This document shows positions 1 to 64,000 of a stretch of DNA of 64,000 bases, piece after piece. Both the position numbers and the translations under genes were made by a program. The stretch covers positions 1-64,000 of the forward strand of contig CANQAR010000005.1 in the NCBI GenBank assembly GCA_947588845.1, written 5' to 3'. Every line of letters begins with the position of its first letter. Positions within the stretch are counted from its first letter, which is position 1. The notes beneath the pieces are model-generated. The model worked only from the letters and a program-made list of their open reading frames with translations. It made no database searches and was not told the origin of the DNA. The stretch comes from an uncultured Lachnospiraceae bacterium. Its GTDB lineage: Bacteria > Bacillota > Clostridia > Lachnospirales > Lachnospiraceae.

Positions 1-2
1 TT

Positions 3-167
3 CTGCATGCCGACCAGATCCTGGTGATGGAGGAAGGACGCATTGTGGGCAGAGGAACGCACCGGGAACTTCTGGAAAACTGTCAGACTTATCTGGAAAT
101 TGCGAGAGGGCAGCTCTCGGAAGAAGAGATTCAGAGTGCGCTGAAAGGAGGGGCTGTAAATGGCTGA
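3..167 (+). CDS. ABC transporter ATP-binding protein, 3' end only
   Basis: The window opens inside a coding region. The last 54 codons read as the tail of an ABC transporter nucleotide-binding domain: LHADQILVMEEG followed by GRGTHREL, which is the D-loop/H-switch-distal strand and the usual G-x-H-x-E-L close. The stop overlaps the start of the next gene by 8 bases, so the two are translated together. Such pairs in Firmicutes usually form a heterodimeric exporter with a fused membrane domain in each half. The 5' part, including the Walker motifs, lies outside the window, so the substrate cannot be judged. Confidence 0.85.
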   Translation: MHADQILVMEEGRIVGRGTHRELLENCQTYLEIARGQLSEEEIQSALKGGAVNG

Positions 168-1992
168 AGCAAGAAGACCCATGCGGAGACGAGGCCGTAT
201 GCCTGGCGAGAAAGCGAAGGATTTTAAAGGGACGATCAGGAATCTGCTGCGTTATATGGGCGTCTATAAGATCGGGCTTGCCGCGGTTGCGGTTTTTGCG
301 GTCGCCTCCACAATTTTCAATGTAATCGGGCCGAAGATTCTGGGAAACGCGACGACGGAGCTGTTTGGCGGTCTGATCGCAAAGCTGTCCGGCACCGGAA
401 CGATTGATTTTGGAAAGATTGGCGGCATTCTTCTGACTCTAATGGGAATTTATGTCCTGTGCGCCATCTTTTCCTTTGTGCAGGGCTGGATCATGACGCA
501 GATGTCTCAGAATATGAGCTTCCGGATGCGCAGAGATATCAGCGAAAAGATCAACCGGATGCCGCTGGCTTATTTTGAGCGGAATTCCGTGGGTGATGTT
601 CTTTCAAGAATCACCAACGATGTCGATACGCTGGGCATGGCGTTCAACCAGTCAATCACGCAGCTGATCACTTCGGTCTGCACGCTGGTGGGCGTTCTTG
701 TCATGATGCTGTCCATCTCGCCGCTGATGACGCTGATCACACTGCTGATTCTGCCGGTGTCCATGCTGCTGGTAATGGGGATCGTAAAGAAATCGCAGAA
801 ATATTTCATCGCGCAGCAGGAATATCTGGGAAGAATTGACGGACAGATTGAGGAAACCTTTTCCGGACATGATGTGGTGAAGGCGTTCAACCGCGAAAAC
901 GTGGAGCTGGAAGAGTTCCGGAAGATCAACGGCGTCCTGTTTGAGTCGGCGTGGAAGAGCCAGTTCCTGTCCGGCTTGATGCAGCCGATCATGAACTTTG
1001 TCAGCAACCTTGGGTATGTGGCTGTCGCGGTGTCAGGCGCGATGCTGGCAGCCGCCGGCACCATTGAGATCGGCGATATCGTGGCGTTCGTCCAGTACGT
1101 GAAGCGGTTCACGCAGCCAATCACGCAGATGGCGCAGGTATCAAATCTGCTGCAGTCCATGGCGGCCGCGGCGGAACGTATCTTTGCGTTCCTGAATGAG
1201 GAGGAAGAAATCCAAGCGACGGAAAACCCGGTCGATCCGGCTGTCATCAGGGGAGAGGTTTCTTTCGAGCATGTGCAGTTTGGCTACAATCCGGATAAGA
1301 TAATCATTCATGACTTTAACAGTGAGATCAGACCGGGGCAGATGGTGGCGATCGTAGGGCCGACCGGCGCGGGCAAGACGACCATGGTAAAGCTGCTCAT
1401 GCGGTTTTACGATGTGAATTCCGGCTGTATCCGGCTGAACGGGCATCCGGTTGCCGATTTTGACCGGAACGCGCTCCGTAATGGGTTCGGCATGGTGCTG
1501 CAGGATACCTGGCTTTTCAAAGGTTCGATCATGGAGAATATCCGCTATGGACGGCTGGAGGCCACGGACGAGGAGGTCATCCGCGCCGCGAAGCTGGCGA
1601 GGGCCGACAAGTTTATCCGGTCGCTTCCGGGCGGCTACCAGATGGAGATCAACGAGGAAGCCTCCAATATCTCGCAGGGCCAGAAGCAGCTGCTGACAAT
1701 CGCGCGCGCGATCCTGGCGGATAATCCGATCATGATCCTGGATGAGGCGACGTCGTCCGTGGATACCCGAACGGAACATCTGATCCAGGCCGCGATGGAT
1801 ACGCTGCTGAAAGGAAGAACTTCCTTCGTGATCGCGCACCGGCTCTCCACGATCCGGAACGCGGATCTGATCCTCGTCATGAAGGACGGCGATATTGTGG
1901 AGCAGGGAACGCACAAGGAACTGCTGGCGCAGGGCGGATTCTATGCGGAGCTTTACAATGCGCAGTTTGAGGAGGCCGGTTTTAACAATTAA
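160..1992 (+). CDS. ABC exporter, fused permease/ATPase
   Basis: This 610-residue protein has the layout of type I half-exporters (MsbA/LmrA-like). An N-terminal six-helix membrane domain covers about residues 30-340. A nucleotide-binding domain follows, with Walker A GPTGAGKTT near residue 400, a signature written NISQGQKQL near 503 (SQGQ in place of the usual SGGQ), and Walker B IMILDEATSSVD near 524. The H-switch IAHRLST follows. The gene overlaps the preceding ATPase by 8 bases and starts downstream of an AAAGGAGG box, so the two subunits probably make a heterodimer. Family members export drugs, lipids or peptides. The substrate is not visible here. Confidence 0.9.
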   Translation: MAEARRPMRRRGRMPGEKAKDFKGTIRNLLRYMGVYKIGLAAVAVFAVASTIFNVIGPKILGNATTELFGGLIAKLSGTGTIDFGKIGGILLTLMGIYVLCAIFSFVQGWIMTQMSQNMSFRMRRDISEKINRMPLAYFERNSVGDVLSRITNDVDTLGMAFNQSITQLITSVCTLVGVLVMMLSISPLMTLITLLILPVSMLLVMGIVKKSQKYFIAQQEYLGRIDGQIEETFSGHDVVKAFNRENVELEEFRKINGVLFESAWKSQFLSGLMQPIMNFVSNLGYVAVAVSGAMLAAAGTIEIGDIVAFVQYVKRFTQPITQMAQVSNLLQSMAAAAERIFAFLNEEEEIQATENPVDPAVIRGEVSFEHVQFGYNPDKIIIHDFNSEIRPGQMVAIVGPTGAGKTTMVKLLMRFYDVNSGCIRLNGHPVADFDRNALRNGFGMVLQDTWLFKGSIMENIRYGRLEATDEEVIRAAKLARADKFIRSLPGGYQMEINEEASNISQGQKQLLTIARAILADNPIMILDEATSSVDTRTEHLIQAAMDTLLKGRTSFVIAHRLSTIRNADLILVMKDGDIVEQGTHKELLAQGGFYAELYNAQFEEAGFNN

Positions 1993-2065
1993 TATTTCCT
2001 TTCCCTTTTCAGACTTGAATATGGTAATCCTTGTAATTTCCTCTGAAGAGTAGTAGAATACGTGA

Positions 2066-2116
2066 GAAAGCCCCGCATAAGAGCCGGCGTAAAGCATGAG
2101 GCGGTGCGGAGCTTTC
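2066..2116 (+). promoter_or_regulatory. 12-bp hairpin in the folC leader
   Basis: The arms at 2066-2077 and 2105-2116 pair over 12 bp (GAAAGCCCCGCA with TGCGGAGCTTTC, one wobble) around a 27-base loop. There is no T tract, so it is not an ordinary terminator. It sits 63 bases before the folC start and may be a structured leader. I compared it from memory with the THF riboswitch and could not establish a match. Confidence 0.45.
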
Positions 2117-2179
2117 GTGTCCTGTGTTGTTTTATAGTGTGGGACATATCAGCAGAGGAAAGTTGAGGAATAGATTGCT

Positions 2180-3481
2180 ATGAATTATACGGAGGCAAGG
2201 GCGTGGATTGATCAGATCGCAGCAAAGGGCAGCGTGTTCGGACTTGAGACGATGGAGAATCTTCTGGCGCTTCTCGGAAATCCGCAGGATGCGCTGAAGT
2301 TTGTGCATATCGCGGGAACGAATGGAAAGGGATCGGTGCTGGCGTATCTGTCCACGATCCTTGCGGAGGCGGGATACAAGGTGGGGCGCTATGTCTCTCC
2401 GACGCTGTTTTCCTACCGGGAGCGCATACAGGTCAATGGGGAATACATTGACAGGGATTCGTTTGCGCGCCTGATGAGCCGCGTGGCGGAGGCGGTCGAT
2501 GAGATGAAGCGGGAAGGAAAACCGCTGCCGACAGCTTTTGAGATGGAGACGGCGGTTTCTTTTTTATATTTTGTCGAGCAGAGGTGTGACATCGTGACGC
2601 TGGAGGCAGGGCTTGGCGGCCGTCTGGACGCGACGAACGTGGTCAAAACGACGGTGCTCGCGGTGCTTGCGTCCATCAGCAGGGATCACATGGCGGTGCT
2701 CGGTGATACACTTGCGGAGATTGCGTGGAACAAGGCGGGAATTTTTAAGCCGGGCGTGCCGGCAGTCTCGGCGTGCCAGGAAGCGGAGGCCGCGGAGGTG
2801 ATAAAAAAGACGGCAAGAGAGCAGGGCTGCGAGCTTGCGTTTGCCGAGCCGGCAGAAATCCGCGATGCTGTCTATGGGATTGGACTTCAGAAGTTTTCTT
2901 ACCGGGAATTTGAAGAAATTGAAATTCCGCTTACGGGAAAGCATCAGATTGAGAACGCGGCGCTTGCGATTGAGGCCGTGCGGATGCTCCGGAAGCACGG
3001 ATGGACGATCTCGGACGAAGCGGTTCGGGAGGGCTTTGCGCATACCATCTGGAGAGGAAGGTTCAGCGTAATCCACAGAGAGCCTTATATTGTGATGGAT
3101 GGGGCGCACAATCCGGATGCGGCGAAGCGGCTCCGCGAGTCCGTGAAAGAATATTTTCAGGAAAAGAAAATATTTTTCATTTTTGGCGTGTTTTCTGACA
3201 AGGAATATGATAAAATTATCGAAATTACAGCTCCGCTGGCAGAGCACATCGTGACGATCGAGACGCCGAACAATCCGCGCGCGCTTCCGGCGGACAAACT
3301 GGCGGAGGCGGTGCGCAGGGTGAATCCGTCGGTGGAGGCGGCAGACGGCATAGAGGACGCCGTGCGGATCTGCAGAGGACTCGCAGGGAAAGAGGATGTG
3401 ATCCTGATCTTCGGGTCGCTGTCATTTCTTGCGGAGGCGGAAAGGACGGTCGCCGCGGTATATGGAGAGACTGGAAAATGA
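2180..3481 (+). CDS. folC: Folylpolyglutamate synthase / dihydrofolate synthase
   Basis: The 433-residue protein belongs to the Mur-ligase-like FolC family. These enzymes add glutamate to dihydropteroate and to reduced folates, retaining folate in the cytoplasm. The ATP-binding loop GTNGKGS is at residues 46-52, and the family strand TLEAGLGGRLDATN and the DGAHNPDA motif are both present. Length is normal. It stands alone, with a structured leader upstream and pheA more than 200 bases downstream. An ordinary, complete gene. Confidence 0.93.
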   Translation: MNYTEARAWIDQIAAKGSVFGLETMENLLALLGNPQDALKFVHIAGTNGKGSVLAYLSTILAEAGYKVGRYVSPTLFSYRERIQVNGEYIDRDSFARLMSRVAEAVDEMKREGKPLPTAFEMETAVSFLYFVEQRCDIVTLEAGLGGRLDATNVVKTTVLAVLASISRDHMAVLGDTLAEIAWNKAGIFKPGVPAVSACQEAEAAEVIKKTAREQGCELAFAEPAEIRDAVYGIGLQKFSYREFEEIEIPLTGKHQIENAALAIEAVRMLRKHGWTISDEAVREGFAHTIWRGRFSVIHREPYIVMDGAHNPDAAKRLRESVKEYFQEKKIFFIFGVFSDKEYDKIIEITAPLAEHIVTIETPNNPRALPADKLAEAVRRVNPSVEAADGIEDAVRICRGLAGKEDVILIFGSLSFLAEAERTVAAVYGETGK

Positions 3482-3630
3482 TTTCCTGTCTGCGCAGCGT
3501 CCGGGAAAATGAGCAGAGATCCGGATTCAGGGATTTTGTTTTGCAGGATTTCGGAATAACAGGAGCCTAGTACTGTCCCGCGAACGAAGTGAGTGGATGA
3601 CAGCACTGGCATCCGACAGTCTGAGTCAGA

Positions 3631-3648
3631 TATAAACTTACGTTTATA
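3631..3648 (+). promoter_or_regulatory. 7-bp inverted repeat upstream of pheA
   Basis: TATAAAC-TTAC-GTTTATA forms a 7-bp palindrome with a four-base spacer, about 55 bases before the pheA start. It could be an operator or a small hairpin. The 222-base gap also holds a weak 6-bp stem (ACTGTC/GACAGT). No T-box core was seen. Confidence 0.3.
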
Positions 3649-3703
3649 GAGGAGAAGAGAAACAGGAACAGTTCTCAATAATAACAATCACAGGAGAAAC
3701 TTT

Positions 3704-4834
3704 ATGAGAGACTTGATGGAGTTACGAGATCAGATTGATGAGATTGACCAGCAGATTGTCAGGCTTTTTGAGGAGCGCATGGACATCTGCCAGGAGGTTG
3801 CCGAGTTCAAGATTGCAAATGGCAGAAAAGTATTTGACAAGGACAGGGAGCACGCGAAGCTGAATACGCTGACCGGCCTGGCGCACAATGATTTTAACCG
3901 CCATGGCATCAAGGAACTGTTTCAGCAGATCATGTCGATGAGCCGGAAACTTCAGTATCAGCTTCTCGCAAAGAACGGTGCGGCGGGAAGGCTCCCGTTT
4001 ATCGCTGTGGACGATATTGAACGCAAAAATATCCGCGTCGTCTATCAGGGGGTGGAAGGCGCCTACAGCCACGCGGCAATGCGCACGTATTTCGGGGACG
4101 ATGTCAACTGCTTTCATGTGACGAAATGGCGCGACGCGATGGAGGCGATCGCAGAGGGAGCCGCCGACTATGCGGTGCTTCCGATTGAAAACTCTTCGGC
4201 GGGGATTGTGGCGGACAATTATGATCTTCTCGTAAATTTTGAGAACTATATCGTCGGGGAGCAGATCATCAAGTGTGAACATGCGCTGCTCGGTCTTCCC
4301 GGAACGGATATTCGCCAGATTAAGAAAGTTTATTCCCATCAGCAGGCGCTGTCCCAGTGTGAGGAGTATCTCGACCAGCACAGGGAGTGGCTGCAGATTC
4401 CGTATGGGAACACAGCGATGGCGGCCAAGAAGGTTGCTGAGGACGGAGATCCGACGCAGGCGGCGATCGCAAGTCATTTCGCGGCGGAATATTTCGGCCT
4501 GGAGGTGCTGGCGGATCACATTTATTATAATAAGGCGAACTCAACGCGGTTCATCGTTGTGACGAATCAGCGTATTTTCCGGAAGGACGCGAAAAAGATC
4601 AGTATCTGCTTTGAGACGCCGCACAGCAGCGGATCTCTGTATTATATTATGTCCCATTTTATTTACAATAATATTAATCTGACCAAGCTTGAGTCGCGGC
4701 CGATCGCGGGAAGAAACTGGGAATACCGTTTCTTCATTGATTTTGACGGAAATCTGAACGACAGCGCCGTGAAGAACGCGCTGCGCGGGATCCGCGAGGA
4801 AGCGATCAATATGAAGATTTTGGGGAATTACTGA
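3704..4834 (+). CDS. pheA: Bifunctional chorismate mutase / prephenate dehydratase
   Basis: The 376-residue protein has the classic P-protein order: an AroQ-type chorismate mutase over residues 1-90 (LRDQIDEIDQQIVRLFEERM), a prephenate dehydratase domain from about 105 (VYQGVEGAYSHAA) with the catalytic NSTRF motif near 277, and a C-terminal ACT domain carrying ESRP that normally senses phenylalanine. It converts chorismate to phenylpyruvate via prephenate. The start follows a CAGGAGA box. Feedback inhibition by phenylalanine is expected from the ACT domain. Complete and standard. Confidence 0.94.
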   Translation: MRDLMELRDQIDEIDQQIVRLFEERMDICQEVAEFKIANGRKVFDKDREHAKLNTLTGLAHNDFNRHGIKELFQQIMSMSRKLQYQLLAKNGAAGRLPFIAVDDIERKNIRVVYQGVEGAYSHAAMRTYFGDDVNCFHVTKWRDAMEAIAEGAADYAVLPIENSSAGIVADNYDLLVNFENYIVGEQIIKCEHALLGLPGTDIRQIKKVYSHQQALSQCEEYLDQHREWLQIPYGNTAMAAKKVAEDGDPTQAAIASHFAAEYFGLEVLADHIYYNKANSTRFIVVTNQRIFRKDAKKISICFETPHSSGSLYYIMSHFIYNNINLTKLESRPIAGRNWEYRFFIDFDGNLNDSAVKNALRGIREEAINMKILGNY

Positions 4835-4847
4835 GAAAGCCCCGGAC

Positions 4848-5064
4848 GGCGGCCATCGACGGGCATGCTCGCATGCACCGGCGAATGGACATCGGACGGG
4901 CAAGACGGTATGAGCAATACAGCGGCGCGAACGTAAGAGAGCGACGCGGTGCCGCGTGCCAGTGACACGCGTTTGGCACCGACCGAAGCGGAGCGTAGAT
5001 TGCGAATACTGTCGGTGATGACGAGAGTGCTGAAAGCACGGAGTCATCGGCTTTCGCCCACAGC
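4848..5064 (+). repeat. Diverged copy of the multi-hairpin repeat (family A)
   Basis: This intergenic block shares an ordered set of words with the 41.9 kb and 62.1 kb elements: GGTATGAGCAA, ACAGCG, GCGAACG, TTGCGAATAC, GAGAGTGC-AAGCACGGA. It also carries an inner hairpin with CACCGACCGAAGCGG, which recurs (reverse strand) in the hairpin at 61955-62063. It is therefore a mosaic related to both. It fills most of the 270-base gap between pheA and the DUF815 gene. Confidence 0.65.
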
Positions 5065-5104
5065 GTGGATTGAAACAACAGAGAACGGAAAGGAACTACA
5101 GAGT

Positions 5105-6388
5105 ATGGCAAGAACGGAAGAATTGATATTATACCGTGACTTTGAGCACGGAGAGATTCTGTCGGAGATGACATGGATCATGGAGCACTATAAGGAGAAG
5201 GGTGCGGCTGTGCGCGAACGGTTTTTCTCCTGTGTGCACGGTCTGATCGACATGGCGGGAACCTACGGGTTTGAAGAGAATCTCTGGCATACATATCTCG
5301 CGTTTCTGCTGGTGAACCATGAGAATGTGTTCAGCACGGCATGTGAGATCAAAGGTGTCGGCGACGGGAGCCTGAAAAGGCTCGCAAGCCACGATTTTGA
5401 GATATTCCGCGAGCTGTTTGCATATGATTTTGCAGGGCTTGAGGAGGAACTTGGCGTAAAATTTTTCGAGGAGATCCTTCATTATCACAGTGAGGCGGCC
5501 GGAAAAATGTTCAACCGCCGCATCCGGGACAGGATCTGTGAGCTGGCGGTGCAGCTTGCCGGTTCTGCGGATATCGGGGAATTTACGGAACATATGATCA
5601 CTTTTTATAAGGAGTTTGGCGTCGGAAAATTCGGCCTTCACAAAGCGTTCCGCGTCGCGCATGAGGATGACGGAGTGAAGATCGTTCCGATCACAAACAT
5701 CGCGCATGTGTATCTGGAGGATCTGGTAGGGTATGAGATTCCGAAGAAGAAGCTGATCGACAACACGGAAGCCTTTGTGCGCGGGAAAAAGGCGAACAAC
5801 TGTCTGTTGTTCGGCGATGCGGGGACCGGGAAGTCCTCGAGTATCAAGGGAATCCTGAACCGCTATTACGATCAGGGGCTGCGCATCATCGAAATCTATA
5901 AGCACCAGTTCCGCGATCTGAATGATGTGATCGGGCAGATCAAGAACCGCAACTACCGCTTTATCATTTACATGGACGATTTGTCGTTCGAGGAGTTTGA
6001 GACCGAGTACAAGTATCTGAAGGCGGTGATCGAGGGCGGTCTTGAGAAGAAGCCCGAGAATGTCCTGATCTACGCGACTTCCAACCGCAGGAATCTGATC
6101 CGGGAGAAGTTTACGGACAACGAAGAGCGCAGGGACGACATTCATATCACGGATACGATCCAGGAGAAACTTTCGCTTGTGCGGCGGTTCGGCGTCACGA
6201 TCTACTTTGGATCGCCGGACAAGAAAGAGTTCCAAAATATTGTCCGGGTGCTCGCAAAGCGCAATGGACTGGAAATTCCGGAGGAGAAGCTTCTGGACGA
6301 GGCGAACAAATGGGAGCTTCAGCACGGCGGTTTTTCCGGCAGGACGGCGCAGCAGTTTGTGGATTATCTGCTGGGACAGATGGAGTAA
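5105..6388 (+). CDS. DUF815-type AAA+ ATPase
   Basis: The protein of about 427 residues matches the DUF815 ATPase family common in Clostridia. The P-loop GDAGTGKSS is at residues 237-245, followed by a Walker B-like stretch FIIYMDDLSFEEFE and an ATSNRRNLI sensor-1 region. I place the start at 5105, because the longer reading runs back into a repeat element and 5105 begins the conserved MARTEELILYRDFE. Its cellular role is not established for the family. The next genes are ppx and ppk, but a 257-base gap separates them, so co-transcription is uncertain. Confidence 0.85.
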   Translation: MARTEELILYRDFEHGEILSEMTWIMEHYKEKGAAVRERFFSCVHGLIDMAGTYGFEENLWHTYLAFLLVNHENVFSTACEIKGVGDGSLKRLASHDFEIFRELFAYDFAGLEEELGVKFFEEILHYHSEAAGKMFNRRIRDRICELAVQLAGSADIGEFTEHMITFYKEFGVGKFGLHKAFRVAHEDDGVKIVPITNIAHVYLEDLVGYEIPKKKLIDNTEAFVRGKKANNCLLFGDAGTGKSSSIKGILNRYYDQGLRIIEIYKHQFRDLNDVIGQIKNRNYRFIIYMDDLSFEEFETEYKYLKAVIEGGLEKKPENVLIYATSNRRNLIREKFTDNEERRDDIHITDTIQEKLSLVRRFGVTIYFGSPDKKEFQNIVRVLAKRNGLEIPEEKLLDEANKWELQHGGFSGRTAQQFVDYLLGQME

Positions 6389-6400
6389 ACTGAGCATACA

Positions 6401-6467
6401 GAAATGCTTCCGGCGGAAGCTTCCCGCATCGCGGAACGCCGTAGCCGGCTGCAGAGTGAACAGTGAC
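6401..6467 (-). repeat. Relic of the MITE-like element (one end)
   Basis: AAATGCTTCC-GGCGGAAGC, GCATCGCGGAACG and the terminal GTGAACAGTGAC (6456-6467) line up in order with one half of the MITE-like family described at 37404 and 40544. The other half is missing. It lies just after the DUF815 stop. The rest of the 257-base gap to ppx shows nothing I can name. Confidence 0.5.
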
Positions 6468-6645
6468 AATGTTCCCGGCACAAAAGAAGTACCAGATGAG
6501 AAAGCCATGCGGAGATGCCTGTATCCGACTGGATGTTTTCTGAACGCTCTGCCGTGTTCTTGCGGGAGAGGTGTTTGGAGTGTCCCCAGGGGCATCTGTG
6601 CGCATGAGCGATAAGTTTTTACAGCAATGAGAACAGGAGAAGAAA

Positions 6646-8190
6646 ATGGCAGTAAAGATGTTTGCGTCCATCACGATTGGCTCGTCGGAGACGGAGATGA
6701 AAGTATTTGAGCTGTCCCCGAGAAAGGGAATGAAGGAAATTGACTGGATCAACACGCGGCTGAATCTTGGCGTCGATGTCTACAAGATGGGCAGGATCGG
6801 GAACCGGAATATTGAGGAGCTGTGCCAGGTGCTCAAGGAATTTAAGCGGATCATGGCAGGCTACCGTGTGGAATCCTACCGGGTCTGTGCCACGAGCGCG
6901 TTCCGCGAGACAAAGAACGCCGTGGTGCTGGTGGATTATATTGAGAAACAGACCGGACTGGAGATTGAGGTTTTGAGCAACGCGGAGCAGCGGTTTATCG
7001 ATTACAAATCCATCGCGTCGGTTACGGCGGAATTTGAGACGATCATTCAGAACGCGACCGCGATTGTTGACATTGGCGGCACCAGCATGCAGATTTCCCT
7101 GTTTGACAAGGATAAGCTGATCACGACGCAGAACATCCGGGTCGGCAACGTCAGCACAAAAGAGGAGCTTGCTCCCTATGAGAAAAACAGAAGCCATTTC
7201 GAGAAGATGGTGACGGAGATTCTGAATCATGAGTTTGCGGGATTCAACAAACTCTACCAGAAAGACCGAAAGATCAAGAATCTGATCATCATCGGCGGCA
7301 ATCTGCGCGAACTGATGAAACGATATGAGACGACGGATCACAAGATCACTTCCGTGTCGAAGGAACAGTTCATGGGAATCTATCAGAAGATTGTAAATCT
7401 TGACCCGGATCAGATCGCGGCGGATTTTGACATTTCTCTGGAGATGACCCCGGTGATCGTGCCTTCCGCGATCTACTGCCGCTGCATGATTGACAGCTTC
7501 GGTGTGGAGACAGTCTGGCTGCCGGATTACAGCTTAAGCGAGGGCGCCGCCTATGATTATGCGGAGAAGAATCAGTATATCCAGTGTAATCACAGCTTTG
7601 AGGAGGATATGATCGCGTCCGCCCGGAGTATTTCCAAGCGCTATAAATGCAGCCAGCCGCACATCCGTGTTCTTGAGAACCTTGCGCTGCAGGTGTTTGA
7701 CCGCATGAAGAAGGTGCACGGGATGACGCAGCGCGACCGTCTGCTTCTGCAGATTTCGGTTATCCTGCACAACTGCGGAAAATTTATCAGCCTTGAGAAT
7801 GTGGCGGACTGCGCCTACAATATTATCATGGCGACGGAGATTATCGGTCTGTCCCAGACGGAGCAGAATATGATCGCCTACATCGTCAAATACAACACGA
7901 TGCCGTTTCCGGATTATGAAGATTTTGACACGGCTGCGGAGATCAATATCGACGATTATCTGCGTATCGCGAAACTGACAGCCATTTTGAGACTGGTCAA
8001 TTCGCTTGACCGGACGCATCAGCAGAAATGCGCGGAAGCGGTTGTAACGTTCAAGGACAATGTGCTGAAGGTTGTGGCGGCGACGCGCGAGGACCTGACA
8101 CTGGAGGCCAGGACGTTTGAGGAAAAAGGAAAATTCTTTGAGGGCGTGTTCCATGTACACCCGGTATTTAAGCAGAAAAAGCAGTTATAG
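6646..8190 (+). CDS. ppx: Exopolyphosphatase / GppA-type phosphatase
   Basis: The 514-residue protein has the Ppx/GppA actin-like ATPase fold. An N-terminal strand (ASITIGSSETEMKVFEL) is followed by CATSAFRETKN, the phosphate-binding AIVDIGGTSMQISLF and IIIGGNLREL. The C-terminal part (from about 310) resembles the HD-like helical domain of long Ppx proteins. It should remove terminal phosphates from polyphosphate or pppGpp. It lies 6 bases upstream of polyphosphate kinase, so one operon makes and degrades polyphosphate. The start follows an AGGAGAAG box. Confidence 0.9.
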   Translation: MAVKMFASITIGSSETEMKVFELSPRKGMKEIDWINTRLNLGVDVYKMGRIGNRNIEELCQVLKEFKRIMAGYRVESYRVCATSAFRETKNAVVLVDYIEKQTGLEIEVLSNAEQRFIDYKSIASVTAEFETIIQNATAIVDIGGTSMQISLFDKDKLITTQNIRVGNVSTKEELAPYEKNRSHFEKMVTEILNHEFAGFNKLYQKDRKIKNLIIIGGNLRELMKRYETTDHKITSVSKEQFMGIYQKIVNLDPDQIAADFDISLEMTPVIVPSAIYCRCMIDSFGVETVWLPDYSLSEGAAYDYAEKNQYIQCNHSFEEDMIASARSISKRYKCSQPHIRVLENLALQVFDRMKKVHGMTQRDRLLLQISVILHNCGKFISLENVADCAYNIIMATEIIGLSQTEQNMIAYIVKYNTMPFPDYEDFDTAAEINIDDYLRIAKLTAILRLVNSLDRTHQQKCAEAVVTFKDNVLKVVAATREDLTLEARTFEEKGKFFEGVFHVHPVFKQKKQL

Positions 8191-8196
8191 AAAGGA

Positions 8197-10329
8197 ATGG
8201 GCAAGATGGCAGTTATGTTTGATAAACCAGAATATTTTGTAAACCGGGAGTGCAGCTGGATTGAGTTTAACAGGAGAGTTTTAAGCGAGGCGAGAGATAA
8301 GAGCCTGCCTCTTCTTGAACGTCTGAAGTTTCTGAGTATTACGGCTTCGAATCTTGATGAATTTTTCATGATCCGCGTTGCTTCGCTGAAGGATATGGTG
8401 AACGCGAAGTATACGGGGAAAGATATCGCGGGTATGACAGCCCAGGAGCAGCTGAAGGTGATCGGAGAGAAGGCGCATGAGCTTGTAAACCAGCAGTACA
8501 CGACTTATAACCGCTCCCTGCTTCCGGCGCTGCGCCAGGACGGTTTCGAGCTTGTGACGGAGCATGAGGCACTCACAGACAGCCAGAGGGAGTTTGTGGA
8601 TCAGTATTTTGAGGAGAATATCTATCCGGTGCTGACGCCGATGGCGCTCGACTCTTCGCGGCCGTTCCCGCTGATCCGCAACAAGACACTGAATCTCGGC
8701 GCGCTGATCTCCAAAAAAGACGAGAAGAAGAAAACAGAGTTTGCGACGGTGCAGGTGCCGTCCGTGCTCCCGCGCATCATCCGTCTGCCGGACGGAAAAG
8801 AAGGGCAGAAATGCGGGATTCTGCTGGAGGAGGTCATTGAGCGGAATATTTCCAAGCTGTTCCTGAACTACGATGTGGTTTGTGCGCATCCGTACCGGAT
8901 CATGAGAAACGCCGACCTGACGATCGACGAGGATGAGGCGGCGGATCTGCTCAAGGAGATCCAGAAACAGCTCAAGAAGCGTCAGTGGGGCGAGGTTATC
9001 CGTCTTGAGATCGAGGAAGGGATGGAGCCGAAGCTTCTGAAAATTCTGAAAAAAGAGCTGAATGTAAAAGAGGAGGACCTGTATCAGATCAACGGACCGC
9101 TGGATCTGACATTCCTGATGAAACTGTACGGGATCGAGGGCATGGACAAATACCGCTATGCTCCGTACAAGCCGCAGCCGGTGCCGGGAATGAACGACGA
9201 GGAGGATATCTTCACGCAGATTCGAAAAGGGGATATCCTGCTGCACCATCCGTATATGACGTTTGATCCGGTTGTCCAGTTTGTGAAACAGGCTGCCGTT
9301 GATCCGGATGTGCTCGCGATCAAACAGACGCTGTACCGTGTCAGCGGCAATTCTCCGATCGTGGCGGCGCTTGCGCAGGCTGCGGAAAATGGAAAGCAGG
9401 TTTCCGTGCTTGTCGAGCTGAAGGCGCGTTTTGACGAGGAACATAATATTATCTGGGCAAAGATGCTTGAGAAAGCAGGCTGTCACGTGATCTACGGTCT
9501 TCACGGACTGAAGACGCACAGCAAGATCACGCTCGTGGTCCGCAGCGAGGAGGACGGAATCCGCCGCTATGTCCATCTTGGAACAGGAAACTATAACGAT
9601 TCCACGGCGAAGCTTTACACGGACTGCGGAATTCTGACGTGTTCGGAGCCGATCGGCGAGGACGCGACCGCCGTCTTTAATATGCTGTCCGGCTATTCAG
9701 AGCCGAAGAGCTGGAACAGGCTTGCCCTGGCTCCGATCTGGCTGCGAGGCCGCTTCATGCGTCTGATTGAACGGGAAACGCAGCATGCGCGCGATGGCAA
9801 GCCGGCGCGCATCATCGCGAAAATGAATTCTCTGTGCGACAAGGAGATCATCGACGCGCTGTACCAGGCATCCGCGGCGGGCGTGAAGATTGATCTGATC
9901 GTGCGCGGTATCTGCTGTCTGAAGGTCGGAATTCCGGGCGTGAGCGAGAATATCACGGTGCGCTCCATCGTCGGCAATTTCCTGGAACACGCGAGAATCT
10001 TCTATTTTATGAACGGCGGCGACGAGGAATTCTACATGGCGAGCGCGGACTGGATGCCGAGAAATCTGGACAAGCGTGTGGAGATTCTCTTCCCGGTCGA
10101 GGATGACAAGATTCGCGAGGAGGTGCGCCATATCCTCGATATTCAGCTTGAGGATAACGTAAAAGCCCACGTCATGCAGCCGGACGGCAGCTATGAGAAG
10201 ATTGACAAGCGCGGCAAAACGCTTCTGAACTGCCATGATTATTTCTGCGAAGAAGCAAGGAGGCGGGCCTGGCGCAGCCCAGACCCCGTACAGACAAGAG
10301 TCTTCATCCCAATGGAGGCGGAAGACTAG
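8197..10329 (+). CDS. ppk1: Polyphosphate kinase 1
   Basis: This 710-residue protein is a full-length PPK1. The N-terminal helical domain begins YFVNRECSWIEFNRRVLSEA, and the phospholipase D-like catalytic half contains GLKTHSK with the likely phosphorylated histidine at residue 441. The VHLGTGNYN motif follows, and a C-terminal WMPRNLDKRVEI segment closes the fold. It polymerises the gamma-phosphate of ATP reversibly. It is tightly coupled to ppx upstream. ATGs at 8197, 8206 and 8215 are all possible; the conserved sequence begins at FDKPEYF, so the choice changes only a few residues. Confidence 0.95.
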   Translation: MGKMAVMFDKPEYFVNRECSWIEFNRRVLSEARDKSLPLLERLKFLSITASNLDEFFMIRVASLKDMVNAKYTGKDIAGMTAQEQLKVIGEKAHELVNQQYTTYNRSLLPALRQDGFELVTEHEALTDSQREFVDQYFEENIYPVLTPMALDSSRPFPLIRNKTLNLGALISKKDEKKKTEFATVQVPSVLPRIIRLPDGKEGQKCGILLEEVIERNISKLFLNYDVVCAHPYRIMRNADLTIDEDEAADLLKEIQKQLKKRQWGEVIRLEIEEGMEPKLLKILKKELNVKEEDLYQINGPLDLTFLMKLYGIEGMDKYRYAPYKPQPVPGMNDEEDIFTQIRKGDILLHHPYMTFDPVVQFVKQAAVDPDVLAIKQTLYRVSGNSPIVAALAQAAENGKQVSVLVELKARFDEEHNIIWAKMLEKAGCHVIYGLHGLKTHSKITLVVRSEEDGIRRYVHLGTGNYNDSTAKLYTDCGILTCSEPIGEDATAVFNMLSGYSEPKSWNRLALAPIWLRGRFMRLIERETQHARDGKPARIIAKMNSLCDKEIIDALYQASAAGVKIDLIVRGICCLKVGIPGVSENITVRSIVGNFLEHARIFYFMNGGDEEFYMASADWMPRNLDKRVEILFPVEDDKIREEVRHILDIQLEDNVKAHVMQPDGSYEKIDKRGKTLLNCHDYFCEEARRRAWRSPDPVQTRVFIPMEAED

Positions 10330-10349
10330 AGAAAAAGTGAGGCGGACGC

Positions 10350-11408
10350 ATGGACAGAGATCATACAAAAAAAATCCGAATCGGAGACAGGATTATTGGA
10401 GGAGGATCTCCAATCCTGATCCAGTCGATGACGAACACGAAGACGGAGGATGTTGAGGCGACGGTCGCCCAGATCAAAAAACTGGAAGCGGCAGGCTGCG
10501 ACATCATCCGCTGCGCGGTTCCCACCAGGGAGGCCGCGCAGGCTCTGACATCGATCAAACAGCAGATAAAAATTCCGCTGGTCGCGGATATCCATTTTGA
10601 CTATAAACTTGCGATTGCCGCGATTGAGGCAGGGGCGGACAAGATCCGGATCAACCCGGGGAATATCGGAAGCAGCGACCGTGTGCGCGCGGTCGTCGGC
10701 GCGGCGAAAGAGAGGCAGATTCCGATCCGTGTCGGCGTAAACAGCGGTTCCCTTGAGAAGGAAATCCTTGAGCGGGATCACGGCGTGACAGCCGAAGGAC
10801 TTGTGGAGAGCGCGCTCCGGCAGACCGCGGTGATCGAGGATATGGGCTATGACAATCTTGTGATCAGCATTAAATCTTCAGATGTCATGCTCTGCGCGCA
10901 CGCACATGAGCTGCTGGCGAAGAAGACGCAGTATCCGCTGCATGTCGGGATCACGGAGGCAGGCACGCTGCTGTCCGGAAATATTAAATCAGCCATCGGA
11001 CTGGGGATTATCCTTTCCCAGGGGATCGGCGACACGATCCGCGTTTCCCTGACCGGGGATCCGCTTGAGGAAGTCAAGTCGGCAAAGCTGATTCTGCGCA
11101 CGCTCGGGCTGCGCAAAGGCGGGATTGAGGTTGTCTCCTGCCCGACCTGCGGGCGCACGAAGATTGATCTGATCGGTCTTGCCAATCAGGTGGAGACGAT
11201 GGTGGAAGATATTCCGCTTGATATCAAGGTGGCGGTCATGGGATGCATTGTGAACGGCCCCGGAGAAGCCAGAGAAGCCGATATCGGGATCGCCGGAGGA
11301 AAAGGCGAGGGCCTTCTGTTCAAGAAAGGCGTGGCAGTGCGCAAGGTGCCGGAGGCGGAGCTGCTGTCCGCTCTCCGGGAAGAGATTCTCAGCCTGTGCA
11401 GACAGTGA
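10350..11408 (+). CDS. ispG: 4-hydroxy-3-methylbut-2-enyl diphosphate synthase
   Basis: The 352-residue protein is IspG (GcpE) of the methylerythritol phosphate isoprenoid pathway. It reduces the cyclic diphosphate MEcPP to HMBPP with a [4Fe-4S] cluster. The cluster cysteines are visible at C264, C267 (SCPTCGR) and C299 (MGCIVNGPGEA). The N-terminal barrel shows VADIHFDYKLA and RINPGN. It is the short bacterial form, without the central insert of plant enzymes. It lies 20 bases after ppk1. Its last codon and stop are included in a 71-bp tandem duplication. Confidence 0.95.
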   Translation: MDRDHTKKIRIGDRIIGGGSPILIQSMTNTKTEDVEATVAQIKKLEAAGCDIIRCAVPTREAAQALTSIKQQIKIPLVADIHFDYKLAIAAIEAGADKIRINPGNIGSSDRVRAVVGAAKERQIPIRVGVNSGSLEKEILERDHGVTAEGLVESALRQTAVIEDMGYDNLVISIKSSDVMLCAHAHELLAKKTQYPLHVGITEAGTLLSGNIKSAIGLGIILSQGIGDTIRVSLTGDPLEEVKSAKLILRTLGLRKGGIEVVSCPTCGRTKIDLIGLANQVETMVEDIPLDIKVAVMGCIVNGPGEAREADIGIAGGKGEGLLFKKGVAVRKVPEAELLSALREEILSLCRQ

Positions 11409-11542
11409 GCGGGCATATGGCCGGAGAACGCCGCGATGACAGAAGGGCCTGTGCGCCGGGTTTCAATTGCGGACAGTGAACGGGCGTATGGCCGAAGAAC
11501 GCCGCGATGACAGGAAGACCCGTGCACTGGGTTTTGATTCGC
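11401..11542 (+). repeat. 71-bp tandem duplication across the ispG stop
   Basis: GACAGTGAGCGGGCATATGG at 11401 recurs as GACAGTGAACGGGCGTATGG at 11472. The similarity continues through ACGCCGCGATGACAG and the GGGTTT-ATT end, giving two imperfect copies of 71 bp. The first copy begins inside the final ispG codons and contains its stop. The second ends just before the polC ribosome binding site. Confidence 0.8.
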
Positions 11543-11558
11543 CGGGAGAGGAAATAAG

Positions 11559-14500
11559 ATGACAAAACCTTTTTATGATGTGTTTCCTGCGCTGGAGCTG
11601 TCCGGTCAGACAAAAAGTCTGATGGAACACTCCAGCGTTAACCGTATTACGATGAACCGCGGGAGAAATCATCTGAAAATTTATCTGGAAAGCGAGAGGC
11701 TGATCCAGAAAAAATATATTTACGAGACGGAGCAGGCTGTGAAACATCAGCTTTTTTCTGACGCTCCGGTGGATGTCAGGATTATTGAGAAGTTCCTGCT
11801 GTCGCGGCAGTACACGGCGCGGAATCTTCTTCCTGTCTATGAGGACAGTATCCTGACGGAGCTGCGCAATTATAATGTCTTTCTTTACAACATGCTCCGC
11901 GGGGCGAAGAAGGAATTTACGGACGACGACACGCTGCTGCTCACTCTGAAGAATGATGTATTTTCAGGCGCGAAGGAAGAAGAGCTGCTTCAGATTCTGG
12001 AAAAAATCTTCTGCGAGCGGTGCGGCCTGTCCTTAAAGGTTTATGCTTCCCGGGAGGAGGCGGATGAAAGCCGCGCGCGCAGGTTTCATGAACAGGAACT
12101 GGAACAGGAGGTCGCTGAAATATGCAGACGGTACGCTTCTGCGAAAAAGGGAGAGGATTCTGCCGGGAACAGTGAGGAAGAGTGGATCGGAGCGCAGGAT
12201 GGTGCTCTGGAGGAGAAAAACGGTCAGACTGGAAAATCCGGAGAGAAAAAAGGCAGAGCAGGGAAAAAGACGGAAACAGGACTGCAGAAAGGGGCGGTGG
12301 GAAAAGACCGCGGATTCGGAGAACGCCGGAGAAGCGGCTTTCAGCCGGGAGAACGTCCGCTGCGCAGATCAAACAATCCGGACGTCATTTACGGCCGCGA
12401 TTTTGACGGCGAGGATCTGGAGATTGAAAAGATCAGCGGTCCGATTGGAGAAGTTATTATCCGCGGGCAGATTATCGCGCTTGAGCGAAGGGAACTGCGG
12501 AACGAGAAAATCATGCTGATTTTTGACCTTACAGATTTTACGGATACAATCGGAATCAAAATGTTTCTGACAGAGGAACAGGCCGGGGAGCTGACGAAAT
12601 CACTGCAGCAGGGCGGTTTTTACAGAATACGCGGCGTCACCGCGATCGACCGGTTCGACAGTCAGCTGATGATCGGCTCCATTTCCGGAATAAAGAAAAT
12701 AGCGGATTTCCGCGTGAAACGCGTCGATACCGCGGCGGAGAAGCGTGTGGAGCTTCATTGCCACACAAAGATGAGTGATATGGATGGAGTCACGGATGTG
12801 AAGGACATCATTGGCCGCGCCATGGAATGGGGCCATCAGGCGATCGCGATCACAGATCACGGCGCCGTGCAGGCGTTTCCGGACGCGAACCACGCGGTGC
12901 CCAAAGGCAGCGACTTCAAGGTGATCTACGGGATGGAGGCATATCTGGTGGATGATCTGAAGGAGATTGTCTCCAATCAGAAAGGGCAGACACTCGAGGA
13001 TTCGTTTGTCGTATTTGACCTTGAGACGACAGGCTTTTCCCCCACAGCAAATCAGATCATCGAGATCGGAGCGGTAAAAGTCGAAAAGGGGCGGATCACG
13101 GAGCGGTTCAGCACGTTTGTCAACCCAAAGACACCGATTCCGTTCAGAATCGAAGAGCTGACGCACATCAGTGACGAGATGGTCATGGACGCGCCGGAGA
13201 TCGCGCAGATCCTGCCGCAGTTTATGGAGTTCTGCGAAGGGTGTGCGATGGTGGCGCACAACGCGTCGTTTGACATGAGCTTTATCGCGGAAAACTGCAG
13301 CCGCCTGGGACTTTCCTGCGACAAGACGGTCGTCGACACGGTTTCCATGGCTCGTGTGCTCCTGCCTCAGCTGAGCAAATATAAGCTGGACACGGTGGCG
13401 AAAGCGCTGAATATCTCACTGGATCATCATCACAGGGCAGTGGACGACGCGGCCTGCACGGCGGAAATCTTTGTGCGGTTCATCGGCATGCTGCATGCAA
13501 GGGAGATCACAACGCTGGAAGGTCTGAACGAACTTGGCAGTTCTTCCAGAGAGCAGATTAAGAAGCTGCCGACGTTCCACGCGATTCTGCTTGCGAAAAA
13601 TGAGATCGGGCGGATCAATCTGTACCGCCTGGTATCGCTGTCGCACCTGGAGTATTACAGCCGCCGCCCGCGCATTCCCAAGAGTCTGCTTGAGAAATAC
13701 CGGGAAGGGCTGATTCTTGGCTCGGCCTGCGAGGCGGGAGAACTTTTCCGGGCGCTTCTTCGGGGCGCGCCGGAGCAGGAGATCGCGCGGCTTGTCAATT
13801 TCTACGATTATCTGGAGATCCAGCCGCTCGGGAACAACATGTTCATGACAAAAGAAGACTATGAGGATCGAAAGACGGTGGAGGATCTGCGGAATCTGAA
13901 CCGCAGGATCGTAAAGCTTGGCGAGCAGTTTGGCAAGCCGGTCGTCGCGACCTGCGATGTGCATTTTCTCAATCCGGAGGATGAGGTCTACCGCAGAGTT
14001 ATCATGGGATTCAAAGGTTTCAAGGACGCGGATGATCAGGCGCCTTTGTATCTGCGGACGACGGAAGAGATGCTGAAGGAATTTGAATATCTCGGCGAGG
14101 AAAAGGCATACGAGGTCGTTGTGACAAACACGAGGAAAATTGCCGCCGAGTGCGAGCGCATCTCGCCGGTGCGGCCTGACAAGTGCCCGCCGGTCATCGA
14201 GAATTCGGATCAGATGCTGCGGACGCTGTGTTACGACAAGGCGCATGAGGTTTATGGAGATCCGCTTCCGCCTGTTGTGAAAGAACGGCTTGAGCGGGAA
14301 CTGCACTCGATTATCTCAAACGGTTTCGCCGTGATGTACATTATCGCGCAGAAGCTGGTATGGAAGTCGAACGCGGACGGATACCTGGTCGGCTCCCGCG
14401 GTTCCGTCGGTTCGTCGCTTGTCGCGACAATGGCTGGCATCACGGAAGTGAATCCTCTGCATCCGCACTATTACTGCAGCGAGTGTCATTACAGTGATTT

Positions 14501-16085
14501 TGATTCGGAGGAAGTCAGAAAATTTTCCGGTATGGCCGGCTGCGATATGCCGGACAAAAACTGTCCGGTCTGCGGGGCGAAGCTGAAAAAGGACGGGTTC
14601 GATATCCCGTTTGAGACATTCCTTGGTTTTAAAGGAAACAAAGAGCCGGATATTGACCTGAATTTTTCTGGTGAGTACCAGAGCAAGGCGCATAAATACA
14701 CGGAGGTAATTTTCGGCGCGGGGCAGACCTTCCGCGCGGGGACGATTGGTACGCTCGCCGACAAGACGGCGTTTGGCTATGTGCGGACTTACTTTGAGGA
14801 ACATGGCATTCATAAGAGGAACAACGAGATTAACCGGATTGTGCAGGGATGCGTGGGTGTGCGCCGGACGACCGGCCAGCATCCGGGAGGAATCATCGTC
14901 CTGCCGATCGGGGAGGAGATTTATTCGTTTACCCCGGTGCAGCATCCGGCGAACGACACGGAAACGGATATTGTGACGACACATTTTGATTATCACTCGA
15001 TTGATCACAACCTTCTGAAACTTGACATTCTCGGACACGATGATCCGACGATGATTCGTATGCTGGAGGATCTGACCGGGATCGACGCGAGAAAAATTCC
15101 GCTCGATGATCCGTCGGTCATGTCGCTGTTTGCGAGTACGGAGGCGCTCGGGATCAGCCCGGAGGATATCGGCGGCTGCAGGCTGGGGGCGCTCGGCATC
15201 CCGGAGTTCGGCACGGAGTTCGCGATTCAGATGCTGATCGACACAAAGCCGAAATATTTTTCTGATCTGGTTCGGATCGCGGGGCTTTCGCACGGCACGG
15301 ACGTGTGGCTGGGGAACGCGCAGACGCTGATCGAGGAGGGGAAAGCCACGATCTCAACCGCGATCTGCACGCGTGACGACATTATGATCTATCTGATCGG
15401 GAAAGGGCTGGACAGTGAGCTTTCCTTCACGATTATGGAGAGCGTGCGAAAAGGCAAGGGGCTGAAGCCGGAGTGGGAAGCTGAGATGATAAATCACGGC
15501 GTTCCGGACTGGTATATCTGGTCCTGCAAAAAGATCAAATACATGTTCCCGAAGGCCCATGCCGCCGCCTATGTCATGATGGCTTACCGGATCGCCTACT
15601 GCAAGATTTTTTATCCGCTGGCCTACTACGCGGCGTACTTCAGCATCCGTGCGTCGGCGTTTGACTATGAACTGATGTGCCTGGGACGCGACAGGCTGCT
15701 GTACCATATGGCTGATTACGAGAAACGGCAGGATACCCTGACAAAGAAGGAGCAGGACACGTATAAAGATATGAAGGTCGTGCGGGAGATGTACGCGCGC
15801 GGATTTGAATTCCTGCCGCTCGATATCTACAAATCGGAGGCCACAAAATTCCAGATCGTGGACGGGAAACTGCTTCCGGCGCTCTCCACGATCGGCGGTC
15901 TGGGCGACAAGGCGGCGGTAGCGATCGTCGATGCGGTGAAAGACGGGCCGTTTTTGTCAAAGGACGACTTCAGGAACAGGACGAAGGTCAGCAAGACGAT
16001 TATGGATCAGATGACGGACCTGGGGATTCTGGACGGACTGCCGGAGAGCGACCAGCTGTCTCTGTTTGACTTTGGCGGGCAGTGA
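11559..16085 (+). CDS. polC: DNA polymerase III alpha subunit, PolC type
   Basis: The 1508-residue protein is the Gram-positive replicative polymerase. In order, it shows an N-terminal domain, an OB domain (EVIIRGQIIALERRELRNEK), the first PHP segment (ELHCHTKMSDMDG), an inserted proofreading exonuclease (FDLETTGFSP near 487, with AHNASFDMSF and HHRAVDDA), the second PHP part, then the polymerase core with SRGSVGSSLVA, GHDDPTMIRML and a C-terminal helix-hairpin-helix. A lysine/glutamate/glycine-rich low-complexity linker sits at about residues 195-285, longer than I would expect. RBS GGGAGAGG precedes the start. Confidence 0.96.
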   Translation: MTKPFYDVFPALELSGQTKSLMEHSSVNRITMNRGRNHLKIYLESERLIQKKYIYETEQAVKHQLFSDAPVDVRIIEKFLLSRQYTARNLLPVYEDSILTELRNYNVFLYNMLRGAKKEFTDDDTLLLTLKNDVFSGAKEEELLQILEKIFCERCGLSLKVYASREEADESRARRFHEQELEQEVAEICRRYASAKKGEDSAGNSEEEWIGAQDGALEEKNGQTGKSGEKKGRAGKKTETGLQKGAVGKDRGFGERRRSGFQPGERPLRRSNNPDVIYGRDFDGEDLEIEKISGPIGEVIIRGQIIALERRELRNEKIMLIFDLTDFTDTIGIKMFLTEEQAGELTKSLQQGGFYRIRGVTAIDRFDSQLMIGSISGIKKIADFRVKRVDTAAEKRVELHCHTKMSDMDGVTDVKDIIGRAMEWGHQAIAITDHGAVQAFPDANHAVPKGSDFKVIYGMEAYLVDDLKEIVSNQKGQTLEDSFVVFDLETTGFSPTANQIIEIGAVKVEKGRITERFSTFVNPKTPIPFRIEELTHISDEMVMDAPEIAQILPQFMEFCEGCAMVAHNASFDMSFIAENCSRLGLSCDKTVVDTVSMARVLLPQLSKYKLDTVAKALNISLDHHHRAVDDAACTAEIFVRFIGMLHAREITTLEGLNELGSSSREQIKKLPTFHAILLAKNEIGRINLYRLVSLSHLEYYSRRPRIPKSLLEKYREGLILGSACEAGELFRALLRGAPEQEIARLVNFYDYLEIQPLGNNMFMTKEDYEDRKTVEDLRNLNRRIVKLGEQFGKPVVATCDVHFLNPEDEVYRRVIMGFKGFKDADDQAPLYLRTTEEMLKEFEYLGEEKAYEVVVTNTRKIAAECERISPVRPDKCPPVIENSDQMLRTLCYDKAHEVYGDPLPPVVKERLERELHSIISNGFAVMYIIAQKLVWKSNADGYLVGSRGSVGSSLVATMAGITEVNPLHPHYYCSECHYSDFDSEEVRKFSGMAGCDMPDKNCPVCGAKLKKDGFDIPFETFLGFKGNKEPDIDLNFSGEYQSKAHKYTEVIFGAGQTFRAGTIGTLADKTAFGYVRTYFEEHGIHKRNNEINRIVQGCVGVRRTTGQHPGGIIVLPIGEEIYSFTPVQHPANDTETDIVTTHFDYHSIDHNLLKLDILGHDDPTMIRMLEDLTGIDARKIPLDDPSVMSLFASTEALGISPEDIGGCRLGALGIPEFGTEFAIQMLIDTKPKYFSDLVRIAGLSHGTDVWLGNAQTLIEEGKATISTAICTRDDIMIYLIGKGLDSELSFTIMESVRKGKGLKPEWEAEMINHGVPDWYIWSCKKIKYMFPKAHAAAYVMMAYRIAYCKIFYPLAYYAAYFSIRASAFDYELMCLGRDRLLYHMADYEKRQDTLTKKEQDTYKDMKVVREMYARGFEFLPLDIYKSEATKFQIVDGKLLPALSTIGGLGDKAAVAIVDAVKDGPFLSKDDFRNRTKVSKTIMDQMTDLGILDGLPESDQLSLFDFGGQ

Positions 16086-16124
16086 ACCGCCGGCCGGAAC
16101 AGGACAAAGGAACGGGGAGATGAC

Positions 16125-16622
16125 ATGCTTCAGAAATTTTATCCGAATGAGTACGTGGATTCGACGTACGTGATCGATTTTGAGGATCTGTACCGGAAAG
16201 GATACCGGGGGATCATCTTTGATATTGACAATACGCTGGTGCCGCATGGCGCCCCGGCGGACGACCGTGCGCGGGAACTTTTTGCGCGGCTGAAACAGAT
16301 CGGATTTGCATGCTGTCTGATCTCAAACAACCAGAAGCCGCGGGTCGAGATGTTCAACCGCGAGATTCAGGTGCATTTTATTGAAAACGCGCATAAGCCT
16401 TCCAGGAAGAGCTATTTTCGGGCAATGGAGCGGATGGGGACGGATGTCTCGAATACGCTGTTTGTCGGGGATCAGCTCTTTACGGATGTGTACGGGGCGA
16501 ATCGGGCCGGGATTTACTCGATCCTGGTAAAGCCGATTCATCCAAAAGAAGAAATCCAGATTGTGCTCAAGAGATATCTGGAACGTATTGTGCTGTACTT
16601 TTATAAGAAGAGTAAGGAATGA
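16125..16622 (+). CDS. YqeG-type HAD IIIA phosphatase
   Basis: The 165-residue protein is a HAD-superfamily hydrolase of the YqeG type. The nucleophile motif FDIDNTLVPHG has Asp33 and Asp35, motif II is LISNN, and KPSRKSYFRAM with VGDQLFTDVYGANRAG supplies the lysine and the acidic metal site. Relatives include the mitochondrial phosphatidylglycerophosphate phosphatase, so a phosphatidylglycerophosphate role is possible but not shown. It follows polC by 39 bases, probably in the same transcript. Terminal hairpins follow between it and convergent pyrC. Confidence 0.88.
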   Translation: MLQKFYPNEYVDSTYVIDFEDLYRKGYRGIIFDIDNTLVPHGAPADDRARELFARLKQIGFACCLISNNQKPRVEMFNREIQVHFIENAHKPSRKSYFRAMERMGTDVSNTLFVGDQLFTDVYGANRAGIYSILVKPIHPKEEIQIVLKRYLERIVLYFYKKSKE

Positions 16623-16674
16623 AAAGCTGTATCCACGGAAAATGCAGTCCCCGTCAGATTTGCGCCTGGCGGGA

Positions 16675-16705
16675 GCGGGCAGGAGGTGGGTTCCTCTCTG
16701 CCCGC
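16675..16705 (+). terminator. Hairpin between yqeG and pyrC
   Basis: GCGGGCAG-GAGG and CCTC-T-CTGCCCGC form a strong stem of about 12 bp with a short loop, directly after yqeG. It has no clear T tract. It may end transcripts from either convergent gene or only stabilise the 3' end. Confidence 0.4.
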
Positions 16706-16708
16706 CGC

Positions 16709-16750
16709 GCTCGAGGTGATTTCCGGACATTTTGTCCGGAAATTCCGAAA
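16709..16750 (-). repeat. Fragment of the MITE-like element
   Basis: CTCGAGGTGATTTCCGGAC, ATTTTGTCCGGAAAT and TCCGA match the central TTTCC-GG hairpin segment of the full-length copies at 37404 and 60004. Both termini are missing. It abuts the pyrC stop codon. Confidence 0.55.
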
Positions 16751-17983
16751 TTAAGCAGAGGTGAACGCAGTCTCTCCCCGGCAGATCGTGTACTTTACGG
16801 CACCGTAGAGGTTCATGCCCGTGAACGGAGTGTTGCACGCTTTTGAGTGGTAGGTTTTCGGGCAGAACGGCTCGTCCGGATCAAAGATCACAAGGTCGGC
16901 CGGTGCGCCCCGCTCGATCTTTCCGAACGGCAGATGGTAGAGCAGGGCCGGGTTCAGCGTCATTTTCCGGATAAGCTGCGGCAGCGTCAGGTGGCCGGGA
17001 CGGACCAGGCTGGTGATGCCAAGCGCGAGGGAGGTCTCAAGCCCGATGATGCCGCTGGGCGCTTTTTCGAAGGGCAGAGCCTTCTCTTCGGCGCTGTGCG
17101 GCGCGTGGTCGGTTACGATCAGATCAATGGTCCCGTCCGCGAGGCCCTCGATGACGGCCTGGCGGTCTGCTTCCGTCCGCAGCGGAGGGTTCATCTTGGC
17201 GAGAGTGACGTGTTCTTTCAGCGCCTCTTCAGTCAGAGTAAAATGGTGCGGAGTGGCCTCGGCGTAGATATGCGCGCCGAGCGCTTTGGCCGTGCGGACC
17301 AGAGCGACGGAATTGCGGGAGCTGATGTGCTGAATGCTGACGGTCGCTCCGGTGTGGAGAGCCAGCATGCAGTCGCGCGCCACAAGGAGGTCTTCCGCCA
17401 CGTTGGGAGCGGTGGCGTTTGCGCCGCTCTGGCGGATGAATCCCGGATGTTCCTCATGGAAGGAGAGCGGGAGGTCCAGCGCTTTCGCCTTTTCCATGGC
17501 GAGGGATACGAGTCTGTCGTCCGTCAGCGGGATTCCGTCGTCCGTGAATCCGCAGGCGCCGGCCTTTGCGAGCGCTTCAAAATCCGTCAGTTCTTTTCCC
17601 TCAAGGTTTCGGGTAATGGACGCGGCCTGGAGAATCCGGATTTTTTCCCGGGAAGCTCTTTCAAGAATATCATGGAGGATTTCCGGGGAGTCGGCCGCGG
17701 GTTTTGTGTTCGCCATGCAGACGACGGTTGTGAAGCCGCCGGCCGCTGCAGCTTCGGCGCCTGTGTGAAGGTCTTCTTTGTAGGTCAGTCCGGGATCCCG
17801 GAAATGGACGTGGACGTCGATCAGTCCGGGGGCGACGCAGTATCCCGAGGCGTCGATCACTTTTTCGCCGTCGCGCGCGTGCAGCATCCCGATTTCCTGG
17901 ATGACGCCGTTTTCCGTCCGGATATCAGCGACAAATGTCGTAAGATCGCCGGATGACAGGATGGTTCCGTTTTGTATCAGCAT
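16751..17983 (-). CDS. pyrC: Dihydroorotase
   Basis: The 410-residue amidohydrolase has the zinc-binding DVHVHFRDPG (His58, His60), HEEHPG, HISSRNSV and the late metal-binding VTDHAPHSAEEK segment, with a GIIGLETSL substrate motif. It cyclises carbamoyl aspartate to dihydroorotate in pyrimidine synthesis and belongs to the long class I type of Firmicutes. It is transcribed against its neighbours. On the minus strand, AGGAAG lies 8-13 bases before the ATG. No other pyrimidine gene is in the window. Confidence 0.94.
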   Translation of the reverse strand: MLIQNGTILSSGDLTTFVADIRTENGVIQEIGMLHARDGEKVIDASGYCVAPGLIDVHVHFRDPGLTYKEDLHTGAEAAAAGGFTTVVCMANTKPAADSPEILHDILERASREKIRILQAASITRNLEGKELTDFEALAKAGACGFTDDGIPLTDDRLVSLAMEKAKALDLPLSFHEEHPGFIRQSGANATAPNVAEDLLVARDCMLALHTGATVSIQHISSRNSVALVRTAKALGAHIYAEATPHHFTLTEEALKEHVTLAKMNPPLRTEADRQAVIEGLADGTIDLIVTDHAPHSAEEKALPFEKAPSGIIGLETSLALGITSLVRPGHLTLPQLIRKMTLNPALLYHLPFGKIERGAPADLVIFDPDEPFCPKTYHSKACNTPFTGMNLYGAVKYTICRGETAFTSA

Positions 17984-18052
17984 GAAAATTTCTTCCTTTC
18001 TTTTTTATTCATTGTACGTTTAAATCTGCCGTCATGTCAATTACCTAATTAA

Positions 18053-18078
18053 ATCTCAGTGGGGGAGTGAACTGTAAC
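18053..18078 (+). repeat. Solo end of the MITE-like element
   Basis: CTCAGTGGGGGAGTGAAC followed by TGTAAC matches the right end of the full copies (GCTCAGCGGGGATGTGAAC-TGTAAC at 40664-40687), including the exact 12-bp terminal repeat at 18067-18078. The remainder of the element is absent. It lies just upstream of the efp promoter. Confidence 0.6.
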
Positions 18079-18105
18079 GGGAATTCTTCTGTGACAAAAA
18101 AACAG

Positions 18106-18134
18106 TTGAAAAATCCCCGCGGATACGGTAGAAT
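18106..18134 (+). promoter_or_regulatory. Promoter for efp
   Basis: TTGAAA at 18106-18111 and TAGAAT at 18129-18134 are separated by 17 bases, a good housekeeping sigma-factor promoter 66 bases before the efp start. Confidence 0.7.
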
Positions 18135-18199
18135 AAAACAGATTGATATGTTTTGAGAAATAAAATCCGGTTTTGGATAATTTAAGGAGGAGTAACAAC

Positions 18200-18757
18200 A
18201 TGATTTCAGCAGGCGATTTCAGAAACGGTATTACACTGGAGATGGACAATAACATCTACCAGATCATCGAGTTTCAGCATGTAAAACCGGGAAAAGGTGC
18301 TGCATTTGTCAGAACAAAGTTAAAAAATATCATCAGCGGCGGTGTGGTTGAGAAGTCCTTCCGTCCTACGGAAAAATTCCCGACGGCGCGTATCGACCGC
18401 GTGGAGATGCAGTACCTCTATTCAGACGGAGACCTTTATCATTTCATGAATACGGAGACGTATGATCAGATCGCGTTGAATCAGGACACGATCGGCGACT
18501 CTCTGAAATTTGTGAAGGAGAACGAGATGGTCAAGATCTGTTCTCACAACGGAAATGTATTTGCGATTGAGCCGCCTCTCTTTGTTGAGCTTGAGGTGAC
18601 AGATACCGAGCCGGGCTTCAAGGGCGATACGGCGACAGGCGCTACGAAGCCGGCGACTGTCGAGACGGGCGCCGTTGTGTATGTGCCGCTGTTTGTTGAG
18701 CAGGGCGATGTGCTGAAGATCGATACGAGGACAGGAGAGTATCTGTCCAGAGTGTGA
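18200..18757 (+). CDS. efp: Elongation factor P
   Basis: The 185-residue protein is EF-P, which binds between the P and E sites of ribosomes stalled on proline runs. The KOW-like N-terminal domain begins [21 protein letters not shown]. The tip loop is PGKGAAFVR with Lys32, the position modified in many bacteria. The two OB domains follow, ending with [16 protein letters not shown] 18200 is chosen because it lies 9 bases after a perfect AAGGAGG and begins the conserved sequence. A promoter is visible upstream and a likely terminator downstream. Confidence 0.96.
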
Positions 18758-19207
18758 TGGAACGGGATGAGGTTCCGCTGCACGGAGATGTAAAAGTTTA
18801 AAATCAGGAAGAGAAATGTCAGGAATAGGCCGGAGCACACTGTGTGTTTCGGCTTATTTATATGCATAATAAATATTTTTAAATATTTTTCAAAAAAGTA
18901 CTTGCAAAATAAACGAAAGTATGATATGGTAAGAGACATAAATCAGTGGGCATGTTGCCCGTCACCGTGCGAATCTCCGCACATTATTCCAAAAACAGTT
19001 TATTTCCGTGAGCAATGAACCAGGCGGCCATTTCTGTATGGCATGGACATCCGGTGAACGCCGCGGGAGCGCCGGACACGGCGGCGAAAGTATAATTTTC
19101 TGACAGGAAAGAAGGTGGTTGCAGATGTAATGGAAAAATCGGGGGCAGAAAGCAGCTGCCAGGGAAAACAGAAAGAAATTTTATCAAAGTGAGAAGGTGA
19201 CAGATGA
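18758..19207. other. 450-base intergenic region: terminator, promoter and hairpins
   Basis: After efp a hairpin at about 18827-18855 followed by ATTTATAT may be the efp terminator. TTGCAA (18902) and TATGGT (18925) with a 17-base spacer form a plausible promoter. Downstream the transcript would contain GGGCA-TGT-TGCCC and GTGCG-AATCTC-CGCAC hairpins in immediate succession. A 26-codon reading frame (19015-19095) with a poor ribosome site lies inside. No known RNA class was recognised. The region leads into the DUF5688 gene. Confidence 0.45.
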
Positions 19208-20107
19208 TTGAATTATGAGGACTTTTTAACGCAGCTGGAAAACTGTATCAGGTCAAAAGAGGGAAAGGAGGTAAAGATTCAGGTCAGCCACATAATAAAA
19301 AACAACGGGCAGTACATGGACAGCATTTCTGTCAGATCCTGCGGGGAGAAGGTTTCTCCCGCTGTCGGTCTTGCCCCGTATTATCACAAGGCTCTTGGAG
19401 GAACGTCGGTAGAGCAGATCGCGGATCAGATTCTGGACTGTATTCTGCATTTCAGAAAACAGGGACTGCCGGATGTTGATTCGTTTGCCGATTTTGAGAA
19501 AGCAGGAGGGAAGATTGTCTGCCGTCTCATTCATTACCGGAAAAATCAGAAGCTGCTCCGGGATGTTCCCCACAGAAGTTTTCTGGATCTTGCGGTCGTA
19601 TATTATTATCTGCTGGGGGAAGATGATTTTTTGAATGCTTCGATTCTGATTCAGAACAGACATCTGAAACTCTGGAAGATTGCGGCGGAAGAGCTTCATG
19701 CGAGAGCATATGCGAACACGCCGGTGCTGCTGCCGTATGAATTCGGCAGTATGATGGCGATTCTGCGGAGTATAACAGGGATGGATTTTCCGGATGAGGA
19801 GGAAGAGAGAGGCGGCATGTATGTACTGTCGAACCGGCAGAAGATGTTTGGTGCGGTCAATATGATTTACACGAATGTCCTGGAAATGATTGCCGGATTT
19901 CTGGGAGAGGATTTCTATCTGCTTCCGGGAAGCGTACATGAGTGCATTGTTGTGCCGGTTTCCATGAATATACAGCCGGAAGAGCTTCAGGAGATGGTAA
20001 AGGAGATCAACCGGACGCAGGTGGAACCGGAAGAATTTCTGTCGGATTCCGTGTACCGGTATTATCGCGGAGGCAGAAGGCTGATGATCGCGGCGGAAGG
20101 GGAGTAG
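19208..20107 (+). CDS. DUF5688 family protein
   Basis: The 299-residue protein resembles the DUF5688 proteins that are frequent and often multicopy in Lachnospiraceae. Recognisable parts are VSHIIKNNGQYMDSISVR, the aromatic YYYLLGEDDFLNASILIQN segment, the central LYEFGSM-like LPYEFGSMMAILR and the late VVPVSMN stretch. It has no signal peptide or membrane helix. The start is TTG at 19208, after GAGAAGG; the nearby ATG at 19204 is out of frame and stops after four codons. Function unknown. The gene is isolated between a structured upstream region and a convergent tRNA. Confidence 0.75.
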   Translation: MNYEDFLTQLENCIRSKEGKEVKIQVSHIIKNNGQYMDSISVRSCGEKVSPAVGLAPYYHKALGGTSVEQIADQILDCILHFRKQGLPDVDSFADFEKAGGKIVCRLIHYRKNQKLLRDVPHRSFLDLAVVYYYLLGEDDFLNASILIQNRHLKLWKIAAEELHARAYANTPVLLPYEFGSMMAILRSITGMDFPDEEEERGGMYVLSNRQKMFGAVNMIYTNVLEMIAGFLGEDFYLLPGSVHECIVVPVSMNIQPEELQEMVKEINRTQVEPEEFLSDSVYRYYRGGRRLMIAAEGE

Positions 20108-20123
20108 AATGAAGAATAAAGGC

Positions 20124-20150
20124 ACAAAAAAAGACAGCCGAACTGTCTTT
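20124..20150 (-). terminator. Terminator of the tRNA-Arg gene
   Basis: Read on the minus strand, AAAGACAG-TTCGG-CTGTCTTT is an 8-bp stem followed by an uninterrupted T run, 5 bases after the tRNA 3' end. A textbook intrinsic terminator. Confidence 0.85.
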
Positions 20151-20154
20151 GAAA

Positions 20155-20227
20155 CACACCTGAAGGGAATCGAACCCCCGACACGTGGTACCGGAAACCA
20201 CTGCTCTATCCACTGAGCTACAGGTGC
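20155..20227 (-). tRNA. tRNA-Arg (anticodon CCG)
   Basis: On the minus strand the 73 bases fold as a complete cloverleaf. The acceptor GCACCTG pairs with CAGGTGT (one G-U pair). The D arm is GCTC-AGTGGATA-GAGC. The anticodon stem GTGGT/ACCAC encloses TTCCGGT with anticodon CCG, reading CGG arginine codons. The T arm is GTCGGGGGTTCGATTCCC. No CCA is encoded, so it must be added afterwards. It has its own promoter and terminator. Confidence 0.96.
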
Positions 20228-20245
20228 ACATCTGAATACCGTATT

Positions 20246-20274
20246 ATTCTATCACACAAATCTGAAAATGTAAA
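20246..20274 (-). promoter_or_regulatory. Promoter of the tRNA-Arg gene
   Basis: On the minus strand TTTACA (20274-20269) and TAGAAT (20251-20246) are spaced by 17 bases, about 20 bases upstream of the mature tRNA 5' end. Confidence 0.7.
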
Positions 20275-20303
20275 GAGAAGTTTTATTCTGGAGATCAAGA
20301 AAT

Positions 20304-20888
20304 ATGACTCGAATCATCAATATATTGGCAAAACCGAGAAATCCGCCGGAAAAATCTTCCGGAAAGACCGGGACGCCGGAAAAAGCGCTGCCGCGGGGAT
20401 CCTTTGGCCTGCTTGGACGTTTTATACGGAAAGCGGCAATTGTCTCAGGGACAGCGGCAGTGTGCTGGCTCTGGTTTCTGCGGCCAGTGTATATAACGGG
20501 GAATGCGATGTTTCCCGCCCTGAAAGACGGAGATCTCTGCATTGTATACAGAGACAAAACGTATTATACCGGAAATCTGGTAGTGTACACGGCAGAAGAC
20601 GGAGAAGTGCGCGCCGGGCGCATCACGGCAGCTGCCGGACAGGAGATCAGTTTTCCTGAAACCGGCGGGTATACGGTGGATGGATACCAGCCCGCGGAGG
20701 AAATACAGTATCCGACTTACAAAGCGCAGGATGGGGAGCTGGAATACCCTCTGGTTGTGCCGGAGGACAGTTTTTTCATCATGAATGATTTTCGTTCGGA
20801 TGACGACGACAGCCGGTCCTGCGGGTGCATCGCCGGAAAGGATATCATAGGGCGGGTGGTGTTTCTTTTCAGGAGGCGCAGTTTTTGA
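20304..20888 (+). CDS. SipA-like inactive signal peptidase I homologue, pilus assembly
   Basis: The 194-residue protein has the fold order of type I signal peptidases: a membrane segment at about 46-64, box B GNAMFPALKDGD, the RITAAAGQE region, and box E NDFRSDDDDSRSCG. The catalytic serine position (normally GxSMxP) is Ala68, and the general-base lysine position before the arginine is Gly105. Both catalytic residues are therefore missing. This mirrors streptococcal pilus-island SipA, a signal-peptidase relative needed for pilus assembly rather than cleavage. It is the first gene of the pilus operon, and its TGA overlaps the TTG start of the sortase. Function by homology and context is inferred. 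Confidence 0.82.
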   Translation: MTRIINILAKPRNPPEKSSGKTGTPEKALPRGSFGLLGRFIRKAAIVSGTAAVCWLWFLRPVYITGNAMFPALKDGDLCIVYRDKTYYTGNLVVYTAEDGEVRAGRITAAAGQEISFPETGGYTVDGYQPAEEIQYPTYKAQDGELEYPLVVPEDSFFIMNDFRSDDDDSRSCGCIAGKDIIGRVVFLFRRRSF

Positions 20889-21592
20889 AACAGACCGTTT
20901 TTTTCCTTGACCGGCTTCTGGACAGGAGTCTGCTGCTTTTGTGCCTGCTGTGCTTCATGGCCGGCCTGTATGGCCTGTATGACAGCTACAGGATCTACGT
21001 CAGAACTGCCGATGACAGTCTGCTGTATTTTAAACCAGGTTATGAGACAGAGGATAAGCCGGAAAAAAAGATACAGGGAAATCTTGCCGCATGGTTGACG
21101 CTTGACGAGGCAGGAATCGACTGCCCTGTGATGCAGGGCGAAAACAATACAGAATATTTGAGCAGGGATCCGTACGGCGAGTACTCTCTGGCGGGAAGTA
21201 TTTTTCTGGACGCCAGAAATGCGTCGGATTTTACCGATAAGTACTCCCTGATCTACGGACATCATATGGAAGGAGGGCTGATGTTCGGACCGCTGGACAA
21301 ATACCTTGACGAAGCATGGTTTTCCTCTCATTCGGAAGGAACGCTGACTGTCGGAAAGCAGGTTTATCCGCTGCGGATTTACGCCGTTGTGGAAACAGAT
21401 GCCGCGGCGGAAGAGATTTTTGCTCCGACAGAGCTGAAACCGAAGAAAACGTTTCGTTATGTAAAGAAAAAAGCTTTATATTACAACGCCGGCCTGGAAC
21501 CGGATTTTGAGAAAGGAGAGCGGATGCTGGGACTGTCCACATGCAGGGATCCCGACACAGCAGAGCGCACGGTTGTATTTTGTGCGTATTGA
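20885..21592 (+). CDS. Class B sortase, probable pilin polymerase
   Basis: With a TTG start at 20885, eight bases after a perfect AGGAGG, the product has 235 residues. An earlier ATG would add residues without a ribosome site. It has one N-terminal membrane helix (about 15-34), then the sortase barrel with WLTLDEAGIDCPVMQ, the catalytic histidine in IYGHHMEGG (His126), Cys220 in GLSTC, and the arginine in AERTVVFCAY (Arg228). The GHHM and C-terminal pattern point to class B. In streptococcal FCT islands a class B sortase polymerises Spy0128-type pilin, which matches the next gene. Start and upstream stop overlap, implying coupled translation. Confidence 0.87.
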   Translation: MKQTVFFLDRLLDRSLLLLCLLCFMAGLYGLYDSYRIYVRTADDSLLYFKPGYETEDKPEKKIQGNLAAWLTLDEAGIDCPVMQGENNTEYLSRDPYGEYSLAGSIFLDARNASDFTDKYSLIYGHHMEGGLMFGPLDKYLDEAWFSSHSEGTLTVGKQVYPLRIYAVVETDAAAEEIFAPTELKPKKTFRYVKKKALYYNAGLEPDFEKGERMLGLSTCRDPDTAERTVVFCAY

Positions 21593-21733
21593 GAGCTGCC
21601 GGATCTGTCTGGAAACCGCCTCGGATCTGGAGAAGTGCAGGAACAGTTATGCTCTGCACGGCAGAGCAGGATGGAAAAGGAAGCTTTGTGAATGACATAA
21701 GGAAGAGCTTCCGCAGAGAAAGGAGTTAAATTT

Positions 21734-22951
21734 ATGAACAGAAATCGTAAAAGTGTAAAACTGGCCGCTGTTATCATGGCATCGGCTTTGACAGCAGCCA
21801 TGCCGGTATCGGCGGCAGGAAGCGGCTATGAAGCGCAGATTGAAGGAACCAAAACCACGAGTTTCAAAAAATACGTGCTCCAGGATAAGGACGCGGTAAT
21901 TCCGGATCTGGATTTTACCTATGAAATCTCGGCAGGGGAGGCGAAAGCTTACGACGTCGGAGAGAAAAAGTTTGAGGTTCTTGCGGGTATCGATGCCGAG
22001 CAGGTGACGATGGAGGGCGTCGGCACAAGTACCGCGAATCATATCCATTTCAACAGCTCCGACAGCACGAAGAATGATGAGAATTCTTCCGTCAAGGGGT
22101 ATGAGAAGGAAGAAGACGTATATATCGAAAAAGAAGCAACTCTTGATTTTTCTAATGTCCGGTTCACAGAGCCGGGAATCTACCGCTATATCATTACCGA
22201 GTCTGGTACAAACCGTTCCGTAAAAAACGATTCCGATGTGACCCGCGTTCTGGATGTGTACGTGTATGACGCGACAGGCAGGGACGGTGTGAAGAAACTG
22301 GAAATCGGCGGCTACGTGCTGCATTCTTCCGAAGATGACAATCCGGAAATTTCCATGGGCGACGGGAACGGATCGACGGGAAGCTATGTCGGGACAAAAG
22401 AGCAGGGATTTACGAACGAATACCAGACAGTGGATCTTACCTTCCGAAAGGAAGTGTCCGGAAATCAGGCCTCCAAAGACAAATATTTCAAATTTACGGT
22501 AGCATTGACCAGTGGGATCGCGAACGACATTGTAAAAGTTGACATTACAAATGCGGACGGAACGGTTCAGGCCAACGCGGCCACGCTGGATGAGTACGAA
22601 AATCAGAAAAATCCGACGCAGCTGACATTTGACGGAAACGGACAGGCGACAGGAACCTTCTATCTTCAGCATGGGCAGCAGATTGTGATCCAGGGACTCC
22701 CGGCTGGCGTTGCGTACGAAGTCACAGAAGCCGCGGAGGATTACAAGTCCGAATCGGCTAAAGTACAGGAGTATACAGGAGCCGTGAGCGGGACTACCGC
22801 AGGTGAGGATATCAAGACATCCTACCTTAACACAAGAGAAGGGGCAATCCCGACAGGCGTCGCCACAGCGGCAGCTCCGTTTGCTGTGCTGACAGCCGCG
22901 GCAGGCGCCGGGATCCTGATTGTAACCAGAAAGAAGCGCGCAACAAGATAA
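21734..22951 (+). CDS. Major pilin, Spy0128/FctA-like
   Basis: The 405-residue protein has a signal peptide (about 1-28, ending VSAAG), two isopeptide-type pilin domains and a wall-sorting tail. Domain 1 runs to about 233, with candidate partners Lys45/46 (SFKKYVL) and Asn228 (FTNEY); FTEPGIYRY contains a likely catalytic acid (Glu146). Domain 2 has Lys239 (FRKEV) and Asn366 (YLNTREG). The tail is IPTGV, then a hydrophobic stretch and RKKR. An xPTG motif rather than LPXTG is known for class B sortase pilins such as Spy0128. RBS AAAGGAG precedes. Pairing of residues is inferred from position only. Confidence 0.85.
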   Translation: MNRNRKSVKLAAVIMASALTAAMPVSAAGSGYEAQIEGTKTTSFKKYVLQDKDAVIPDLDFTYEISAGEAKAYDVGEKKFEVLAGIDAEQVTMEGVGTSTANHIHFNSSDSTKNDENSSVKGYEKEEDVYIEKEATLDFSNVRFTEPGIYRYIITESGTNRSVKNDSDVTRVLDVYVYDATGRDGVKKLEIGGYVLHSSEDDNPEISMGDGNGSTGSYVGTKEQGFTNEYQTVDLTFRKEVSGNQASKDKYFKFTVALTSGIANDIVKVDITNADGTVQANAATLDEYENQKNPTQLTFDGNGQATGTFYLQHGQQIVIQGLPAGVAYEVTEAAEDYKSESAKVQEYTGAVSGTTAGEDIKTSYLNTREGAIPTGVATAAAPFAVLTAAAGAGILIVTRKKRATR

Positions 22952-23041
22952 ACGGAATCTGTCCGGAACTGCTGTACGGAGAAGTGATTTTCCGTACAGC
23001 AGGAAGCGAGCTGCATTGGAAGGAGGTCTGTGAGATCTGTG

Positions 23042-23806
23042 ATGAAAAAAATGATAACAATAGCGCTGGTGCTTGCGTTCTCCGGATTTTATGCGAAAGC
23101 CGCGCATGCGGCTGTCTCTGTCAGGGTACCTGTTCTGTGCAGGGCAAAAGAAGAGGACGACGTGTATATAGCGAAGCTGGAAGCGCTGGATGATACGCTT
23201 CTGGAAACGATTCGGGAAGGACTGCTTTATCTGAAGAATACGGAAAGCGGAGACTTTGTCATGGAGTTTACGGAACCGGGGAATTATCATTACCGGGTTC
23301 TGCAGGACAAGGACTCTTCCAGCGGTGAGAATTTTGATGACACGGCGTTTGCGGTGGATGTGTATGTGTCCAGAAATGATGACGGAACGCTGGTTGCGGA
23401 ACCGATTGTATATGAGATGAACGGGAATCAGAAAAAGACAGCCATACGTTTTTTAAATATGCCAAAGGAGTACTATGAAAAAGAAACAGAGTCGGAAACA
23501 AATGAGTTGGAAACAAATGAGCCGGGAACAGAAGAACCGGAAACAGAAGAACCGGGAACAGAGGAACTGGAGACAGTCAGTCCGGAAACAGAACCTGGAA
23601 CAGAGAGAACACCCGAAACCGGAGGAGACAGGCCAGGTAATACTCCTGCTTCTGGTCAGGGAGGAGGTTCCGGTACCGGAAATGTCAGTGTCAGAACTAT
23701 GGATCAGACACCAGTTATGCTGTTTGGAATTTTGCTGATTCTTTCCGGCGCGGCGGCTGCCGTCTTGATTCGAAGCATGGCGGGACGCCGCAAGAAAGGA
23801 GCGTGA
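23042..23806 (+). CDS. Minor or basal pilin
   Basis: The product of about 254 residues starts with a signal peptide (to AAHA). One FctA-like pilin domain follows, with MEFTEPGNYHYRVLQD and FAVDVYVSRNDDG. Next is a linker of about 60 residues rich in Glu, Thr and Pro, built on the unit EPETEEPGTE. The C terminus has a membrane helix and RRKK tail preceded by VRTMDQTP, not by LPXTG or xPTG. Its different anchor suggests a basal subunit, a role FctB plays in streptococcal islands. The start is uncertain: AGGAGGT lies 14 bases before this ATG, and GTG at 23039 is an alternative. Confidence 0.72.
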   Translation: MKKMITIALVLAFSGFYAKAAHAAVSVRVPVLCRAKEEDDVYIAKLEALDDTLLETIREGLLYLKNTESGDFVMEFTEPGNYHYRVLQDKDSSSGENFDDTAFAVDVYVSRNDDGTLVAEPIVYEMNGNQKKTAIRFLNMPKEYYEKETESETNELETNEPGTEEPETEEPGTEELETVSPETEPGTERTPETGGDRPGNTPASGQGGGSGTGNVSVRTMDQTPVMLFGILLILSGAAAAVLIRSMAGRRKKGA

Positions 23807-23811
23807 GGGCG

Positions 23812-26800
23812 ATGAAGCAAAAAAATTCTGCAAAAAGAATGGCAGCGGCAATGATGGCGGTGATATTGGCCATCAGTTCCGCAGTACAGCCCGGATGGTA
23901 CGCGGCGGCAGCAGGGCCGGAAGCGGAGCATATCGGCATGGAAACCGCGGAGGAAAAATCTGTGAGAGAGCCGGACAGCCAGCCAGAAGAGGACCGGGTA
24001 CAGAAGATGGCGGAAATTGTTGAGGAACAAGACCTGATACCGCCGCAGAGTGACGTGGTTCCGGCTGCGCAGGTACAGGGTTTTGCGGAAACAGAAGTGG
24101 TATCTCCAGTGACGGAGGCGGGGCCTGATGTGTCGGCGGAAACTTTGGGAACGGGAGCGGAGCCTGATGTAAAGCCGGAAAATCCGGGAGTGGAACAGCT
24201 GCCTGACGTGCCGGCGAAAACGGAGTCCGGAACAGAAGCGATACCGGAGATTTCCATTGAGACAGAACCGGAGACGGTGCCTGCCGTACCGGCGGAAACA
24301 GAAGTATCCCCTGATATATCGGTGGAAATTCCTGCGACGGAAGCAGCGCCTGATGTACCGGAGAAAACTCCAGTGACGGAAGCAGCGCCCGATGTGTCGG
24401 CGGAGACTCCAGGGACGGAAGCAGTGCCTGATATGCCGGCGGAGACTCCAGGGACGGAAACATCGCCTGATGTGTCGGTGGAGACTCCAGGGACGGAAAC
24501 ATCGCCTGATGTGTCGGTGGAGACTCCAGGGACGGAAACATCGCCCGATGTGTCGGCGGAAGATCCGGGAGTGGAGCAGCTGCCTGATGCTCCGGCGAAA
24601 ACGGAATCTGGGACAGAAGCGACACCAGACAGTTCCATTGAGACAGAGCCGGAGACAGCGCCTGTCGTGCCGGCGGAAACGGAAGAAGGAGGAACGCCGG
24701 AAACGGAAACTGAGGAAATAACGATACTGGAGACCGAATTGGAGACACAGCAGGATATTCCGACGGAGGAGACCGAGTCGGAGACAGAGGAAGTGGAGGA
24801 ACCGGAAACGGAAGCCATGTATGCGATTCTCTACGAGAACGGCGAACTGGTATTTCAGAAAGGAGAGACGCCGGATCCGGAGAAAGGGAATGTAAGAGAA
24901 AGCATGACGGGTTTTGAAGATCTGCGTGTGGCGGACAGGTACAGCTGGCCCTGGTACAGCGCCTGCAGGTCATCCATTCGGGCAGTTTCGTTTAAAGACC
25001 GGTTCTGTCCGGTGTCGGCGGAAGAAATGTTTTACGACTGCGAAAATCTGACTTCATTTGACAGCAGAAATTTCGATACGTCAGCGTTGACCAGCACGGC
25101 GGGTATGTTTTATAATTGCGCCAGCCTGACGACGCTGGATACGGGAGACTGGAAACTGTCCGCCGTGACAGAGATGGATAACATGTTTTACGGCTGCGCC
25201 GGTCTGACAGAGCTGGACACGGGAGGCTGGAAACTGTCTGCCGTGAAAAAGATGGATTATATGTTTTACGGCTGCACGGGACTTACAGAACTTAATATGA
25301 GCAGCTGGGACATGAGCGGGGTGACATCGATGCAGTCGATGTTTGAAAACTGTCAGCTTTACAGACTGGTGCTGGGTCCGATGTGCAGGCTGGAGTCGGG
25401 AGCTCCCGCCGCGCAGGAAGAATATTATACGCAGGGGACGGAAATTTCATCGAAAGTGCGCGTGTTTTTTGACACGCAGGAAGGCGGGACGATTGATCCG
25501 CTGGAGATAACGCCCGGGGATGTTTACGGGAAGACCGTGCGGGGAATAATTCCGGTCCGTGAAGGCTATACGTTTATCGCGTGGCATAAGGGATCTTTGG
25601 ATGGGGCTGTTGTCGGGGAAACTGACCGGGCAGGACAGGAGGATATCTCTCTTTTTGCCGAGTGGAAGCGCAATCCGGTCATTACGTTCGATACGAACGG
25701 GGGAGGCCCGGAAACATCTCAGAAACAGGTGGAGTATGGAGGAAAGATCGGCACTCTGCCCAAATATCCGTCAAACGGCGGCAGTACGGCATTCTTTGCC
25801 GGATGGTTTACAGAAGCCTCCGGAGGGGATATGGTGCAGCCGGACTGGATTGTATATGAAGATGTGACCTACTATGCCCACTGGGGATGGAGGCCTGTTT
25901 TTAACACAGATGGCGGCATATTTACGGAATTTCCGGAATATCCTCTTCAGGAGTCGCCGGAATATCTGATTCAGGCTCTGCCCGGGGTCAGGCGCGACGG
26001 CTTCAGGCTGAGCGGATGGTTTCTGGCGGACAAGGTCACAGAGGTTAAAGCGGGGCAGGTTCTGGATTTGTCTCAGGGATCTGAAATCACGGCGCACTGG
26101 GAACCGATGGACACGGTGAAGCTTACATTGGATCCGTCTCCCTGGGATAAAGAATTTTCGATCTATGGAAAAGAGACGTATGAGGTTTACCGGGATCAGC
26201 CGGTCCGTGTGCTGCCGGAACCGAAAAATAAACCGTCCGACGGGCGGGAATTTCTGGGCTGGTTTGATGAAGGAGGGACTCAGTGGACGGTGGAAACCGT
26301 GATCACAGAGGATACCGAACTGCATGCGGCCTGGTCGAAGCCGACGGTGAAGGTTACCTTTGACGCGGATGGCGGATCAGGATTATCGAACAGTTCTCTT
26401 TTGGTGCCGGCAGGCTCCACGATCGATGTGCTGCCCGGCGCAAGAAGGAACAATTATATCCTGGAAGGCTGGTACACAGAAAAAAACGGAGGCGGAGAAA
26501 AGCTGACCACAGAGACAGTCATCCTGGAAGAGACGACATATTATGCGCACTGGGTTTCGTTTTTCCTGAACACGTCAGATCAGACGGCATTTTATGTTTA
26601 CGGGGCAGAGTGGGGGAATGCGTCGAATGAAAACGTGGATGTGACCGGCGATACGCTGATTGTTCATCCGACTGACGCAAAGGAGCAGACCGCACAGCTG
26701 CATGTCCGGTTTGAAATGAATGTCTCCGTTGGGGATCTTACTCTCCCTGCGGGCACGGTAAAGATCCAGATACCGAAATATGTCTGGAAAGACTGGGATG

Positions 26801-29800
26801 GCAATGATATCGGGACAAACAACCTGAGCGTCAATCTCCCGCAGTATCCGGATGTCCGTTCCGGCATGTTCTTTTCCTATATGGATGAAGGAGACCATTA
26901 TCTGCTCATTAATAACCAGGATCTTTCCGGAGGCGCAGGCGTGGATGTTGTTATTTCCTATAACGTAAAGCCAGGGGATGTGCCGGGAGGCGCGACGGAC
27001 GCGCAGGGACGGTATGTGGATGGATACGAGTATTATAAAGGGAAGACGGAAGTAACATTTTATGTGGATGCGGATAACAACGGAGATACAGAGACGGTCA
27101 AAAGCAAGGAGCTCTTTCTGGAGATGCATACCCGCATTTCCAGTTCACCGGCCAAGAAACTTCAGGGAATCTATTATGACTGGCAGAGCAGATGGGGGGA
27201 ACGGCCGGAAGACGCGGATGATTATTTTTATGCCAGCTGGGAACTGAGAACTTATTTTTCAAGCAATACAAATCAGGCGGGAACTTATGAATGGACAGAG
27301 GACGGAACGGTACATGACGGAACGCTGGTTGCCATAAAGGGAACGGAAGGAACCGTCAGCAACGTGGAATATGTCAGTGAGGCAATTTTGCGGTATCCGG
27401 TAGAACTGCTGAGAGATGCTCCGGCGGAAGGAGTGCTGCTGCATAATGAAGCGCTTCTTACGATCAACTGGAAGTCAGGATATAAAACCGTTCAGAAAGT
27501 GCAGGCGGATAAAAGAATATACAGATCCCAGTATCCGCCGGGAGAATTTGGAAAGCAGAGACCTTACTATTCTTCCAGCGAATCTGAGAGGAACAGGCTG
27601 ATTCAGGGAGGCCAGGAAAAACTTGTGGAAGATGAAACGGATGTCAGTATGCAGTGGAGGATTGTATATAAAGGAGGCGCCAGGGAAGTTCCGGGCTGGG
27701 ACGAACAGACAGGAACCTATACGGTGCCTGAAAGGACAATCCGGATAAGGGACGGGATGTCGAAGGACGTGCTGTATTCCTCAGGGAAGCCTTCCGCAAG
27801 ATATGTCTGGGACCCTGAGACTGGAAATGTGGAACTGTCAGACGATGATTATTCATTTACACAGCTGAAGGTAAGCGTCGTGGAGTATGACGCCGAATGC
27901 AGAGACGGCCTGTGGACGGCGGAAAAAAGTCATAGTGAGCCAGGCGATATAAAGGGGGTGGATATTTATATCCGATACAGAGGGTCGGATCAGCTGTCCT
28001 ATTGGACCAGCATACCCGGGTCAAGCCTGAAAGGAGAAATAACCGTCGCTTTTCCGGAAGGAACCGTGGGATTTGAAGCCAGGCATAAATCCTCGTTCTA
28101 TTTAACAAAAATTTCTCTGGAGGTGTCGGCAAATGTGCATCCTACCCAGACGATAAAAACTCTGGTATCCGGCGATATGGAAGCAGGGGCGACGTCCCTG
28201 ATCAAGAATAAGGCATACTGCGATGTCTGGGAGACGGAAAAAGGGGAAGAATCTGCCTATTTTTCGGCTACAAATTATAAAGGCGGGAGAAATTCCGCGA
28301 TTAAGGAGATCTGGGAACTGAATATGAGCCAGACGATACAATGTGCGTGCAAAAAGGCTTCAAAAAAAGAAAAAGTGGTGCTTGATGTAGACAGAGGTAC
28401 ACAGGACAGCCCGATATACATAGCCGGATGGAACTATAATTCATCGGGAAACGTAAAACAGCTGCACAGAGGAATTCTGTATGATCTGCTTCCCGCGGGG
28501 GCGACTGTGGATGTCTCGAGCCTGTTCGGATTTACCGTTACAGGATATACCAAAATGCGTCCGGAAAATATCGGGGATAAAGCGGAACAATACGATAATT
28601 ATAAGAAGAAAACGGGAAAACTCAGCGCTTCGAATTATGATGTGCGTTTTTCCGACGACTGGAAGGGTTCCGGCAGGACAATGATGACGATCACGTTTAC
28701 ACTGCCGGATTCTCCGGAAATATGCGGCGTCGAATTTTACTACCTGCTGCACAACACGTATGAAAATATTCTGCTGCACGGCACAACGGTGGAAAATGAT
28801 CTTGCGTTTGTAAATACTTCCTCTGGCCGTGTACGCCCGGTGGATGTCACAGGGAAACAGTCGGTCATTGAAGATGCCCATCTGTACGACGAACTGCAGG
28901 AAAAATATGAGGGGTTCATTGCGTATGCGGAAGCTTCCGTGAACTACATTCCGGTTGACGCGTATTCCTGGGGATTTGAAAAGAGCGTAAAGACCTATTC
29001 CGATTACCGTTCAAAGGGAGAAGCGTTTCCAGGAACAGAATACACTTACAAGCTGTCATACAGCCAGTCAGACTACGCGGAAAGCTCAGGCATTGTATTT
29101 TATGATCTGCTGGAAGGAGGGTACTTTATACAGGATGATTCCGGACAGCAGAAAATGGAATCCCAGTGGCACGGCACGTTTACCGGAGTGGATGTACACG
29201 AAATCACTCAAAAACTGACGGGAGGGTCAGATACGGTGCGCTGCAGCCCGGTAGTATGGTATGCGACGAAAGACCGGGATTCCTTTACCGGCGCGGACTT
29301 TGATCTGACAAGGACAGAGATCTGGAATACCAGTCCACCCGAAGATTTGTCCTCTGTTACGGCAGTTGCCGTGGACTGCAGGAAAAACACGGACGGGACA
29401 GAGTTTGCTCTGGTTAACCGACAGGTGATGGACGTCTATATCCATATGCGCGCTCCGGAGAATGTGCCGACGGATGCGGTGTACACATACAACGAGGGAC
29501 GTGTTCTGGCAAAACAGAGAAACGATAATGAACCGACAGAACTGACCTCGGACGCGCAGGTGGAGATCATAGCGGGCGAACCGGAACTGCATAAAGAATC
29601 CGACCCCGCGACCGGAACAGAAGAAAATCCGGCGCCGCTGGAACAGGAGGATGCGCTGAATTATACCTTGTCGGTGACCAACAGCGGTACGGTGCGGACG
29701 ATGACGGATGTCGTTGTTGAGGATGATATTCCTGACGGACTGGATATTATGTCCTCTGAGATAACGGTGTGGTTTTCCGACGCGGAGGACAGGCTGAAAG

Positions 29801-30468
29801 TCAGCGAATCCCCACGGATTTCAATGACAGAATCCGGCCGGCATCTGAAATTTGTCATTTCCACGCTTCTTGCGGGGGAGACGGCGTATATCAGTATCCC
29901 CTGCAAAGTTTCTCTGCAGGAAGGGCTGCTGGTAAATACTGCACATGTGACGTCCGTGGACGGCGTGAAAAAGGATGTGTCATCCGAGACAACGTATCAT
30001 GAAGTAGTACCGCGCGGTACGCTCAGCATCCGGAAAACGGTAAAAGGCAGTCTGGGAGATAAATCCTGGCCGTTTTCTTTCCGTCTGAAATTTACGACGG
30101 AGGAGCGGGAACTGCCCGGAGTATGGAACTGTAAGAAAGGAGATGTGGAATTTACGGTAAAACCGGACGAAGACGGATATCTGACATTCCAGCTTTCCGA
30201 CGGAGAGACCATTGAGTTTCTTGATGTGCCCCGCGGCACCGGTTATGAGGTAGAGGAAACGGATGGAGCTTCCATGGGATATGAAATCGAGGCGGAAAAC
30301 GACAGCGGGACAATCGGAGCCAATGACGTCCAGGTGTCTTTTGTCAACACGAAAAACGGCTTTGTGCCGACGGGCGTATGGAGCGGCCTGTACAAAAGTC
30401 TGACTCTGGCGCTGGCGGCTGCGGCCGCGATAATCCGGATGTTCCTCAGAAAACGAATACAGGGATAA
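23812..30468 (+). CDS. Giant pilus-tip or surface adhesin
   Basis: The product has about 2218 residues. In order: signal peptide; a Pro/Thr/Glu repeat stalk to about residue 340; BspA-like DUF285 leucine-rich repeats at about 400-520 (repeated MFYGC-GLTELDTG-WKLS); four or five InlB-type beta-grasp repeats (VTFDADGG, YYAHW endings) to about 920; a long Ig-like or isopeptide-rich region; a DUF11-like domain (YTLSVTNSGTV) near 1940; a final DUF7601-like domain; and a tail VPTGVWSG, hydrophobic helix, RKRIQG. The tail motif matches that of the major pilin, so the same sortase can join them. ATG 23812 has AAAGGAG 10 bases upstream. Binding target unknown. Confidence 0.85.
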   Translation: MKQKNSAKRMAAAMMAVILAISSAVQPGWYAAAAGPEAEHIGMETAEEKSVREPDSQPEEDRVQKMAEIVEEQDLIPPQSDVVPAAQVQGFAETEVVSPVTEAGPDVSAETLGTGAEPDVKPENPGVEQLPDVPAKTESGTEAIPEISIETEPETVPAVPAETEVSPDISVEIPATEAAPDVPEKTPVTEAAPDVSAETPGTEAVPDMPAETPGTETSPDVSVETPGTETSPDVSVETPGTETSPDVSAEDPGVEQLPDAPAKTESGTEATPDSSIETEPETAPVVPAETEEGGTPETETEEITILETELETQQDIPTEETESETEEVEEPETEAMYAILYENGELVFQKGETPDPEKGNVRESMTGFEDLRVADRYSWPWYSACRSSIRAVSFKDRFCPVSAEEMFYDCENLTSFDSRNFDTSALTSTAGMFYNCASLTTLDTGDWKLSAVTEMDNMFYGCAGLTELDTGGWKLSAVKKMDYMFYGCTGLTELNMSSWDMSGVTSMQSMFENCQLYRLVLGPMCRLESGAPAAQEEYYTQGTEISSKVRVFFDTQEGGTIDPLEITPGDVYGKTVRGIIPVREGYTFIAWHKGSLDGAVVGETDRAGQEDISLFAEWKRNPVITFDTNGGGPETSQKQVEYGGKIGTLPKYPSNGGSTAFFAGWFTEASGGDMVQPDWIVYEDVTYYAHWGWRPVFNTDGGIFTEFPEYPLQESPEYLIQALPGVRRDGFRLSGWFLADKVTEVKAGQVLDLSQGSEITAHWEPMDTVKLTLDPSPWDKEFSIYGKETYEVYRDQPVRVLPEPKNKPSDGREFLGWFDEGGTQWTVETVITEDTELHAAWSKPTVKVTFDADGGSGLSNSSLLVPAGSTIDVLPGARRNNYILEGWYTEKNGGGEKLTTETVILEETTYYAHWVSFFLNTSDQTAFYVYGAEWGNASNENVDVTGDTLIVHPTDAKEQTAQLHVRFEMNVSVGDLTLPAGTVKIQIPKYVWKDWDGNDIGTNNLSVNLPQYPDVRSGMFFSYMDEGDHYLLINNQDLSGGAGVDVVISYNVKPGDVPGGATDAQGRYVDGYEYYKGKTEVTFYVDADNNGDTETVKSKELFLEMHTRISSSPAKKLQGIYYDWQSRWGERPEDADDYFYASWELRTYFSSNTNQAGTYEWTEDGTVHDGTLVAIKGTEGTVSNVEYVSEAILRYPVELLRDAPAEGVLLHNEALLTINWKSGYKTVQKVQADKRIYRSQYPPGEFGKQRPYYSSSESERNRLIQGGQEKLVEDETDVSMQWRIVYKGGAREVPGWDEQTGTYTVPERTIRIRDGMSKDVLYSSGKPSARYVWDPETGNVELSDDDYSFTQLKVSVVEYDAECRDGLWTAEKSHSEPGDIKGVDIYIRYRGSDQLSYWTSIPGSSLKGEITVAFPEGTVGFEARHKSSFYLTKISLEVSANVHPTQTIKTLVSGDMEAGATSLIKNKAYCDVWETEKGEESAYFSATNYKGGRNSAIKEIWELNMSQTIQCACKKASKKEKVVLDVDRGTQDSPIYIAGWNYNSSGNVKQLHRGILYDLLPAGATVDVSSLFGFTVTGYTKMRPENIGDKAEQYDNYKKKTGKLSASNYDVRFSDDWKGSGRTMMTITFTLPDSPEICGVEFYYLLHNTYENILLHGTTVENDLAFVNTSSGRVRPVDVTGKQSVIEDAHLYDELQEKYEGFIAYAEASVNYIPVDAYSWGFEKSVKTYSDYRSKGEAFPGTEYTYKLSYSQSDYAESSGIVFYDLLEGGYFIQDDSGQQKMESQWHGTFTGVDVHEITQKLTGGSDTVRCSPVVWYATKDRDSFTGADFDLTRTEIWNTSPPEDLSSVTAVAVDCRKNTDGTEFALVNRQVMDVYIHMRAPENVPTDAVYTYNEGRVLAKQRNDNEPTELTSDAQVEIIAGEPELHKESDPATGTEENPAPLEQEDALNYTLSVTNSGTVRTMTDVVVEDDIPDGLDIMSSEITVWFSDAEDRLKVSESPRISMTESGRHLKFVISTLLAGETAYISIPCKVSLQEGLLVNTAHVTSVDGVKKDVSSETTYHEVVPRGTLSIRKTVKGSLGDKSWPFSFRLKFTTEERELPGVWNCKKGDVEFTVKPDEDGYLTFQLSDGETIEFLDVPRGTGYEVEETDGASMGYEIEAENDSGTIGANDVQVSFVNTKNGFVPTGVWSGLYKSLTLALAAAAAIIRMFLRKRIQG
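24325..24690 (+). repeat. Coding repeats of the adhesin stalk (39-bp units)
   Basis: Units beginning GAGACTCCAGGGACGGAA start at 24403, 24442, 24481 and 24520, an exact 39-bp period that encodes ETPGTETSPDVSV. Flanking degenerate units extend the array. A longer segment (GGAGTGGA-CAGCTGCCTGA onward, about 120 bp) occurs at about 24180 and again at about 24563, so the stalk also grew by block duplication. Confidence 0.85.
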
Positions 30469-30505
30469 AAGATGCCGATTCTTTCGGTCCTGAAAGGAAA
30501 GCTGT

Positions 30506-30536
30506 CCCGCAGGCCGTAATCTGACCTGCGGGACAT
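30506..30536 (+). terminator. Hairpin after the pilus operon
   Basis: GTCCCGCAGG and CCTGCGGGAC form a perfect 10-bp stem with an 11-base loop, 37 bases after the adhesin stop. There is no T run, so the strength of termination is uncertain. Confidence 0.5.
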
Positions 30537-30546
30537 GCCTGTCTAT

Positions 30547-30624
30547 GTATGCATGGAAACCAGCTGCTGACGCAGTACCTGGGCCGCGCGGCGGGCAGGA
30601 GGAAAAGCCGCCTCCTGTTCGATC
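30547..30624 (+). repeat. Double-hairpin repeat, copy 1 (family C)
   Basis: GCATGGAAACCAGCTGCTGA, CGCAGTACCTGGGCCGCGCG and GCAGGAGGAAAAGCCGCCTC recur nearly unchanged at 39903-39990, and the first half at 62500-62555. It contains two stems (GCTGC-GCAGC and AGGAGG-CCTCCT types). It abuts the 3' end of the PH-domain gene. Confidence 0.75.
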
Positions 30625-30631
30625 ATCTTTT

Positions 30632-31006
30632 TTACAGGCAGCATTCTCCGATCATTCTGCCGATTGCGATGATATCGCTGGAACCGGAGAATTCCAGATG
30701 GATTTTGCCCAGACCGCTGAGCCACAGTTCCAGTTCACTTTCGATATCAAAATGACCGGAAGTTTCAACAGAAAACACCTGTATTCTGGAGTACGGAATT
30801 GTGGTGAAATCCTTTTTTTTGCCTGTCACCCCCTGAATATTGACAGTGATCAGGCGTTTGTCCGTGAATACAATAAAATCCCGGATTGCCTTGTATGTAC
30901 CGATGATGGTTTCCCCTTCGATGAGAAGCGGGGAGATGCAGTTGACAACAGAGTCTTCAGAGACCTTTCGAAGCTTGATTACCTCATTGTTTTCAAAATC
31001 AATCAT
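30632..31006 (-). CDS. PH domain-containing protein
   Basis: The 124-residue protein consists of one bacterial PH domain (bPH type). Diagnostic stretches are LLIEGETIIGTYKAIRDFIVFTDKRLITVNIQG and GKKKDFTTIPYSRIQVFSVETSG, ending in GLGKIHLEF. Members of this family are small cytosolic proteins with no settled function; some form ring oligomers. It has no membrane helix. On its strand an AAAGAAGG box precedes the ATG. It is monocistronic, and the downstream flank is the family C repeat. Confidence 0.88.
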   Translation of the reverse strand: MIDFENNEVIKLRKVSEDSVVNCISPLLIEGETIIGTYKAIRDFIVFTDKRLITVNIQGVTGKKKDFTTIPYSRIQVFSVETSGHFDIESELELWLSGLGKIHLEFSGSSDIIAIGRMIGECCL

Positions 31007-31220
31007 AATGGAACCTTCTTTCTTTGGCGATTTTACGGAATATAAAAAATAATAGCACAGCCGCCTTCATAAAACAATATTCCGCCGGAATAAAAAATCC
31101 CAGAAGATAATTAAGAACTCCCCTACTTTACAATCAGTTATTGATATGCTAAAATTGAAGAAATTATGTGATTATTGAAAAATAATCGTGTATTTAGTAC
31201 AGAGACAGGGGGAATGAGCT

Positions 31221-32195
31221 ATGCTGGGAAATATCAGAGAGTGGGTTTCTGATAATCTGAGATATTTACTGCTCGGACTGGCTGTACTTCTGGGAGCTGT
31301 TATTATTTTCTTTGTAGTGAGGCTGATTGTCAACTGGGGAGACAAGGAAGTAGTGGATGAGCGCACAGGAAAGGTCACAGAACAGTCTGCCGGCAAGGAA
31401 AATAACAAGGAAAATGAGAAAAAAGACGACAGCGAGAAGGAGTCGGATACGGACGACATTACATTGACCGCGAACGATCCGGCCATCCTGGATGTTATGA
31501 CCCGTTACTATGAGGCAAAGGCCGGGAAGGATTTTGAAACAATCCGGGAAATCAATCCTGCGTTCAGCGCGGAGGATGAGGCGGATCTTGCGAATAACAG
31601 TGTTTTCGAGCGGTATGATAATATCATGGTATATTCCAGCGAAGGCCTCGACAGTGATTCCTATATTGTATATGTGTATTTTGATGTAAAAATTACCGGA
31701 ATAGCAACTCCTGCGCCGACGCTGGTTGACGAATATCTTCAGAAGAATGATGAGGGGGATCTGATTATCGTTAACAAGAACAGTACGCAGGAGCTGGCGG
31801 ATTTTATCGAGAAGATGAGGACGTCAAGTGCGGTTCAGAAGATGGTGGAGGATGTGAACCAGAAACTGGAGCAGGCGTCGGCATCGGATGAGGATCTGAA
31901 TAAATATGTGGAAAAACTGAAGGAAGGCAAATCTTCAGATTCCGATTCCGATGACGGCGGAGAGGACGATTCGACAGCGGATGCGCCCAAAGTGAACGGG
32001 ACCGCGAGAGCGACCACAGAGGTCAGAGTGCGCAGCGAGGCCTCCACGAACGGGGTAATTTACGGAATGCTCACGACAGGATTTTCCGTGAAGGTGCTTG
32101 AGAATCTGGACAGCGGCTGGTCAAAAATACAGTATACGGCGAACGGGGTTACGATTGAGGGGTACGTGATGACCCAGTATCTGGAGGCGGAATAG
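31221..32195 (+). CDS. Membrane-anchored SH3-domain protein
   Basis: The 324-residue protein has a short cytoplasmic N terminus, one membrane helix at about 15-36 (YLLLGLAVLLGAVIIFFVVRL), an acidic Lys/Glu/Asp-rich linker, and an extracellular NTF2-like globular region (ILDVMTRYYEAKAGKDFETI). A second acidic linker leads to a bacterial SH3 domain from about 258 (ATTEVRVRSEASTNGVIYGMLTTGFSVKVLE). Such domains often bind cell-wall peptides. It sits alone, with a good RBS (AGGGGGAA) and a strong terminator. Role in the wall inferred only. Confidence 0.82.
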   Translation: MLGNIREWVSDNLRYLLLGLAVLLGAVIIFFVVRLIVNWGDKEVVDERTGKVTEQSAGKENNKENEKKDDSEKESDTDDITLTANDPAILDVMTRYYEAKAGKDFETIREINPAFSAEDEADLANNSVFERYDNIMVYSSEGLDSDSYIVYVYFDVKITGIATPAPTLVDEYLQKNDEGDLIIVNKNSTQELADFIEKMRTSSAVQKMVEDVNQKLEQASASDEDLNKYVEKLKEGKSSDSDSDDGGEDDSTADAPKVNGTARATTEVRVRSEASTNGVIYGMLTTGFSVKVLENLDSGWSKIQYTANGVTIEGYVMTQYLEAE

Positions 32196-32235
32196 TCTGC
32201 AGGTTTGCGTTTGACACATTTTGTTCTATATATTG

Positions 32236-32270
32236 AGAGAAAACTCGCTTCTGCGAGTTTTCTCTTGTTT
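32236..32270 (+). terminator. Intrinsic terminator after the SH3 protein gene
   Basis: AGAGAAAACTCGC-TTCT-GCGAGTTTTCTCT is a 13-bp perfect stem with a 4-base loop, followed by TGTTTT. Confidence 0.88.
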
Positions 32271-32374
32271 TCATGGAGCGTAGTATGTTAAAATGACCGC
32301 AGTCGTCTGAGACAGAAACAAAAAAGAAAAGACGCTGACCGGACGGCGGATGAAAACAGACAGGGGAGCAGAGT

Positions 32375-33304
32375 ATGGAACATAATTTACAAAAAGAAAC
32401 CGGGCCGGAAGGGGTACGGCTGAACAAATACATCAGTGAGGCCGGATACTGTTCGCGAAGGGAAGCAGACAGACTGATTGAACAGGGAGCTGTCCGGATT
32501 GACGGGCAGACAGCCCGGATGGGAGTCCGGGTGCTTCCGGGGCAGCAGGTCACTGTGAATGGGGAGGTTCTTGCGAAAGAAGAAGAGAAGATTCTGCTTG
32601 CCTTTCATAAACCCCGCGGAGTTGTGTGCACCACGGATACCAGATGGGGCGACGTGACAGTAGAAGAACTGCTGCACTATCCCAAACGGGTATTTTCCGT
32701 TGGCCGTCTGGACAAGGATTCGGAAGGCCTTCTTCTGATGACCAACCAGGGGGACATTCTGAATAAGATTCTCAAGGCCGGCAATGCTCATGAAAAGGAG
32801 TATCTGGTAACGATTGACAGAGATGTTACAGAAAGTATGCTGGATATGCTTTCAAAAGGGGTATATCTGGAAGAACTCGGTGTGACAACAAGGCCGTGCA
32901 AAGTTGAAAAGACGGGAGAGAGACAGTTTCGAATGGTTCTTACACAGGGGCTTAACCGGCAGATCCGGCGTATGTGCGAGGCCGCTGGCTGCCGTGTGGC
33001 GCGGCTGGTACGGCTGCGGGTGATGAATATAGAGCTGGGGGATCTGAAACCGGGAGAATACCGCGGTGTCACGGAGGAAGAACTCGTCCGGATGAATCAG
33101 CTGCTCCAGGGCTCAAGCAATCATCCGGACTGGAGAAAGTCTTCCAGGAACCTGGAAGAGAAATACACAGCGGGCAGAGACGAGGATGATTTTACCGGCC
33201 GGAATGAGGCGTCGCCCGCCCGAAGAGGAGAGAAAGTTTACAAATGCCGAGATGACAAAAAAAGAAATGAGAGGAGTCGGCGCCTTGGAAAATCAGAAAA
33301 TTGA
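32375..33304 (+). CDS. RluF/RsuA-family rRNA pseudouridine synthase
   Basis: The 309-residue enzyme has an N-terminal S4 RNA-binding domain (VRLNKYISEAGYCSRREADRLI) and the catalytic RsuA-type domain with VGRLDKDSEGLLLMTNQGD, in which the first aspartate is the nucleophile. LTQGLNRQIRRMCEAAGCRV follows. The pattern is closest to RluF (23S rRNA). A basic, arginine- and lysine-rich tail of about 50 residues follows the catalytic fold. The 3' end overlaps the ligA start by about 20 bases, suggesting translational coupling. Confidence 0.88.
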   Translation: MEHNLQKETGPEGVRLNKYISEAGYCSRREADRLIEQGAVRIDGQTARMGVRVLPGQQVTVNGEVLAKEEEKILLAFHKPRGVVCTTDTRWGDVTVEELLHYPKRVFSVGRLDKDSEGLLLMTNQGDILNKILKAGNAHEKEYLVTIDRDVTESMLDMLSKGVYLEELGVTTRPCKVEKTGERQFRMVLTQGLNRQIRRMCEAAGCRVARLVRLRVMNIELGDLKPGEYRGVTEEELVRMNQLLQGSSNHPDWRKSSRNLEEKYTAGRDEDDFTGRNEASPARRGEKVYKCRDDKKRNERSRRLGKSEN

Positions 33305-35240
33305 GAGAATGAGGGAGCTCGCCCATATTCTGACGGAGGCATCAAAAGCCTACTATCAGGAAGACCGGGAGCTGATGAGCAATTATGAATACGACAAACT
33401 TTACGATGAGCTTGAACAGCTTGAACAGGAGAGCGGAATTGTCCTCGCGGGAAGTCCGACCACCAAAGTCGGCTATGAGGCGCTCGATGAGCTCCCCAGA
33501 GAACGACATGAGTCCCCGATGCTGTCGCTTGACAAGACAAAGGACATCGAAGGACTGAAGGACTTTGCGGGAAATCATCCGACGGTTGTCTCCTGGAAGC
33601 TGGACGGACTTACGGTCGTGCTCACGTACCGGGACGGCCAGCTGGAAAAAGCGGTGACGCGCGGGAACGGCGAGATCGGCGAGGTTATCACGAACAATGC
33701 GCGTGTTTTCCGGAATATCCCGCTCCGGATTTCCTATCAGGGAGAACTGATTCTGCGCGGCGAGGCAGTGATCACCTACACGGATTTTGCGCGGATCAAT
33801 GAGGAGATCGAGGACACCGACGCGAAATACAAGAATCCGCGGAACCTCTGCAGCGGTTCGGTCAGGCAGCTCAACAATGAGGTCACAGCGCGCAGAGGCG
33901 TGAGATTTTACGCGTTTGCTCTTGTGAAAGCCGAGGATGTGGATTTCGGCAATTCCAGAAAAAATCAGTTTGACTGGCTGAAATCGCAGGGGTTTGACGT
34001 GGTGGAGCATTACATGGCTGACGCCTCCACCATGGAAGAGACTGTGCAGAAATTTGCCGATAAGATTCAGTATTATGATGTGCCCTCGGATGGGCTTGTT
34101 CTGACATATGACGATATCGCCTACGGGCAGTCACTCGGACGTACGGCAAAATTTCCGCGCGATTCCATCGCTTTTAAGTGGAAGGACGAGATCAGGGAGA
34201 CAAAGCTCCTGGAGATTGAGTGGAGTCCGTCGAGGACCGGTCTGATCAACCCGGTGGCGATTTTTGAACCGGTGGAGATCGAGGGCTCTACAGTCAGCCG
34301 CGCAAGCGTTCACAACCTCAGCATTATGAAAGCGCTTGAACTTGGGATCGGGGATACAATCACTGTCTACAAGGCAAACATGATCATTCCGCAGATTGCG
34401 GACAATCTGACGCGCAGCGGCCAGGTTGAGATTCCGGAAGTCTGTCCGGCGTGCGGAAGCCGGACGAAGATACAGAGTGTCCGCGATGTAGAGACACTGT
34501 GCTGCACGAATGAAAATTGTGTTGCGAAAAAAATCAAGGCCTTCACTCTGTTTGTCAGCCGGGACGCGCTGAATATCGACGGGCTTTCGGAAGCGACGCT
34601 GGAGAAATTCATCGCAAAAGGTTTTATCCATTCCTTTGCGGATATTTTTGCGCTGGAAAAGTATCGAGATGAAATTGTGGAGATGGAAGGTTTCGGCGAG
34701 AAGTCGTTTGCGAATCTCATGGCGGGGATTGAAACCGCGAGGCACACAACGCTTCCGCGCCTGCTTTTTGGCCTTGGGATTCCGGGAATCGGCGCGGCAA
34801 ACGCGAAGGTACTCTGCAGACATTTTGATCATGATCTGGAAAAAATACGCACCGCGACGGAAGAAGAACTGTCTGAAATTGATGGAATCGGCGGAGTTCT
34901 GGCAGGAGCAGTCGTTACTTATTTCCAGGATAAAGAGAACATTGCCGGTCTGGACCGGCTGCTTTCGCAGCTTCAGATCGAGCGGCCGCAGCCGGAAAAC
35001 GAGTCGGAGCAGACACTTGCCGGAAAGACATTCGTAATCACGGGGACAGTTACTCATTTTGCCAACCGGAATGAGCTGAAGGCCTATATTGAGAGCCGCG
35101 GCGGAAAAGTGACGGGGAGTGTTACAAAAAAGACAGATTATCTGATCAACAACGATACGGCGTCATCGTCGTCAAAAAATAAAAAGGCGAAGGAACTGAA
35201 CATTCCGATTCTGTCGGAAGAAGCGTTTCTGGAACTGTAG
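33285..35240 (+). CDS. ligA: NAD-dependent DNA ligase
   Basis: I place the start at TTG 33285, eight bases after GAGGAG; longer starts lack a ribosome site. The product has 651 residues. The Ia domain (ELAHILTEASKAYYQ) is followed by the adenylation domain with Lys105 in SWKLDGL, the motif SPMLSLDKT, the OB fold, the Zn finger (CPACGSRT, CCTNENC), helix-hairpin-helix repeats (GIPGIGAANAKVL, IDGIGGVLAG) and a C-terminal BRCT domain (KTFVITGTVTHFANRNELK). It seals nicks during replication. It overlaps the pseudouridine synthase gene upstream, and metA follows by 12 bases. Confidence 0.93.
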   Translation: MENQKIERMRELAHILTEASKAYYQEDRELMSNYEYDKLYDELEQLEQESGIVLAGSPTTKVGYEALDELPRERHESPMLSLDKTKDIEGLKDFAGNHPTVVSWKLDGLTVVLTYRDGQLEKAVTRGNGEIGEVITNNARVFRNIPLRISYQGELILRGEAVITYTDFARINEEIEDTDAKYKNPRNLCSGSVRQLNNEVTARRGVRFYAFALVKAEDVDFGNSRKNQFDWLKSQGFDVVEHYMADASTMEETVQKFADKIQYYDVPSDGLVLTYDDIAYGQSLGRTAKFPRDSIAFKWKDEIRETKLLEIEWSPSRTGLINPVAIFEPVEIEGSTVSRASVHNLSIMKALELGIGDTITVYKANMIIPQIADNLTRSGQVEIPEVCPACGSRTKIQSVRDVETLCCTNENCVAKKIKAFTLFVSRDALNIDGLSEATLEKFIAKGFIHSFADIFALEKYRDEIVEMEGFGEKSFANLMAGIETARHTTLPRLLFGLGIPGIGAANAKVLCRHFDHDLEKIRTATEEELSEIDGIGGVLAGAVVTYFQDKENIAGLDRLLSQLQIERPQPENESEQTLAGKTFVITGTVTHFANRNELKAYIESRGGKVTGSVTKKTDYLINNDTASSSSKNKKAKELNIPILSEEAFLEL

Positions 35241-35252
35241 AGGAGGGGTACT

Positions 35253-36185
35253 ATGCCGATCAGGGTACAGACAGAATTGCCGGCAAGGGAAATTCTGGAA
35301 AGAGAAAATATTTTTGTGATGGATGAGCACAGAGCGGTACATCAGGACATCCGCCCGATCCAGATTGCAATCCTGAATCTCATGCCGCTCAAGGAGGATA
35401 CGGAGCTGCAGCTTCTGCGCTCGCTGTCAAACACGCCGCTTCAGGTGGATGTGACCTTCGTGCGCGTAAAAAGCCATAAATCAAAAAATACGTCCGCAAA
35501 TCATCTGAATCAGTTTTATGTGGGATTTGATGAGATCAAATGGAGGCGCTTTGACGGACTGATCATCACGGGGGCGCCTGTGGAGATGATGGAGTTTGAG
35601 GAAGTGGACTACTGGGATGAGCTGACGGAGATTATGAGCTGGTCAAAATCGAATGTCACATCGACAATCTACCTGTGCTGGGCAGCGCAGGCCGGTTTGT
35701 ATTATCATTACGGGCTGCAGAAGCGGCTGCTTGACAAGAAGATGTTCGGCCTGTTCTGGCATCGCGTGCTGAACCGGAAGATCCCGCTCGTGCGCGGCTT
35801 TGACGACGTGTTCCTGGCTCCTCATTCCCGTCACACGGAGGTGCCGATCGAGGATATACGCAGGTGCAAAGAACTGACAATCCTTGCCGAGTCAGATGAA
35901 GCGGGGCTGTTTCTGGCGATGGCGGACGGAGGCAGGAAAATCTTTATCATGGGGCACCCCGAGTACGACCGGATCACGCTTGACCAGGAGTACAAACGCG
36001 ATCTCTCCAAAGGACTTCCGATTGAAATTCCGAAAAACTACTATATAAATGATGATCCCACGATTAAGCCGAATCTGATGTGGCGGTCACATGCCAACAA
36101 TCTTTATACAAACTGGCTCAATTATTATGTGTACCAGGTGACGCCGTACGACCTGATGGGAACGCCGGATTTTGGGGATGTTTGA
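35253..36185 (+). CDS. metA: Homoserine O-acyltransferase (likely acetyl-CoA specific)
   Basis: The 310-residue enzyme activates homoserine for methionine synthesis. The nucleophile is Cys142 in [10 protein letters not shown]. His-containing [17 protein letters not shown] and MGHPEYD motifs match the MetA family. Residue 111 is glutamate ([15 protein letters not shown]). Published work on MetA homologues links Glu here to acetyl-CoA and Gly to succinyl-CoA use, so despite the family name this is probably an acetyltransferase. RBS GAGGAGGGG precedes. Confidence 0.92.
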
Positions 36186-36344
36186 AGTATTTTCGGGGCT
36201 TTGTGCGGACAGAGATTTTTCCCGTATCTTAACGAAAAAATGGGGTGGAAAATGGGGTAAAAGAAAAAATTGTGGGGTACAGTTGAGTGCAATCTAATAT
36301 TATATTCGTAAAAAAAGAGAATTAATATGGGAGGAGAGTAGAGG

Positions 36345-37352
36345 ATGAGCTGGGTAAAGAAATGTAAAAAATATTTGCTGGTATTGTTTATCTGTCTTTG
36401 TTTCGGAAGTGTGGCACAAGCTGGTTCAAACCTCTGGTACTATGGCGATCAGCTTACCGGAATAGCAAAAGCAGTATATGATGGACTTGAAAAAGTGCCA
36501 AATATCCAGAATTATTATGCCACAGTTTCAAATGGACGTCTTGTGAAAGGAAAAGGCATTTATATAAAATTAGATAAGTCATATTCAATGTATCAATATA
36601 ATAAAATTATGCAGGAAACTGCGAAAGCGGCAGATGCATTTATACGTGACCACAGTGAGTTTTTCTGGATTAACGGAATGGGATATGAATTTGGAACAAA
36701 CAGGTACACAGGAAACTTCGATGCTGTAACAGTATATCCCTGCGATTATTATAATGGGATCCGCAAAGAAATTTCAAATACACGAAAAGCTTTAAATTAC
36801 ATTATCAATTATGTAAAAAAGTATAAAACCAGATATGAAAAAGTGAAAGCAGCCCATGATTTTATAATAAAATTTGTTTCATATAATACGGATGACGCAG
36901 ATGCAGAATACTCTCACACAATCACAGGGCCGCTTTTAAACAGATATGGGCATAAGGGTGTATGCGAGGCATACGCGAAACTGTTTGATATTGTCTGCAA
37001 AGCCAATGGTATTCCAAGTATAACGATAACATCGAGAAAAATAGTAGGAAATAAAGTTTATTCAATAAATCATATGTGGAATTATGTCCAGATGGATAAT
37101 GGAAAATGGTATGTTGTGGACGTAACATTTGACGATCCCATTGGAGGTGACAGTGAAGGAGATTATGATTATTTCCTTGTAGGATCTAATACAAACGTCT
37201 GGGGGCAGAAAATAAAAGAAACACATACAGGGACAGGGTATTGTATCGCATCTCTTACTGCATATACGCCATTTAAACTTCCGACACTGGCAAAAAAGGC
37301 ATTTACTCTGAAATCCAACAAGAATAAGAACAAAAATAAGAATAAAAAATAA
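36345..37352 (+). CDS. Secreted transglutaminase-like protein
   Basis: The 335-residue protein has an N-terminal signal (LLVLFICLCFGSVAQA) and a transglutaminase-like domain with a complete Cys-His-Asp triad: Cys207 in KGVCEAYAK, His243 in NHMWNYV and Asp259 in VVDVTFDDP. The mature N-terminal region resembles the long secreted transglutaminase-like proteins of gut Clostridia. The C terminus ends in an Asn/Lys alternating tail. The gene and its flanks are much more AT-rich than the neighbours, consistent with transfer. RBS GGGAGGAGAG precedes. Protease, amidase or cross-linker roles are all possible. Confidence 0.8.
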   Translation: MSWVKKCKKYLLVLFICLCFGSVAQAGSNLWYYGDQLTGIAKAVYDGLEKVPNIQNYYATVSNGRLVKGKGIYIKLDKSYSMYQYNKIMQETAKAADAFIRDHSEFFWINGMGYEFGTNRYTGNFDAVTVYPCDYYNGIRKEISNTRKALNYIINYVKKYKTRYEKVKAAHDFIIKFVSYNTDDADAEYSHTITGPLLNRYGHKGVCEAYAKLFDIVCKANGIPSITITSRKIVGNKVYSINHMWNYVQMDNGKWYVVDVTFDDPIGGDSEGDYDYFLVGSNTNVWGQKIKETHTGTGYCIASLTAYTPFKLPTLAKKAFTLKSNKNKNKNKNKK

Positions 37353-37388
37353 ATCAGTACCACCGGCTAAGCCGGTGGTACTGATTTT
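37351..37388 (+). terminator. Strong terminator after the transglutaminase gene
   Basis: AAATCAGTACCACCGGC-TAA-GCCGGTGGTACTGATTTT is a 17-bp perfect stem with a three-base loop, starting just before the stop codon. Symmetric A and T runs make it likely bidirectional. Confidence 0.9.
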
Positions 37389-37403
37389 GAGAGGATGTTA
37401 CTG

Positions 37404-37547
37404 GTTACAGTTCACACCTCCACTGAATTCGAGGTGATTTCCGCACGTTTTGTGTGGAAATCCCGAGGTCTGAGGCGCGAAATGCTGCAAAAGCAGCATT
37501 TCTGTGCATCGCGAAGCGTTGTTGCTGGTCACGGAGTGAACAGTAAC
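37404..37547 (-). mobile_element. MITE-like element, full copy 1 (144 bp)
   Basis: Terminal inverted repeats are GTTACAGTTCAC (37404-37415) and GTGAACAGTAAC (37536-37547). They are bounded by a perfect 8-bp target duplication TGTTACTG (37396-37403 and 37548-37555). Two internal stems, a TTTCC-GGAAA type and an AAATGC-GCATTT type, are shared with all copies. There is no coding capacity, so a transposase would have to act in trans. Inserted in the terminator region of the transglutaminase gene. Confidence 0.9.
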
Positions 37548-37664
37548 TGTTACTGAATTAAAAATATTGAAAATAAACGGATAGTATGATACATTGTTAT
37601 CACTTGCTTTTTTCTTGTGAAGAGAAGGAATGAGGTCATTTGAATAAAGAAAGGAAGAATTTAC

Positions 37665-38426
37665 ATGAGCAACAAACTTACGAAGAAGAAAAACAAGAAG
37701 AAGAGTACAAGCGCGAGGAAGCCGGAACAGGTGAACGCGAACAGAGCTGCAAAGAGCGGCGCGCCGGAAACTGCTTCTGCCGGGAAGAAACCGAAGATGG
37801 CATGGATTGTGGCCGGAATCTGCGTGCTTGTCGTTATCATCGCCGCCGCGGTTTTCTTTGTGCAGAAGGGAAAGAATGACAATTCCGACGCGTCTTCCGC
37901 GGGGGATGCCAGCGCCGATGCTTCGTCAGCGTCCGGCCCGATCGTCACAATTTCCGTGAAGGATTACGGTGACATTGTGGTGCAGCTTGACGAGGAGGCC
38001 GCGCCTCTGTCGGTCGAGAATTTTGTGAATCTTGTAAAGGAAGGCTTTTATGACGGACTTACCTTCCACCGTATCATAGACGGCTTTATGATCCAGGGCG
38101 GCGACCCGAACGGAGATGGAACGGGAGGTTCAGACCAGACGATCAAGGGCGAATTTTCAAGCAATGGCGTGGACAATCCGATCTCACACAAGAGGGGTGT
38201 CATCTCGATGGCGAGGTCAAATGATCCGGACAGTGCAAGCAGTCAGTTCTTTATTGTACAGTCCGACAGCACGTATCTTGACGGCGATTATGCCGGATTT
38301 GGCTACGTCACAAGCGGCATGGATATTGTGGATCAGATCTGCAAGGACGTTCCGGTTCAGGATGATAATGGCACGGTAGCTGCGGAGGATCAGCCGGTGA
38401 TCGAGAAGATTACGGTTGAAGAATAA
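37665..38426 (+). CDS. Cyclophilin-type peptidyl-prolyl isomerase, membrane anchored
   Basis: The 253-residue protein begins with a very basic Lys-rich cytoplasmic tail, then a membrane helix at about 46-66 (MAWIVAGICVLVVIIAAAVFF), a Ser/Asp/Ala-rich linker and a cyclophilin domain. Core motifs are ENFVNLVKEGFYDGLTFHRIIDGFMIQGGDP, RGVISMARS and SSQFFIVQ, which carry the usual active-site Arg, Phe and Gln. It should assist proline isomerisation of exported proteins outside the membrane. RBS AAAGGAAG precedes. Complete. Confidence 0.9.
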   Translation: MSNKLTKKKNKKKSTSARKPEQVNANRAAKSGAPETASAGKKPKMAWIVAGICVLVVIIAAAVFFVQKGKNDNSDASSAGDASADASSASGPIVTISVKDYGDIVVQLDEEAAPLSVENFVNLVKEGFYDGLTFHRIIDGFMIQGGDPNGDGTGGSDQTIKGEFSSNGVDNPISHKRGVISMARSNDPDSASSQFFIVQSDSTYLDGDYAGFGYVTSGMDIVDQICKDVPVQDDNGTVAAEDQPVIEKITVEE

Positions 38427-38479
38427 GCAGTCTGTGACATTTATACAGGAAAAATCTACTTATAATATGGAGGTAAAAG

Positions 38480-39331
38480 ATGGGAAAGTACGTGTTACTT
38501 GCCGAGACAGGCGCGGACATACCCGATGATATCGCAAAACGCTATGGAATCTGGAAGGTACCCATGCATGTGACTTTTGATACGGAGACGAAGGACGACG
38601 GCAATTTTCCAACAACGGAGGTTTTTGATTATCATAAACGGACCGGGAAACTGCCGAAGACCAGCGGGAGTACTCCCGCCGATTTTGAGAAAATATTTGA
38701 CGAGATTCATGCACAGTATCCTGACAGACATATTTTGCACCTTGCTTATTCCGCGGCGACTACCTGTTCTTATCAGAGTGCGCTGCTCGCCGCAAAAGAG
38801 CGGGATTATGTGACAAGCATCGATACGAAACACGTGTCCGCGGGACAGGCGCTTGTCACCATTTTTACAGCCAGGTATCTGGAAAAATATCCGGACTGTT
38901 CGCTGCAGGAGGTAACGGAGAAGGTGGAAGAGCTGAGCCGGCACTGCCGCATGGGATTTCTTCCGGGGGATCTGGAATATCTCAAGGCGGGCGGGCGCGT
39001 CAGCAATGCCGCGTATCTCGGGGCGAAGATTCTTTCGCTGAATCCGCTGATCGAGCTGCTGGACGGAAAACTTGAGGCGACGAAAAAGTACCGCGGAAGC
39101 ATGCAGAAAGTGGCCCCGAAGATGCTGGAGGATTATCCGGTTTCCCAGAAGTTTTCCAAATCAGTGATTGCGTTTGTGTATTCGCCTGGTCTGAGTCAGG
39201 AGATTCATCAGGCGGTTGAGAAGCGCGCCAGAGAAATGGGATTTTCGGAAGTCCTGTGGATTGAGACGGGCTGTGTTGTATCCACGCACAGCGGACCGGG
39301 AGCATTTGGCATCAGCGGATTTGCTCACTGA
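38480..39331 (+). CDS. DegV family fatty-acid-binding protein
   Basis: The 283-residue protein has the two-domain EDD/DegV fold: an N-terminal LAETGADIPDDIAKRYGI, PKTSGSTPADFEKIF (the serine/threonine motif that holds the lipid head group), and a C-terminal domain ending STHSGPGAFGISGFAH. DegV proteins bind fatty acids and, as FakB, deliver them to the kinase FakA. No fakA is in this window. RBS GGAGGTAAAAG precedes. A hairpin lies about 20 bases after the stop. Confidence 0.9.
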   Translation: MGKYVLLAETGADIPDDIAKRYGIWKVPMHVTFDTETKDDGNFPTTEVFDYHKRTGKLPKTSGSTPADFEKIFDEIHAQYPDRHILHLAYSAATTCSYQSALLAAKERDYVTSIDTKHVSAGQALVTIFTARYLEKYPDCSLQEVTEKVEELSRHCRMGFLPGDLEYLKAGGRVSNAAYLGAKILSLNPLIELLDGKLEATKKYRGSMQKVAPKMLEDYPVSQKFSKSVIAFVYSPGLSQEIHQAVEKRAREMGFSEVLWIETGCVVSTHSGPGAFGISGFAH

Positions 39332-39352
39332 TTTTGTCTGAAAGGCGGCTGT

Positions 39353-39383
39353 ATTCTGCAGGACAGAGAGAGTTCTGCAGAAT
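39353..39383 (+). terminator. Hairpin between degV and the dipeptidase gene
   Basis: ATTCTGCAGGA and TTCTGCAGAAT pair over 11 bp around a 9-base loop. No T run follows, so it may be an mRNA-stabilising stem rather than a terminator. Confidence 0.4.
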
Positions 39384-39448
39384 GCAACTCCGCATCAGCC
39401 GGACAAAGCGAAAATGCATCCGGGCGGACGGAAAGAAAGGAAATTTCT

Positions 39449-40507
39449 ATGATTGCGGATATGCATTGTGATACGTTGAGTGAGCTGCGGAACCGGAAGA
39501 AGAACGGGAGTGAAGAAGGACTGCGCAGAAACCGTCTGTGTCTGGATCTGGACAGGATGAAAGCGCATTCCTATGTGCTTCAGAATTTTGCCGTGTTTGT
39601 GGATCTCGCGCAGACGGAGGATCCGTTTGCCGACGCGATGGAACTGATTTCTCTGTTTTACGAGGAGATGGAAAAGAACAGTGAGATCGCCGGCAGGGCT
39701 GTTTCGTGGAATGACATCACACAAAATCGGAGTGATGGAAAAATCTCCGCAATGCTGACGCTTGAGGAAGGCGGCATGTGCCGGGGGGATATCGGAAAGC
39801 TGCGGACTCTCTATGACAGGGGGGCACGGATGATGACTCTGTGCTGGAATTATGAGAATGAGCTGGCCTGCCCAGCTTTCTATGAGCCGGTACAGCCCTT
39901 TTGTGCGCAGGCCCAGGCATGGAAAACAGCTGCTGACGCAGCACCTGGGCCGCGCGGCGAGCAGGAGGAAAAGCCGCCTCCTACTCGATCCAGGCGGGAG
40001 TCGAAGGGGCTGACGGACAAAGGAATTGAATTTCTGGAAGCGATGGAAGCCCTGCATATGATTCCGGATGTCTCTCATTTATCGGATGAGGGCGTCTGGG
40101 ATGTACTTGCCAATACGAACAGGCCGTTTGCGGCGAGCCATTCCAACGCGCGTGCTGTCTGGGAGCATGAGAGGAATCTGCCGGATGACCTGCTGCGTGC
40201 GCTGGGAGAGAGAGGCTGTGTGATTGGACTGAATTATTATCCGCTTTTTCTGCATGAGGAAGGAAGCAGAGAATCTGCCTGTGCCGCGATCGCCCGCCAT
40301 GCCCGTCATATCGCGGAGAAAGCGGGAATTGAGAGCGTCGGCCTTGGGTCTGATTTTGATGGCTTTGAGGCGAAATCGGATATTGCAGGGGCAGAGGATC
40401 TGGACAATCTTCTGTGGGCCCTGCATCGTGCCGGATTTAGCGGGCGGGAGACAGATCTGATCTGCGAGGAAAATGTTCTGAATCTGTACCGGGAAGTTCT
40501 TGCCTGA
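39449..40507 (+). CDS. Membrane dipeptidase (peptidase M19) carrying an in-frame repeat
   Basis: The 352-residue protein is an M19 (renal dipeptidase) zinc enzyme. It has the metal-binding MIADMHCDTLSEL start, LTLEEGG, MTLCWNYENEL, PDVSHLSDEGVWDV, FAASHSNARAV and GLGSDFDGFE, all in order. Between about residues 150 and 190, where relatives pass quickly from the ENEL strand to the GLT-GIEF helix, there is an unrelated Ala/Pro/Arg/Glu-rich stretch (AWKTAADAAPGPRGEQEEK). It is encoded by the family C repeat at 39903-39990. The frame is kept, so the enzyme may still be made with a surface insertion. Activity is untested. Confidence 0.88.
   Translation: MIADMHCDTLSELRNRKKNGSEEGLRRNRLCLDLDRMKAHSYVLQNFAVFVDLAQTEDPFADAMELISLFYEEMEKNSEIAGRAVSWNDITQNRSDGKISAMLTLEEGGMCRGDIGKLRTLYDRGARMMTLCWNYENELACPAFYEPVQPFCAQAQAWKTAADAAPGPRGEQEEKPPPTRSRRESKGLTDKGIEFLEAMEALHMIPDVSHLSDEGVWDVLANTNRPFAASHSNARAVWEHERNLPDDLLRALGERGCVIGLNYYPLFLHEEGSRESACAAIARHARHIAEKAGIESVGLGSDFDGFEAKSDIAGAEDLDNLLWALHRAGFSGRETDLICEENVLNLYREVLA
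39903..39990 (+). repeat. Double-hairpin repeat inside the dipeptidase gene (family C, copy 2)
   Basis: GCATGGAAAACAGCTGCTGA, CGCAGCACCTGGGCCGCGCG and GCAGGAGGAAAAGCCGCCTC match the intergenic copy at 30547-30624 with few differences. GCCCAGG/CCTGGGC and GCTGC/GCAGC nest as one stem, and AGGAGG/CCTCCT as another. The insertion keeps the dipeptidase frame open. Confidence 0.85.
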
Positions 40508-40543
40508 CCGCTCGCGGACAGTGTAATCAGAGGTAGAGGAAGC

Positions 40544-40687
40544 GTTACTGTTCACTCCGTGACCAGCAACAACGCTCCGCGATGCACAGAAATGCCACTT
40601 TCGTGGCATTTCGCGCCTCAGACCTCGGGATTTCCGGGCAATTTGCCCGGAAATCACCTCGAGCTCAGCGGGGATGTGAACTGTAAC
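40544..40687 (+). mobile_element. MITE-like element, full copy 2 (144 bp)
   Basis: The ends are GTTACTGTTCAC (40544-40555) and GTGAACTGTAAC (40676-40687), inverted repeats with 11 of 12 matches. The flanks are GAGGAAGC and GAGGAAGT, an 8-bp target duplication with one change. The length equals the copy at 37404, which is in the opposite orientation. Internal stems are AAATGCCAC-TTTC-GTGGCATTT and TTTCCGGGCAA-TTTGCCCGGAAA. Confidence 0.9.
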
Positions 40688-40727
40688 GAGGAAGTTCTTT
40701 CATTTGACAGATTTGTACAATATATTA

Positions 40728-40756
40728 TTGAAATAAAGAAAGATTCCGGTTATAAT
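40728..40756 (+). promoter_or_regulatory. Promoter for the nucleotidyltransferase gene
   Basis: TTGAAA (40728-40733) and TATAAT (40751-40756) with a 17-base spacer, 70 bases upstream of the start codon and just downstream of the MITE-like insertion. Confidence 0.72.
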
Positions 40757-40825
40757 AAAAAATCATACATACAAAGCGTGCTTTGTGGTGAAAATACGAT
40801 TATAGAAGTAATCTGGAGAACAGAC

Positions 40826-41752
40826 ATGAAAAAAATGACACTTGTAATTATGGCGGCCGGGATTGGCAGCCGTTTTGGGCAGGGAATTAAGCAGCTTACC
40901 TCATTCGGACCTTCTGGAGAGATCATTATGCATTATTCCATTTACGACGCGATAGAGGCTGGTTTTGAGAGAGTGGTCTTTGTGATTCGCAGGAATATGC
41001 TGGAGGATTTCAAGGAGGCAATCGGGGACAGGGTTTCCGGGAAAGTAGAGACGGCTTATGTATTTCAGGAGCTGGACGATCTTCCTGAAGGGTTTGCGAA
41101 GCCGGCTGATCGCACCAGGCCCTGGGGGACCGGACAGGCGATTCTTGCCTGCCGGGGCGTTGTGGATGGTCCGTTTGCGGTAATCAACGCAGATGATTAT
41201 TATGGAAAGGATGCGTTCCGGAAGGTGTATGCTTATCTGAAGCAGGCCCGGGACACGGCGGACGGGAAATTCCATTTCTGTATGGCCGGATTTGTCCTGA
41301 AAAATACATTGTCGGAGAACGGCGGTGTGACGAGGGGCATCTGCAGTGTGGACGCGGACGGAGAGCTGCTTTCGATCGCGGAGACGAAGAACATTATAAC
41401 GACAGAAGCCGGGCCTGCCGTGAGAGAGGAAGACGGAAATATCCGGATGCTGGATCCTGACTGTCTGGTATCGATGAATTTCTGGGGATTCACACCTGAT
41501 TTTATTGAGGAACTTGGACGCGGCTTTGTCGGATTTCTGGAAGGACTGAATGGAAACGAGCTGACGGCTGAGTATCTTCTCCCGACGATTATTGACCGGC
41601 TGCTGAAGGAGGAACGGGTGGAGCTGACTATGCTCAGTTCCGGGGACCGCTGGTTCGGAGTCACTTTCCGGGAGGATGTTCCGGTAGTGAAACAGGAGAT
41701 TGCGAATCTGATCGCGCAGGGCGTTTATCCGGAAGACTTGTTCGGAAAATAA
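40826..41752 (+). CDS. Sugar-phosphate nucleotidyltransferase-like protein
   Basis: The 308-residue protein has an N-terminal NTP-transferase Rossmann fold: LVIMAAGIGSRFGQGIKQL is the nucleotide loop, followed by RPWGTGQAILAC and the metal-binding VINADDYYG. The C-terminal half (VSMNFWGFTPDFIEEL, SGDRWFGVTFREDV) resembles uncharacterised nucleotidyltransferases of Clostridia rather than GlmU or RmlA, and lacks a hexapeptide beta-helix. The activated sugar or alcohol is unknown. The start is chosen at ATG 40826 with GGAGA upstream. It is monocistronic and stands before the nitrogenase-like operon. Confidence 0.82.
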   Translation: MKKMTLVIMAAGIGSRFGQGIKQLTSFGPSGEIIMHYSIYDAIEAGFERVVFVIRRNMLEDFKEAIGDRVSGKVETAYVFQELDDLPEGFAKPADRTRPWGTGQAILACRGVVDGPFAVINADDYYGKDAFRKVYAYLKQARDTADGKFHFCMAGFVLKNTLSENGGVTRGICSVDADGELLSIAETKNIITTEAGPAVREEDGNIRMLDPDCLVSMNFWGFTPDFIEELGRGFVGFLEGLNGNELTAEYLLPTIIDRLLKEERVELTMLSSGDRWFGVTFREDVPVVKQEIANLIAQGVYPEDLFGK

Positions 41753-41782
41753 AAACTTACGAAAAATATTATTTTTTGTATC

Positions 41783-41811
41783 TTGTACAGGATTCTTTTT
41801 TATGTTATGAT
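41783..41811 (+). promoter_or_regulatory. Promoter upstream of the nitrogenase-like operon
   Basis: TTGTAC (41783-41788) and TATGAT (41806-41811) with a 17-base spacer. Transcription should start near 41818, giving a leader of about 360 bases before the first gene. Confidence 0.65.
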
Positions 41812-41848
41812 ACTACATATCTGAGATTGAAATTTCGTATTGAGATTG

Positions 41849-41921
41849 AAGATGCGTGTATTTATCGGAAGTATTGTCTGACTTAATGGCTGAAAGGCGC
41901 ATCTTTTGATGCGCCCTTTTT
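41849..41921 (+). promoter_or_regulatory. Candidate transcription attenuator
   Basis: GGCGCATC-TTTT-GATGCGCC (41896-41915) plus TTTTT is an intrinsic terminator. Its left arm CGCATCTT (41898-41905) can instead pair perfectly with AAGATGCG at 41849-41856, which would break the terminator. The mutually exclusive pairing is visible in the sequence; that it senses anything is inference. It lies between the promoter and the operon. Confidence 0.5.
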
Positions 41922-41924
41922 ATT

Positions 41925-42139
41925 GTGAAAGTCCGTCTCTATACAGAGCAGGCGGCAAGCTTGCTTGCCAGACTGGCTCTGTATAAGAGACACAAGCAGG
42001 TATGAGCAAAACAGCGATGCGAACGAACGTGAGCAGCGCGATTTGCGAATACATGCAGGACTGTGAGAGTGCGTAAGCACGGAACAGTCCGTGGACTTTC
42101 ATCCATGGTGTTGCCCGCAACGCGGGCATGAAAGTTCAC
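41925..42139 (+). repeat. Multi-hairpin repeat, copy 1 (family A, 215 bp)
   Basis: Three large stems follow each other: GTCTCTATACAGAGC with GCTCTGTATAAGAGAC around GGCAAG-CTTGCC; GGACTGT with ACAGTCC around GTGCGTAAGCAC; and a GCCCGC-AAC-GCGGGC stem. The copy at 62074-62295 is nearly identical in reverse orientation, and 4848-5064 is a diverged relative. There is no reading frame of note. It lies within the operon leader. Confidence 0.88.
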
Positions 42140-42178
42140 TGGAAAGCATCTGACCGCACAAATACAGGAGGAACAAAT

Positions 42179-42424
42179 ATGGAGACAAGGATTGCGATTA
42201 TCGGAATCATTGTGGAGGATATCGACGCCACCGGCGAGATCAATGATATTCTGCATGATTACGGGATGTATGTGATCGGAAGGATGGGGATCCCGTACCG
42301 GGAACGGAATGTGAATATCATCAGTATCGTACTTGACGCGCCGAACGATGTGATCAATGCGCTGGCCGGGAAGATCGGCCGCGTGAAAGGCGTCAGTTCA
42401 AAAACAATTTACTCAAAAATATAA
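42179..42424 (+). CDS. TM1266-type iron-hydrogenase system regulator
   Basis: The 81-residue protein matches the small ACT-like family called iron-only hydrogenase system regulator (TM1266). It begins RIAIIGIIVEDIDATGEINDILHDYGMYVIGRMGIPYRERNVNIISIV and ends GRVKGVSSKTIYSKI. Such proteins usually accompany the HydEFG maturases of [FeFe] hydrogenase. No HydE, F or G is seen here; instead it heads a nitrogenase-like operon. ATG 42179 follows AGGAGG by 7 bases. The next gene begins 22 bases later. Whether it binds DNA or a ligand is not known. Confidence 0.88.
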   Translation: METRIAIIGIIVEDIDATGEINDILHDYGMYVIGRMGIPYRERNVNIISIVLDAPNDVINALAGKIGRVKGVSSKTIYSKI

Positions 42425-42446
42425 TGCCGGGGCGAGGGAATATATT

Positions 42447-43193
42447 ATGAAGAAAATTGCGATTTACGGAAAGGGAGGCATCGGCAAGTCCACGATCGTC
42501 TCCAATCTGTCAGTGGCTCTGACGGAACGGGGACTCCGGGTGATGCAGATTGGCTGTGATCCAAAGGCAGATTCCACCTTGTCGCTGAGGCATGGGGAGC
42601 CGCTGCCGACGATCCTTGAGACGGTACGTCAGAAAAAGGATGCGTTTTCACTGGAGGAGATTACCTGTTCCGGCTACGGCGGCGTGATCTGTGCGGAGGC
42701 CGGCGGTCCGATTCCGGGACTGGGGTGTGCCGGGAGAGGCATTATCACGGCGCTGGAGAAGCTTGCGGTAAAAGGGGCATATGAGACTTTTCAGCCGGAT
42801 GTGGTGTTTTATGATGTGCTGGGGGATGTGGTCTGCGGCGGATTTTCCATGCCCATGCGCAGCGGCTACGCCGAAAAGGTGCTGATTGTGACTTCCGGGG
42901 AGAATATGTCGATCTACGCGGCGGCGAATATCGCCATGGCCATCGATAATTTTAAGGGACGGGACTACGCAGGGCTTGGCGGTCTGATTCTGAATCGGCG
43001 GAATGTGAAGGACGAAGAAGCAAAGGTGCAGACGCTGTGCGGGGATATTCACACGTCGATTGTTGGAATGATCGATCGGAGTGATTTGGTGACGGAAGCG
43101 GAGACTATGAAAAAGACAGTCATGGAGGATTTTCCGGACAGTGAGCTGGCGGAGACGTTCCGCAGGCTGGCAGAGACAATCGTTTTTTTATGA
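42447..43193 (+). CDS. NifH-like ATPase, module 1
   Basis: The 248-residue protein is a nitrogenase iron-protein homologue. The P-loop GKGGIGKST is at 8-16, CDPKADST (switch I) at 37-44, and the two cluster ligands are Cys94 in GLGCAGRG and Cys130 in [14 protein letters not shown]. Both half-sites for a dimer-bridging [4Fe-4S] cluster are intact. It should deliver electrons, with ATP hydrolysis, to the NifDK-like pair that follows. It is shorter at the C terminus than true NifH. It lies 22 bases downstream of the TM1266 gene. A second NifH-like gene at 46035 is a clear paralogue. Confidence 0.92.
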   Translation: MKKIAIYGKGGIGKSTIVSNLSVALTERGLRVMQIGCDPKADSTLSLRHGEPLPTILETVRQKKDAFSLEEITCSGYGGVICAEAGGPIPGLGCAGRGIITALEKLAVKGAYETFQPDVVFYDVLGDVVCGGFSMPMRSGYAEKVLIVTSGENMSIYAAANIAMAIDNFKGRDYAGLGGLILNRRNVKDEEAKVQTLCGDIHTSIVGMIDRSDLVTEAETMKKTVMEDFPDSELAETFRRLAETIVFL

Positions 43194-43274
43194 AATGACG
43201 GCAGGGTCGGAAGGCCATGTGTTCCATGCTGCCTTTTGTCTCAACATCATGAAAGGATGCCAGGGGAGAAAAGT

Positions 43275-43305
43275 CATGCGTTCCATGTTCGCATGGAAAA
43301 GCATG
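43275..43305 (+). promoter_or_regulatory. Intercistronic hairpin after NifH-like 1
   Basis: CATGC...GCATG encloses TTCCATG-TTCG-CATGGAA, a stem with a stable TTCG loop, in the 215-base gap between the first NifH-like and NifD-like genes. A second stem CATTTTTC-ATG-GAAAAATG follows at 43335-43353. They may set relative expression or stabilise an mRNA end. Confidence 0.5.
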
Positions 43306-43408
43306 AAACTGGGCCCAAAAAATCGAAAAGAAACCATTTTTCATGGAAAAATGCGCGGATTTGAGGCGTTTTAAAATTGCGAGAGCATGAATTGCGGAGA
43401 GATAAAAA

Positions 43409-44737
43409 ATGCTGAAACAAATACAAAGAGAGACGGATCATCCGGGCGCCGTGGTGAAGATCCGCGAGGCTGCCTGGCCGGCGCCTTTTAAAGAGGGCCT
43501 GGAGTACAGCTCGCCTGCAAGGGGAACCTGGAATATTGTACATACGGGAATGCTGATTCCTGAATCTCATCAGATCTTTGTCTGCGCGCTGGGATGTCTG
43601 CGCGGCGTGGTGCTGACGGCGGCGGAAATGAACGCGATGGACCGCTATTCTTCCGTCATTATCCGGGAGGAGAACGTGCTGGACGGCACCATGGAGGAAC
43701 TTATGATCGGGGGTGTGGCGGATGTACTTGAGAAGCTTCCCTACAGGCCGAAAGCGGTGCTTTTGTTTATCAGCTGCCAGCATTTTTTCCTGGCTTACGA
43801 CCAGCAGCAGGTGTTTGCAGCGCTCAGAGAGAAGTTTCCGGATATCCATTTTACCGATTGTTATATGATACCGACGCTTCGGAAGAGCGGCCTGACGCCG
43901 GATCAGAAAATGCGGATGCAGCTTTACAGTATGCTGGAGGACAGGCCGAAGGATTCCCGGAAAATCAATCTGATCGGGAGTAATCTGCCGGTCAGCAGAA
44001 GCAGCGAGCTGGTCTGGATGCTGGAAAACGGAGGCTATACATTTCAGAGTATTCACGACTGCCATACGTTCGAGGAGTATCTGGCGATGGCCCAGGCCGG
44101 CATGAATCTTTTTTATGAGCCTCTTGCCCGGATCGCGGCGGAGGATCTGGAAAAGCGGCTTCACCAGCCATATCTTTATATGCCGTTCACGTTTGACGAT
44201 GAAGAGCTTTCAGATGCTTACCAAAGACTGGCCGAGACGCTGCATCTTCCGGAACTGGATGAGGAACCGCTGAGAAAGCGGAAAAGAGAAGCTCTTCTGG
44301 CGGTCAGGGAGCTGATCGGCGACACGCCGGTTGCGGTGGACTATACGCTGACGTTTCGTATTTTAAGCCTTGTGAAGCTTCTGCTGACTTATGGTTTCCA
44401 TGTGACGGAGATTTACGCGGACGCTTTTCTGCCGGAGGAAAAGGCGGATTTTGAATGGATCCGGGAAAATTATCCGGAGATCCGTATAAGCTCCTGCGTT
44501 CGTCCCTGGATGCGCTTTCAGGAAAGAGAGCGGGAAGAGAAAGTGCTGGCGCTGGGACAGAAGGCGGCTTATTTTACTGGGACGGATTACTTTGTCAATC
44601 TTGTTGAGAGCGGCGGACTGTACGGGTATGACGGCGTCGTTCAGCTTGCCGGTCTGATGCGGGATGCTTTTCTGAACAGGAAAGACCGGAAAACTGTGAT
44701 TCAGAGAAAAGGGTTAGGATGTGAGAGCTGTATATGA
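43409..44737 (+). CDS. NifD-like nitrogenase component 1 protein, module 1
   Basis: The 442-residue protein has the nitrogenase component 1 fold. Candidate cluster cysteines are Cys59 and Cys63 in FVCALGCLRG and Cys123 in FISCQHFF, in the three-part arrangement of P-cluster or simple [4Fe-4S] ligands. A second Rossmann domain begins at KINLIGSNLPV, with HDCHTFEEYLAMAQAGMN in the middle. It resembles no single characterised branch that I can name (NifD, ChlN/BchN, BchY, CfbD, MarD). It overlaps the next gene by ATGA, so the two subunits are coupled. Substrate unknown. Confidence 0.85.
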   Translation: MLKQIQRETDHPGAVVKIREAAWPAPFKEGLEYSSPARGTWNIVHTGMLIPESHQIFVCALGCLRGVVLTAAEMNAMDRYSSVIIREENVLDGTMEELMIGGVADVLEKLPYRPKAVLLFISCQHFFLAYDQQQVFAALREKFPDIHFTDCYMIPTLRKSGLTPDQKMRMQLYSMLEDRPKDSRKINLIGSNLPVSRSSELVWMLENGGYTFQSIHDCHTFEEYLAMAQAGMNLFYEPLARIAAEDLEKRLHQPYLYMPFTFDDEELSDAYQRLAETLHLPELDEEPLRKRKREALLAVRELIGDTPVAVDYTLTFRILSLVKLLLTYGFHVTEIYADAFLPEEKADFEWIRENYPEIRISSCVRPWMRFQEREREEKVLALGQKAAYFTGTDYFVNLVESGGLYGYDGVVQLAGLMRDAFLNRKDRKTVIQRKGLGCESCI

Positions 44738-46014
44738 GACAGGTAGCAGGATTAATTTCAACGTACTCGTCGGATGAGTTCGGCATCTGTTCCGCGCTCT
44801 ATGAGCTGGGAGGAATGGTTGTCATGCATGACGCCTCCGGCTGCAATTCAACCTATACCACCCACGATGAGCCGCGCTGGTATGATATGGACAGCATGAT
44901 TTACATATCGGCGATCTCCGAGATGGAAGCAATCATGGGCGACGATGAGAAGCTGATCCGGGATCTGACGGAGACAGCCCTGGAGATGAAGCCGAAATTT
45001 GTGGCCGTCGTGGGAGCGCCGATCCCCTATATGATCGGAACAGATCTTCCGGCAATCGCCGCCATAACGGAGCAGGAGACCGGGATTCCCTGCATGGGAT
45101 TTGCGGCTAACGGCATGAATTATTACACGAAGGGAGTGTCCATGGCGCTTGAGGCCGTTGTCCGGCGGTTCTGCACCGGTTCGGCGGTCCGGACGGAGAA
45201 CTTATCGGTGAATATTCTCGGCGCGACGCCGCTTGATTTTTCTCTGAATGGCAGTGTGGATTCCATAAAAGACTGGATCCGGGAGAACGGCATGGACCTG
45301 GGTGCCTGTCTGTCCATGGGGAGTACGCTGGAAGATATCGCCGGGGCCGGGCGCGCGCATGTGAATCTGGTGGTGTCATACGGCGGACTGGCAGCCGCCC
45401 GTTATCTGAAACAACAATATGGGATCCCTTATGTAGTCGGCGTACCCTTTGGAGAGAAATTTCCGGCGATGCTGGCGAAAATGCTGAAGGAAGCGGCATC
45501 TTCCGGGAAGGATCTGGTGAGTTACCGGCCTGTCGGGAAAAATCAGGCTCCGCCGGGGACGGACAGCCAGAACAGCGAAGACCATTTGGCCGGAGACCGG
45601 ATAAACGGACGGCATACCGGGAAAGATGCAGATAAAACCCGAATATCTATCATCGGCGAGAGTGTTTTCTCCGCTTCCCTGGCGACGGCCATTGAACTGG
45701 ACTGCAGAATACCGACCCGCGTGCTGTGTCCGCTGGATACGGAAGATATCCTGCTTCGGGAGTGTGATCTGAGAACGCCGGAGGAGGACGACCTGATGGA
45801 ACATCTTCCGGAGACGGAGATCGTTGTCGGGGATCCGATGTACCGGGTTCTGTGCGGGAAAGATCAGCGGTTCTGCCCGCTGCCCCATGAGGCGTTTTCC
45901 GGCCGCATCTATGATCCGGTGAATCCGAATCTTGTCAACCGGAAGCTTGCGGGGGAACGCGCGTTTAGCACTCGTTTGGAATCGGCCGAAATGAAGTGGA
46001 GAGCGTGGGAATAG
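44734..46014 (+). CDS. NifK-like nitrogenase component 1 protein, module 1
   Basis: The 426-residue protein starts inside the stop of the NifD-like gene (ATGA). Its N-terminal domain has Cys19 (FGICSAL) and Cys37 in [18 protein letters not shown], the region where NifK-type subunits bind the shared cluster. [30 protein letters not shown] and a C-terminal [11 protein letters not shown] follow. A charged low-complexity linker of about 40 residues splits the last two domains (around 265-305). The DEPRW motif and layout recur in the 48.4 kb protein, so the modules are paralogous. Substrate unknown. Confidence 0.84.
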
Positions 46015-46034
46015 AAAACTGGAGGTTTTATTAT

Positions 46035-46799
46035 ATGTTAAAGCTTGCTTTATATGGAAAGGGCGGCATTGGCAAGTCCACTACCACCAGCAATCTGGCG
46101 GCGGCTTTTGCGGTTCTTGGAAAGAAAGTGATTCAGATCGGCTGTGATCCGAAAGCGGATTCCACAATCAATCTGCTGGGAGGTCATCCGGTGAAGCCGG
46201 TGATGAATTATCTGAGAGAATATGACGAGGAGCCGGAGAAGATTGAGCAGATTGCGGCCAGAGGATTCGGAGATGTTCTCTGTATCGAGACCGGAGGCCC
46301 CACGCCGGGACTTGGCTGTGCGGGGCGGGGGATCATCACCACATTCAGCCTGCTTGAGGATCTGGAGCTTTTTGAGACATACAAACCGGATGTGGTGCTC
46401 TACGATGTGCTGGGAGATGTGGTCTGCGGAGGGTTTGCCGCTCCGATTCGGGAAGGCTATGCCAGCCAGGTGCTGATTGTGACCTCCGGGGAAAAGATGG
46501 CGCTGTACGCGGCGAAAAATATCAACACGGCGGTCAGAAATTTTGAGGACAGAGGATACGCTTCTGTCAGGGGAATTATTCTGAACCGGCGGAATGTGGA
46601 GAACGAATGGGAGAAAGTCAGCGCTTTTGCAGAGGAAAATCATCTGCAGATCATCGCGGATATTCCGAGAAGTCCGGACATTATCCGGTATGAGGACGAG
46701 GGAAAGACTGTGATCGAGGGAGACAGGAATCTTCCGGTGAGTCAGAAGTATCTGGAGCTGGCAAAAATGCTGCTGGAGGAAGAAGAAAAACAAAAATAA
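46035..46799 (+). CDS. NifH-like ATPase, module 2
   Basis: The 254-residue protein is the second iron-protein homologue. It has a [10 protein letters not shown]-loop at 8-16, CDPKADST at 37-44, Cys95 in GLGCAGRG and Cys131 in [14 protein letters not shown]. It is closer in length to NifH than the first copy, and its C terminus ([14 protein letters not shown]) ends in an acidic/basic helix. GGAGGT lies 8 bases before ATG 46035, 20 bases after the previous gene. Having its own NifH-like partner suggests that each NifDK-like pair has a dedicated reductase, though cross-reaction is possible. Confidence 0.92.
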
Positions 46800-46886
46800 A
46801 ACTCAAAGGCAGCAGGGGAGCTGCGGTTCATAGTCAGAGGAGGTACGAACCGTGATGCCGGAGAGGATATGATCTGGAGGAAAACA

Positions 46887-48389
46887 ATGAACAAAACAGT
46901 TGACTGTATAACCGCCGGCGAGCTGGCAGATCTCGGAAAGGACCGGATTCCGGAGGAATTTCAGTCTTCCCGGCATCTGATCTACAGTTCGCCGGCCACC
47001 CTGGCTTTTAACTCACCGGGGGCGCAGGGGTTTGGAGTAAAGCGCGCCGGACTTGCGGTGCCGGGTTCGGTGATGCTGCTGGTGGCTCCGGGCTGCTGCG
47101 GCAGGAACACGGCGGCGCTCAACGCTTTGGGATACAGAGAGCGTTTTTTCTACCTGCTGATGGATGACACAGATATTGTGACAGGACGGCATTTGAACAA
47201 AATCAGCCAGGCTGTCCGGGAGGTGGTGGATTCTCTTAAGGAAAAGCCTACGGTAGTGATGATCTGCATTACCTGTGTGGATGCCCTTTTGGGGACGGAT
47301 ATGGAGCGTGTCTGCCGGAAAGCGTCGGAGGCGGCCGGCGTGCCGGTGCGGCCGTGTTATATGTACGCTTTGACGAGAGAAGGGCGGATGCCCCCGATGG
47401 TGCATGTCCGCAAGACCATCTATGAGCTTCTTGAAAAGAGGCCGAGAAAACGGACGGCGGTCAATCTTCTCGGCGAGTTTTCTCCTTTTATGGAAGACAT
47501 GGAGCTCTATGAGATTCTGAGGAAGCTTGGCGTCAAAAATATCCGGGAGATTTCCAGATGCCGCGATTTTGAGGAATATCTGTCCATGGCCGAGGCGAAT
47601 TTCAACATTGTGCTGAATCCGGAATGTCGTCCGGCGGCGGAAGATATCCGCAAACGTTTGGGGATTCCTTCCATTGAACTGACGAGACTTTATCAGATTG
47701 ATAAGATTCAGCATCAGTATGAACTGCTGGGAGGCGCGCTGGGGACGAAGATCGATGATCAGGTCTGGTACCAGAGTGCTAGGGAAAAGGTCGATAATTT
47801 TGGAAAAAACTATCCGAATACCCGGTTTGCCGTGGGGGAATGGCTGAACGGAAACGCGTTTGAGCTGTCTCTGGCGCTGCTTCGGTACGGACATCAGGTG
47901 ACGGAGATTTATGGAACCATCACGCCAGAACAGTTTGTCTATATACGGAAAATTGCGGAAATAAGTCCCGATACGCGCATTTATTCCAATCTGTCTCCCA
48001 CCATGCTGAATTATGACTGCAGTGTCTCTGCGGCAGATGTCACGATCGGGCAGGACGCGGCGTTCTACCATCCGGGATGTCCGAATGTACCCTGGAATCA
48101 GGAGGAGCAGCCCTTCGGTTATGCGGGGCTTGGACATTTGTTCGAGGCGCTTCTCGCGGCTCGCGAAGGAGAAAAAAGCGAGAAGATCTCAGCAACCTGC
48201 GGAGATGGAAGAGGTGAGAAGGTTCCGGTGTCCTGCGACAGAGAAAAAAGCGGAGGGATCTCAGCCGCGAGCGGAAACGGAAGCGGCGAGATGATTTCTG
48301 CAGCCCGGAAGGATGAAAAGAACAAAGCAGTTCCGACAGCTTTGGAGAGCGAAACGCAGGGAGAAAAGATCACGGGAGGCAGCGTATGA
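46887..48389 (+). CDS. NifD-like nitrogenase component 1 protein, module 2
   Basis: The 500-residue protein has component 1 features: APGCCGRNTAAL with Cys70 and Cys71, MICITCVDALLG with Cys127 and Cys130, then VNLLGEFSPF and CRDFEEYLSMAEANFN, which parallels the first NifD-like protein. After about residue 428 comes a tail of nearly three degenerate 24-residue repeats (EKSEKISA, EKSGGISA) with no counterpart in module 1. ATG 46887 follows GGAGG by six bases. The stop overlaps the NifK-like start by ATGA. Substrate unknown. Confidence 0.85.
   Translation: MNKTVDCITAGELADLGKDRIPEEFQSSRHLIYSSPATLAFNSPGAQGFGVKRAGLAVPGSVMLLVAPGCCGRNTAALNALGYRERFFYLLMDDTDIVTGRHLNKISQAVREVVDSLKEKPTVVMICITCVDALLGTDMERVCRKASEAAGVPVRPCYMYALTREGRMPPMVHVRKTIYELLEKRPRKRTAVNLLGEFSPFMEDMELYEILRKLGVKNIREISRCRDFEEYLSMAEANFNIVLNPECRPAAEDIRKRLGIPSIELTRLYQIDKIQHQYELLGGALGTKIDDQVWYQSAREKVDNFGKNYPNTRFAVGEWLNGNAFELSLALLRYGHQVTEIYGTITPEQFVYIRKIAEISPDTRIYSNLSPTMLNYDCSVSAADVTIGQDAAFYHPGCPNVPWNQEEQPFGYAGLGHLFEALLAAREGEKSEKISATCGDGRGEKVPVSCDREKSGGISAASGNGSGEMISAARKDEKNKAVPTALESETQGEKITGGSV
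48169..48384 (+). repeat. 72-bp coding repeats in the NifD-like tail
   Basis: GAGAAAAAAGCGAGAAGATC at 48169 recurs as GAGAAAAAAGCGGAGGGATC at 48241. The two 72-bp copies are followed by a third, poorly preserved one from 48313. They encode 24-residue units rich in Ser, Gly, Glu and Lys. Confidence 0.75.
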
Positions 48390-49600
48390 AAGGTTTGTTG
48401 AAATATTTGTCGCCGTTTGCGCCGGATCAGTCCGGTGCGGCCTCGGTTCTCTATGATATGGGGGGCCTGACGATTATCTGCGACGCCGGCGGATGTACCG
48501 GAAATATCTGCGGATTTGATGAGCCGCGCTGGTTCCTGAGAAAAAGTGCGATTTTCAGCGCGGGCCTGCGTGATATGGACGCGATTCTCGGAAGAGATGA
48601 CCGAATGGTGGAGAAAATCCAGGACGCGGCAAAAAAGCTGGACGCCGATTTTACGGCTCTGATCGGGACGCCGGTTCCGGCGGTGATCGCCACAGATTTC
48701 AAGGCGCTTAGCCGTATGGCCGAGAAGCGGTGCCATTTGCCTGTGCTGACAGTCGAGTGTACCGGAACGAGACTCTATGACGAGGGGGAGGCAGACACGT
48801 GGCTGGGACTTTTCCGGAAATTCGCGGGTACTGGATCAGGCACGACGGACGATGAAATAAAATCGGCAAGAGAAAAAAATTCTGCGGTCAGCGGAGCTGA
48901 AAGGAGAACTGATTCAGACAAGACAGGAACATGGGTGTCCGAAGATACGTCTGAATCCGGAGCGTATGGGAAAGGAGCCGTCGGCGTGATCGGCATGACT
49001 CCTCTGAATCTGAGCCGCATCGACGCGGACCAGATAATTCGGGATGAATTAAGAGCGCAGGGGTTCGGCCCGGTTTACTGCTACGGGATGCGGGACGGTC
49101 TGGAAACGATTAAAAAGGCCGGTGAAACGGTTCTGAATCTTGTCGTGTCGCCTTCGAGTCTTCCGGCGGCCAGATATCTGGAGCAGCGTTTTGGAACGCC
49201 CTACCGGATGGAATATCCGTTTCTTGGCGAGGAATTGAAAAAAGAGCTCCATGCGGCCGACGGGAAAAAGATACTGGTGATTCATCAGCAGGCGGCAGCC
49301 AACGCGATACGTGCGGAGCTCCGAAAGAATTCCGGGGCGGAGATAACCGTAGGAACCTGGTTTCTTCTGGATGAGGAATTTCGGGAACCACAGGATGTAC
49401 ATCTGACGACAGAGGAAAATTTTGCCAGGCTGGTGACGGAAGGACAGTACGATGTGATTGTCGGGGACCGGATGCTGGAGAGAGTGCTCCGAAATTATGA
49501 GGGCAGATGGATGCACGTACCGCATTTTGCGGTCAGCGGCGAACTGGAGGAAACGCCGGAGGAGCTTTCTTCTTGTGCCACAGGAAATTCTGTTCTGTGA
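48386..49600 (+). CDS. NifK-like nitrogenase component 1 protein, module 2
   Basis: The 404-residue protein begins in the stop of the NifD-like gene. Its N-terminal domain has Cys32, Cys37 and Cys42 in IICDAGGCTGNICGFDEPRW, directly comparable with the DASGC-DEPRW segment of the module 1 subunit. VIGMTPLNLS, NLVVSPSSLPAARYL and DVIVGDRMLERVL repeat the module 1 order. A Ser/Thr/Glu/Lys-rich linker of about 50 residues (near 148-198) interrupts the fold. A 224-base gap with a hairpin separates it from hypF. Substrate unknown. Confidence 0.84.
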   Translation: MKGLLKYLSPFAPDQSGAASVLYDMGGLTIICDAGGCTGNICGFDEPRWFLRKSAIFSAGLRDMDAILGRDDRMVEKIQDAAKKLDADFTALIGTPVPAVIATDFKALSRMAEKRCHLPVLTVECTGTRLYDEGEADTWLGLFRKFAGTGSGTTDDEIKSAREKNSAVSGAERRTDSDKTGTWVSEDTSESGAYGKGAVGVIGMTPLNLSRIDADQIIRDELRAQGFGPVYCYGMRDGLETIKKAGETVLNLVVSPSSLPAARYLEQRFGTPYRMEYPFLGEELKKELHAADGKKILVIHQQAAANAIRAELRKNSGAEITVGTWFLLDEEFREPQDVHLTTEENFARLVTEGQYDVIVGDRMLERVLRNYEGRWMHVPHFAVSGELEETPEELSSCATGNSVL

Positions 49601-49604
49601 CACA

Positions 49605-49642
49605 AAAAATGCTCCGCGAGGCGCTTAGGCGGCATTTTTCCG
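49605..49642 (+). terminator. Hairpin between the nitrogenase-like and hyp genes
   Basis: AAAAAATGC and GCATTTTT pair with additional CCGC/GCGG pairing across one bulge, followed by TCC. It could be a partial terminator between the two halves of the cluster. The rest of the 224-base gap is unremarkable. Confidence 0.45.
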
Positions 49643-49824
49643 CTTCAAATTCGTGCGCATCTCCGCTGACCGGAACGGAGTGGAGACCGGAATGGCAGGC
49701 TGTTGTCTGTGGAAACGCGCAGAGATTTGCGGACGAAGAAGTCTGCCGGTGCAGATCCGAATTCCACGTACAAAGTCCGCGGGTGAGTCCTGAATTGAAA
49801 GAAAAGGCAGATGGAGAACCATAT

Positions 49825-52335
49825 ATGAAAACGGATAACAGAAAAACACAGATTGTGAGAGTTTACGGCATTGTGCAGGGCGTGGGTTTTCGGCCTTTCG
49901 TGAGCCGCATCGCGGATGCGGCCGGGGTAACGGGCAGCGTGGCCAACAAAGGCTCCTATGTGGAGATTTATCTGCAGGGCAGCGAGAATGACCGGCAGCA
50001 GTTCATGAAAGATCTGCGGGAAAATCCGCCGGAGCGTTCCGCCGTTTTGAAAATTGATGTGACAGACTGTGAGAACAGCGTCTGTTTTGACCGGTTTGAG
50101 ATTATCGAGAGCGAAAAGGAAGAAGGGGATATTTTTGTGTCCCCGGATATCGCGACCTGTCCAAAATGCGCCAAAGAGCTCTATGATCCGAAAAACCGGC
50201 GGTATATGCACCCATTTATCAACTGTACTGCCTGCGGCCCCCGGGTGACAATACTCGACGCGATGCCTTATGACCGGGTGCGCACGAGCATGGGGGAATT
50301 TCCGATGTGTCCGGAATGTGAGTGGGAGTACACGCATGCCGAGACGAGACGCTACGACGCTCAGCCGGTCTGCTGCAACGACTGCGGACCCGAGGTATAT
50401 CTGCTTGGACGGCCGGAACGCAGAAGGGCAGCAATCACGGCCGCACGGCAGGCGATTATGGATGGGAAAGTTGTGGCAGTCAAGGGAATCGGCGGCTTCC
50501 ATCTGTGCTGTGATGCGACGAACGAGGCGGCAGTGTCCAGACTGCGGAGGCTGAAGAACCGGCCGGCAAAGCCGTTTGCGGTGATGATGCGGAATCTGGA
50601 AGCGGTCGAGGCAGAATGTGAGGTGACCCCGGAACAGGAAGAAGTGCTGTGTGGTCATCAGAAGCCGATCATTCTGCTTCCGAGGAAAGAAGGGAGCCGT
50701 CTGGCACCTTCCATAGCGCCGGATAATCCGAAGGTGGGCGTGATGCTTCCATATGCGCCGGTGCAGATGCTGCTGTTTGACTACAATGACGGACTTCAGA
50801 TGACGACGGATATGTTTGTCATGACCAGCGGAAATGTATCCGGGGCTCCGATCTGCCGGACGGACGAGGACGCCGAAAAAGAGATCGCTTCATTCTGCGA
50901 TCTGATTTTATCCCATAACCGGAAAATCCGCCTGAGAGCCGACGATTCGGTGATGGATTTTTATAAAGGGGAGCCTTATATGATCCGCCGTTCCAGAGGC
51001 TACGCCCCGCTGCCTTTTATGATGAGCAGGGAATTCAAAGGGCAGGTGCTGGCGATCGGCGGCGAGCTGAAAAATACATTCTGCATTGCAAAGAACCAGC
51101 TGTTTTACCCGTCGCCCTATGTCGGTGACATGGAGGATCTCCGCACGGTGCAGGCGCTTCGCGAATCAGTCCGCAGAATGGCGGAGCTTCTTGAGACGGA
51201 GCCGGAGATTGTGGCCTGCGATATGCACCCGAAATACAATACGACGGCCGTTGCTCATGAACTGGATCTTCCGGTAATCGAGGTGCAGCATCATTATGCG
51301 CATATTCTCTCCTGTATGGTGGAGAACGACTATCTGGAGCCGGTGATCGGCGTCTCGTTTGACGGAACGGGCTATGGGACGGACGGTACGATCTGGGGAG
51401 GCGAGATTCTTGAGGCTTCGCCGGAAGATTTCAGAAGACTGGGAAATATCCGGCCATTCCATCAGATCGGCGGCGACGCGTCCGCCCGGGAAGGCTGGAG
51501 AATCGCCGTATCCATGATCAATGATCTCTATAAAGACAGGGCGCCGGAGATTGTCGGAAAGCTGGAGCTCTGCGATGAGAAGACAAGGAAGGTATACGCG
51601 CAGATGGCCGCGCGTCACATTAATTGTGTGACATCCACCAGCGCCGGGCGTCTTTTCGACGCGGTGAGCGCTATTCTTGGAATTCGAAAGGCTTCGACTT
51701 TTGAGGGGGAGGCAGCCACGGTTCTTCAGTTTAGAGCGGAAAAGTATGCATCGGGACTTTCAGAGGAGGAATTTTCCAGAGAATGTCAGGAGGCCAGGGA
51801 GCAGGTCAGACAGATATGGCCGGATGATATGTATGAAGCAGAATGCCCGACAGGGCCGAATTGTTCATCTGGCGGGAGAACGAACGAACATGAGAAAAAA
51901 AAGAACCAGGAAAATTCACGATCAGGCGTTTTGTTTGGCGGGAGCATGAATCCGGCAGAGTCGGATAAGAAAGAGAATGACGATCCAGGCAGTGCGCAGT
52001 GGATTCTCCCGACAGACCAGATCGTGCGTCTGCTCGTTGAGAAACGGCTGAGTGGTGAAACGACGGAACGGCTGGCCTTCTGGTTCCATGTGCTGCTGGC
52101 TGATCAGATCATGGAAGGATGCAGAAAAGCGGCAGAGGAAACGGGACTTCGTGTCTGTGCTTTAAGCGGCGGTGTATTCCAGAACCTGCTTCTGCTTCGG
52201 CTCTGTGATGAGGGATTGACGCGGGAAGGATTTCAGGTGCTGCGGCATCGCCTGCTTCCGCCAAATGACGGGGGAATTGCTCCCGGGCAGGCGCTTGCAG
52301 CCATGTATGCGCTCATGGGGAAATCCGCCATCTGA
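49825..52335 (+). CDS. hypF: Carbamoyltransferase HypF
   Basis: With start ATG 49825 (GGAGA 7 bases upstream), the protein has 836 residues. Its domains are in the HypF order: acylphosphatase (GIVQGVGFRPFV), two C4 zinc fingers (CPKC...CTACGPR; CPEC...CCNDCGPE), a YrdC-like domain (KGIGGFHLCCDATNE) and a Kae1-like domain (EVQHHYAHILSC, GVSFDGTGYGTDGTIWGGE, ALSGGVFQN). It transfers the carbamoyl group that becomes cyanide to HypE. A low-complexity linker of about 50 residues rich in Asn, Glu and Lys lies within the Kae1-like domain (about 680-730). No hypA or hypB adjoins it. Confidence 0.93.
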   Translation: MKTDNRKTQIVRVYGIVQGVGFRPFVSRIADAAGVTGSVANKGSYVEIYLQGSENDRQQFMKDLRENPPERSAVLKIDVTDCENSVCFDRFEIIESEKEEGDIFVSPDIATCPKCAKELYDPKNRRYMHPFINCTACGPRVTILDAMPYDRVRTSMGEFPMCPECEWEYTHAETRRYDAQPVCCNDCGPEVYLLGRPERRRAAITAARQAIMDGKVVAVKGIGGFHLCCDATNEAAVSRLRRLKNRPAKPFAVMMRNLEAVEAECEVTPEQEEVLCGHQKPIILLPRKEGSRLAPSIAPDNPKVGVMLPYAPVQMLLFDYNDGLQMTTDMFVMTSGNVSGAPICRTDEDAEKEIASFCDLILSHNRKIRLRADDSVMDFYKGEPYMIRRSRGYAPLPFMMSREFKGQVLAIGGELKNTFCIAKNQLFYPSPYVGDMEDLRTVQALRESVRRMAELLETEPEIVACDMHPKYNTTAVAHELDLPVIEVQHHYAHILSCMVENDYLEPVIGVSFDGTGYGTDGTIWGGEILEASPEDFRRLGNIRPFHQIGGDASAREGWRIAVSMINDLYKDRAPEIVGKLELCDEKTRKVYAQMAARHINCVTSTSAGRLFDAVSAILGIRKASTFEGEAATVLQFRAEKYASGLSEEEFSRECQEAREQVRQIWPDDMYEAECPTGPNCSSGGRTNEHEKKKNQENSRSGVLFGGSMNPAESDKKENDDPGSAQWILPTDQIVRLLVEKRLSGETTERLAFWFHVLLADQIMEGCRKAAEETGLRVCALSGGVFQNLLLLRLCDEGLTREGFQVLRHRLLPPNDGGIAPGQALAAMYALMGKSAI

Positions 52336-52341
52336 TACAAG

Positions 52342-52360
52342 CAAAACGAAGATCGTTTTG
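52342..52360 (+). promoter_or_regulatory. Small hairpin between hypF and hypC
   Basis: CAAAACGA-AGA-TCGTTTTG is an 8-bp stem with a three-base loop six bases after the hypF stop. It has no proper T run and may be an attenuating or stabilising stem. Confidence 0.4.
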
Positions 52361-52458
52361 TCATTTCCTGTAAAAATGTGGGAGCAGAAAATATCTGCAG
52401 ACTAAAGTCAGCGTTTTTTGATATATGCTGCGCGAGTTTAAAAAAGGAGGATTTAAAA

Positions 52459-52668
52459 ATGTGTGTAGGATTAGCGGCAAAAGTGGTAGGAATTAAGAAC
52501 GGGATGGCAGTGATTGACGCTTCCGGCGCGAAGAGGGAAGTATCAGCGGAACTTCTGGACGAGCTGGAGCCGGGAGATTATGTGATGGTTCACGCAGGCG
52601 TCGCCATCGCGAAGATTACGTCGGACGACGAGAGTGAGACGGACGAGCTGATGGAGATGCTGTCATAA
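52459..52668 (+). CDS. hypC: Maturation chaperone HypC
   Basis: The 69-residue protein begins MCVGLAAKVV, with the invariant Cys2 that HypC uses to hold iron together with HypD. GAKREVSAELLDELEPGDYVMVHAGVAIAKIT completes the OB fold. The start at 52459 is fixed by AAGGAGG nine bases upstream and by the invariant N terminus. HypC also shuttles the Fe(CN)2CO group to its target protein. In this locus the target is not obvious. It is followed by hypD after 66 bases. Confidence 0.95.
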   Translation: MCVGLAAKVVGIKNGMAVIDASGAKREVSAELLDELEPGDYVMVHAGVAIAKITSDDESETDELMEMLS

Positions 52669-52734
52669 GACGAAATTTCCTAAGACAAAAAATAAGGTTC
52701 TGCGCTGCAGAACAGAAAACAGGAAGTATTATAT

Positions 52735-53784
52735 ATGGAAGAAAAGAAAATGACGGCGAAAGAAATTATTGAATCGTATGATGGTCCGAAGCTGCGGATC
52801 ATGGAAGTGTGCGGAACGCATACGCATGAAATTTTCAGGCTGGGGATTCGGAAAATTCTGCCGAAAAATATTGAGCTGATATCCGGACCGGGATGTCCGG
52901 TATGCGTGACGCCGGTGTCTTTTATCGATGAGGCGGTCATGCTGGCTCTGGAAAAGCAGGCGGTGGTCTGTACGTTTGGGGATCTGATTCGGGTTCCGGG
53001 AACGAAGATGAGTCTGGCTGGAGCGCGGGCGGAAGGAGGAACGGTGAAGATCGTCTATACGCCGCTGGATGCGGTCGATTATGCCAGAAATCATCCGGAA
53101 GAACAGGTGGTCTTCCTGGCGGTGGGATTTGAGACGACGACGCCTGCGGCCTGTCTCGCGGTTAAGAAAGCGAAGGAAGAGGAGCTTGCGAATTTCTCAA
53201 TCCTGACAGCCAACAAGACGATGCCCAACGCTTACCAGGCCCTGAAAGGAAGCGCCGATGCGTTTCTTTATCCGGGACATGTGAACGCCATAACAGGGGA
53301 AGAGGAGTGCCGGCGGCTGGCCGAGGAGGACGGCATTTCCGGCGTGATCGCCGGTTTTACCGCGAAGGAGATTCTGACGGCGCTGGCAGTGATTATCGAG
53401 AAGTCACAGACGGGAAAACCGTTTTTTGTCAACTGCTATCCGAGAGTCGTGCGGCCGGAAGGAAGTCCGGCAGGACGCAGAATTATAGAAGAAGTCATGG
53501 AAGAGTGCGATACTGAGTGGCGCGGACTTGGCGTGATCCCGATGTCAGGGCAGCGTCTGAAAGAGGCTTACCGGGATTACGATGCCCGGATAAAATTTGC
53601 CCTTCCTCATATTGAAGGAAGACCCAATCCGGCCTGCCGGTGCGGCGAGGTGCTTCAGGGAAAGTGTCTGCCTCCCGACTGCAAGGTATTTGGGAAGGGC
53701 TGCACGCCGCAGCATCCGATTGGGGCCTGCATGGTATCCAACGAGGGAACCTGCTCCGCTTACTACCAGTATGGAGGAATCTGA
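52735..53784 (+). CDS. hypD: Fe(CN)2CO scaffold protein HypD
   Basis: The 349-residue protein is HypD. Key residues are Cys26 in MEVCGTHTHEIFR, and Cys54 and Cys57 in SGPGCPVCVTP, with FLAVGFETTTPA in the next domain. The C-terminal cysteine-rich domain (ACRCGEVLQGKC, PPDCKVFGKGCTP, IGACMVS) binds a [4Fe-4S] cluster. HypCD carries the iron while HypE supplies cyanides. The gene follows hypC and precedes hypE by 33 bases. Length and motifs are complete, so the pathway looks functional. Confidence 0.95.
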   Translation: MEEKKMTAKEIIESYDGPKLRIMEVCGTHTHEIFRLGIRKILPKNIELISGPGCPVCVTPVSFIDEAVMLALEKQAVVCTFGDLIRVPGTKMSLAGARAEGGTVKIVYTPLDAVDYARNHPEEQVVFLAVGFETTTPAACLAVKKAKEEELANFSILTANKTMPNAYQALKGSADAFLYPGHVNAITGEEECRRLAEEDGISGVIAGFTAKEILTALAVIIEKSQTGKPFFVNCYPRVVRPEGSPAGRRIIEEVMEECDTEWRGLGVIPMSGQRLKEAYRDYDARIKFALPHIEGRPNPACRCGEVLQGKCLPPDCKVFGKGCTPQHPIGACMVSNEGTCSAYYQYGGI

Positions 53785-53817
53785 AGATTACAGTATAGAA
53801 AGAGGATGAAAAGAATT

Positions 53818-54825
53818 ATGGCAGAGAAAAAAGTAACGCTGGCGCATGGAGCAGGCGGCAGGCAGACTGCAGAACTGATTCACGAGGTCTTTCAGGCGCA
53901 TTTTGCCAACCCGGAATTTACGGCGGACGACGCCGCGGTATTGTCGGTGGAAAAAGGCCGGATTGCGATGACGACGGACGGCTTTATTGTGTCGCCCTAT
54001 GAGTTTAACGGCGGAAATATCGGAAAGCTCAGCATCTGCGGGACGGTGAATGATCTGGCCTGTATGGGCGCGAAGCCGATGTATATGACCTGTTCTTTCA
54101 TTATAGAGGAGGGTTTTCCCATGGACAAGCTGGAGATGATCGCGGCATCCATGGAGAAGACGGCAAACGAGGCCGGCGTAAGGATTGTGGCCGGGGATAC
54201 AAAGGTGGCCGGAAAGGGCCAGGTGGATCATGTTTTTATCACTACCGCGGGCATTGGGAGGATTGAGGAGGATGTACATACCTCCGGCGCCTTCGCGAAG
54301 CCGGGGGATGTGGTGATCGTGACCGGGGATATCGGAAGGCATGGCTGCACGATTCTGCTTGCCAGGGAAGACCTCGGCATCGAGGCGGATATCAAAAGCG
54401 ACTGCGCGCCGCTATGGGGAACGGTGGAATCGATGCTGAATGTCACAAAAGATATTCATGTTATCCGCGACGCGACGAGGGGCGGCGTGGGGACTGTTCT
54501 CTATGAGATCGCGGCGGAGAGTGGCGTCGGAGTTTCGCTGGATTCCCAGTCAGTTCCGGTGGATGGTGCGGTCAGAGGCGTCTGCGGTATGCTCGGACTG
54601 GATCCGCTGTATCTGGCCAATGAGGGAACGCTGGTGGTGATCGCTCCGGCAGATAAGGCGGAGCTTCTCCTGGAAGCTCTTCATAAAGGAAAATATTCCG
54701 CAAATGCGGCGGTGATCGGGAAAATAACGGAAGAAAATCCGGGCAAAGTTGTCATGACAACGGAAATCGGGGCTCAGACGCTGCTTCCGCAGCCGGGAGG
54801 AGAGCTGTTGCCGAGAATCTGCTGA
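53818..54825 (+). CDS. hypE: Carbamoyl dehydratase HypE
   Basis: The 335-residue protein has the PurM-like fold, with LAHGAGGRQTAELI, DDAAVLSVEKGRIAMTTDGFIVSP, NDLACMGAKP and VVAGDTKV. It ends in PRIC, whose terminal cysteine is carbamoylated and dehydrated to thiocyanate. I prefer ATG 53818, since ATG 53806 begins directly on the AGAGG box. It completes a hypF-C-D-E set, the cyanide and carbonyl iron branch. HypA and HypB, the nickel branch, are not in the window. Confidence 0.94.
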   Translation: MAEKKVTLAHGAGGRQTAELIHEVFQAHFANPEFTADDAAVLSVEKGRIAMTTDGFIVSPYEFNGGNIGKLSICGTVNDLACMGAKPMYMTCSFIIEEGFPMDKLEMIAASMEKTANEAGVRIVAGDTKVAGKGQVDHVFITTAGIGRIEEDVHTSGAFAKPGDVVIVTGDIGRHGCTILLAREDLGIEADIKSDCAPLWGTVESMLNVTKDIHVIRDATRGGVGTVLYEIAAESGVGVSLDSQSVPVDGAVRGVCGMLGLDPLYLANEGTLVVIAPADKAELLLEALHKGKYSANAAVIGKITEENPGKVVMTTEIGAQTLLPQPGGELLPRIC

Positions 54826-54868
54826 TATTGTCCAGGGAAAAGGGATTCGATACAGACAAGGAGAGCTT

Positions 54869-55606
54869 ATGTCACTGCACAAGACAGCTGTGATATCGGA
54901 TACACACGGAATACTGCGTCCAGAAGTGTTTGAAATTCTCCGGACGGCGGAACTGATTCTGCATGGTGGGGACATTGCCAGTCAGAAGACTCTGGATGAG
55001 CTGAAAAAAACCGCCAGAGTGATCGCGGTCAGAGGAAACTGCGACAGAGACCATTGGGCGGAGAAACTCCCCCGGGAAGTGTTTTTTGAACTATACGGCA
55101 GAAAAATTTATATGATCCACGATAAAAAACAGATGTCTGCAAAAGCCGGGGAAGCGGATCTCGTCATCTATGGACATTCTCATAAATATGAGGAGAAGGA
55201 GGCAGACGGAAAGATCTGGCTGAATCCCGGGAGCTGCGGCCCCCGGCGTTTCGGAAAACCGCTGACGATGGCTGTTCTGGAATTTGAAACAGAGACAGGG
55301 AAACTGGAGATAAAGAAAATTGATCTGCCGACGAATGGAGCGAAGACTGCAAAATCAGGCAGCCCGTCTCAGGGAGAATTGGCTGTAAAATCAGATGGTA
55401 TTCCTCCGGAGTTCGGCTCAGGAGAACTGCAGAGGATTGTTGTGCTTGTGGTCGGGGATCTGAAGAAAGGAAAATCGGTTGACAGCATTGTGAAAACCAG
55501 GAAAATCCGCAGGGATTTAACAGAGCAGATCTGCCAGATCTATTTTACGCATCCGGGAGTCGATGTTCAGGGCATACTGAACCGGATGGAGATAACCGGA
55601 CTGTAA
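54869..55606 (+). CDS. YfcE-like metallophosphoesterase with a C-terminal extension
   Basis: The 245-residue protein has a calcineurin-like phosphodiesterase domain of the YfcE/MJ0936 type: ISDTHGILRPEV (residues 9-20), HGGDIAS, VRGNCDRD, YGHSHKYEE and LNPGSCGPRR. After about residue 150 it has a linker and a helical C-terminal segment (VVLVVGDLKKGKSVDSIVKTRKI, ending GVDVQGILNRMEI) that looks like a small winged or helix-turn-helix module; I could not assign it. It is the last gene before a strong terminator and may be cotranscribed with the hyp genes. Confidence 0.82.
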   Translation: MSLHKTAVISDTHGILRPEVFEILRTAELILHGGDIASQKTLDELKKTARVIAVRGNCDRDHWAEKLPREVFFELYGRKIYMIHDKKQMSAKAGEADLVIYGHSHKYEEKEADGKIWLNPGSCGPRRFGKPLTMAVLEFETETGKLEIKKIDLPTNGAKTAKSGSPSQGELAVKSDGIPPEFGSGELQRIVVLVVGDLKKGKSVDSIVKTRKIRRDLTEQICQIYFTHPGVDVQGILNRMEITGL

Positions 55607-55672
55607 CTGTGAAAGTTCTGTTTCTGTGCAGAGATCAGAGTATGGGGGGACTGACACGAAAAAAAGAACGTA

Positions 55673-55722
55673 AAAAGAGAGTGCTGCCTGAAAATTACAG
55701 TTGAGCAGCACTCTCTTTTATT
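55673..55722 (+). terminator. Terminator closing the operon
   Basis: AAAAGAGAGTGCTGC and GCAGCACTCTCTTTT form a perfect 15-bp stem (55673-55687, 55705-55719) with flanking A and T runs, about 65 bases after the phosphoesterase stop. Confidence 0.9.
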
Positions 55723-55744
55723 ATCTGTCAAATATCTGTCAAAG

Positions 55745-55867
55745 GTGCAACACGCTCTACGATGCACAGAAATGCCACTTTCGTGGCATTTCGCGCCTCA
55801 GACCTCGGGATTTTCAGAAAATCTGCCCGGAAATCACTTCGAGCTCAGTGGAGATGTGAACCGTAAC
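55745..55867 (+). mobile_element. MITE-like element, 5'-truncated copy
   Basis: It matches the copy at 40544 from the CAAC-ACGCTC region through the AAATGCCAC-GTGGCATTT stem to the right end GTGAACCGTAAC (55856-55867). The left terminal repeat is missing, and no target duplication is visible. It sits against the 3' end of the nucleotidase gene. Confidence 0.8.
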
Positions 55868-55902
55868 AGATGTTCAGCAGTCTGGCATCATATAACGGCA
55901 TT

Positions 55903-57654
55903 TTACTGGATCGTAATACGTCCGCTGCCGTTCAGCTCGGAATATCCCGTGACATTCGGAAGGCCGTCGCCGTCGCTGTCCTCAAAGGACTGAACATAGT
56001 TTGCGAGAACCATGTAGTCTTCCATGACGTAATCGATGACGTTGGTCGCGCCGTTGAACATGGAGAAGCCGTCTCCAAGGTCGCGCAGCGTGTAGTTGTA
56101 GCCTGCCAGATTGTAGGTGGCGTTCACGTCGAGCGGCTTGTAGTCGCCGGTCTCGCGATCATAAATCTGGACATCTTTTACGCGGTAGTCGCCTGCGACG
56201 CCGGTGAATACGCCTTTGTCGTCCATGGTGACAGTGGAGTCGATGCTCGTATCGATGGTGTACTTCGCGCCGGAAACATGAAGGAAACCGCCGATCTCCT
56301 CGCCGGTGCCCACGCCGCGAGAGCCAAACTCAAGAGCATCGAGGAACTGCTGTCCGGTCACCTCGATCAGGCAGGCGACATTGCCGAAGGTGTGCATATT
56401 CTTGCAGGTGAGATAGGAGATCTCTCCAGTGAGCGCCTCATTGCGGATACCGCCGCCGTTCATGATGGCCATATCCACGGCGTGGCCGTCCACAGCGTTG
56501 GTCTGATCAAACAGATAGTACAGCGCGTCTGCCGCGAAATCGCCGGAGTTCGTTTCCTGGCTGCGGACAAGACGGTTGCCGTCTGCGTCGAAGTTGTCGA
56601 GTACATCTTCCGTGGTGCCGATGACCTGGCCAAGCTCGTCATTCACGTCGGTAATCCATGTGGTCTCCACATCCGCGACATTGTCTGCGACCGCATCCTC
56701 GACAGTTCCGCCGGCTGCGATTGTCTCCATGTAATTGTCATAGAGTCTCGCCTTTACATTGTCCGCTCCCAGAAGTTCCGTGGTAATCTCGCCCTCCGGG
56801 GAGATGGTCATCTGGCCGAGCGCGTCAAAGTAAGAACCGGTCTGCGTCAGGATGACGGTGTTGCCTTCCTTGTCCTCCACGGCTTCCATCGGAAGTGTCG
56901 TGTGGGAGTGGCCGTCGATGAAAGCGTCCAGTCCGGTGGTGTTGGCGATGACTTCCTCGGAAGTCCACGGTTTGGAAGCCGGGTCTACGCCGAGATGGCC
57001 GAGGCCGATGAGGATGTCCGCTTCCTGGGAGGCCTCGTCGATCGTCGCCTGTACGGTGTTGTACAGATCGCTTCCGTCTTCTCCGCCGGCGATGCCGTAG
57101 ATATAATTTCCTTCCTCATCCTGGAAATAAGCGGGCGTCGATTTTGTGAAAGACTCCGGCGTGGTGATGCCGATGAGGGCGATCTTCTGTCCGCCGATCT
57201 CAAATACCTTGTAGCTGTCGAGCACGTTTTCTCCCTTTACTCCGCCTTCCTCATGGTAGAAGTTGCAGGAAAGGTAAGGAAATTCCGCGTTCTCGATGGT
57301 GGCAAGGGCGCCTTCCATTCCGTAGTCGAACTCGTGGTTGCCCAGAGTAGCAGCGTCATACTTGCAGGCGTTCATCAGATTAACGATCGTCGCGCCCTTG
57401 TCCATGGAACCGTAGGCGGTGCCCTGGATGTGGTCTCCGGCGTCTACCAGAAGTACGTTGTCAAACGTATCGCGGTAGCGGGCGGCCAGCGTGTAGTCCA
57501 GATCCTTGTCGATGTAGGTATGGACATCGTTGGTGTAGAGGATGGTGACCGTCTCTGCGCCTGATTCCGTCGCTGCTTCTTCGGCAGACGCGGCGGGCAG
57601 CCAGAGGGCGGTTAACATCGTTGACAGAGTCAGAACAGCAAGAAATTTTTTCAT
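55903..57654 (-). CDS. Secreted 5'-nucleotidase / metallophosphatase (UshA-like)
   Basis: The 583-residue protein has a signal peptide (about 1-24, ALWLPAASA). A calcineurin-type metallophosphatase domain follows, with ILYTNDVHTYI, VDAGDHIQGTAYGS, LGNHEFDYGMEG, GLGHLGVD and FIDGHSHTTLP. Next is the 5'-nucleotidase C-terminal substrate domain (NGGGIRNEALTGEISY). There is no wall-sorting motif, so it may be released or trapped in the wall. It should hydrolyse extracellular nucleotides. On its strand a TTGACA-17-TAATAT promoter and an AAAGGAG box precede the ATG. Confidence 0.92.
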   Translation of the reverse strand: MKKFLAVLTLSTMLTALWLPAASAEEAATESGAETVTILYTNDVHTYIDKDLDYTLAARYRDTFDNVLLVDAGDHIQGTAYGSMDKGATIVNLMNACKYDAATLGNHEFDYGMEGALATIENAEFPYLSCNFYHEEGGVKGENVLDSYKVFEIGGQKIALIGITTPESFTKSTPAYFQDEEGNYIYGIAGGEDGSDLYNTVQATIDEASQEADILIGLGHLGVDPASKPWTSEEVIANTTGLDAFIDGHSHTTLPMEAVEDKEGNTVILTQTGSYFDALGQMTISPEGEITTELLGADNVKARLYDNYMETIAAGGTVEDAVADNVADVETTWITDVNDELGQVIGTTEDVLDNFDADGNRLVRSQETNSGDFAADALYYLFDQTNAVDGHAVDMAIMNGGGIRNEALTGEISYLTCKNMHTFGNVACLIEVTGQQFLDALEFGSRGVGTGEEIGGFLHVSGAKYTIDTSIDSTVTMDDKGVFTGVAGDYRVKDVQIYDRETGDYKPLDVNATYNLAGYNYTLRDLGDGFSMFNGATNVIDYVMEDYMVLANYVQSFEDSDGDGLPNVTGYSELNGSGRITIQ

Positions 57655-57688
57655 GCAATATCTCCTTTCTTATTTTAGTATCAGAATA

Positions 57689-57717
57689 ATATTAATATAT
57701 GCGGAGTCTCTTGTCAA
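57689..57717 (-). promoter_or_regulatory. Promoter of the 5'-nucleotidase gene
   Basis: On the minus strand TTGACA (57717-57712) and TAATAT (57694-57689) are spaced by 17 bases, with the start codon 35 bases downstream. The consensus -35 suggests strong expression. Confidence 0.75.
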
Positions 57718-57766
57718 AGGAAAGTTTGTGTAGTTTGCGTAAATTCCAAAAAGATAGGCCGGCCTT

Positions 57767-57796
57767 TTGGCTTTACAATGGCTGTTCCTGTATAGT
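57767..57796 (+). promoter_or_regulatory. Promoter of the Mbeg1-like gene
   Basis: TTGGCT (57767-57772) and TATAGT (57791-57796) with an 18-base spacer, 43 bases before the start codon. Moderate match. Confidence 0.45.
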
Positions 57797-57838
57797 ATGA
57801 TGAAATCAGCCAGAAGAATGAGGGGGAAGGAAAAACTT

Positions 57839-59101
57839 ATGAATATACTGGATTATCTGGACTGGCGCGGAGATCTGTCTTTTGCCGCATCGAAGCCGAA
57901 TGAGGTCGACGCGCTGATCTTCGCGTGGCTGGTTTATTATCATTTTGAGGATCTTGAGGAGGGGAGCTTTGAAGGGATAACTCTTTCGGAGCTGGCTTCT
58001 CTCCATGAGAAAACGCGAGGATCTTTTCAGAAAATCAGGCCGGAGACGACGATTGATCCGGTTATGACCGCGACGTGGCTTCTGTATTGCGCCAGCCGTA
58101 CGGAACGCTTTGCGTCTGTGAAAATCTGTGATTTTTTGCGGAAGCAGAGTGGGGAACTTCCGGCGGATGCAGGATGGGAGAATCAGAACAGGGGAATCCC
58201 GAAAGATATGGTACAGGAAAATCAGCTCGCGGGTTTTGATGCGTTCCGGGCGGAGATACAGGATATTCAGTTTGCCGCGGTTTCTTTTATCCTGGAGGAT
58301 GGAGAAGGAGAGCTTCGGGTGATTGCGTACCGGGGGACGGATGATTCGATCACGGGATGGAAGGAGGACTGTTATCTTGCGATTTCCGATACGGTTCCGG
58401 CCCAGAAGACCGGCCTGCAGTATCTGGAAGATACGGCGGACGGGCGCAGAGCGCTGATCTGCGGCCATTCCAAGGGGGGAAACCTGGCGGTGTATGCCGC
58501 GCTGTTTGCTTCGGATAACAGACGGACGGAGATCTGTTCAGTCTATAATTTTGACGGCCCGGGTTTTTGCTTCGACATGCGGAAACTGGAGAGCTACAAT
58601 CTGCTTAAGGACCGTATCGTCACGATTGTTCCGGAATCTTCCGTTGTCGGCATGCTTCTGGAACATGAGGATGACTATCGCATTGTGGAAAGCCGGAGTA
58701 TGGGGCTTTTGCAGCACGACGCCCTGTTCTGGCAGGTTCTGGGAAACAGATTTGTCTATGCGGATAAGAGGAATGAATCGAGTCTGATTGCCGATCAGGC
58801 AATAAAGGAATGGATTGCCGGTATGTCGCTCGAGGAACGCCGGGAATTTGTGGATGCGCTTTTTGGAATTCTTGAGGGAACCGGTGCGGTCAGAACAACG
58901 GAACTGCCGGAAAAACTCGTCCAGAACGGCTTCCGGAATCTTATACATTCTCCGGAAGACCGCGGGAGGAAAAAGATAGTGCTTCATGTGCTTCTGAAGC
59001 TGATTAAAGCGGGAAATTCAAATCTGTACGAATCCGTGAGGCATTCTGAAACGGTGAAGGAGATTATGGGACATTCCGAAAAACAGCGCCGGCTTTCCTG
59101 A
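57839..59101 (+). CDS. Mbeg1-like (DUF2974) alpha/beta hydrolase
   Basis: The 420-residue protein begins MNILDYLDWRGDLSF, the usual opening of DUF2974/Mbeg1-like proteins in Clostridia. The hydrolase elbow GHSKGGN at residues 209-215 puts a likely nucleophile at Ser211. VIAYRGTDDSITGWKED supplies an oxyanion region, and VYNFDGPGF follows. No signal peptide is present. A lipase or esterase activity is plausible but the substrate is unknown. GGGGGAAGG precedes ATG 57839; a longer reading upstream lacks a ribosome site. Confidence 0.84.
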   Translation: MNILDYLDWRGDLSFAASKPNEVDALIFAWLVYYHFEDLEEGSFEGITLSELASLHEKTRGSFQKIRPETTIDPVMTATWLLYCASRTERFASVKICDFLRKQSGELPADAGWENQNRGIPKDMVQENQLAGFDAFRAEIQDIQFAAVSFILEDGEGELRVIAYRGTDDSITGWKEDCYLAISDTVPAQKTGLQYLEDTADGRRALICGHSKGGNLAVYAALFASDNRRTEICSVYNFDGPGFCFDMRKLESYNLLKDRIVTIVPESSVVGMLLEHEDDYRIVESRSMGLLQHDALFWQVLGNRFVYADKRNESSLIADQAIKEWIAGMSLEERREFVDALFGILEGTGAVRTTELPEKLVQNGFRNLIHSPEDRGRKKIVLHVLLKLIKAGNSNLYESVRHSETVKEIMGHSEKQRRLS

Positions 59102-59173
59102 TTAAATGCTGCAGGATCCGGTTCCCATATCAGGATTTGCGTGCAGACTGTGAGCAGGAAGAGGAGAAGCTTT

Positions 59174-59758
59174 ATGAACAGCATTGATTACTATGACAAA
59201 AACGCGGACAGCTTTGCAGAAAGTACCGTGTCGATTGATTTTCATGATATGCAGGATAAATTTTTATCTTATCTGCCTTCGGGTTCTCTGATTCTGGATT
59301 TTGGCTGCGGATCCGGGCGGGACACGAAGTATTTTCTGGAGCATGGTCATTGGGTTGAAGCCATTGACGGGTCGAAGGAGATGTGCCGCCGTGCGGGCCG
59401 CTATACCGGAATTCCCGTGCGGCAGATGCTTTTTGAAGAGCTGGATGTAAAAGACCGGTATGACGGGATATGGGCCTGTTCCTCCATCCTGCACCTGCCT
59501 TTCGATGGGCTGGCGGATGTCATGAAAAAGATGAAGACCGCCCTGAAGCCGGGAGGTGTCATTTATGCATCTTTTAAATACGGAACATTTGAAGGGGAGC
59601 GGAACGGACGTTATTTTACGGATCTGACGGAGGATTCCTTTGCGGAACTGATCCGACAGGTAAAGGGGCTGAGACTGGAAGAACAGTGGGTTACTTCGGA
59701 TGCGCGTCCGGGGAGGGCGGAAGAAAAATGGCTGAACCTGATCCTGAGCAAAATATGA
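59174..59758 (+). CDS. Class I SAM-dependent methyltransferase
   Basis: The 194-residue protein has the methyltransferase motif I LILDFGCGSGRDTKYFLEHG near residues 39-58, the acidic motif II EAIDGSKEMC, and the later GIWACSSILHLP and LKPGGVIYASFKYG strands. It is a compact single-domain enzyme of the Methyltransf_11/25 kind. The substrate cannot be inferred. It follows the Mbeg1-like gene by 72 bases and starts after GAGGAGAAG. The downstream flank is a disrupted mobile-element gene. Confidence 0.86.
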   Translation: MNSIDYYDKNADSFAESTVSIDFHDMQDKFLSYLPSGSLILDFGCGSGRDTKYFLEHGHWVEAIDGSKEMCRRAGRYTGIPVRQMLFEELDVKDRYDGIWACSSILHLPFDGLADVMKKMKTALKPGGVIYASFKYGTFEGERNGRYFTDLTEDSFAELIRQVKGLRLEEQWVTSDARPGRAEEKWLNLILSKI

Positions 59759-59851
59759 AAAATACGGAGGTGTGACGATTCAAGGAGAACTGTTTCGTGT
59801 GATAAAAAAGGTGGCAGCGTATGATCCAAAAAATCGTTGGAAAACTTTTAG

Positions 59852-60222
59852 GAACTTTTGAAAGGAACCATACCGCTGGATAATGAAAAATTGAAAAAGC
59901 TGGAACATAACCAGTACGCTGCAGAAAAAAAGCTGACCGCTGCCCAGCACAAAGAAAAGTGATTGAGGAACGGGTTGAAACTGCTGACCAGAAGCGAGAG
60001 AACGTTACTGTTCACTCCCTTGCAGGTCGTGAACGTAACAACGCTCCGCGATGCACAGAAATGCTGCTTTCGCAGCATTTCGCGCCTCAGACCTCGGGAT
60101 TTCCGGGCAATTTGCCCGGAAATCACCTCGAGCTCAGTGAGGGTGTGAACTGTAGCGAGAGAACACATCGGCTTTGTATCCGCGCCGGTATGCTGGAAAC
60201 GTGCTGTAAAGAAGTCCGATAA
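59852..60222 (+). pseudogene. DUF3847-like gene, broken by a nonsense codon and an element insertion
   Basis: One frame reads NEKLKKLEHNQYAAEKKL, AAQHKEK, a TGA at 59960-59962, then LRNGLKLLTRSER. The MITE-like element (60004-60156) follows, and after it the same protein resumes as THRLCIRAGMLETCC. Excising the element plus one target duplication restores SERTHRLCIRAG exactly. The pattern resembles small DUF3847-type proteins of integrative elements (recalled, not searched). The 5' end is also damaged: a stop lies at 59849 in this frame. The gene is inactive by two independent lesions. Confidence 0.6.
60004..60156 (+). mobile_element. MITE-like element, full copy 3 (153 bp)
   Basis: The ends are GTTACTGTTCAC (60004-60015) and GTGAACTGTAGC (60145-60156), 10 of 12 inverted matches. 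A perfect 8-bp duplication GAGAGAAC flanks it at 59996-60003 and 60157-60164. It interrupts the DUF3847-like gene. Internal stems are AAATGCTGC-TTTC-GCAGCATTT and TTTCCGGGCAA-TTTGCCCGGAAA. It is nine bases longer than the other full copies, the extra bases lying near the left end. Confidence 0.92.
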
Positions 60223-60260
60223 AACGAAAAATTCGACGAATAGCAGAAATAACGGAAGCT

Positions 60261-60306
60261 GCAACTAATAGTTGCCGTATAGTTGCCTGTAATTTCCGTA
60301 TAGTTG
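60261..60306 (+). promoter_or_regulatory. Candidate operator region of the XRE regulator
   Basis: GCAAC-TAATA-GTTGC (60261-60275) is a palindrome. CCGTATAGTTG occurs twice at a 21-base interval (60275-60285 and 60296-60306), so the three GTTG half-sites lie on one face of the DNA. The gene for an XRE-type regulator starts 65 bases later. Autoregulation is inferred. Confidence 0.45.
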
Positions 60307-60370
60307 GTAGAGTGCGACTGGATAAAACGGTATATTACTGCCATCAAAATCAAACGGAGGTTTGTAATAT

Positions 60371-61348
60371 ATGAACAAAAATCAACTAGCTGAAAACATT
60401 ATGTACTATCGTAAAAAGAAAGGACTGTCACAGGAAAAAGTTGCTGAATATTTGAATATCAGCCGTCAGGCTGTAACCAAATGGGAAGCTGATACTTCCA
60501 GACCGACTTCTGACAATCTGATCAGGTTAGCACAATTATTTGAGGTCGAAGTTGATACATTGTTAGGCAATGGGGAAAGGGAAAAATCATCAATCCAGGA
60601 GGAAGTATCAATAGGAAAAATGCCGTATGTTTTTATTGGAATATCTGCTTTGTGTATATTGGGATATATAATCATCAGTGCATTAACGGATATTTTTAGT
60701 ATTGGAACACTCATTTGTATGTTTATTTTATGTGTTCCGATACAACTGTTTTTGCATATTTATTTTTCCCATGCGATAAAAAATAATTCTTTTAGTGGCA
60801 TTGCAGGTTTTGATGATAAGATAGAGTATAATATTTGCGAAGTGAAGAAACTGCTGATACAGATTGATTTACATATTGAAATCTTGTCTACCGTATATGT
60901 TTTTCTGCTTTGTGTGATAAATGGTACAAATTTGGAAATGAAATGGTTCAATGGCATTCTGATTGTTGTCTATATATTGAATTTTGTCACAGACATAGAG
61001 ATGAGCAATTATAAAATGATAAATAAAATATATCGTAGAGAGGACGATAAGAAACGTGCAAAACGCAGTATTCCAGTAACCGTAATATATACCTTGATAT
61101 TGTGTGTGGGAATGGGAATAACAGGTATGGTATTTGAAGTAAAAGGAATTGGAAATAATACTTTGCCCGCAATGAAAATATGTGGACTGTTGCTTTTGGG
61201 TATAATGAGTGCAACAATAGGACTTTTATTTGAAAACACCAAAATACAAAAATGGAATCCTGCAGATACAAACTATAAAACAAATAAAGCAAGCATAATC
61301 AGTTTGTTTATATGTGTAATAATGTATGGACTTATGTGTGTTGTATAA
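60371..61348 (+). CDS. XRE-family regulator with a membrane domain
   Basis: The 325-residue protein joins an N-terminal HTH_3/XRE domain (about 1-62: NIMYYRKKKGLSQEKVAEYLNISRQAVTKWEADTSRPTSDNLIRLAQLFEVEVDTLLG) to a C-terminal membrane region with about six hydrophobic helices from residue 78. Such fusions in Firmicutes are thought to regulate neighbouring genes in response to membrane stress or peptides, but a signal is not visible here. The gene is much more AT-rich than its surroundings and lies next to a mobile-element relic, which suggests recent acquisition. CGGAGG precedes the start. Confidence 0.85.
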   Translation: MNKNQLAENIMYYRKKKGLSQEKVAEYLNISRQAVTKWEADTSRPTSDNLIRLAQLFEVEVDTLLGNGEREKSSIQEEVSIGKMPYVFIGISALCILGYIIISALTDIFSIGTLICMFILCVPIQLFLHIYFSHAIKNNSFSGIAGFDDKIEYNICEVKKLLIQIDLHIEILSTVYVFLLCVINGTNLEMKWFNGILIVVYILNFVTDIEMSNYKMINKIYRREDDKKRAKRSIPVTVIYTLILCVGMGITGMVFEVKGIGNNTLPAMKICGLLLLGIMSATIGLLFENTKIQKWNPADTNYKTNKASIISLFICVIMYGLMCVV

Positions 61349-61354
61349 GATTTG

Positions 61355-61383
61355 TTGACCCACGGTATAAACGGTGTTATACT
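61355..61383 (+). promoter_or_regulatory. Promoter of the C_GCAxxG_C_C gene
   Basis: TTGACC (61355-61360) and TATACT (61378-61383) with a 17-base spacer, giving a leader of about 120 bases before the start at 61510. Confidence 0.72.
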
Positions 61384-61509
61384 GAAAAAATCAGCGATAT
61401 CTGCGGGATGATGGCGGGATAAAGCAGATTTTCTGCCCCGGGTAACTGAAAATCAGGATTCGGGGATGCGGATATCTGAAATAAAAGAACGAAAGAGAGG
61501 AAATGAACG

Positions 61510-61914
61510 ATGACGAGACAGGAACTGGCGCTTGAGCTGCGCAGCAAGGGATACAATTGCTGCCAGTGTACGGCATGCGCGTTTGCAAAGGACATGGATG
61601 TGGATTATGTGACGGTATTCAAGGCGGCTGAGGCCCTTGGAAGCGGACTTGGCGGTATGAAGGGAGTGTGCGGCGCTCTGTCCGGCGCGGCCATGGTGAT
61701 CGGTCTGAAGAACAGCACCGCGAATCTGGAGGCGCCTGATTCCAAGGCGGCTTCCTGCAAACTGTCCAGAGAGCTGACAGATAAATTTCAGGAGAAAGCC
61801 GGCTCCATCATCTGCCGGGAGATCAAGGGCGTGGAGACAGGGAAGATGCTGCACTCCTGTCCGGATTGCATCAAAGACGCGGTGACACTGACGGAAGAGA
61901 TCCTCGGTCTATAA
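61510..61914 (+). CDS. C_GCAxxG_C_C family protein
   Basis: The 134-residue protein belongs to the cysteine-rich family named for its C-GCAxxG-C-C pattern. It starts with a cluster of cysteines (YNCCQCTACAFA, residues 17-23), then GLGGMKGVCGALSGA (Cys54), ASCKL, IICREIKG and LHSCPDCIKDAV near the end. The family is small, cytosolic and proposed to be redox-active; no reaction is established. It has its own promoter and no neighbour on the same transcript before the repeat region. Confidence 0.88.
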   Translation: MTRQELALELRSKGYNCCQCTACAFAKDMDVDYVTVFKAAEALGSGLGGMKGVCGALSGAAMVIGLKNSTANLEAPDSKAASCKLSRELTDKFQEKAGSIICREIKGVETGKMLHSCPDCIKDAVTLTEEILGL

Positions 61915-61954
61915 GAGGGAGAAAGCCTGCGGGTGCTTCCTTTTGCCTGTTGTC

Positions 61955-62063
61955 GTCTCAAAAGCAGAGTCTGCCTGGTCTGCAAGCAGCCCGTCAGGTC
62001 TACGCTCCGCTTCGGTCGGTGCTGAACGTGCGCCACTGGCGCACAGCACCTCTGCTATGAGAC
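61955..62063 (-). repeat. Long hairpin sharing a module with the 4.9 kb repeat
   Basis: GTCTCAAAAGCAGAG (61955-61969) pairs with CTCTGCTATGAGAC (62050-62063). The loop carries, on the minus strand, CCAGTGGCGCAC and CACCGACCGAAGCGGAGCGT, both recurring at 4959-4997. It lies next to, but is distinct from, the family A copy. Confidence 0.65.
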
Positions 62064-62073
62064 TGGACTTATA

Positions 62074-62295
62074 CAGTAAACTTTCATGCCCTGCGAGGCA
62101 GGGCACTACCATGGATGAAAGTCCACGGACTGTTCCGTGCTTTCGCACTCTCACAGTCCTGCATGTATTCGCAAATCACGATGCTCACGTTCGTTCGCAT
62201 CGCTGTTTTGCTCATACCTGCTTGTGTCTCTTATACAGAGCCGGTCTGGCAAGCAAGCTTGCCGCCTGGCTCTGCATAGAGACGGACTTTCACAG
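62074..62295 (-). repeat. Multi-hairpin repeat, copy 2 (family A)
   Basis: On the minus strand this reads CTGTGAAAGTCCGTCTCTAT, GGCAAGCTTGCTTGCC, AAGCAGGTATGAGCAAAACA, TTGCGAATACATGCAGGACT and so on, nearly base for base as copy 1 at 41925-42139. Most differences are paired changes in stems (for example CCCGC-GCGGG against CCCTGC-GCAGGG), so structure is kept. Confidence 0.88.
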
Positions 62296-62306
62296 TAAAT
62301 TAGCAC

Positions 62307-62336
62307 TTGACTGTGATGCAGTAAGCGTCGTATAAT
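62307..62336 (+). promoter_or_regulatory. Promoter upstream of the TRAP transporter genes
   Basis: TTGACT (62307-62312) and a perfect TATAAT (62331-62336), spacer 18 bases. A transcript should begin near 62343. Confidence 0.78.
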
Positions 62337-62342
62337 ACTTTA

Positions 62343-62457
62343 CGCTGACAAAAGCCGTGCGAATCGGCAGAGATACTAAAGGATGGGAAGAGCAGACAAA
62401 GCGGTATGCAGGAACCGTTTGTTCCTCTCTGACGGGAGGGACAGACGGTTCGTTTTT
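62343..62457 (+). ncRNA. Unassigned leader RNA with terminator ahead of the TRAP genes
   Basis: From the predicted start to the terminator is about 115 bases, typical of a riboswitch or attenuated leader, or a small RNA. It contains AAAAGCCG-TGCGAAT-CGGC and an unpaired GATACTAAAGGATGGGAAGA stretch. I compared it from memory with several riboswitch classes (c-di-GMP, glycine, guanidine, TPP, THF, fluoride) and none fits. Its ligand, if any, is unknown. Confidence 0.45.
62412..62457 (+). terminator. Intrinsic terminator before the TRAP genes
   Basis: GAACCGTTTGTTCCTCTC (62412-62429) pairs over 18 positions, three of them G-U, with GGGAGGGACAGACGGTTC (62434-62451), followed by GTTTTT. It lies between the promoter and dctQ. 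Confidence 0.85.
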
Positions 62458-62469
62458 ATACCTTAGTAT

Positions 62470-62499
62470 ACAGAAAAGCTGCCAGTGGCAGGTTTTCTG
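62470..62499 (+). repeat. 14-bp hairpin before dctQ
   Basis: CAGAAAAGCTGCCA and TGGCAGGTTTTCTG pair at 13 of 14 positions around a one- to three-base loop. It directly adjoins the partial family C repeat and could act as a second terminator or a spacer stem. Confidence 0.5.
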
Positions 62500-62555
62500 T
62501 ATGCGCAGGCCCGTGTAAGGAAAATAGCTGCTGATGCAGCACTTGGGCCGCGCGG
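62500..62555 (+). repeat. Double-hairpin repeat, partial copy 3 (family C)
   Basis: TGCGCAGGCCCGTGTAAGGA, AAATAGCTGCTGATGCAGCA and CTTGGGCCGCGCGGA correspond to the first half of the copies at 30547 and 39903. The second stem is absent. Confidence 0.72.
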
Positions 62556-62604
62556 AATTCTTTCTTTATTCTGCCAGAAGCCGGCAATGGAAAGGGGACG
62601 TAGT

Positions 62605-63099
62605 ATGAAAGTTTATAAGAAGATCATGGCCATTGTGACGAGACTGGAAGAGATCGTGCTTGCGCTGGCCCTGGTTCTTGTAACTGCCCTGACGTTCGGA
62701 AATGTGGTGGCGCGCAAGGTATTTAATCATTCCTGGGGATTTACCGAGGAGATTGTGATCGCGGTGTTCGTGCTGCTTTCGCTTCTCGCTGCGGGAGTGG
62801 CGGCGCGCAGCGGCGAGCTGGTCAATCTGGCGCTGCTTCCGGACAATGTGGGGCCGAAGGGAAAGAAGGTTCTCAATGTTATTTCCACGGTGATCTGTGT
62901 GATTTATTCTCTGGTTCTTACGTATGAAGGCTGGGGAAGGATGCGGGTGGAAAGCATGCTGAGTCCGATCCTGCATATTCCCAAAACCGTGTTTTGGAGT
63001 TTTGTGGTGATCGGAGGAATTTCGCTGGCCCTTCATTTTATTGAGAACTGTATTGACTTCTGCAGTCAGGATCTGTCCGGGAAGGAGGAGGAAGAATAA
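62605..63099 (+). CDS. dctQ: TRAP transporter small permease
   Basis: The 164-residue protein has the four-helix DctQ architecture: AIVTRLEEIVLALALVLVTALTFGNVVARKVFNHSWGFTEEIVIAVFVLLS, where the conserved aromatic and acidic residues mark the family, then two further helices and a Glu-rich tail. With the large permease it forms the membrane part of a sodium-driven TRAP uptake system for organic acids. The start is ATG 62605 after AAAGGGG; upstream codons lie in repeat sequence. Its stop overlaps the next start (TAATG). The solute-binding DctP is not in the window. Confidence 0.9.
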   Translation: MKVYKKIMAIVTRLEEIVLALALVLVTALTFGNVVARKVFNHSWGFTEEIVIAVFVLLSLLAAGVAARSGELVNLALLPDNVGPKGKKVLNVISTVICVIYSLVLTYEGWGRMRVESMLSPILHIPKTVFWSFVVIGGISLALHFIENCIDFCSQDLSGKEEEE

Positions 63100-64000
63100 T
63101 GCTTACCGCAATACTTTTTATTTCCTTCTTTATCATGCTGATTCTCGGACTTCCGATCGCGATCTGTCTGGGAATGAGCTCTGTGCTGACGATTCTGTAC
63201 GCAACAAACTTTGTACAGAAATTCAGCATGCTGGATCTGAGCATCATTGCGACAAATACCTACACAGGTATTTCCAAGTTTCTGCTTCTTGCCATTCCGT
63301 TTTTCGTGCTTTCCGGAAATATCATGGCGAAGGCGGGAATCTCCAAGCGGCTGGTGAAATTTATCGACGACTGCGTGGGACACCGCCGTGGTGGCATGGC
63401 GATTGTGTGCGTCATCGTGGCATGTTTCTTCGGGGCGATTTCCGGTTCTGGTCCGGCTACGGTGGCGGCTCTTGGCGCTGTCCTGATACCGGCCATGATC
63501 GAGTCCGGATTTACGCCCGCGTTTTCTGAGGCGCTGATGGCGACGTCCAGTTCCATCGCGATTGTCATACCGCCGTCCATCGCGTTTGTAGTTTATGCTT
63601 CCATCGCGAACTGCAACGTGGGAGAGATGTTCATGGCAGGTATCGTGCCCGGTGTTATGATGGGCGTCGCGCTCGCGGTGGTTGTCATGATCGAGGCGAG
63701 AAAGAAGGATATCCGTCCGGCGCATGAGAAGCGCAGCTGGAAAGAGCGGATGAAGAGCTTCGGGGACGCTTTCTGGGGACTTCTGATGCCGGTCATCATT
63801 CTTGGCGGTATCTACGGCGGAATCTTTACGCCGACTGAGGCGGCGGCGGTATCGGTGGTCTATGGTCTTATCGTCGGCATCTTTATTTACAAAGAAGTCA
63901 CACTGAAGGATCTGTTTGATATTTTTATTGATTCCTGCAAGACAAGCGGCGGGATTATGCTGATTATCGCGACGGCCTCTCTGTTTTCCTACTGCTGTAC
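63099..64000 (+). CDS. dctM: TRAP transporter large permease, 3' end beyond the window
   Basis: The reading frame opens at ATG 63099, overlapping the dctQ stop, with GGAGGAG upstream, and stays open to the window end (300 codons). It starts MLTAILFISFFIMLILGLPI. It has the DctM motifs AIPFFVLSGNIM, FFGAISGSGPATVAALG and IPPSIAFVVYA, and GGIFTPTEAAAVSV near the end. The 12 or so helices of the family would continue outside. The transported solute cannot be told from the permease. Confidence 0.93.
   Translation, partial: MLTAILFISFFIMLILGLPIAICLGMSSVLTILYATNFVQKFSMLDLSIIATNTYTGISKFLLLAIPFFVLSGNIMAKAGISKRLVKFIDDCVGHRRGGMAIVCVIVACFFGAISGSGPATVAALGAVLIPAMIESGFTPAFSEALMATSSSIAIVIPPSIAFVVYASIANCNVGEMFMAGIVPGVMMGVALAVVVMIEARKKDIRPAHEKRSWKERMKSFGDAFWGLLMPVIILGGIYGGIFTPTEAAAVSVVYGLIVGIFIYKEVTLKDLFDIFIDSCKTSGGIMLIIATASLFSYCC

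Follow-up and report, generated by a model that had tools for sequence, protein, structure and literature searches.

The active site of [FeFe]-hydrogenases, the H-cluster, is matured by HydE, HydF, and HydG. The radical-SAM enzyme HydG cleaves tyrosine as its source of CO and CN and provides Fe(CO)2(CN), the usual substrate of HydE; HydE and HydF build the 2Fe subcluster and load it into HydA. HydG is the accepted source of the H-cluster's CO and CN ligands. In the HypABCDEF system of [NiFe]-hydrogenases, HypF and HypE use carbamoyl phosphate to make cyanide, and HypC and HypD assemble Fe(CN)2CO. The H-cluster has a single CN on each iron and is richer in CO than Fe(CN)2CO. The nitrogenase family (NifDK/NifEN, DPOR BchLNB, CfbCD, MarHDK, and NflHDK) is a further point of comparison; nitrogenases and Fe proteins can turn CO2 into CO.

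The locus studied here combines elements of these systems. In the window (the whole 64,000-nucleotide stretch of DNA that was analysed), a run of genes separated by short gaps, all on the + strand, opens with a TM1266-like regulator, continues with two NifH-D-K-like sets (together 42179-49600), and closes with hypF-C-D-E. A preliminary description of this DNA held that the four Hyp genes are complete, with their characteristic cysteines, and that nitrogenase-like genes adjoin them. Both statements were borne out: the Hyp proteins match their profiles with every motif in place, and the two NifH-D-K-like sets lie directly upstream on the same strand. The carbamoyltransferase HypF (49819-52335, +; TIGR00143, 740 bits against a cut-off of 466) has acylphosphatase, zinc-finger, YrdC, and Kae1-like domains. 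The chaperone HypC (52453-52668, +; PF01455, TIGR00074) has the N-terminal MCVG; HypD, the [4Fe-4S] scaffold (52735-53784, +; TIGR00075, 394 bits), has Cys26, Cys54, Cys57, and the Cys-rich tail; and HypE (53806-54825, +; TIGR02124, 424 bits) ends in PRIC, with the thiocyanate-forming Cys. In related loci that have the respective genes, the HypC Cys is kept in 65/65 sequences, HypD Cys26/54/57 in 66/66, and the terminal Cys of HypE in 64/64; the zinc-finger cysteines of HypF are invariant across 67 sequences. This invariance of the catalytic cysteines indicates that the window's HypC, HypD, and HypE genes are under selection.

The first gene of the run (42179..42424, +; PF21699, 109 bits; TIGR03959, 114 bits, cut-off 60.8) encodes a TM1266-like protein, a putative regulator of [FeFe]-hydrogenase systems. 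Each of the two sets that follow has a NifH-like protein and a D/K pair of the PF00148 fold, the combination by which a nitrogenase-like reductase is recognized. In set 1, the NifH-like ATP-dependent reductase H1 (42447..43193, +; PF00142, 287 bits) has a Walker A motif and Cys94/Cys130; the NifD/NifE-like D1 (43409..44737, +; PF00148, 42 bits) has conserved Cys59, Cys63, and Cys123 and, in most members, a C-terminal Cys-x2-Cys; and its NifK-like partner K1 (44734..46014, +; PF00148, 110 bits) has an invariant Cys37. Set 2 consists of the NifH-like ATP-dependent reductase H2 (46035..46799, +; PF00142, 290 bits; Cys95/Cys131), the NifD/NifE-like D2 (46887..48389, +; PF00148, 101 bits; conserved Cys70/71, Cys127/130, and Cys157), and the NifK-like K2 (48386..49600, +; PF00148, 53 bits; invariant Cys37 and Cys42).

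These proteins resemble the nitrogenase family in pairing a NifH-like ATPase with a heterodimeric D/K fold, in having D/K cysteines in the P-cluster region, and in having NifEN among their nearest profiles and folds. The D1 profile points to NifE and that of K1 to NifE, NifD, and DPOR-B. The AlphaFold model of D1 (pLDDT 90) resembles nitrogenase, NifEN, and DPOR folds, and that of D2 (mean pLDDT 79) resembles nitrogenase and NifEN folds; the methylthio-alkane reductase fold is also among the matches of the D1/D2 models. They differ from the family in that two HDK sets are joined to HypFCDE and in that none reaches the curated cut-off of any of these named families: the NifH-, NifD-, and NifK-like proteins all fall under the NCBIfam equivalog cut-offs for true nitrogenase, H1 among them with respect to nifH. 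Judged from the sequences, the D1/K1 cysteines would be enough for one [4Fe-4S] cluster in D1K1, and those of D2/K2 for a possibly larger cluster in D2K2. The conserved cysteines of the four proteins suggest that an Fe-S cluster may be bound and that electron transfer may depend on ATP.

What, then, do these Hyp proteins serve? One reading is that they form an ordinary [NiFe] maturation set whose hypA, hypB, and hydrogenase lie elsewhere. HypFCDE are indeed bona fide and full-length, with all of the catalytic cysteines of the HypABCDEF system. However, the 5.06-Mb assembly of the window's genome (G000; 97% complete) has no match to PF00374, the [NiFe] large subunit, and its best genome-wide HypB match (79 bits against a cut-off of 121) is the urease protein UreG (UreG profile, 374 bits). 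Among the ORFs of the 64-kb window, no hydrogenase large subunit was found and no HypA was noticed. A genome-wide search found one HypD copy. In the database scanned, the nearest relative is a Lachnospiraceae MAG. The preliminary description had allowed for a [NiFe]-hydrogenase with hypAB elsewhere in the genome; neither the large subunit nor HypB turned up there.

Further evidence on this reading came from 150 genomes of Lachnospiraceae, one per genus. HypD scored above the cut-off in 23 of them and lay beside nitrogenase-like genes in eight of the 23, the window's genome included. The HypD proteins of these module genomes are 65–77% identical to the window's HypD; hydrogenase-linked HypD proteins from the same sample are 39–45% identical to it. 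One genome (G051) has a HypD of the non-module type with neither partner. PF00374 was absent in seven of the eight module genomes. The eighth (G069) encodes a PF00374 protein and both kinds of HypD, the second, hydrogenase-linked one being on a different contig. In a tree of 45 HypD proteins, all 33 module copies fell on one side of a long-stem branch with a support of 100; module HypD is its own clade, separate from [NiFe]-linked HypD. The differences from the HypABCDEF system are thus the lack of HypB in the window's genome, the usual lack of a [NiFe] large subunit in module genomes, the separate HypD clade, and the nitrogenase-like genes as constant neighbors. A split [NiFe] maturation locus was rejected on the absence of PF00374, the identity of the HypB match as UreG, and the 7/8 family module genomes lacking PF00374; it is highly improbable that the genes are an ordinary [NiFe] set.

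The window's genome does encode [FeFe]-hydrogenases: two of group A (458 and 416 bits, cut-off 406) and one of group B1 (589 bits, cut-off 450), one of the genome's [FeFe]-hydrogenases having the intact H-cluster motifs TSCCPAW, MPCTAKKYE, and MACRGGCVMGG. HydE (584 bits, cut-off 255) and HydF (551 bits, cut-off 326) are present. HydG is absent from the genome, its best match (167 bits) being ThiH. We considered whether matches of 160–230 bits might represent a divergent HydG and rejected this, as the match in the window's genome is ThiH and E. coli also gives a sub-threshold match.

The same pattern holds across the family sample, in which HydF was above the cut-off in 86 genomes and HydG in 73. 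All eight module genomes have HydF and PF02906 proteins and lack HydG. Among the 78 HydF-positive genomes without the module, HydG was present in 69 (Fisher's exact test for module vs. HydG among HydF-positive genomes, 5e-7; this value takes no account of kinship, although the genomes come from different genera). Of the HydF-positive genomes that do not carry the module, nine have no full HydG; one of the nine (G047) has a broken partial copy, and in four, two of them incomplete, no replacement candidate for HydG was found.

We scanned 84,980 GTDB species genomes with a D2 alignment. D2 relatives are encoded in 494 stretches; among the matches listed are Lachnospiraceae, Clostridiaceae, other Bacillota, Lentisphaerota, and a Coriobacteriaceae MAG. 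The best 80 of the 494 were taken for locus analysis. In these, many of which end at a contig edge, H2 was found in 79, K2 in 77, HypF in 71, K1 in 65, D1 in 64, and HypD in 61; HydF lies no more than 10 kb away in 19/80 and TM1266 in 35/80. The nitrogenase-like genes, which the preliminary description treated as neighbors, are thus a constant component of the module itself. Fifty module genomes from the scan were searched for HydG and PF00374. HydG was absent in 48, including the isolates Clostridium ljungdahlii, C. ragsdalei, C. carboxidivorans (complete chromosome), Roseburia faecis, Anaerobutyricum hallii, and E. ramulus; C. drakei and C. thailandense are the two with a true HydG alongside the module. 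An assembly gap was excluded as the cause, because HydG is missing in 8/8 family module genomes at 96–99% completeness and in 48/50 others, some of them complete. PF00374 was absent in 38 of the 50. Its presence in the other 12 fits the [NiFe] reading; in those genomes HypFCDE may also serve a [NiFe] enzyme.

In comparison with the HydE-HydF-HydG system, module genomes keep HydE, HydF, TM1266, and HydA, with the same H-cluster target; they differ in lacking HydG and in carrying the ten-gene Hyp and nitrogenase-like module. For the target of the module, comparative genomics points to the [FeFe]-hydrogenase H-cluster in these HydG-less genomes. The preliminary proposal that the Hyp iron branch serves a nickel-free target is supported in its core idea, although that description did not identify the target. 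We conclude that the ten genes H1-D1-K1-H2-D2-K2-hypF-C-D-E very probably constitute a module that replaces HydG in [FeFe]-hydrogenase maturation. A strong comparative-genomic association gives good support both to the link with [FeFe] maturation and to the replacement of HydG; the chemistry is a proposal.

Gene order also bears on this conclusion. In one locus (L131) the order is TM1266-HydF-HydE-H1D1-K1-H2-D2-K2-hypF-C-D-E, and in another (L097) it is HydE-HydF-H1-D1-K1-H2-D2-K2-hypF-C-D-E. TM1266-HydE precedes the module in L148 and L150, HydE-HydF follows it in L103, and HydE/HydF are likewise in one run with it in G025, G069, and G083. (An ORF length cut removed hypC from most of these operon maps; tblastn detected the gene there.) No extra gene family recurs within the module in four or more loci. 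Two genomes without HydG and without Hyp have D1K1 orthologues near HydE and/or HydF: G117 has HydE-H1-D1-K1, three BtuCD/FecBCD-like importer genes, HydF, and TM1266, and G134 has a similar arrangement adjoining HydF. From these Hyp-free cases, D1K1 seems to be associated with HydE/HydF and D2K2 with HypFCDE.

These arrangements can be set against another explanation, in which HypFCDE and both nitrogenase-like sets make a new Fe-CN-CO cofactor for a nitrogenase-like enzyme, the loss of HydG is coincidental, and HydE/HydF use free CO/CN or an unseen source. The two HDK sets do resemble a catalyst/scaffold pair of the NifDK/NifEN kind, the profiles and folds fit NifEN and nitrogenase, and a result cited in PMC9431212 puts in vitro activation by HydE and HydF without HydG at about 1%. 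Such a coincidence is, however, hard to square with the near-exclusive swap between module and HydG, with HydE and HydF within the module operon, with the TM1266 regulator, and with the Hyp-free D1K1 variant adjoining HydE/HydF. We regard this explanation as unlikely.

The phylogeny of HydE speaks to what the module delivers. In a quick tree, HydE proteins from module genomes and HydG genomes are interleaved, and well-supported branches force at least four label changes. Next to one and the same HydE, the module and HydG therefore seem to have taken each other's place more than once. This suggests that the species delivered by the module is the same as, or equivalent to, that of HydG; the two routes seem to feed one HydE. 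Co-divergence of HydE with the module was looked for and not found, as the HydE trees interleave. Transfer of HydE itself is a possible alternative source of interleaving. In the HydF tree the module and HydG labels are clustered, making HydF weaker than HydE as support for interchangeability.

How might the module make such a species? We infer its function, the order of its steps, and the nature of its product as follows. Cyanide would be derived from carbamoyl phosphate via HypF and HypE, and HypC-HypD would hold the iron and add CN and CO. Because Fe(CN)2CO does not have the ligand ratio of the H-cluster, the proposal requires a hypothetical conversion step; given the CN/CO ratio of the H-cluster, the nitrogenase-like complexes may supply CO, take off CN, or act as a scaffold like NifEN. 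D2K2/H2 and D1K1/H1, driven by ATP, would accordingly be scaffolds or reductases for more CO and/or a CN-for-CO exchange, and their putative product would be an Fe(CO)x(CN) unit. HydE and HydF, which module genomes keep, would receive this unit, assemble the 2Fe subcluster with its azadithiolate bridge, and insert it into HydA.

A variant inside this main explanation, rather than outside it, is that the module does belong to [FeFe] maturation, but only as a source of free CO and/or CN (or iron) for HydE/HydF, with no intact Fe-CO-CN synthon passed on by HypCDE. The CO2-to-CO reduction generally known for nitrogenases and Fe proteins would suit it. HydE/HydF preparations can also take up free CO/CN (PMC9431212). 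Nevertheless, the HypC and HypD iron scaffold is fully conserved beside HypF and HypE, which favors an iron-bound unit over free cyanide, and we judge the variant improbable, if less so than a new nitrogenase-like enzyme. Returning to the iron-bound unit, we think it reasonably likely that hundreds of anaerobes have a second natural H-cluster route, in which cyanide made by HypF/E from carbamoyl phosphate, Fe-CO-CN assembly on HypC-HypD, and two nitrogenase-like complexes lead to the HydE synthon, and that some bacteria swap the Hyp half for an ABC importer scavenging an intermediate.

If this is true, one organometallic cofactor has two unrelated natural routes, and in the second, nitrogenase-type chemistry is combined with that of [NiFe] maturation. 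Such a route would explain active [FeFe]-hydrogenase in many HydG-less gut fermenters and industrial acetogens, assign a role to a widespread orphan nitrogenase-like family and to HypFCDE outside [NiFe] enzymes, and offer a HydG-free gene set for [FeFe]-hydrogenase production. In open-licence PMC literature, the scope of this search, we found no hydrogenase-maturation role for nitrogenase-like proteins and no paper that connects them and Hyp with [FeFe] maturation; an earlier description in a preprint or a subscription journal is possible.

A 2022 acetogen survey (PMC9431212) reported that no HydG is identifiable in C. ljungdahlii and its relatives, which do have HydE and HydF, and that these species have HypCDEF without HypA/HypB. 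It left the HydG and HypAB gaps unexplained and treated each as a puzzle of its own. The nitrogenase-like genes described here do not appear in it, its sole "nitrogenase" being in a reference title. Both gaps would be accounted for by the proposed route. The survey gives C. drakei a HydG, in agreement with our search, and assigns one to C. autoethanogenum by motifs. The [FeFe]-hydrogenase HytA was purified from C. autoethanogenum (Wang 2013, as cited in PMC9431212). C. ljungdahlii, a close relative of that species, has the module and lacks HydG, which, together with the HytA purification, we count in favor of HydG replacement by the module.

Two loci carry a Hyp-free variant of the module, in which a D1K1-type NifHDK set and a BtuCD/FecBCD-like ABC importer adjoin HydE/HydF (L056 of genome G117, 5531-14622; L057 of G134, 7085-13653); HydG was not found for either. 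This importer may scavenge the product that HypFCDE-D2K2 would make. Most D1 proteins (43409-44737 in the window) end in a conserved Gly-Cys-x2-Cys tail, which is perhaps a site of metal or cluster hand-over.

Both HydF and an [FeFe]-hydrogenase are encoded in genomes G114, G122, G011 and G128, in which neither HydG nor a nitrogenase-like set was found; G011 is 86% complete and G128 69%. Genome G082 has an additional HydG homologue (contig C50, 33114-34532) that scores 472 bits, its normal HydG scoring 926 bits.

More distant NifHDK-like sets (L058 in G048, L059 in G072, L060 in G143, L061 in G059 and L062 in G004) constitute an orphan nitrogenase-like family and are not linked to HydF. Downstream of several lies an apparent ABC importer, comprising a substrate-binding protein, a permease and an ATPase.

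Within the window, Clostridiales-1 RNAs (RF01699) occur at 4834-5056 (+), 41927-42100 (+, directly 5' of the module) and 62117-62291 (-). An interspersed 123-nt repeat is present three times (40568-40690, 55748-55870 and 60037-60159), its copies being 86-93% identical to the reference copy. A putative surface protein of 2221 aa (23803-30468), with pilin-like and sortase-like genes nearby, contains 39-nt tandem repeats (24259-24602) in the region encoding its N-terminal part.
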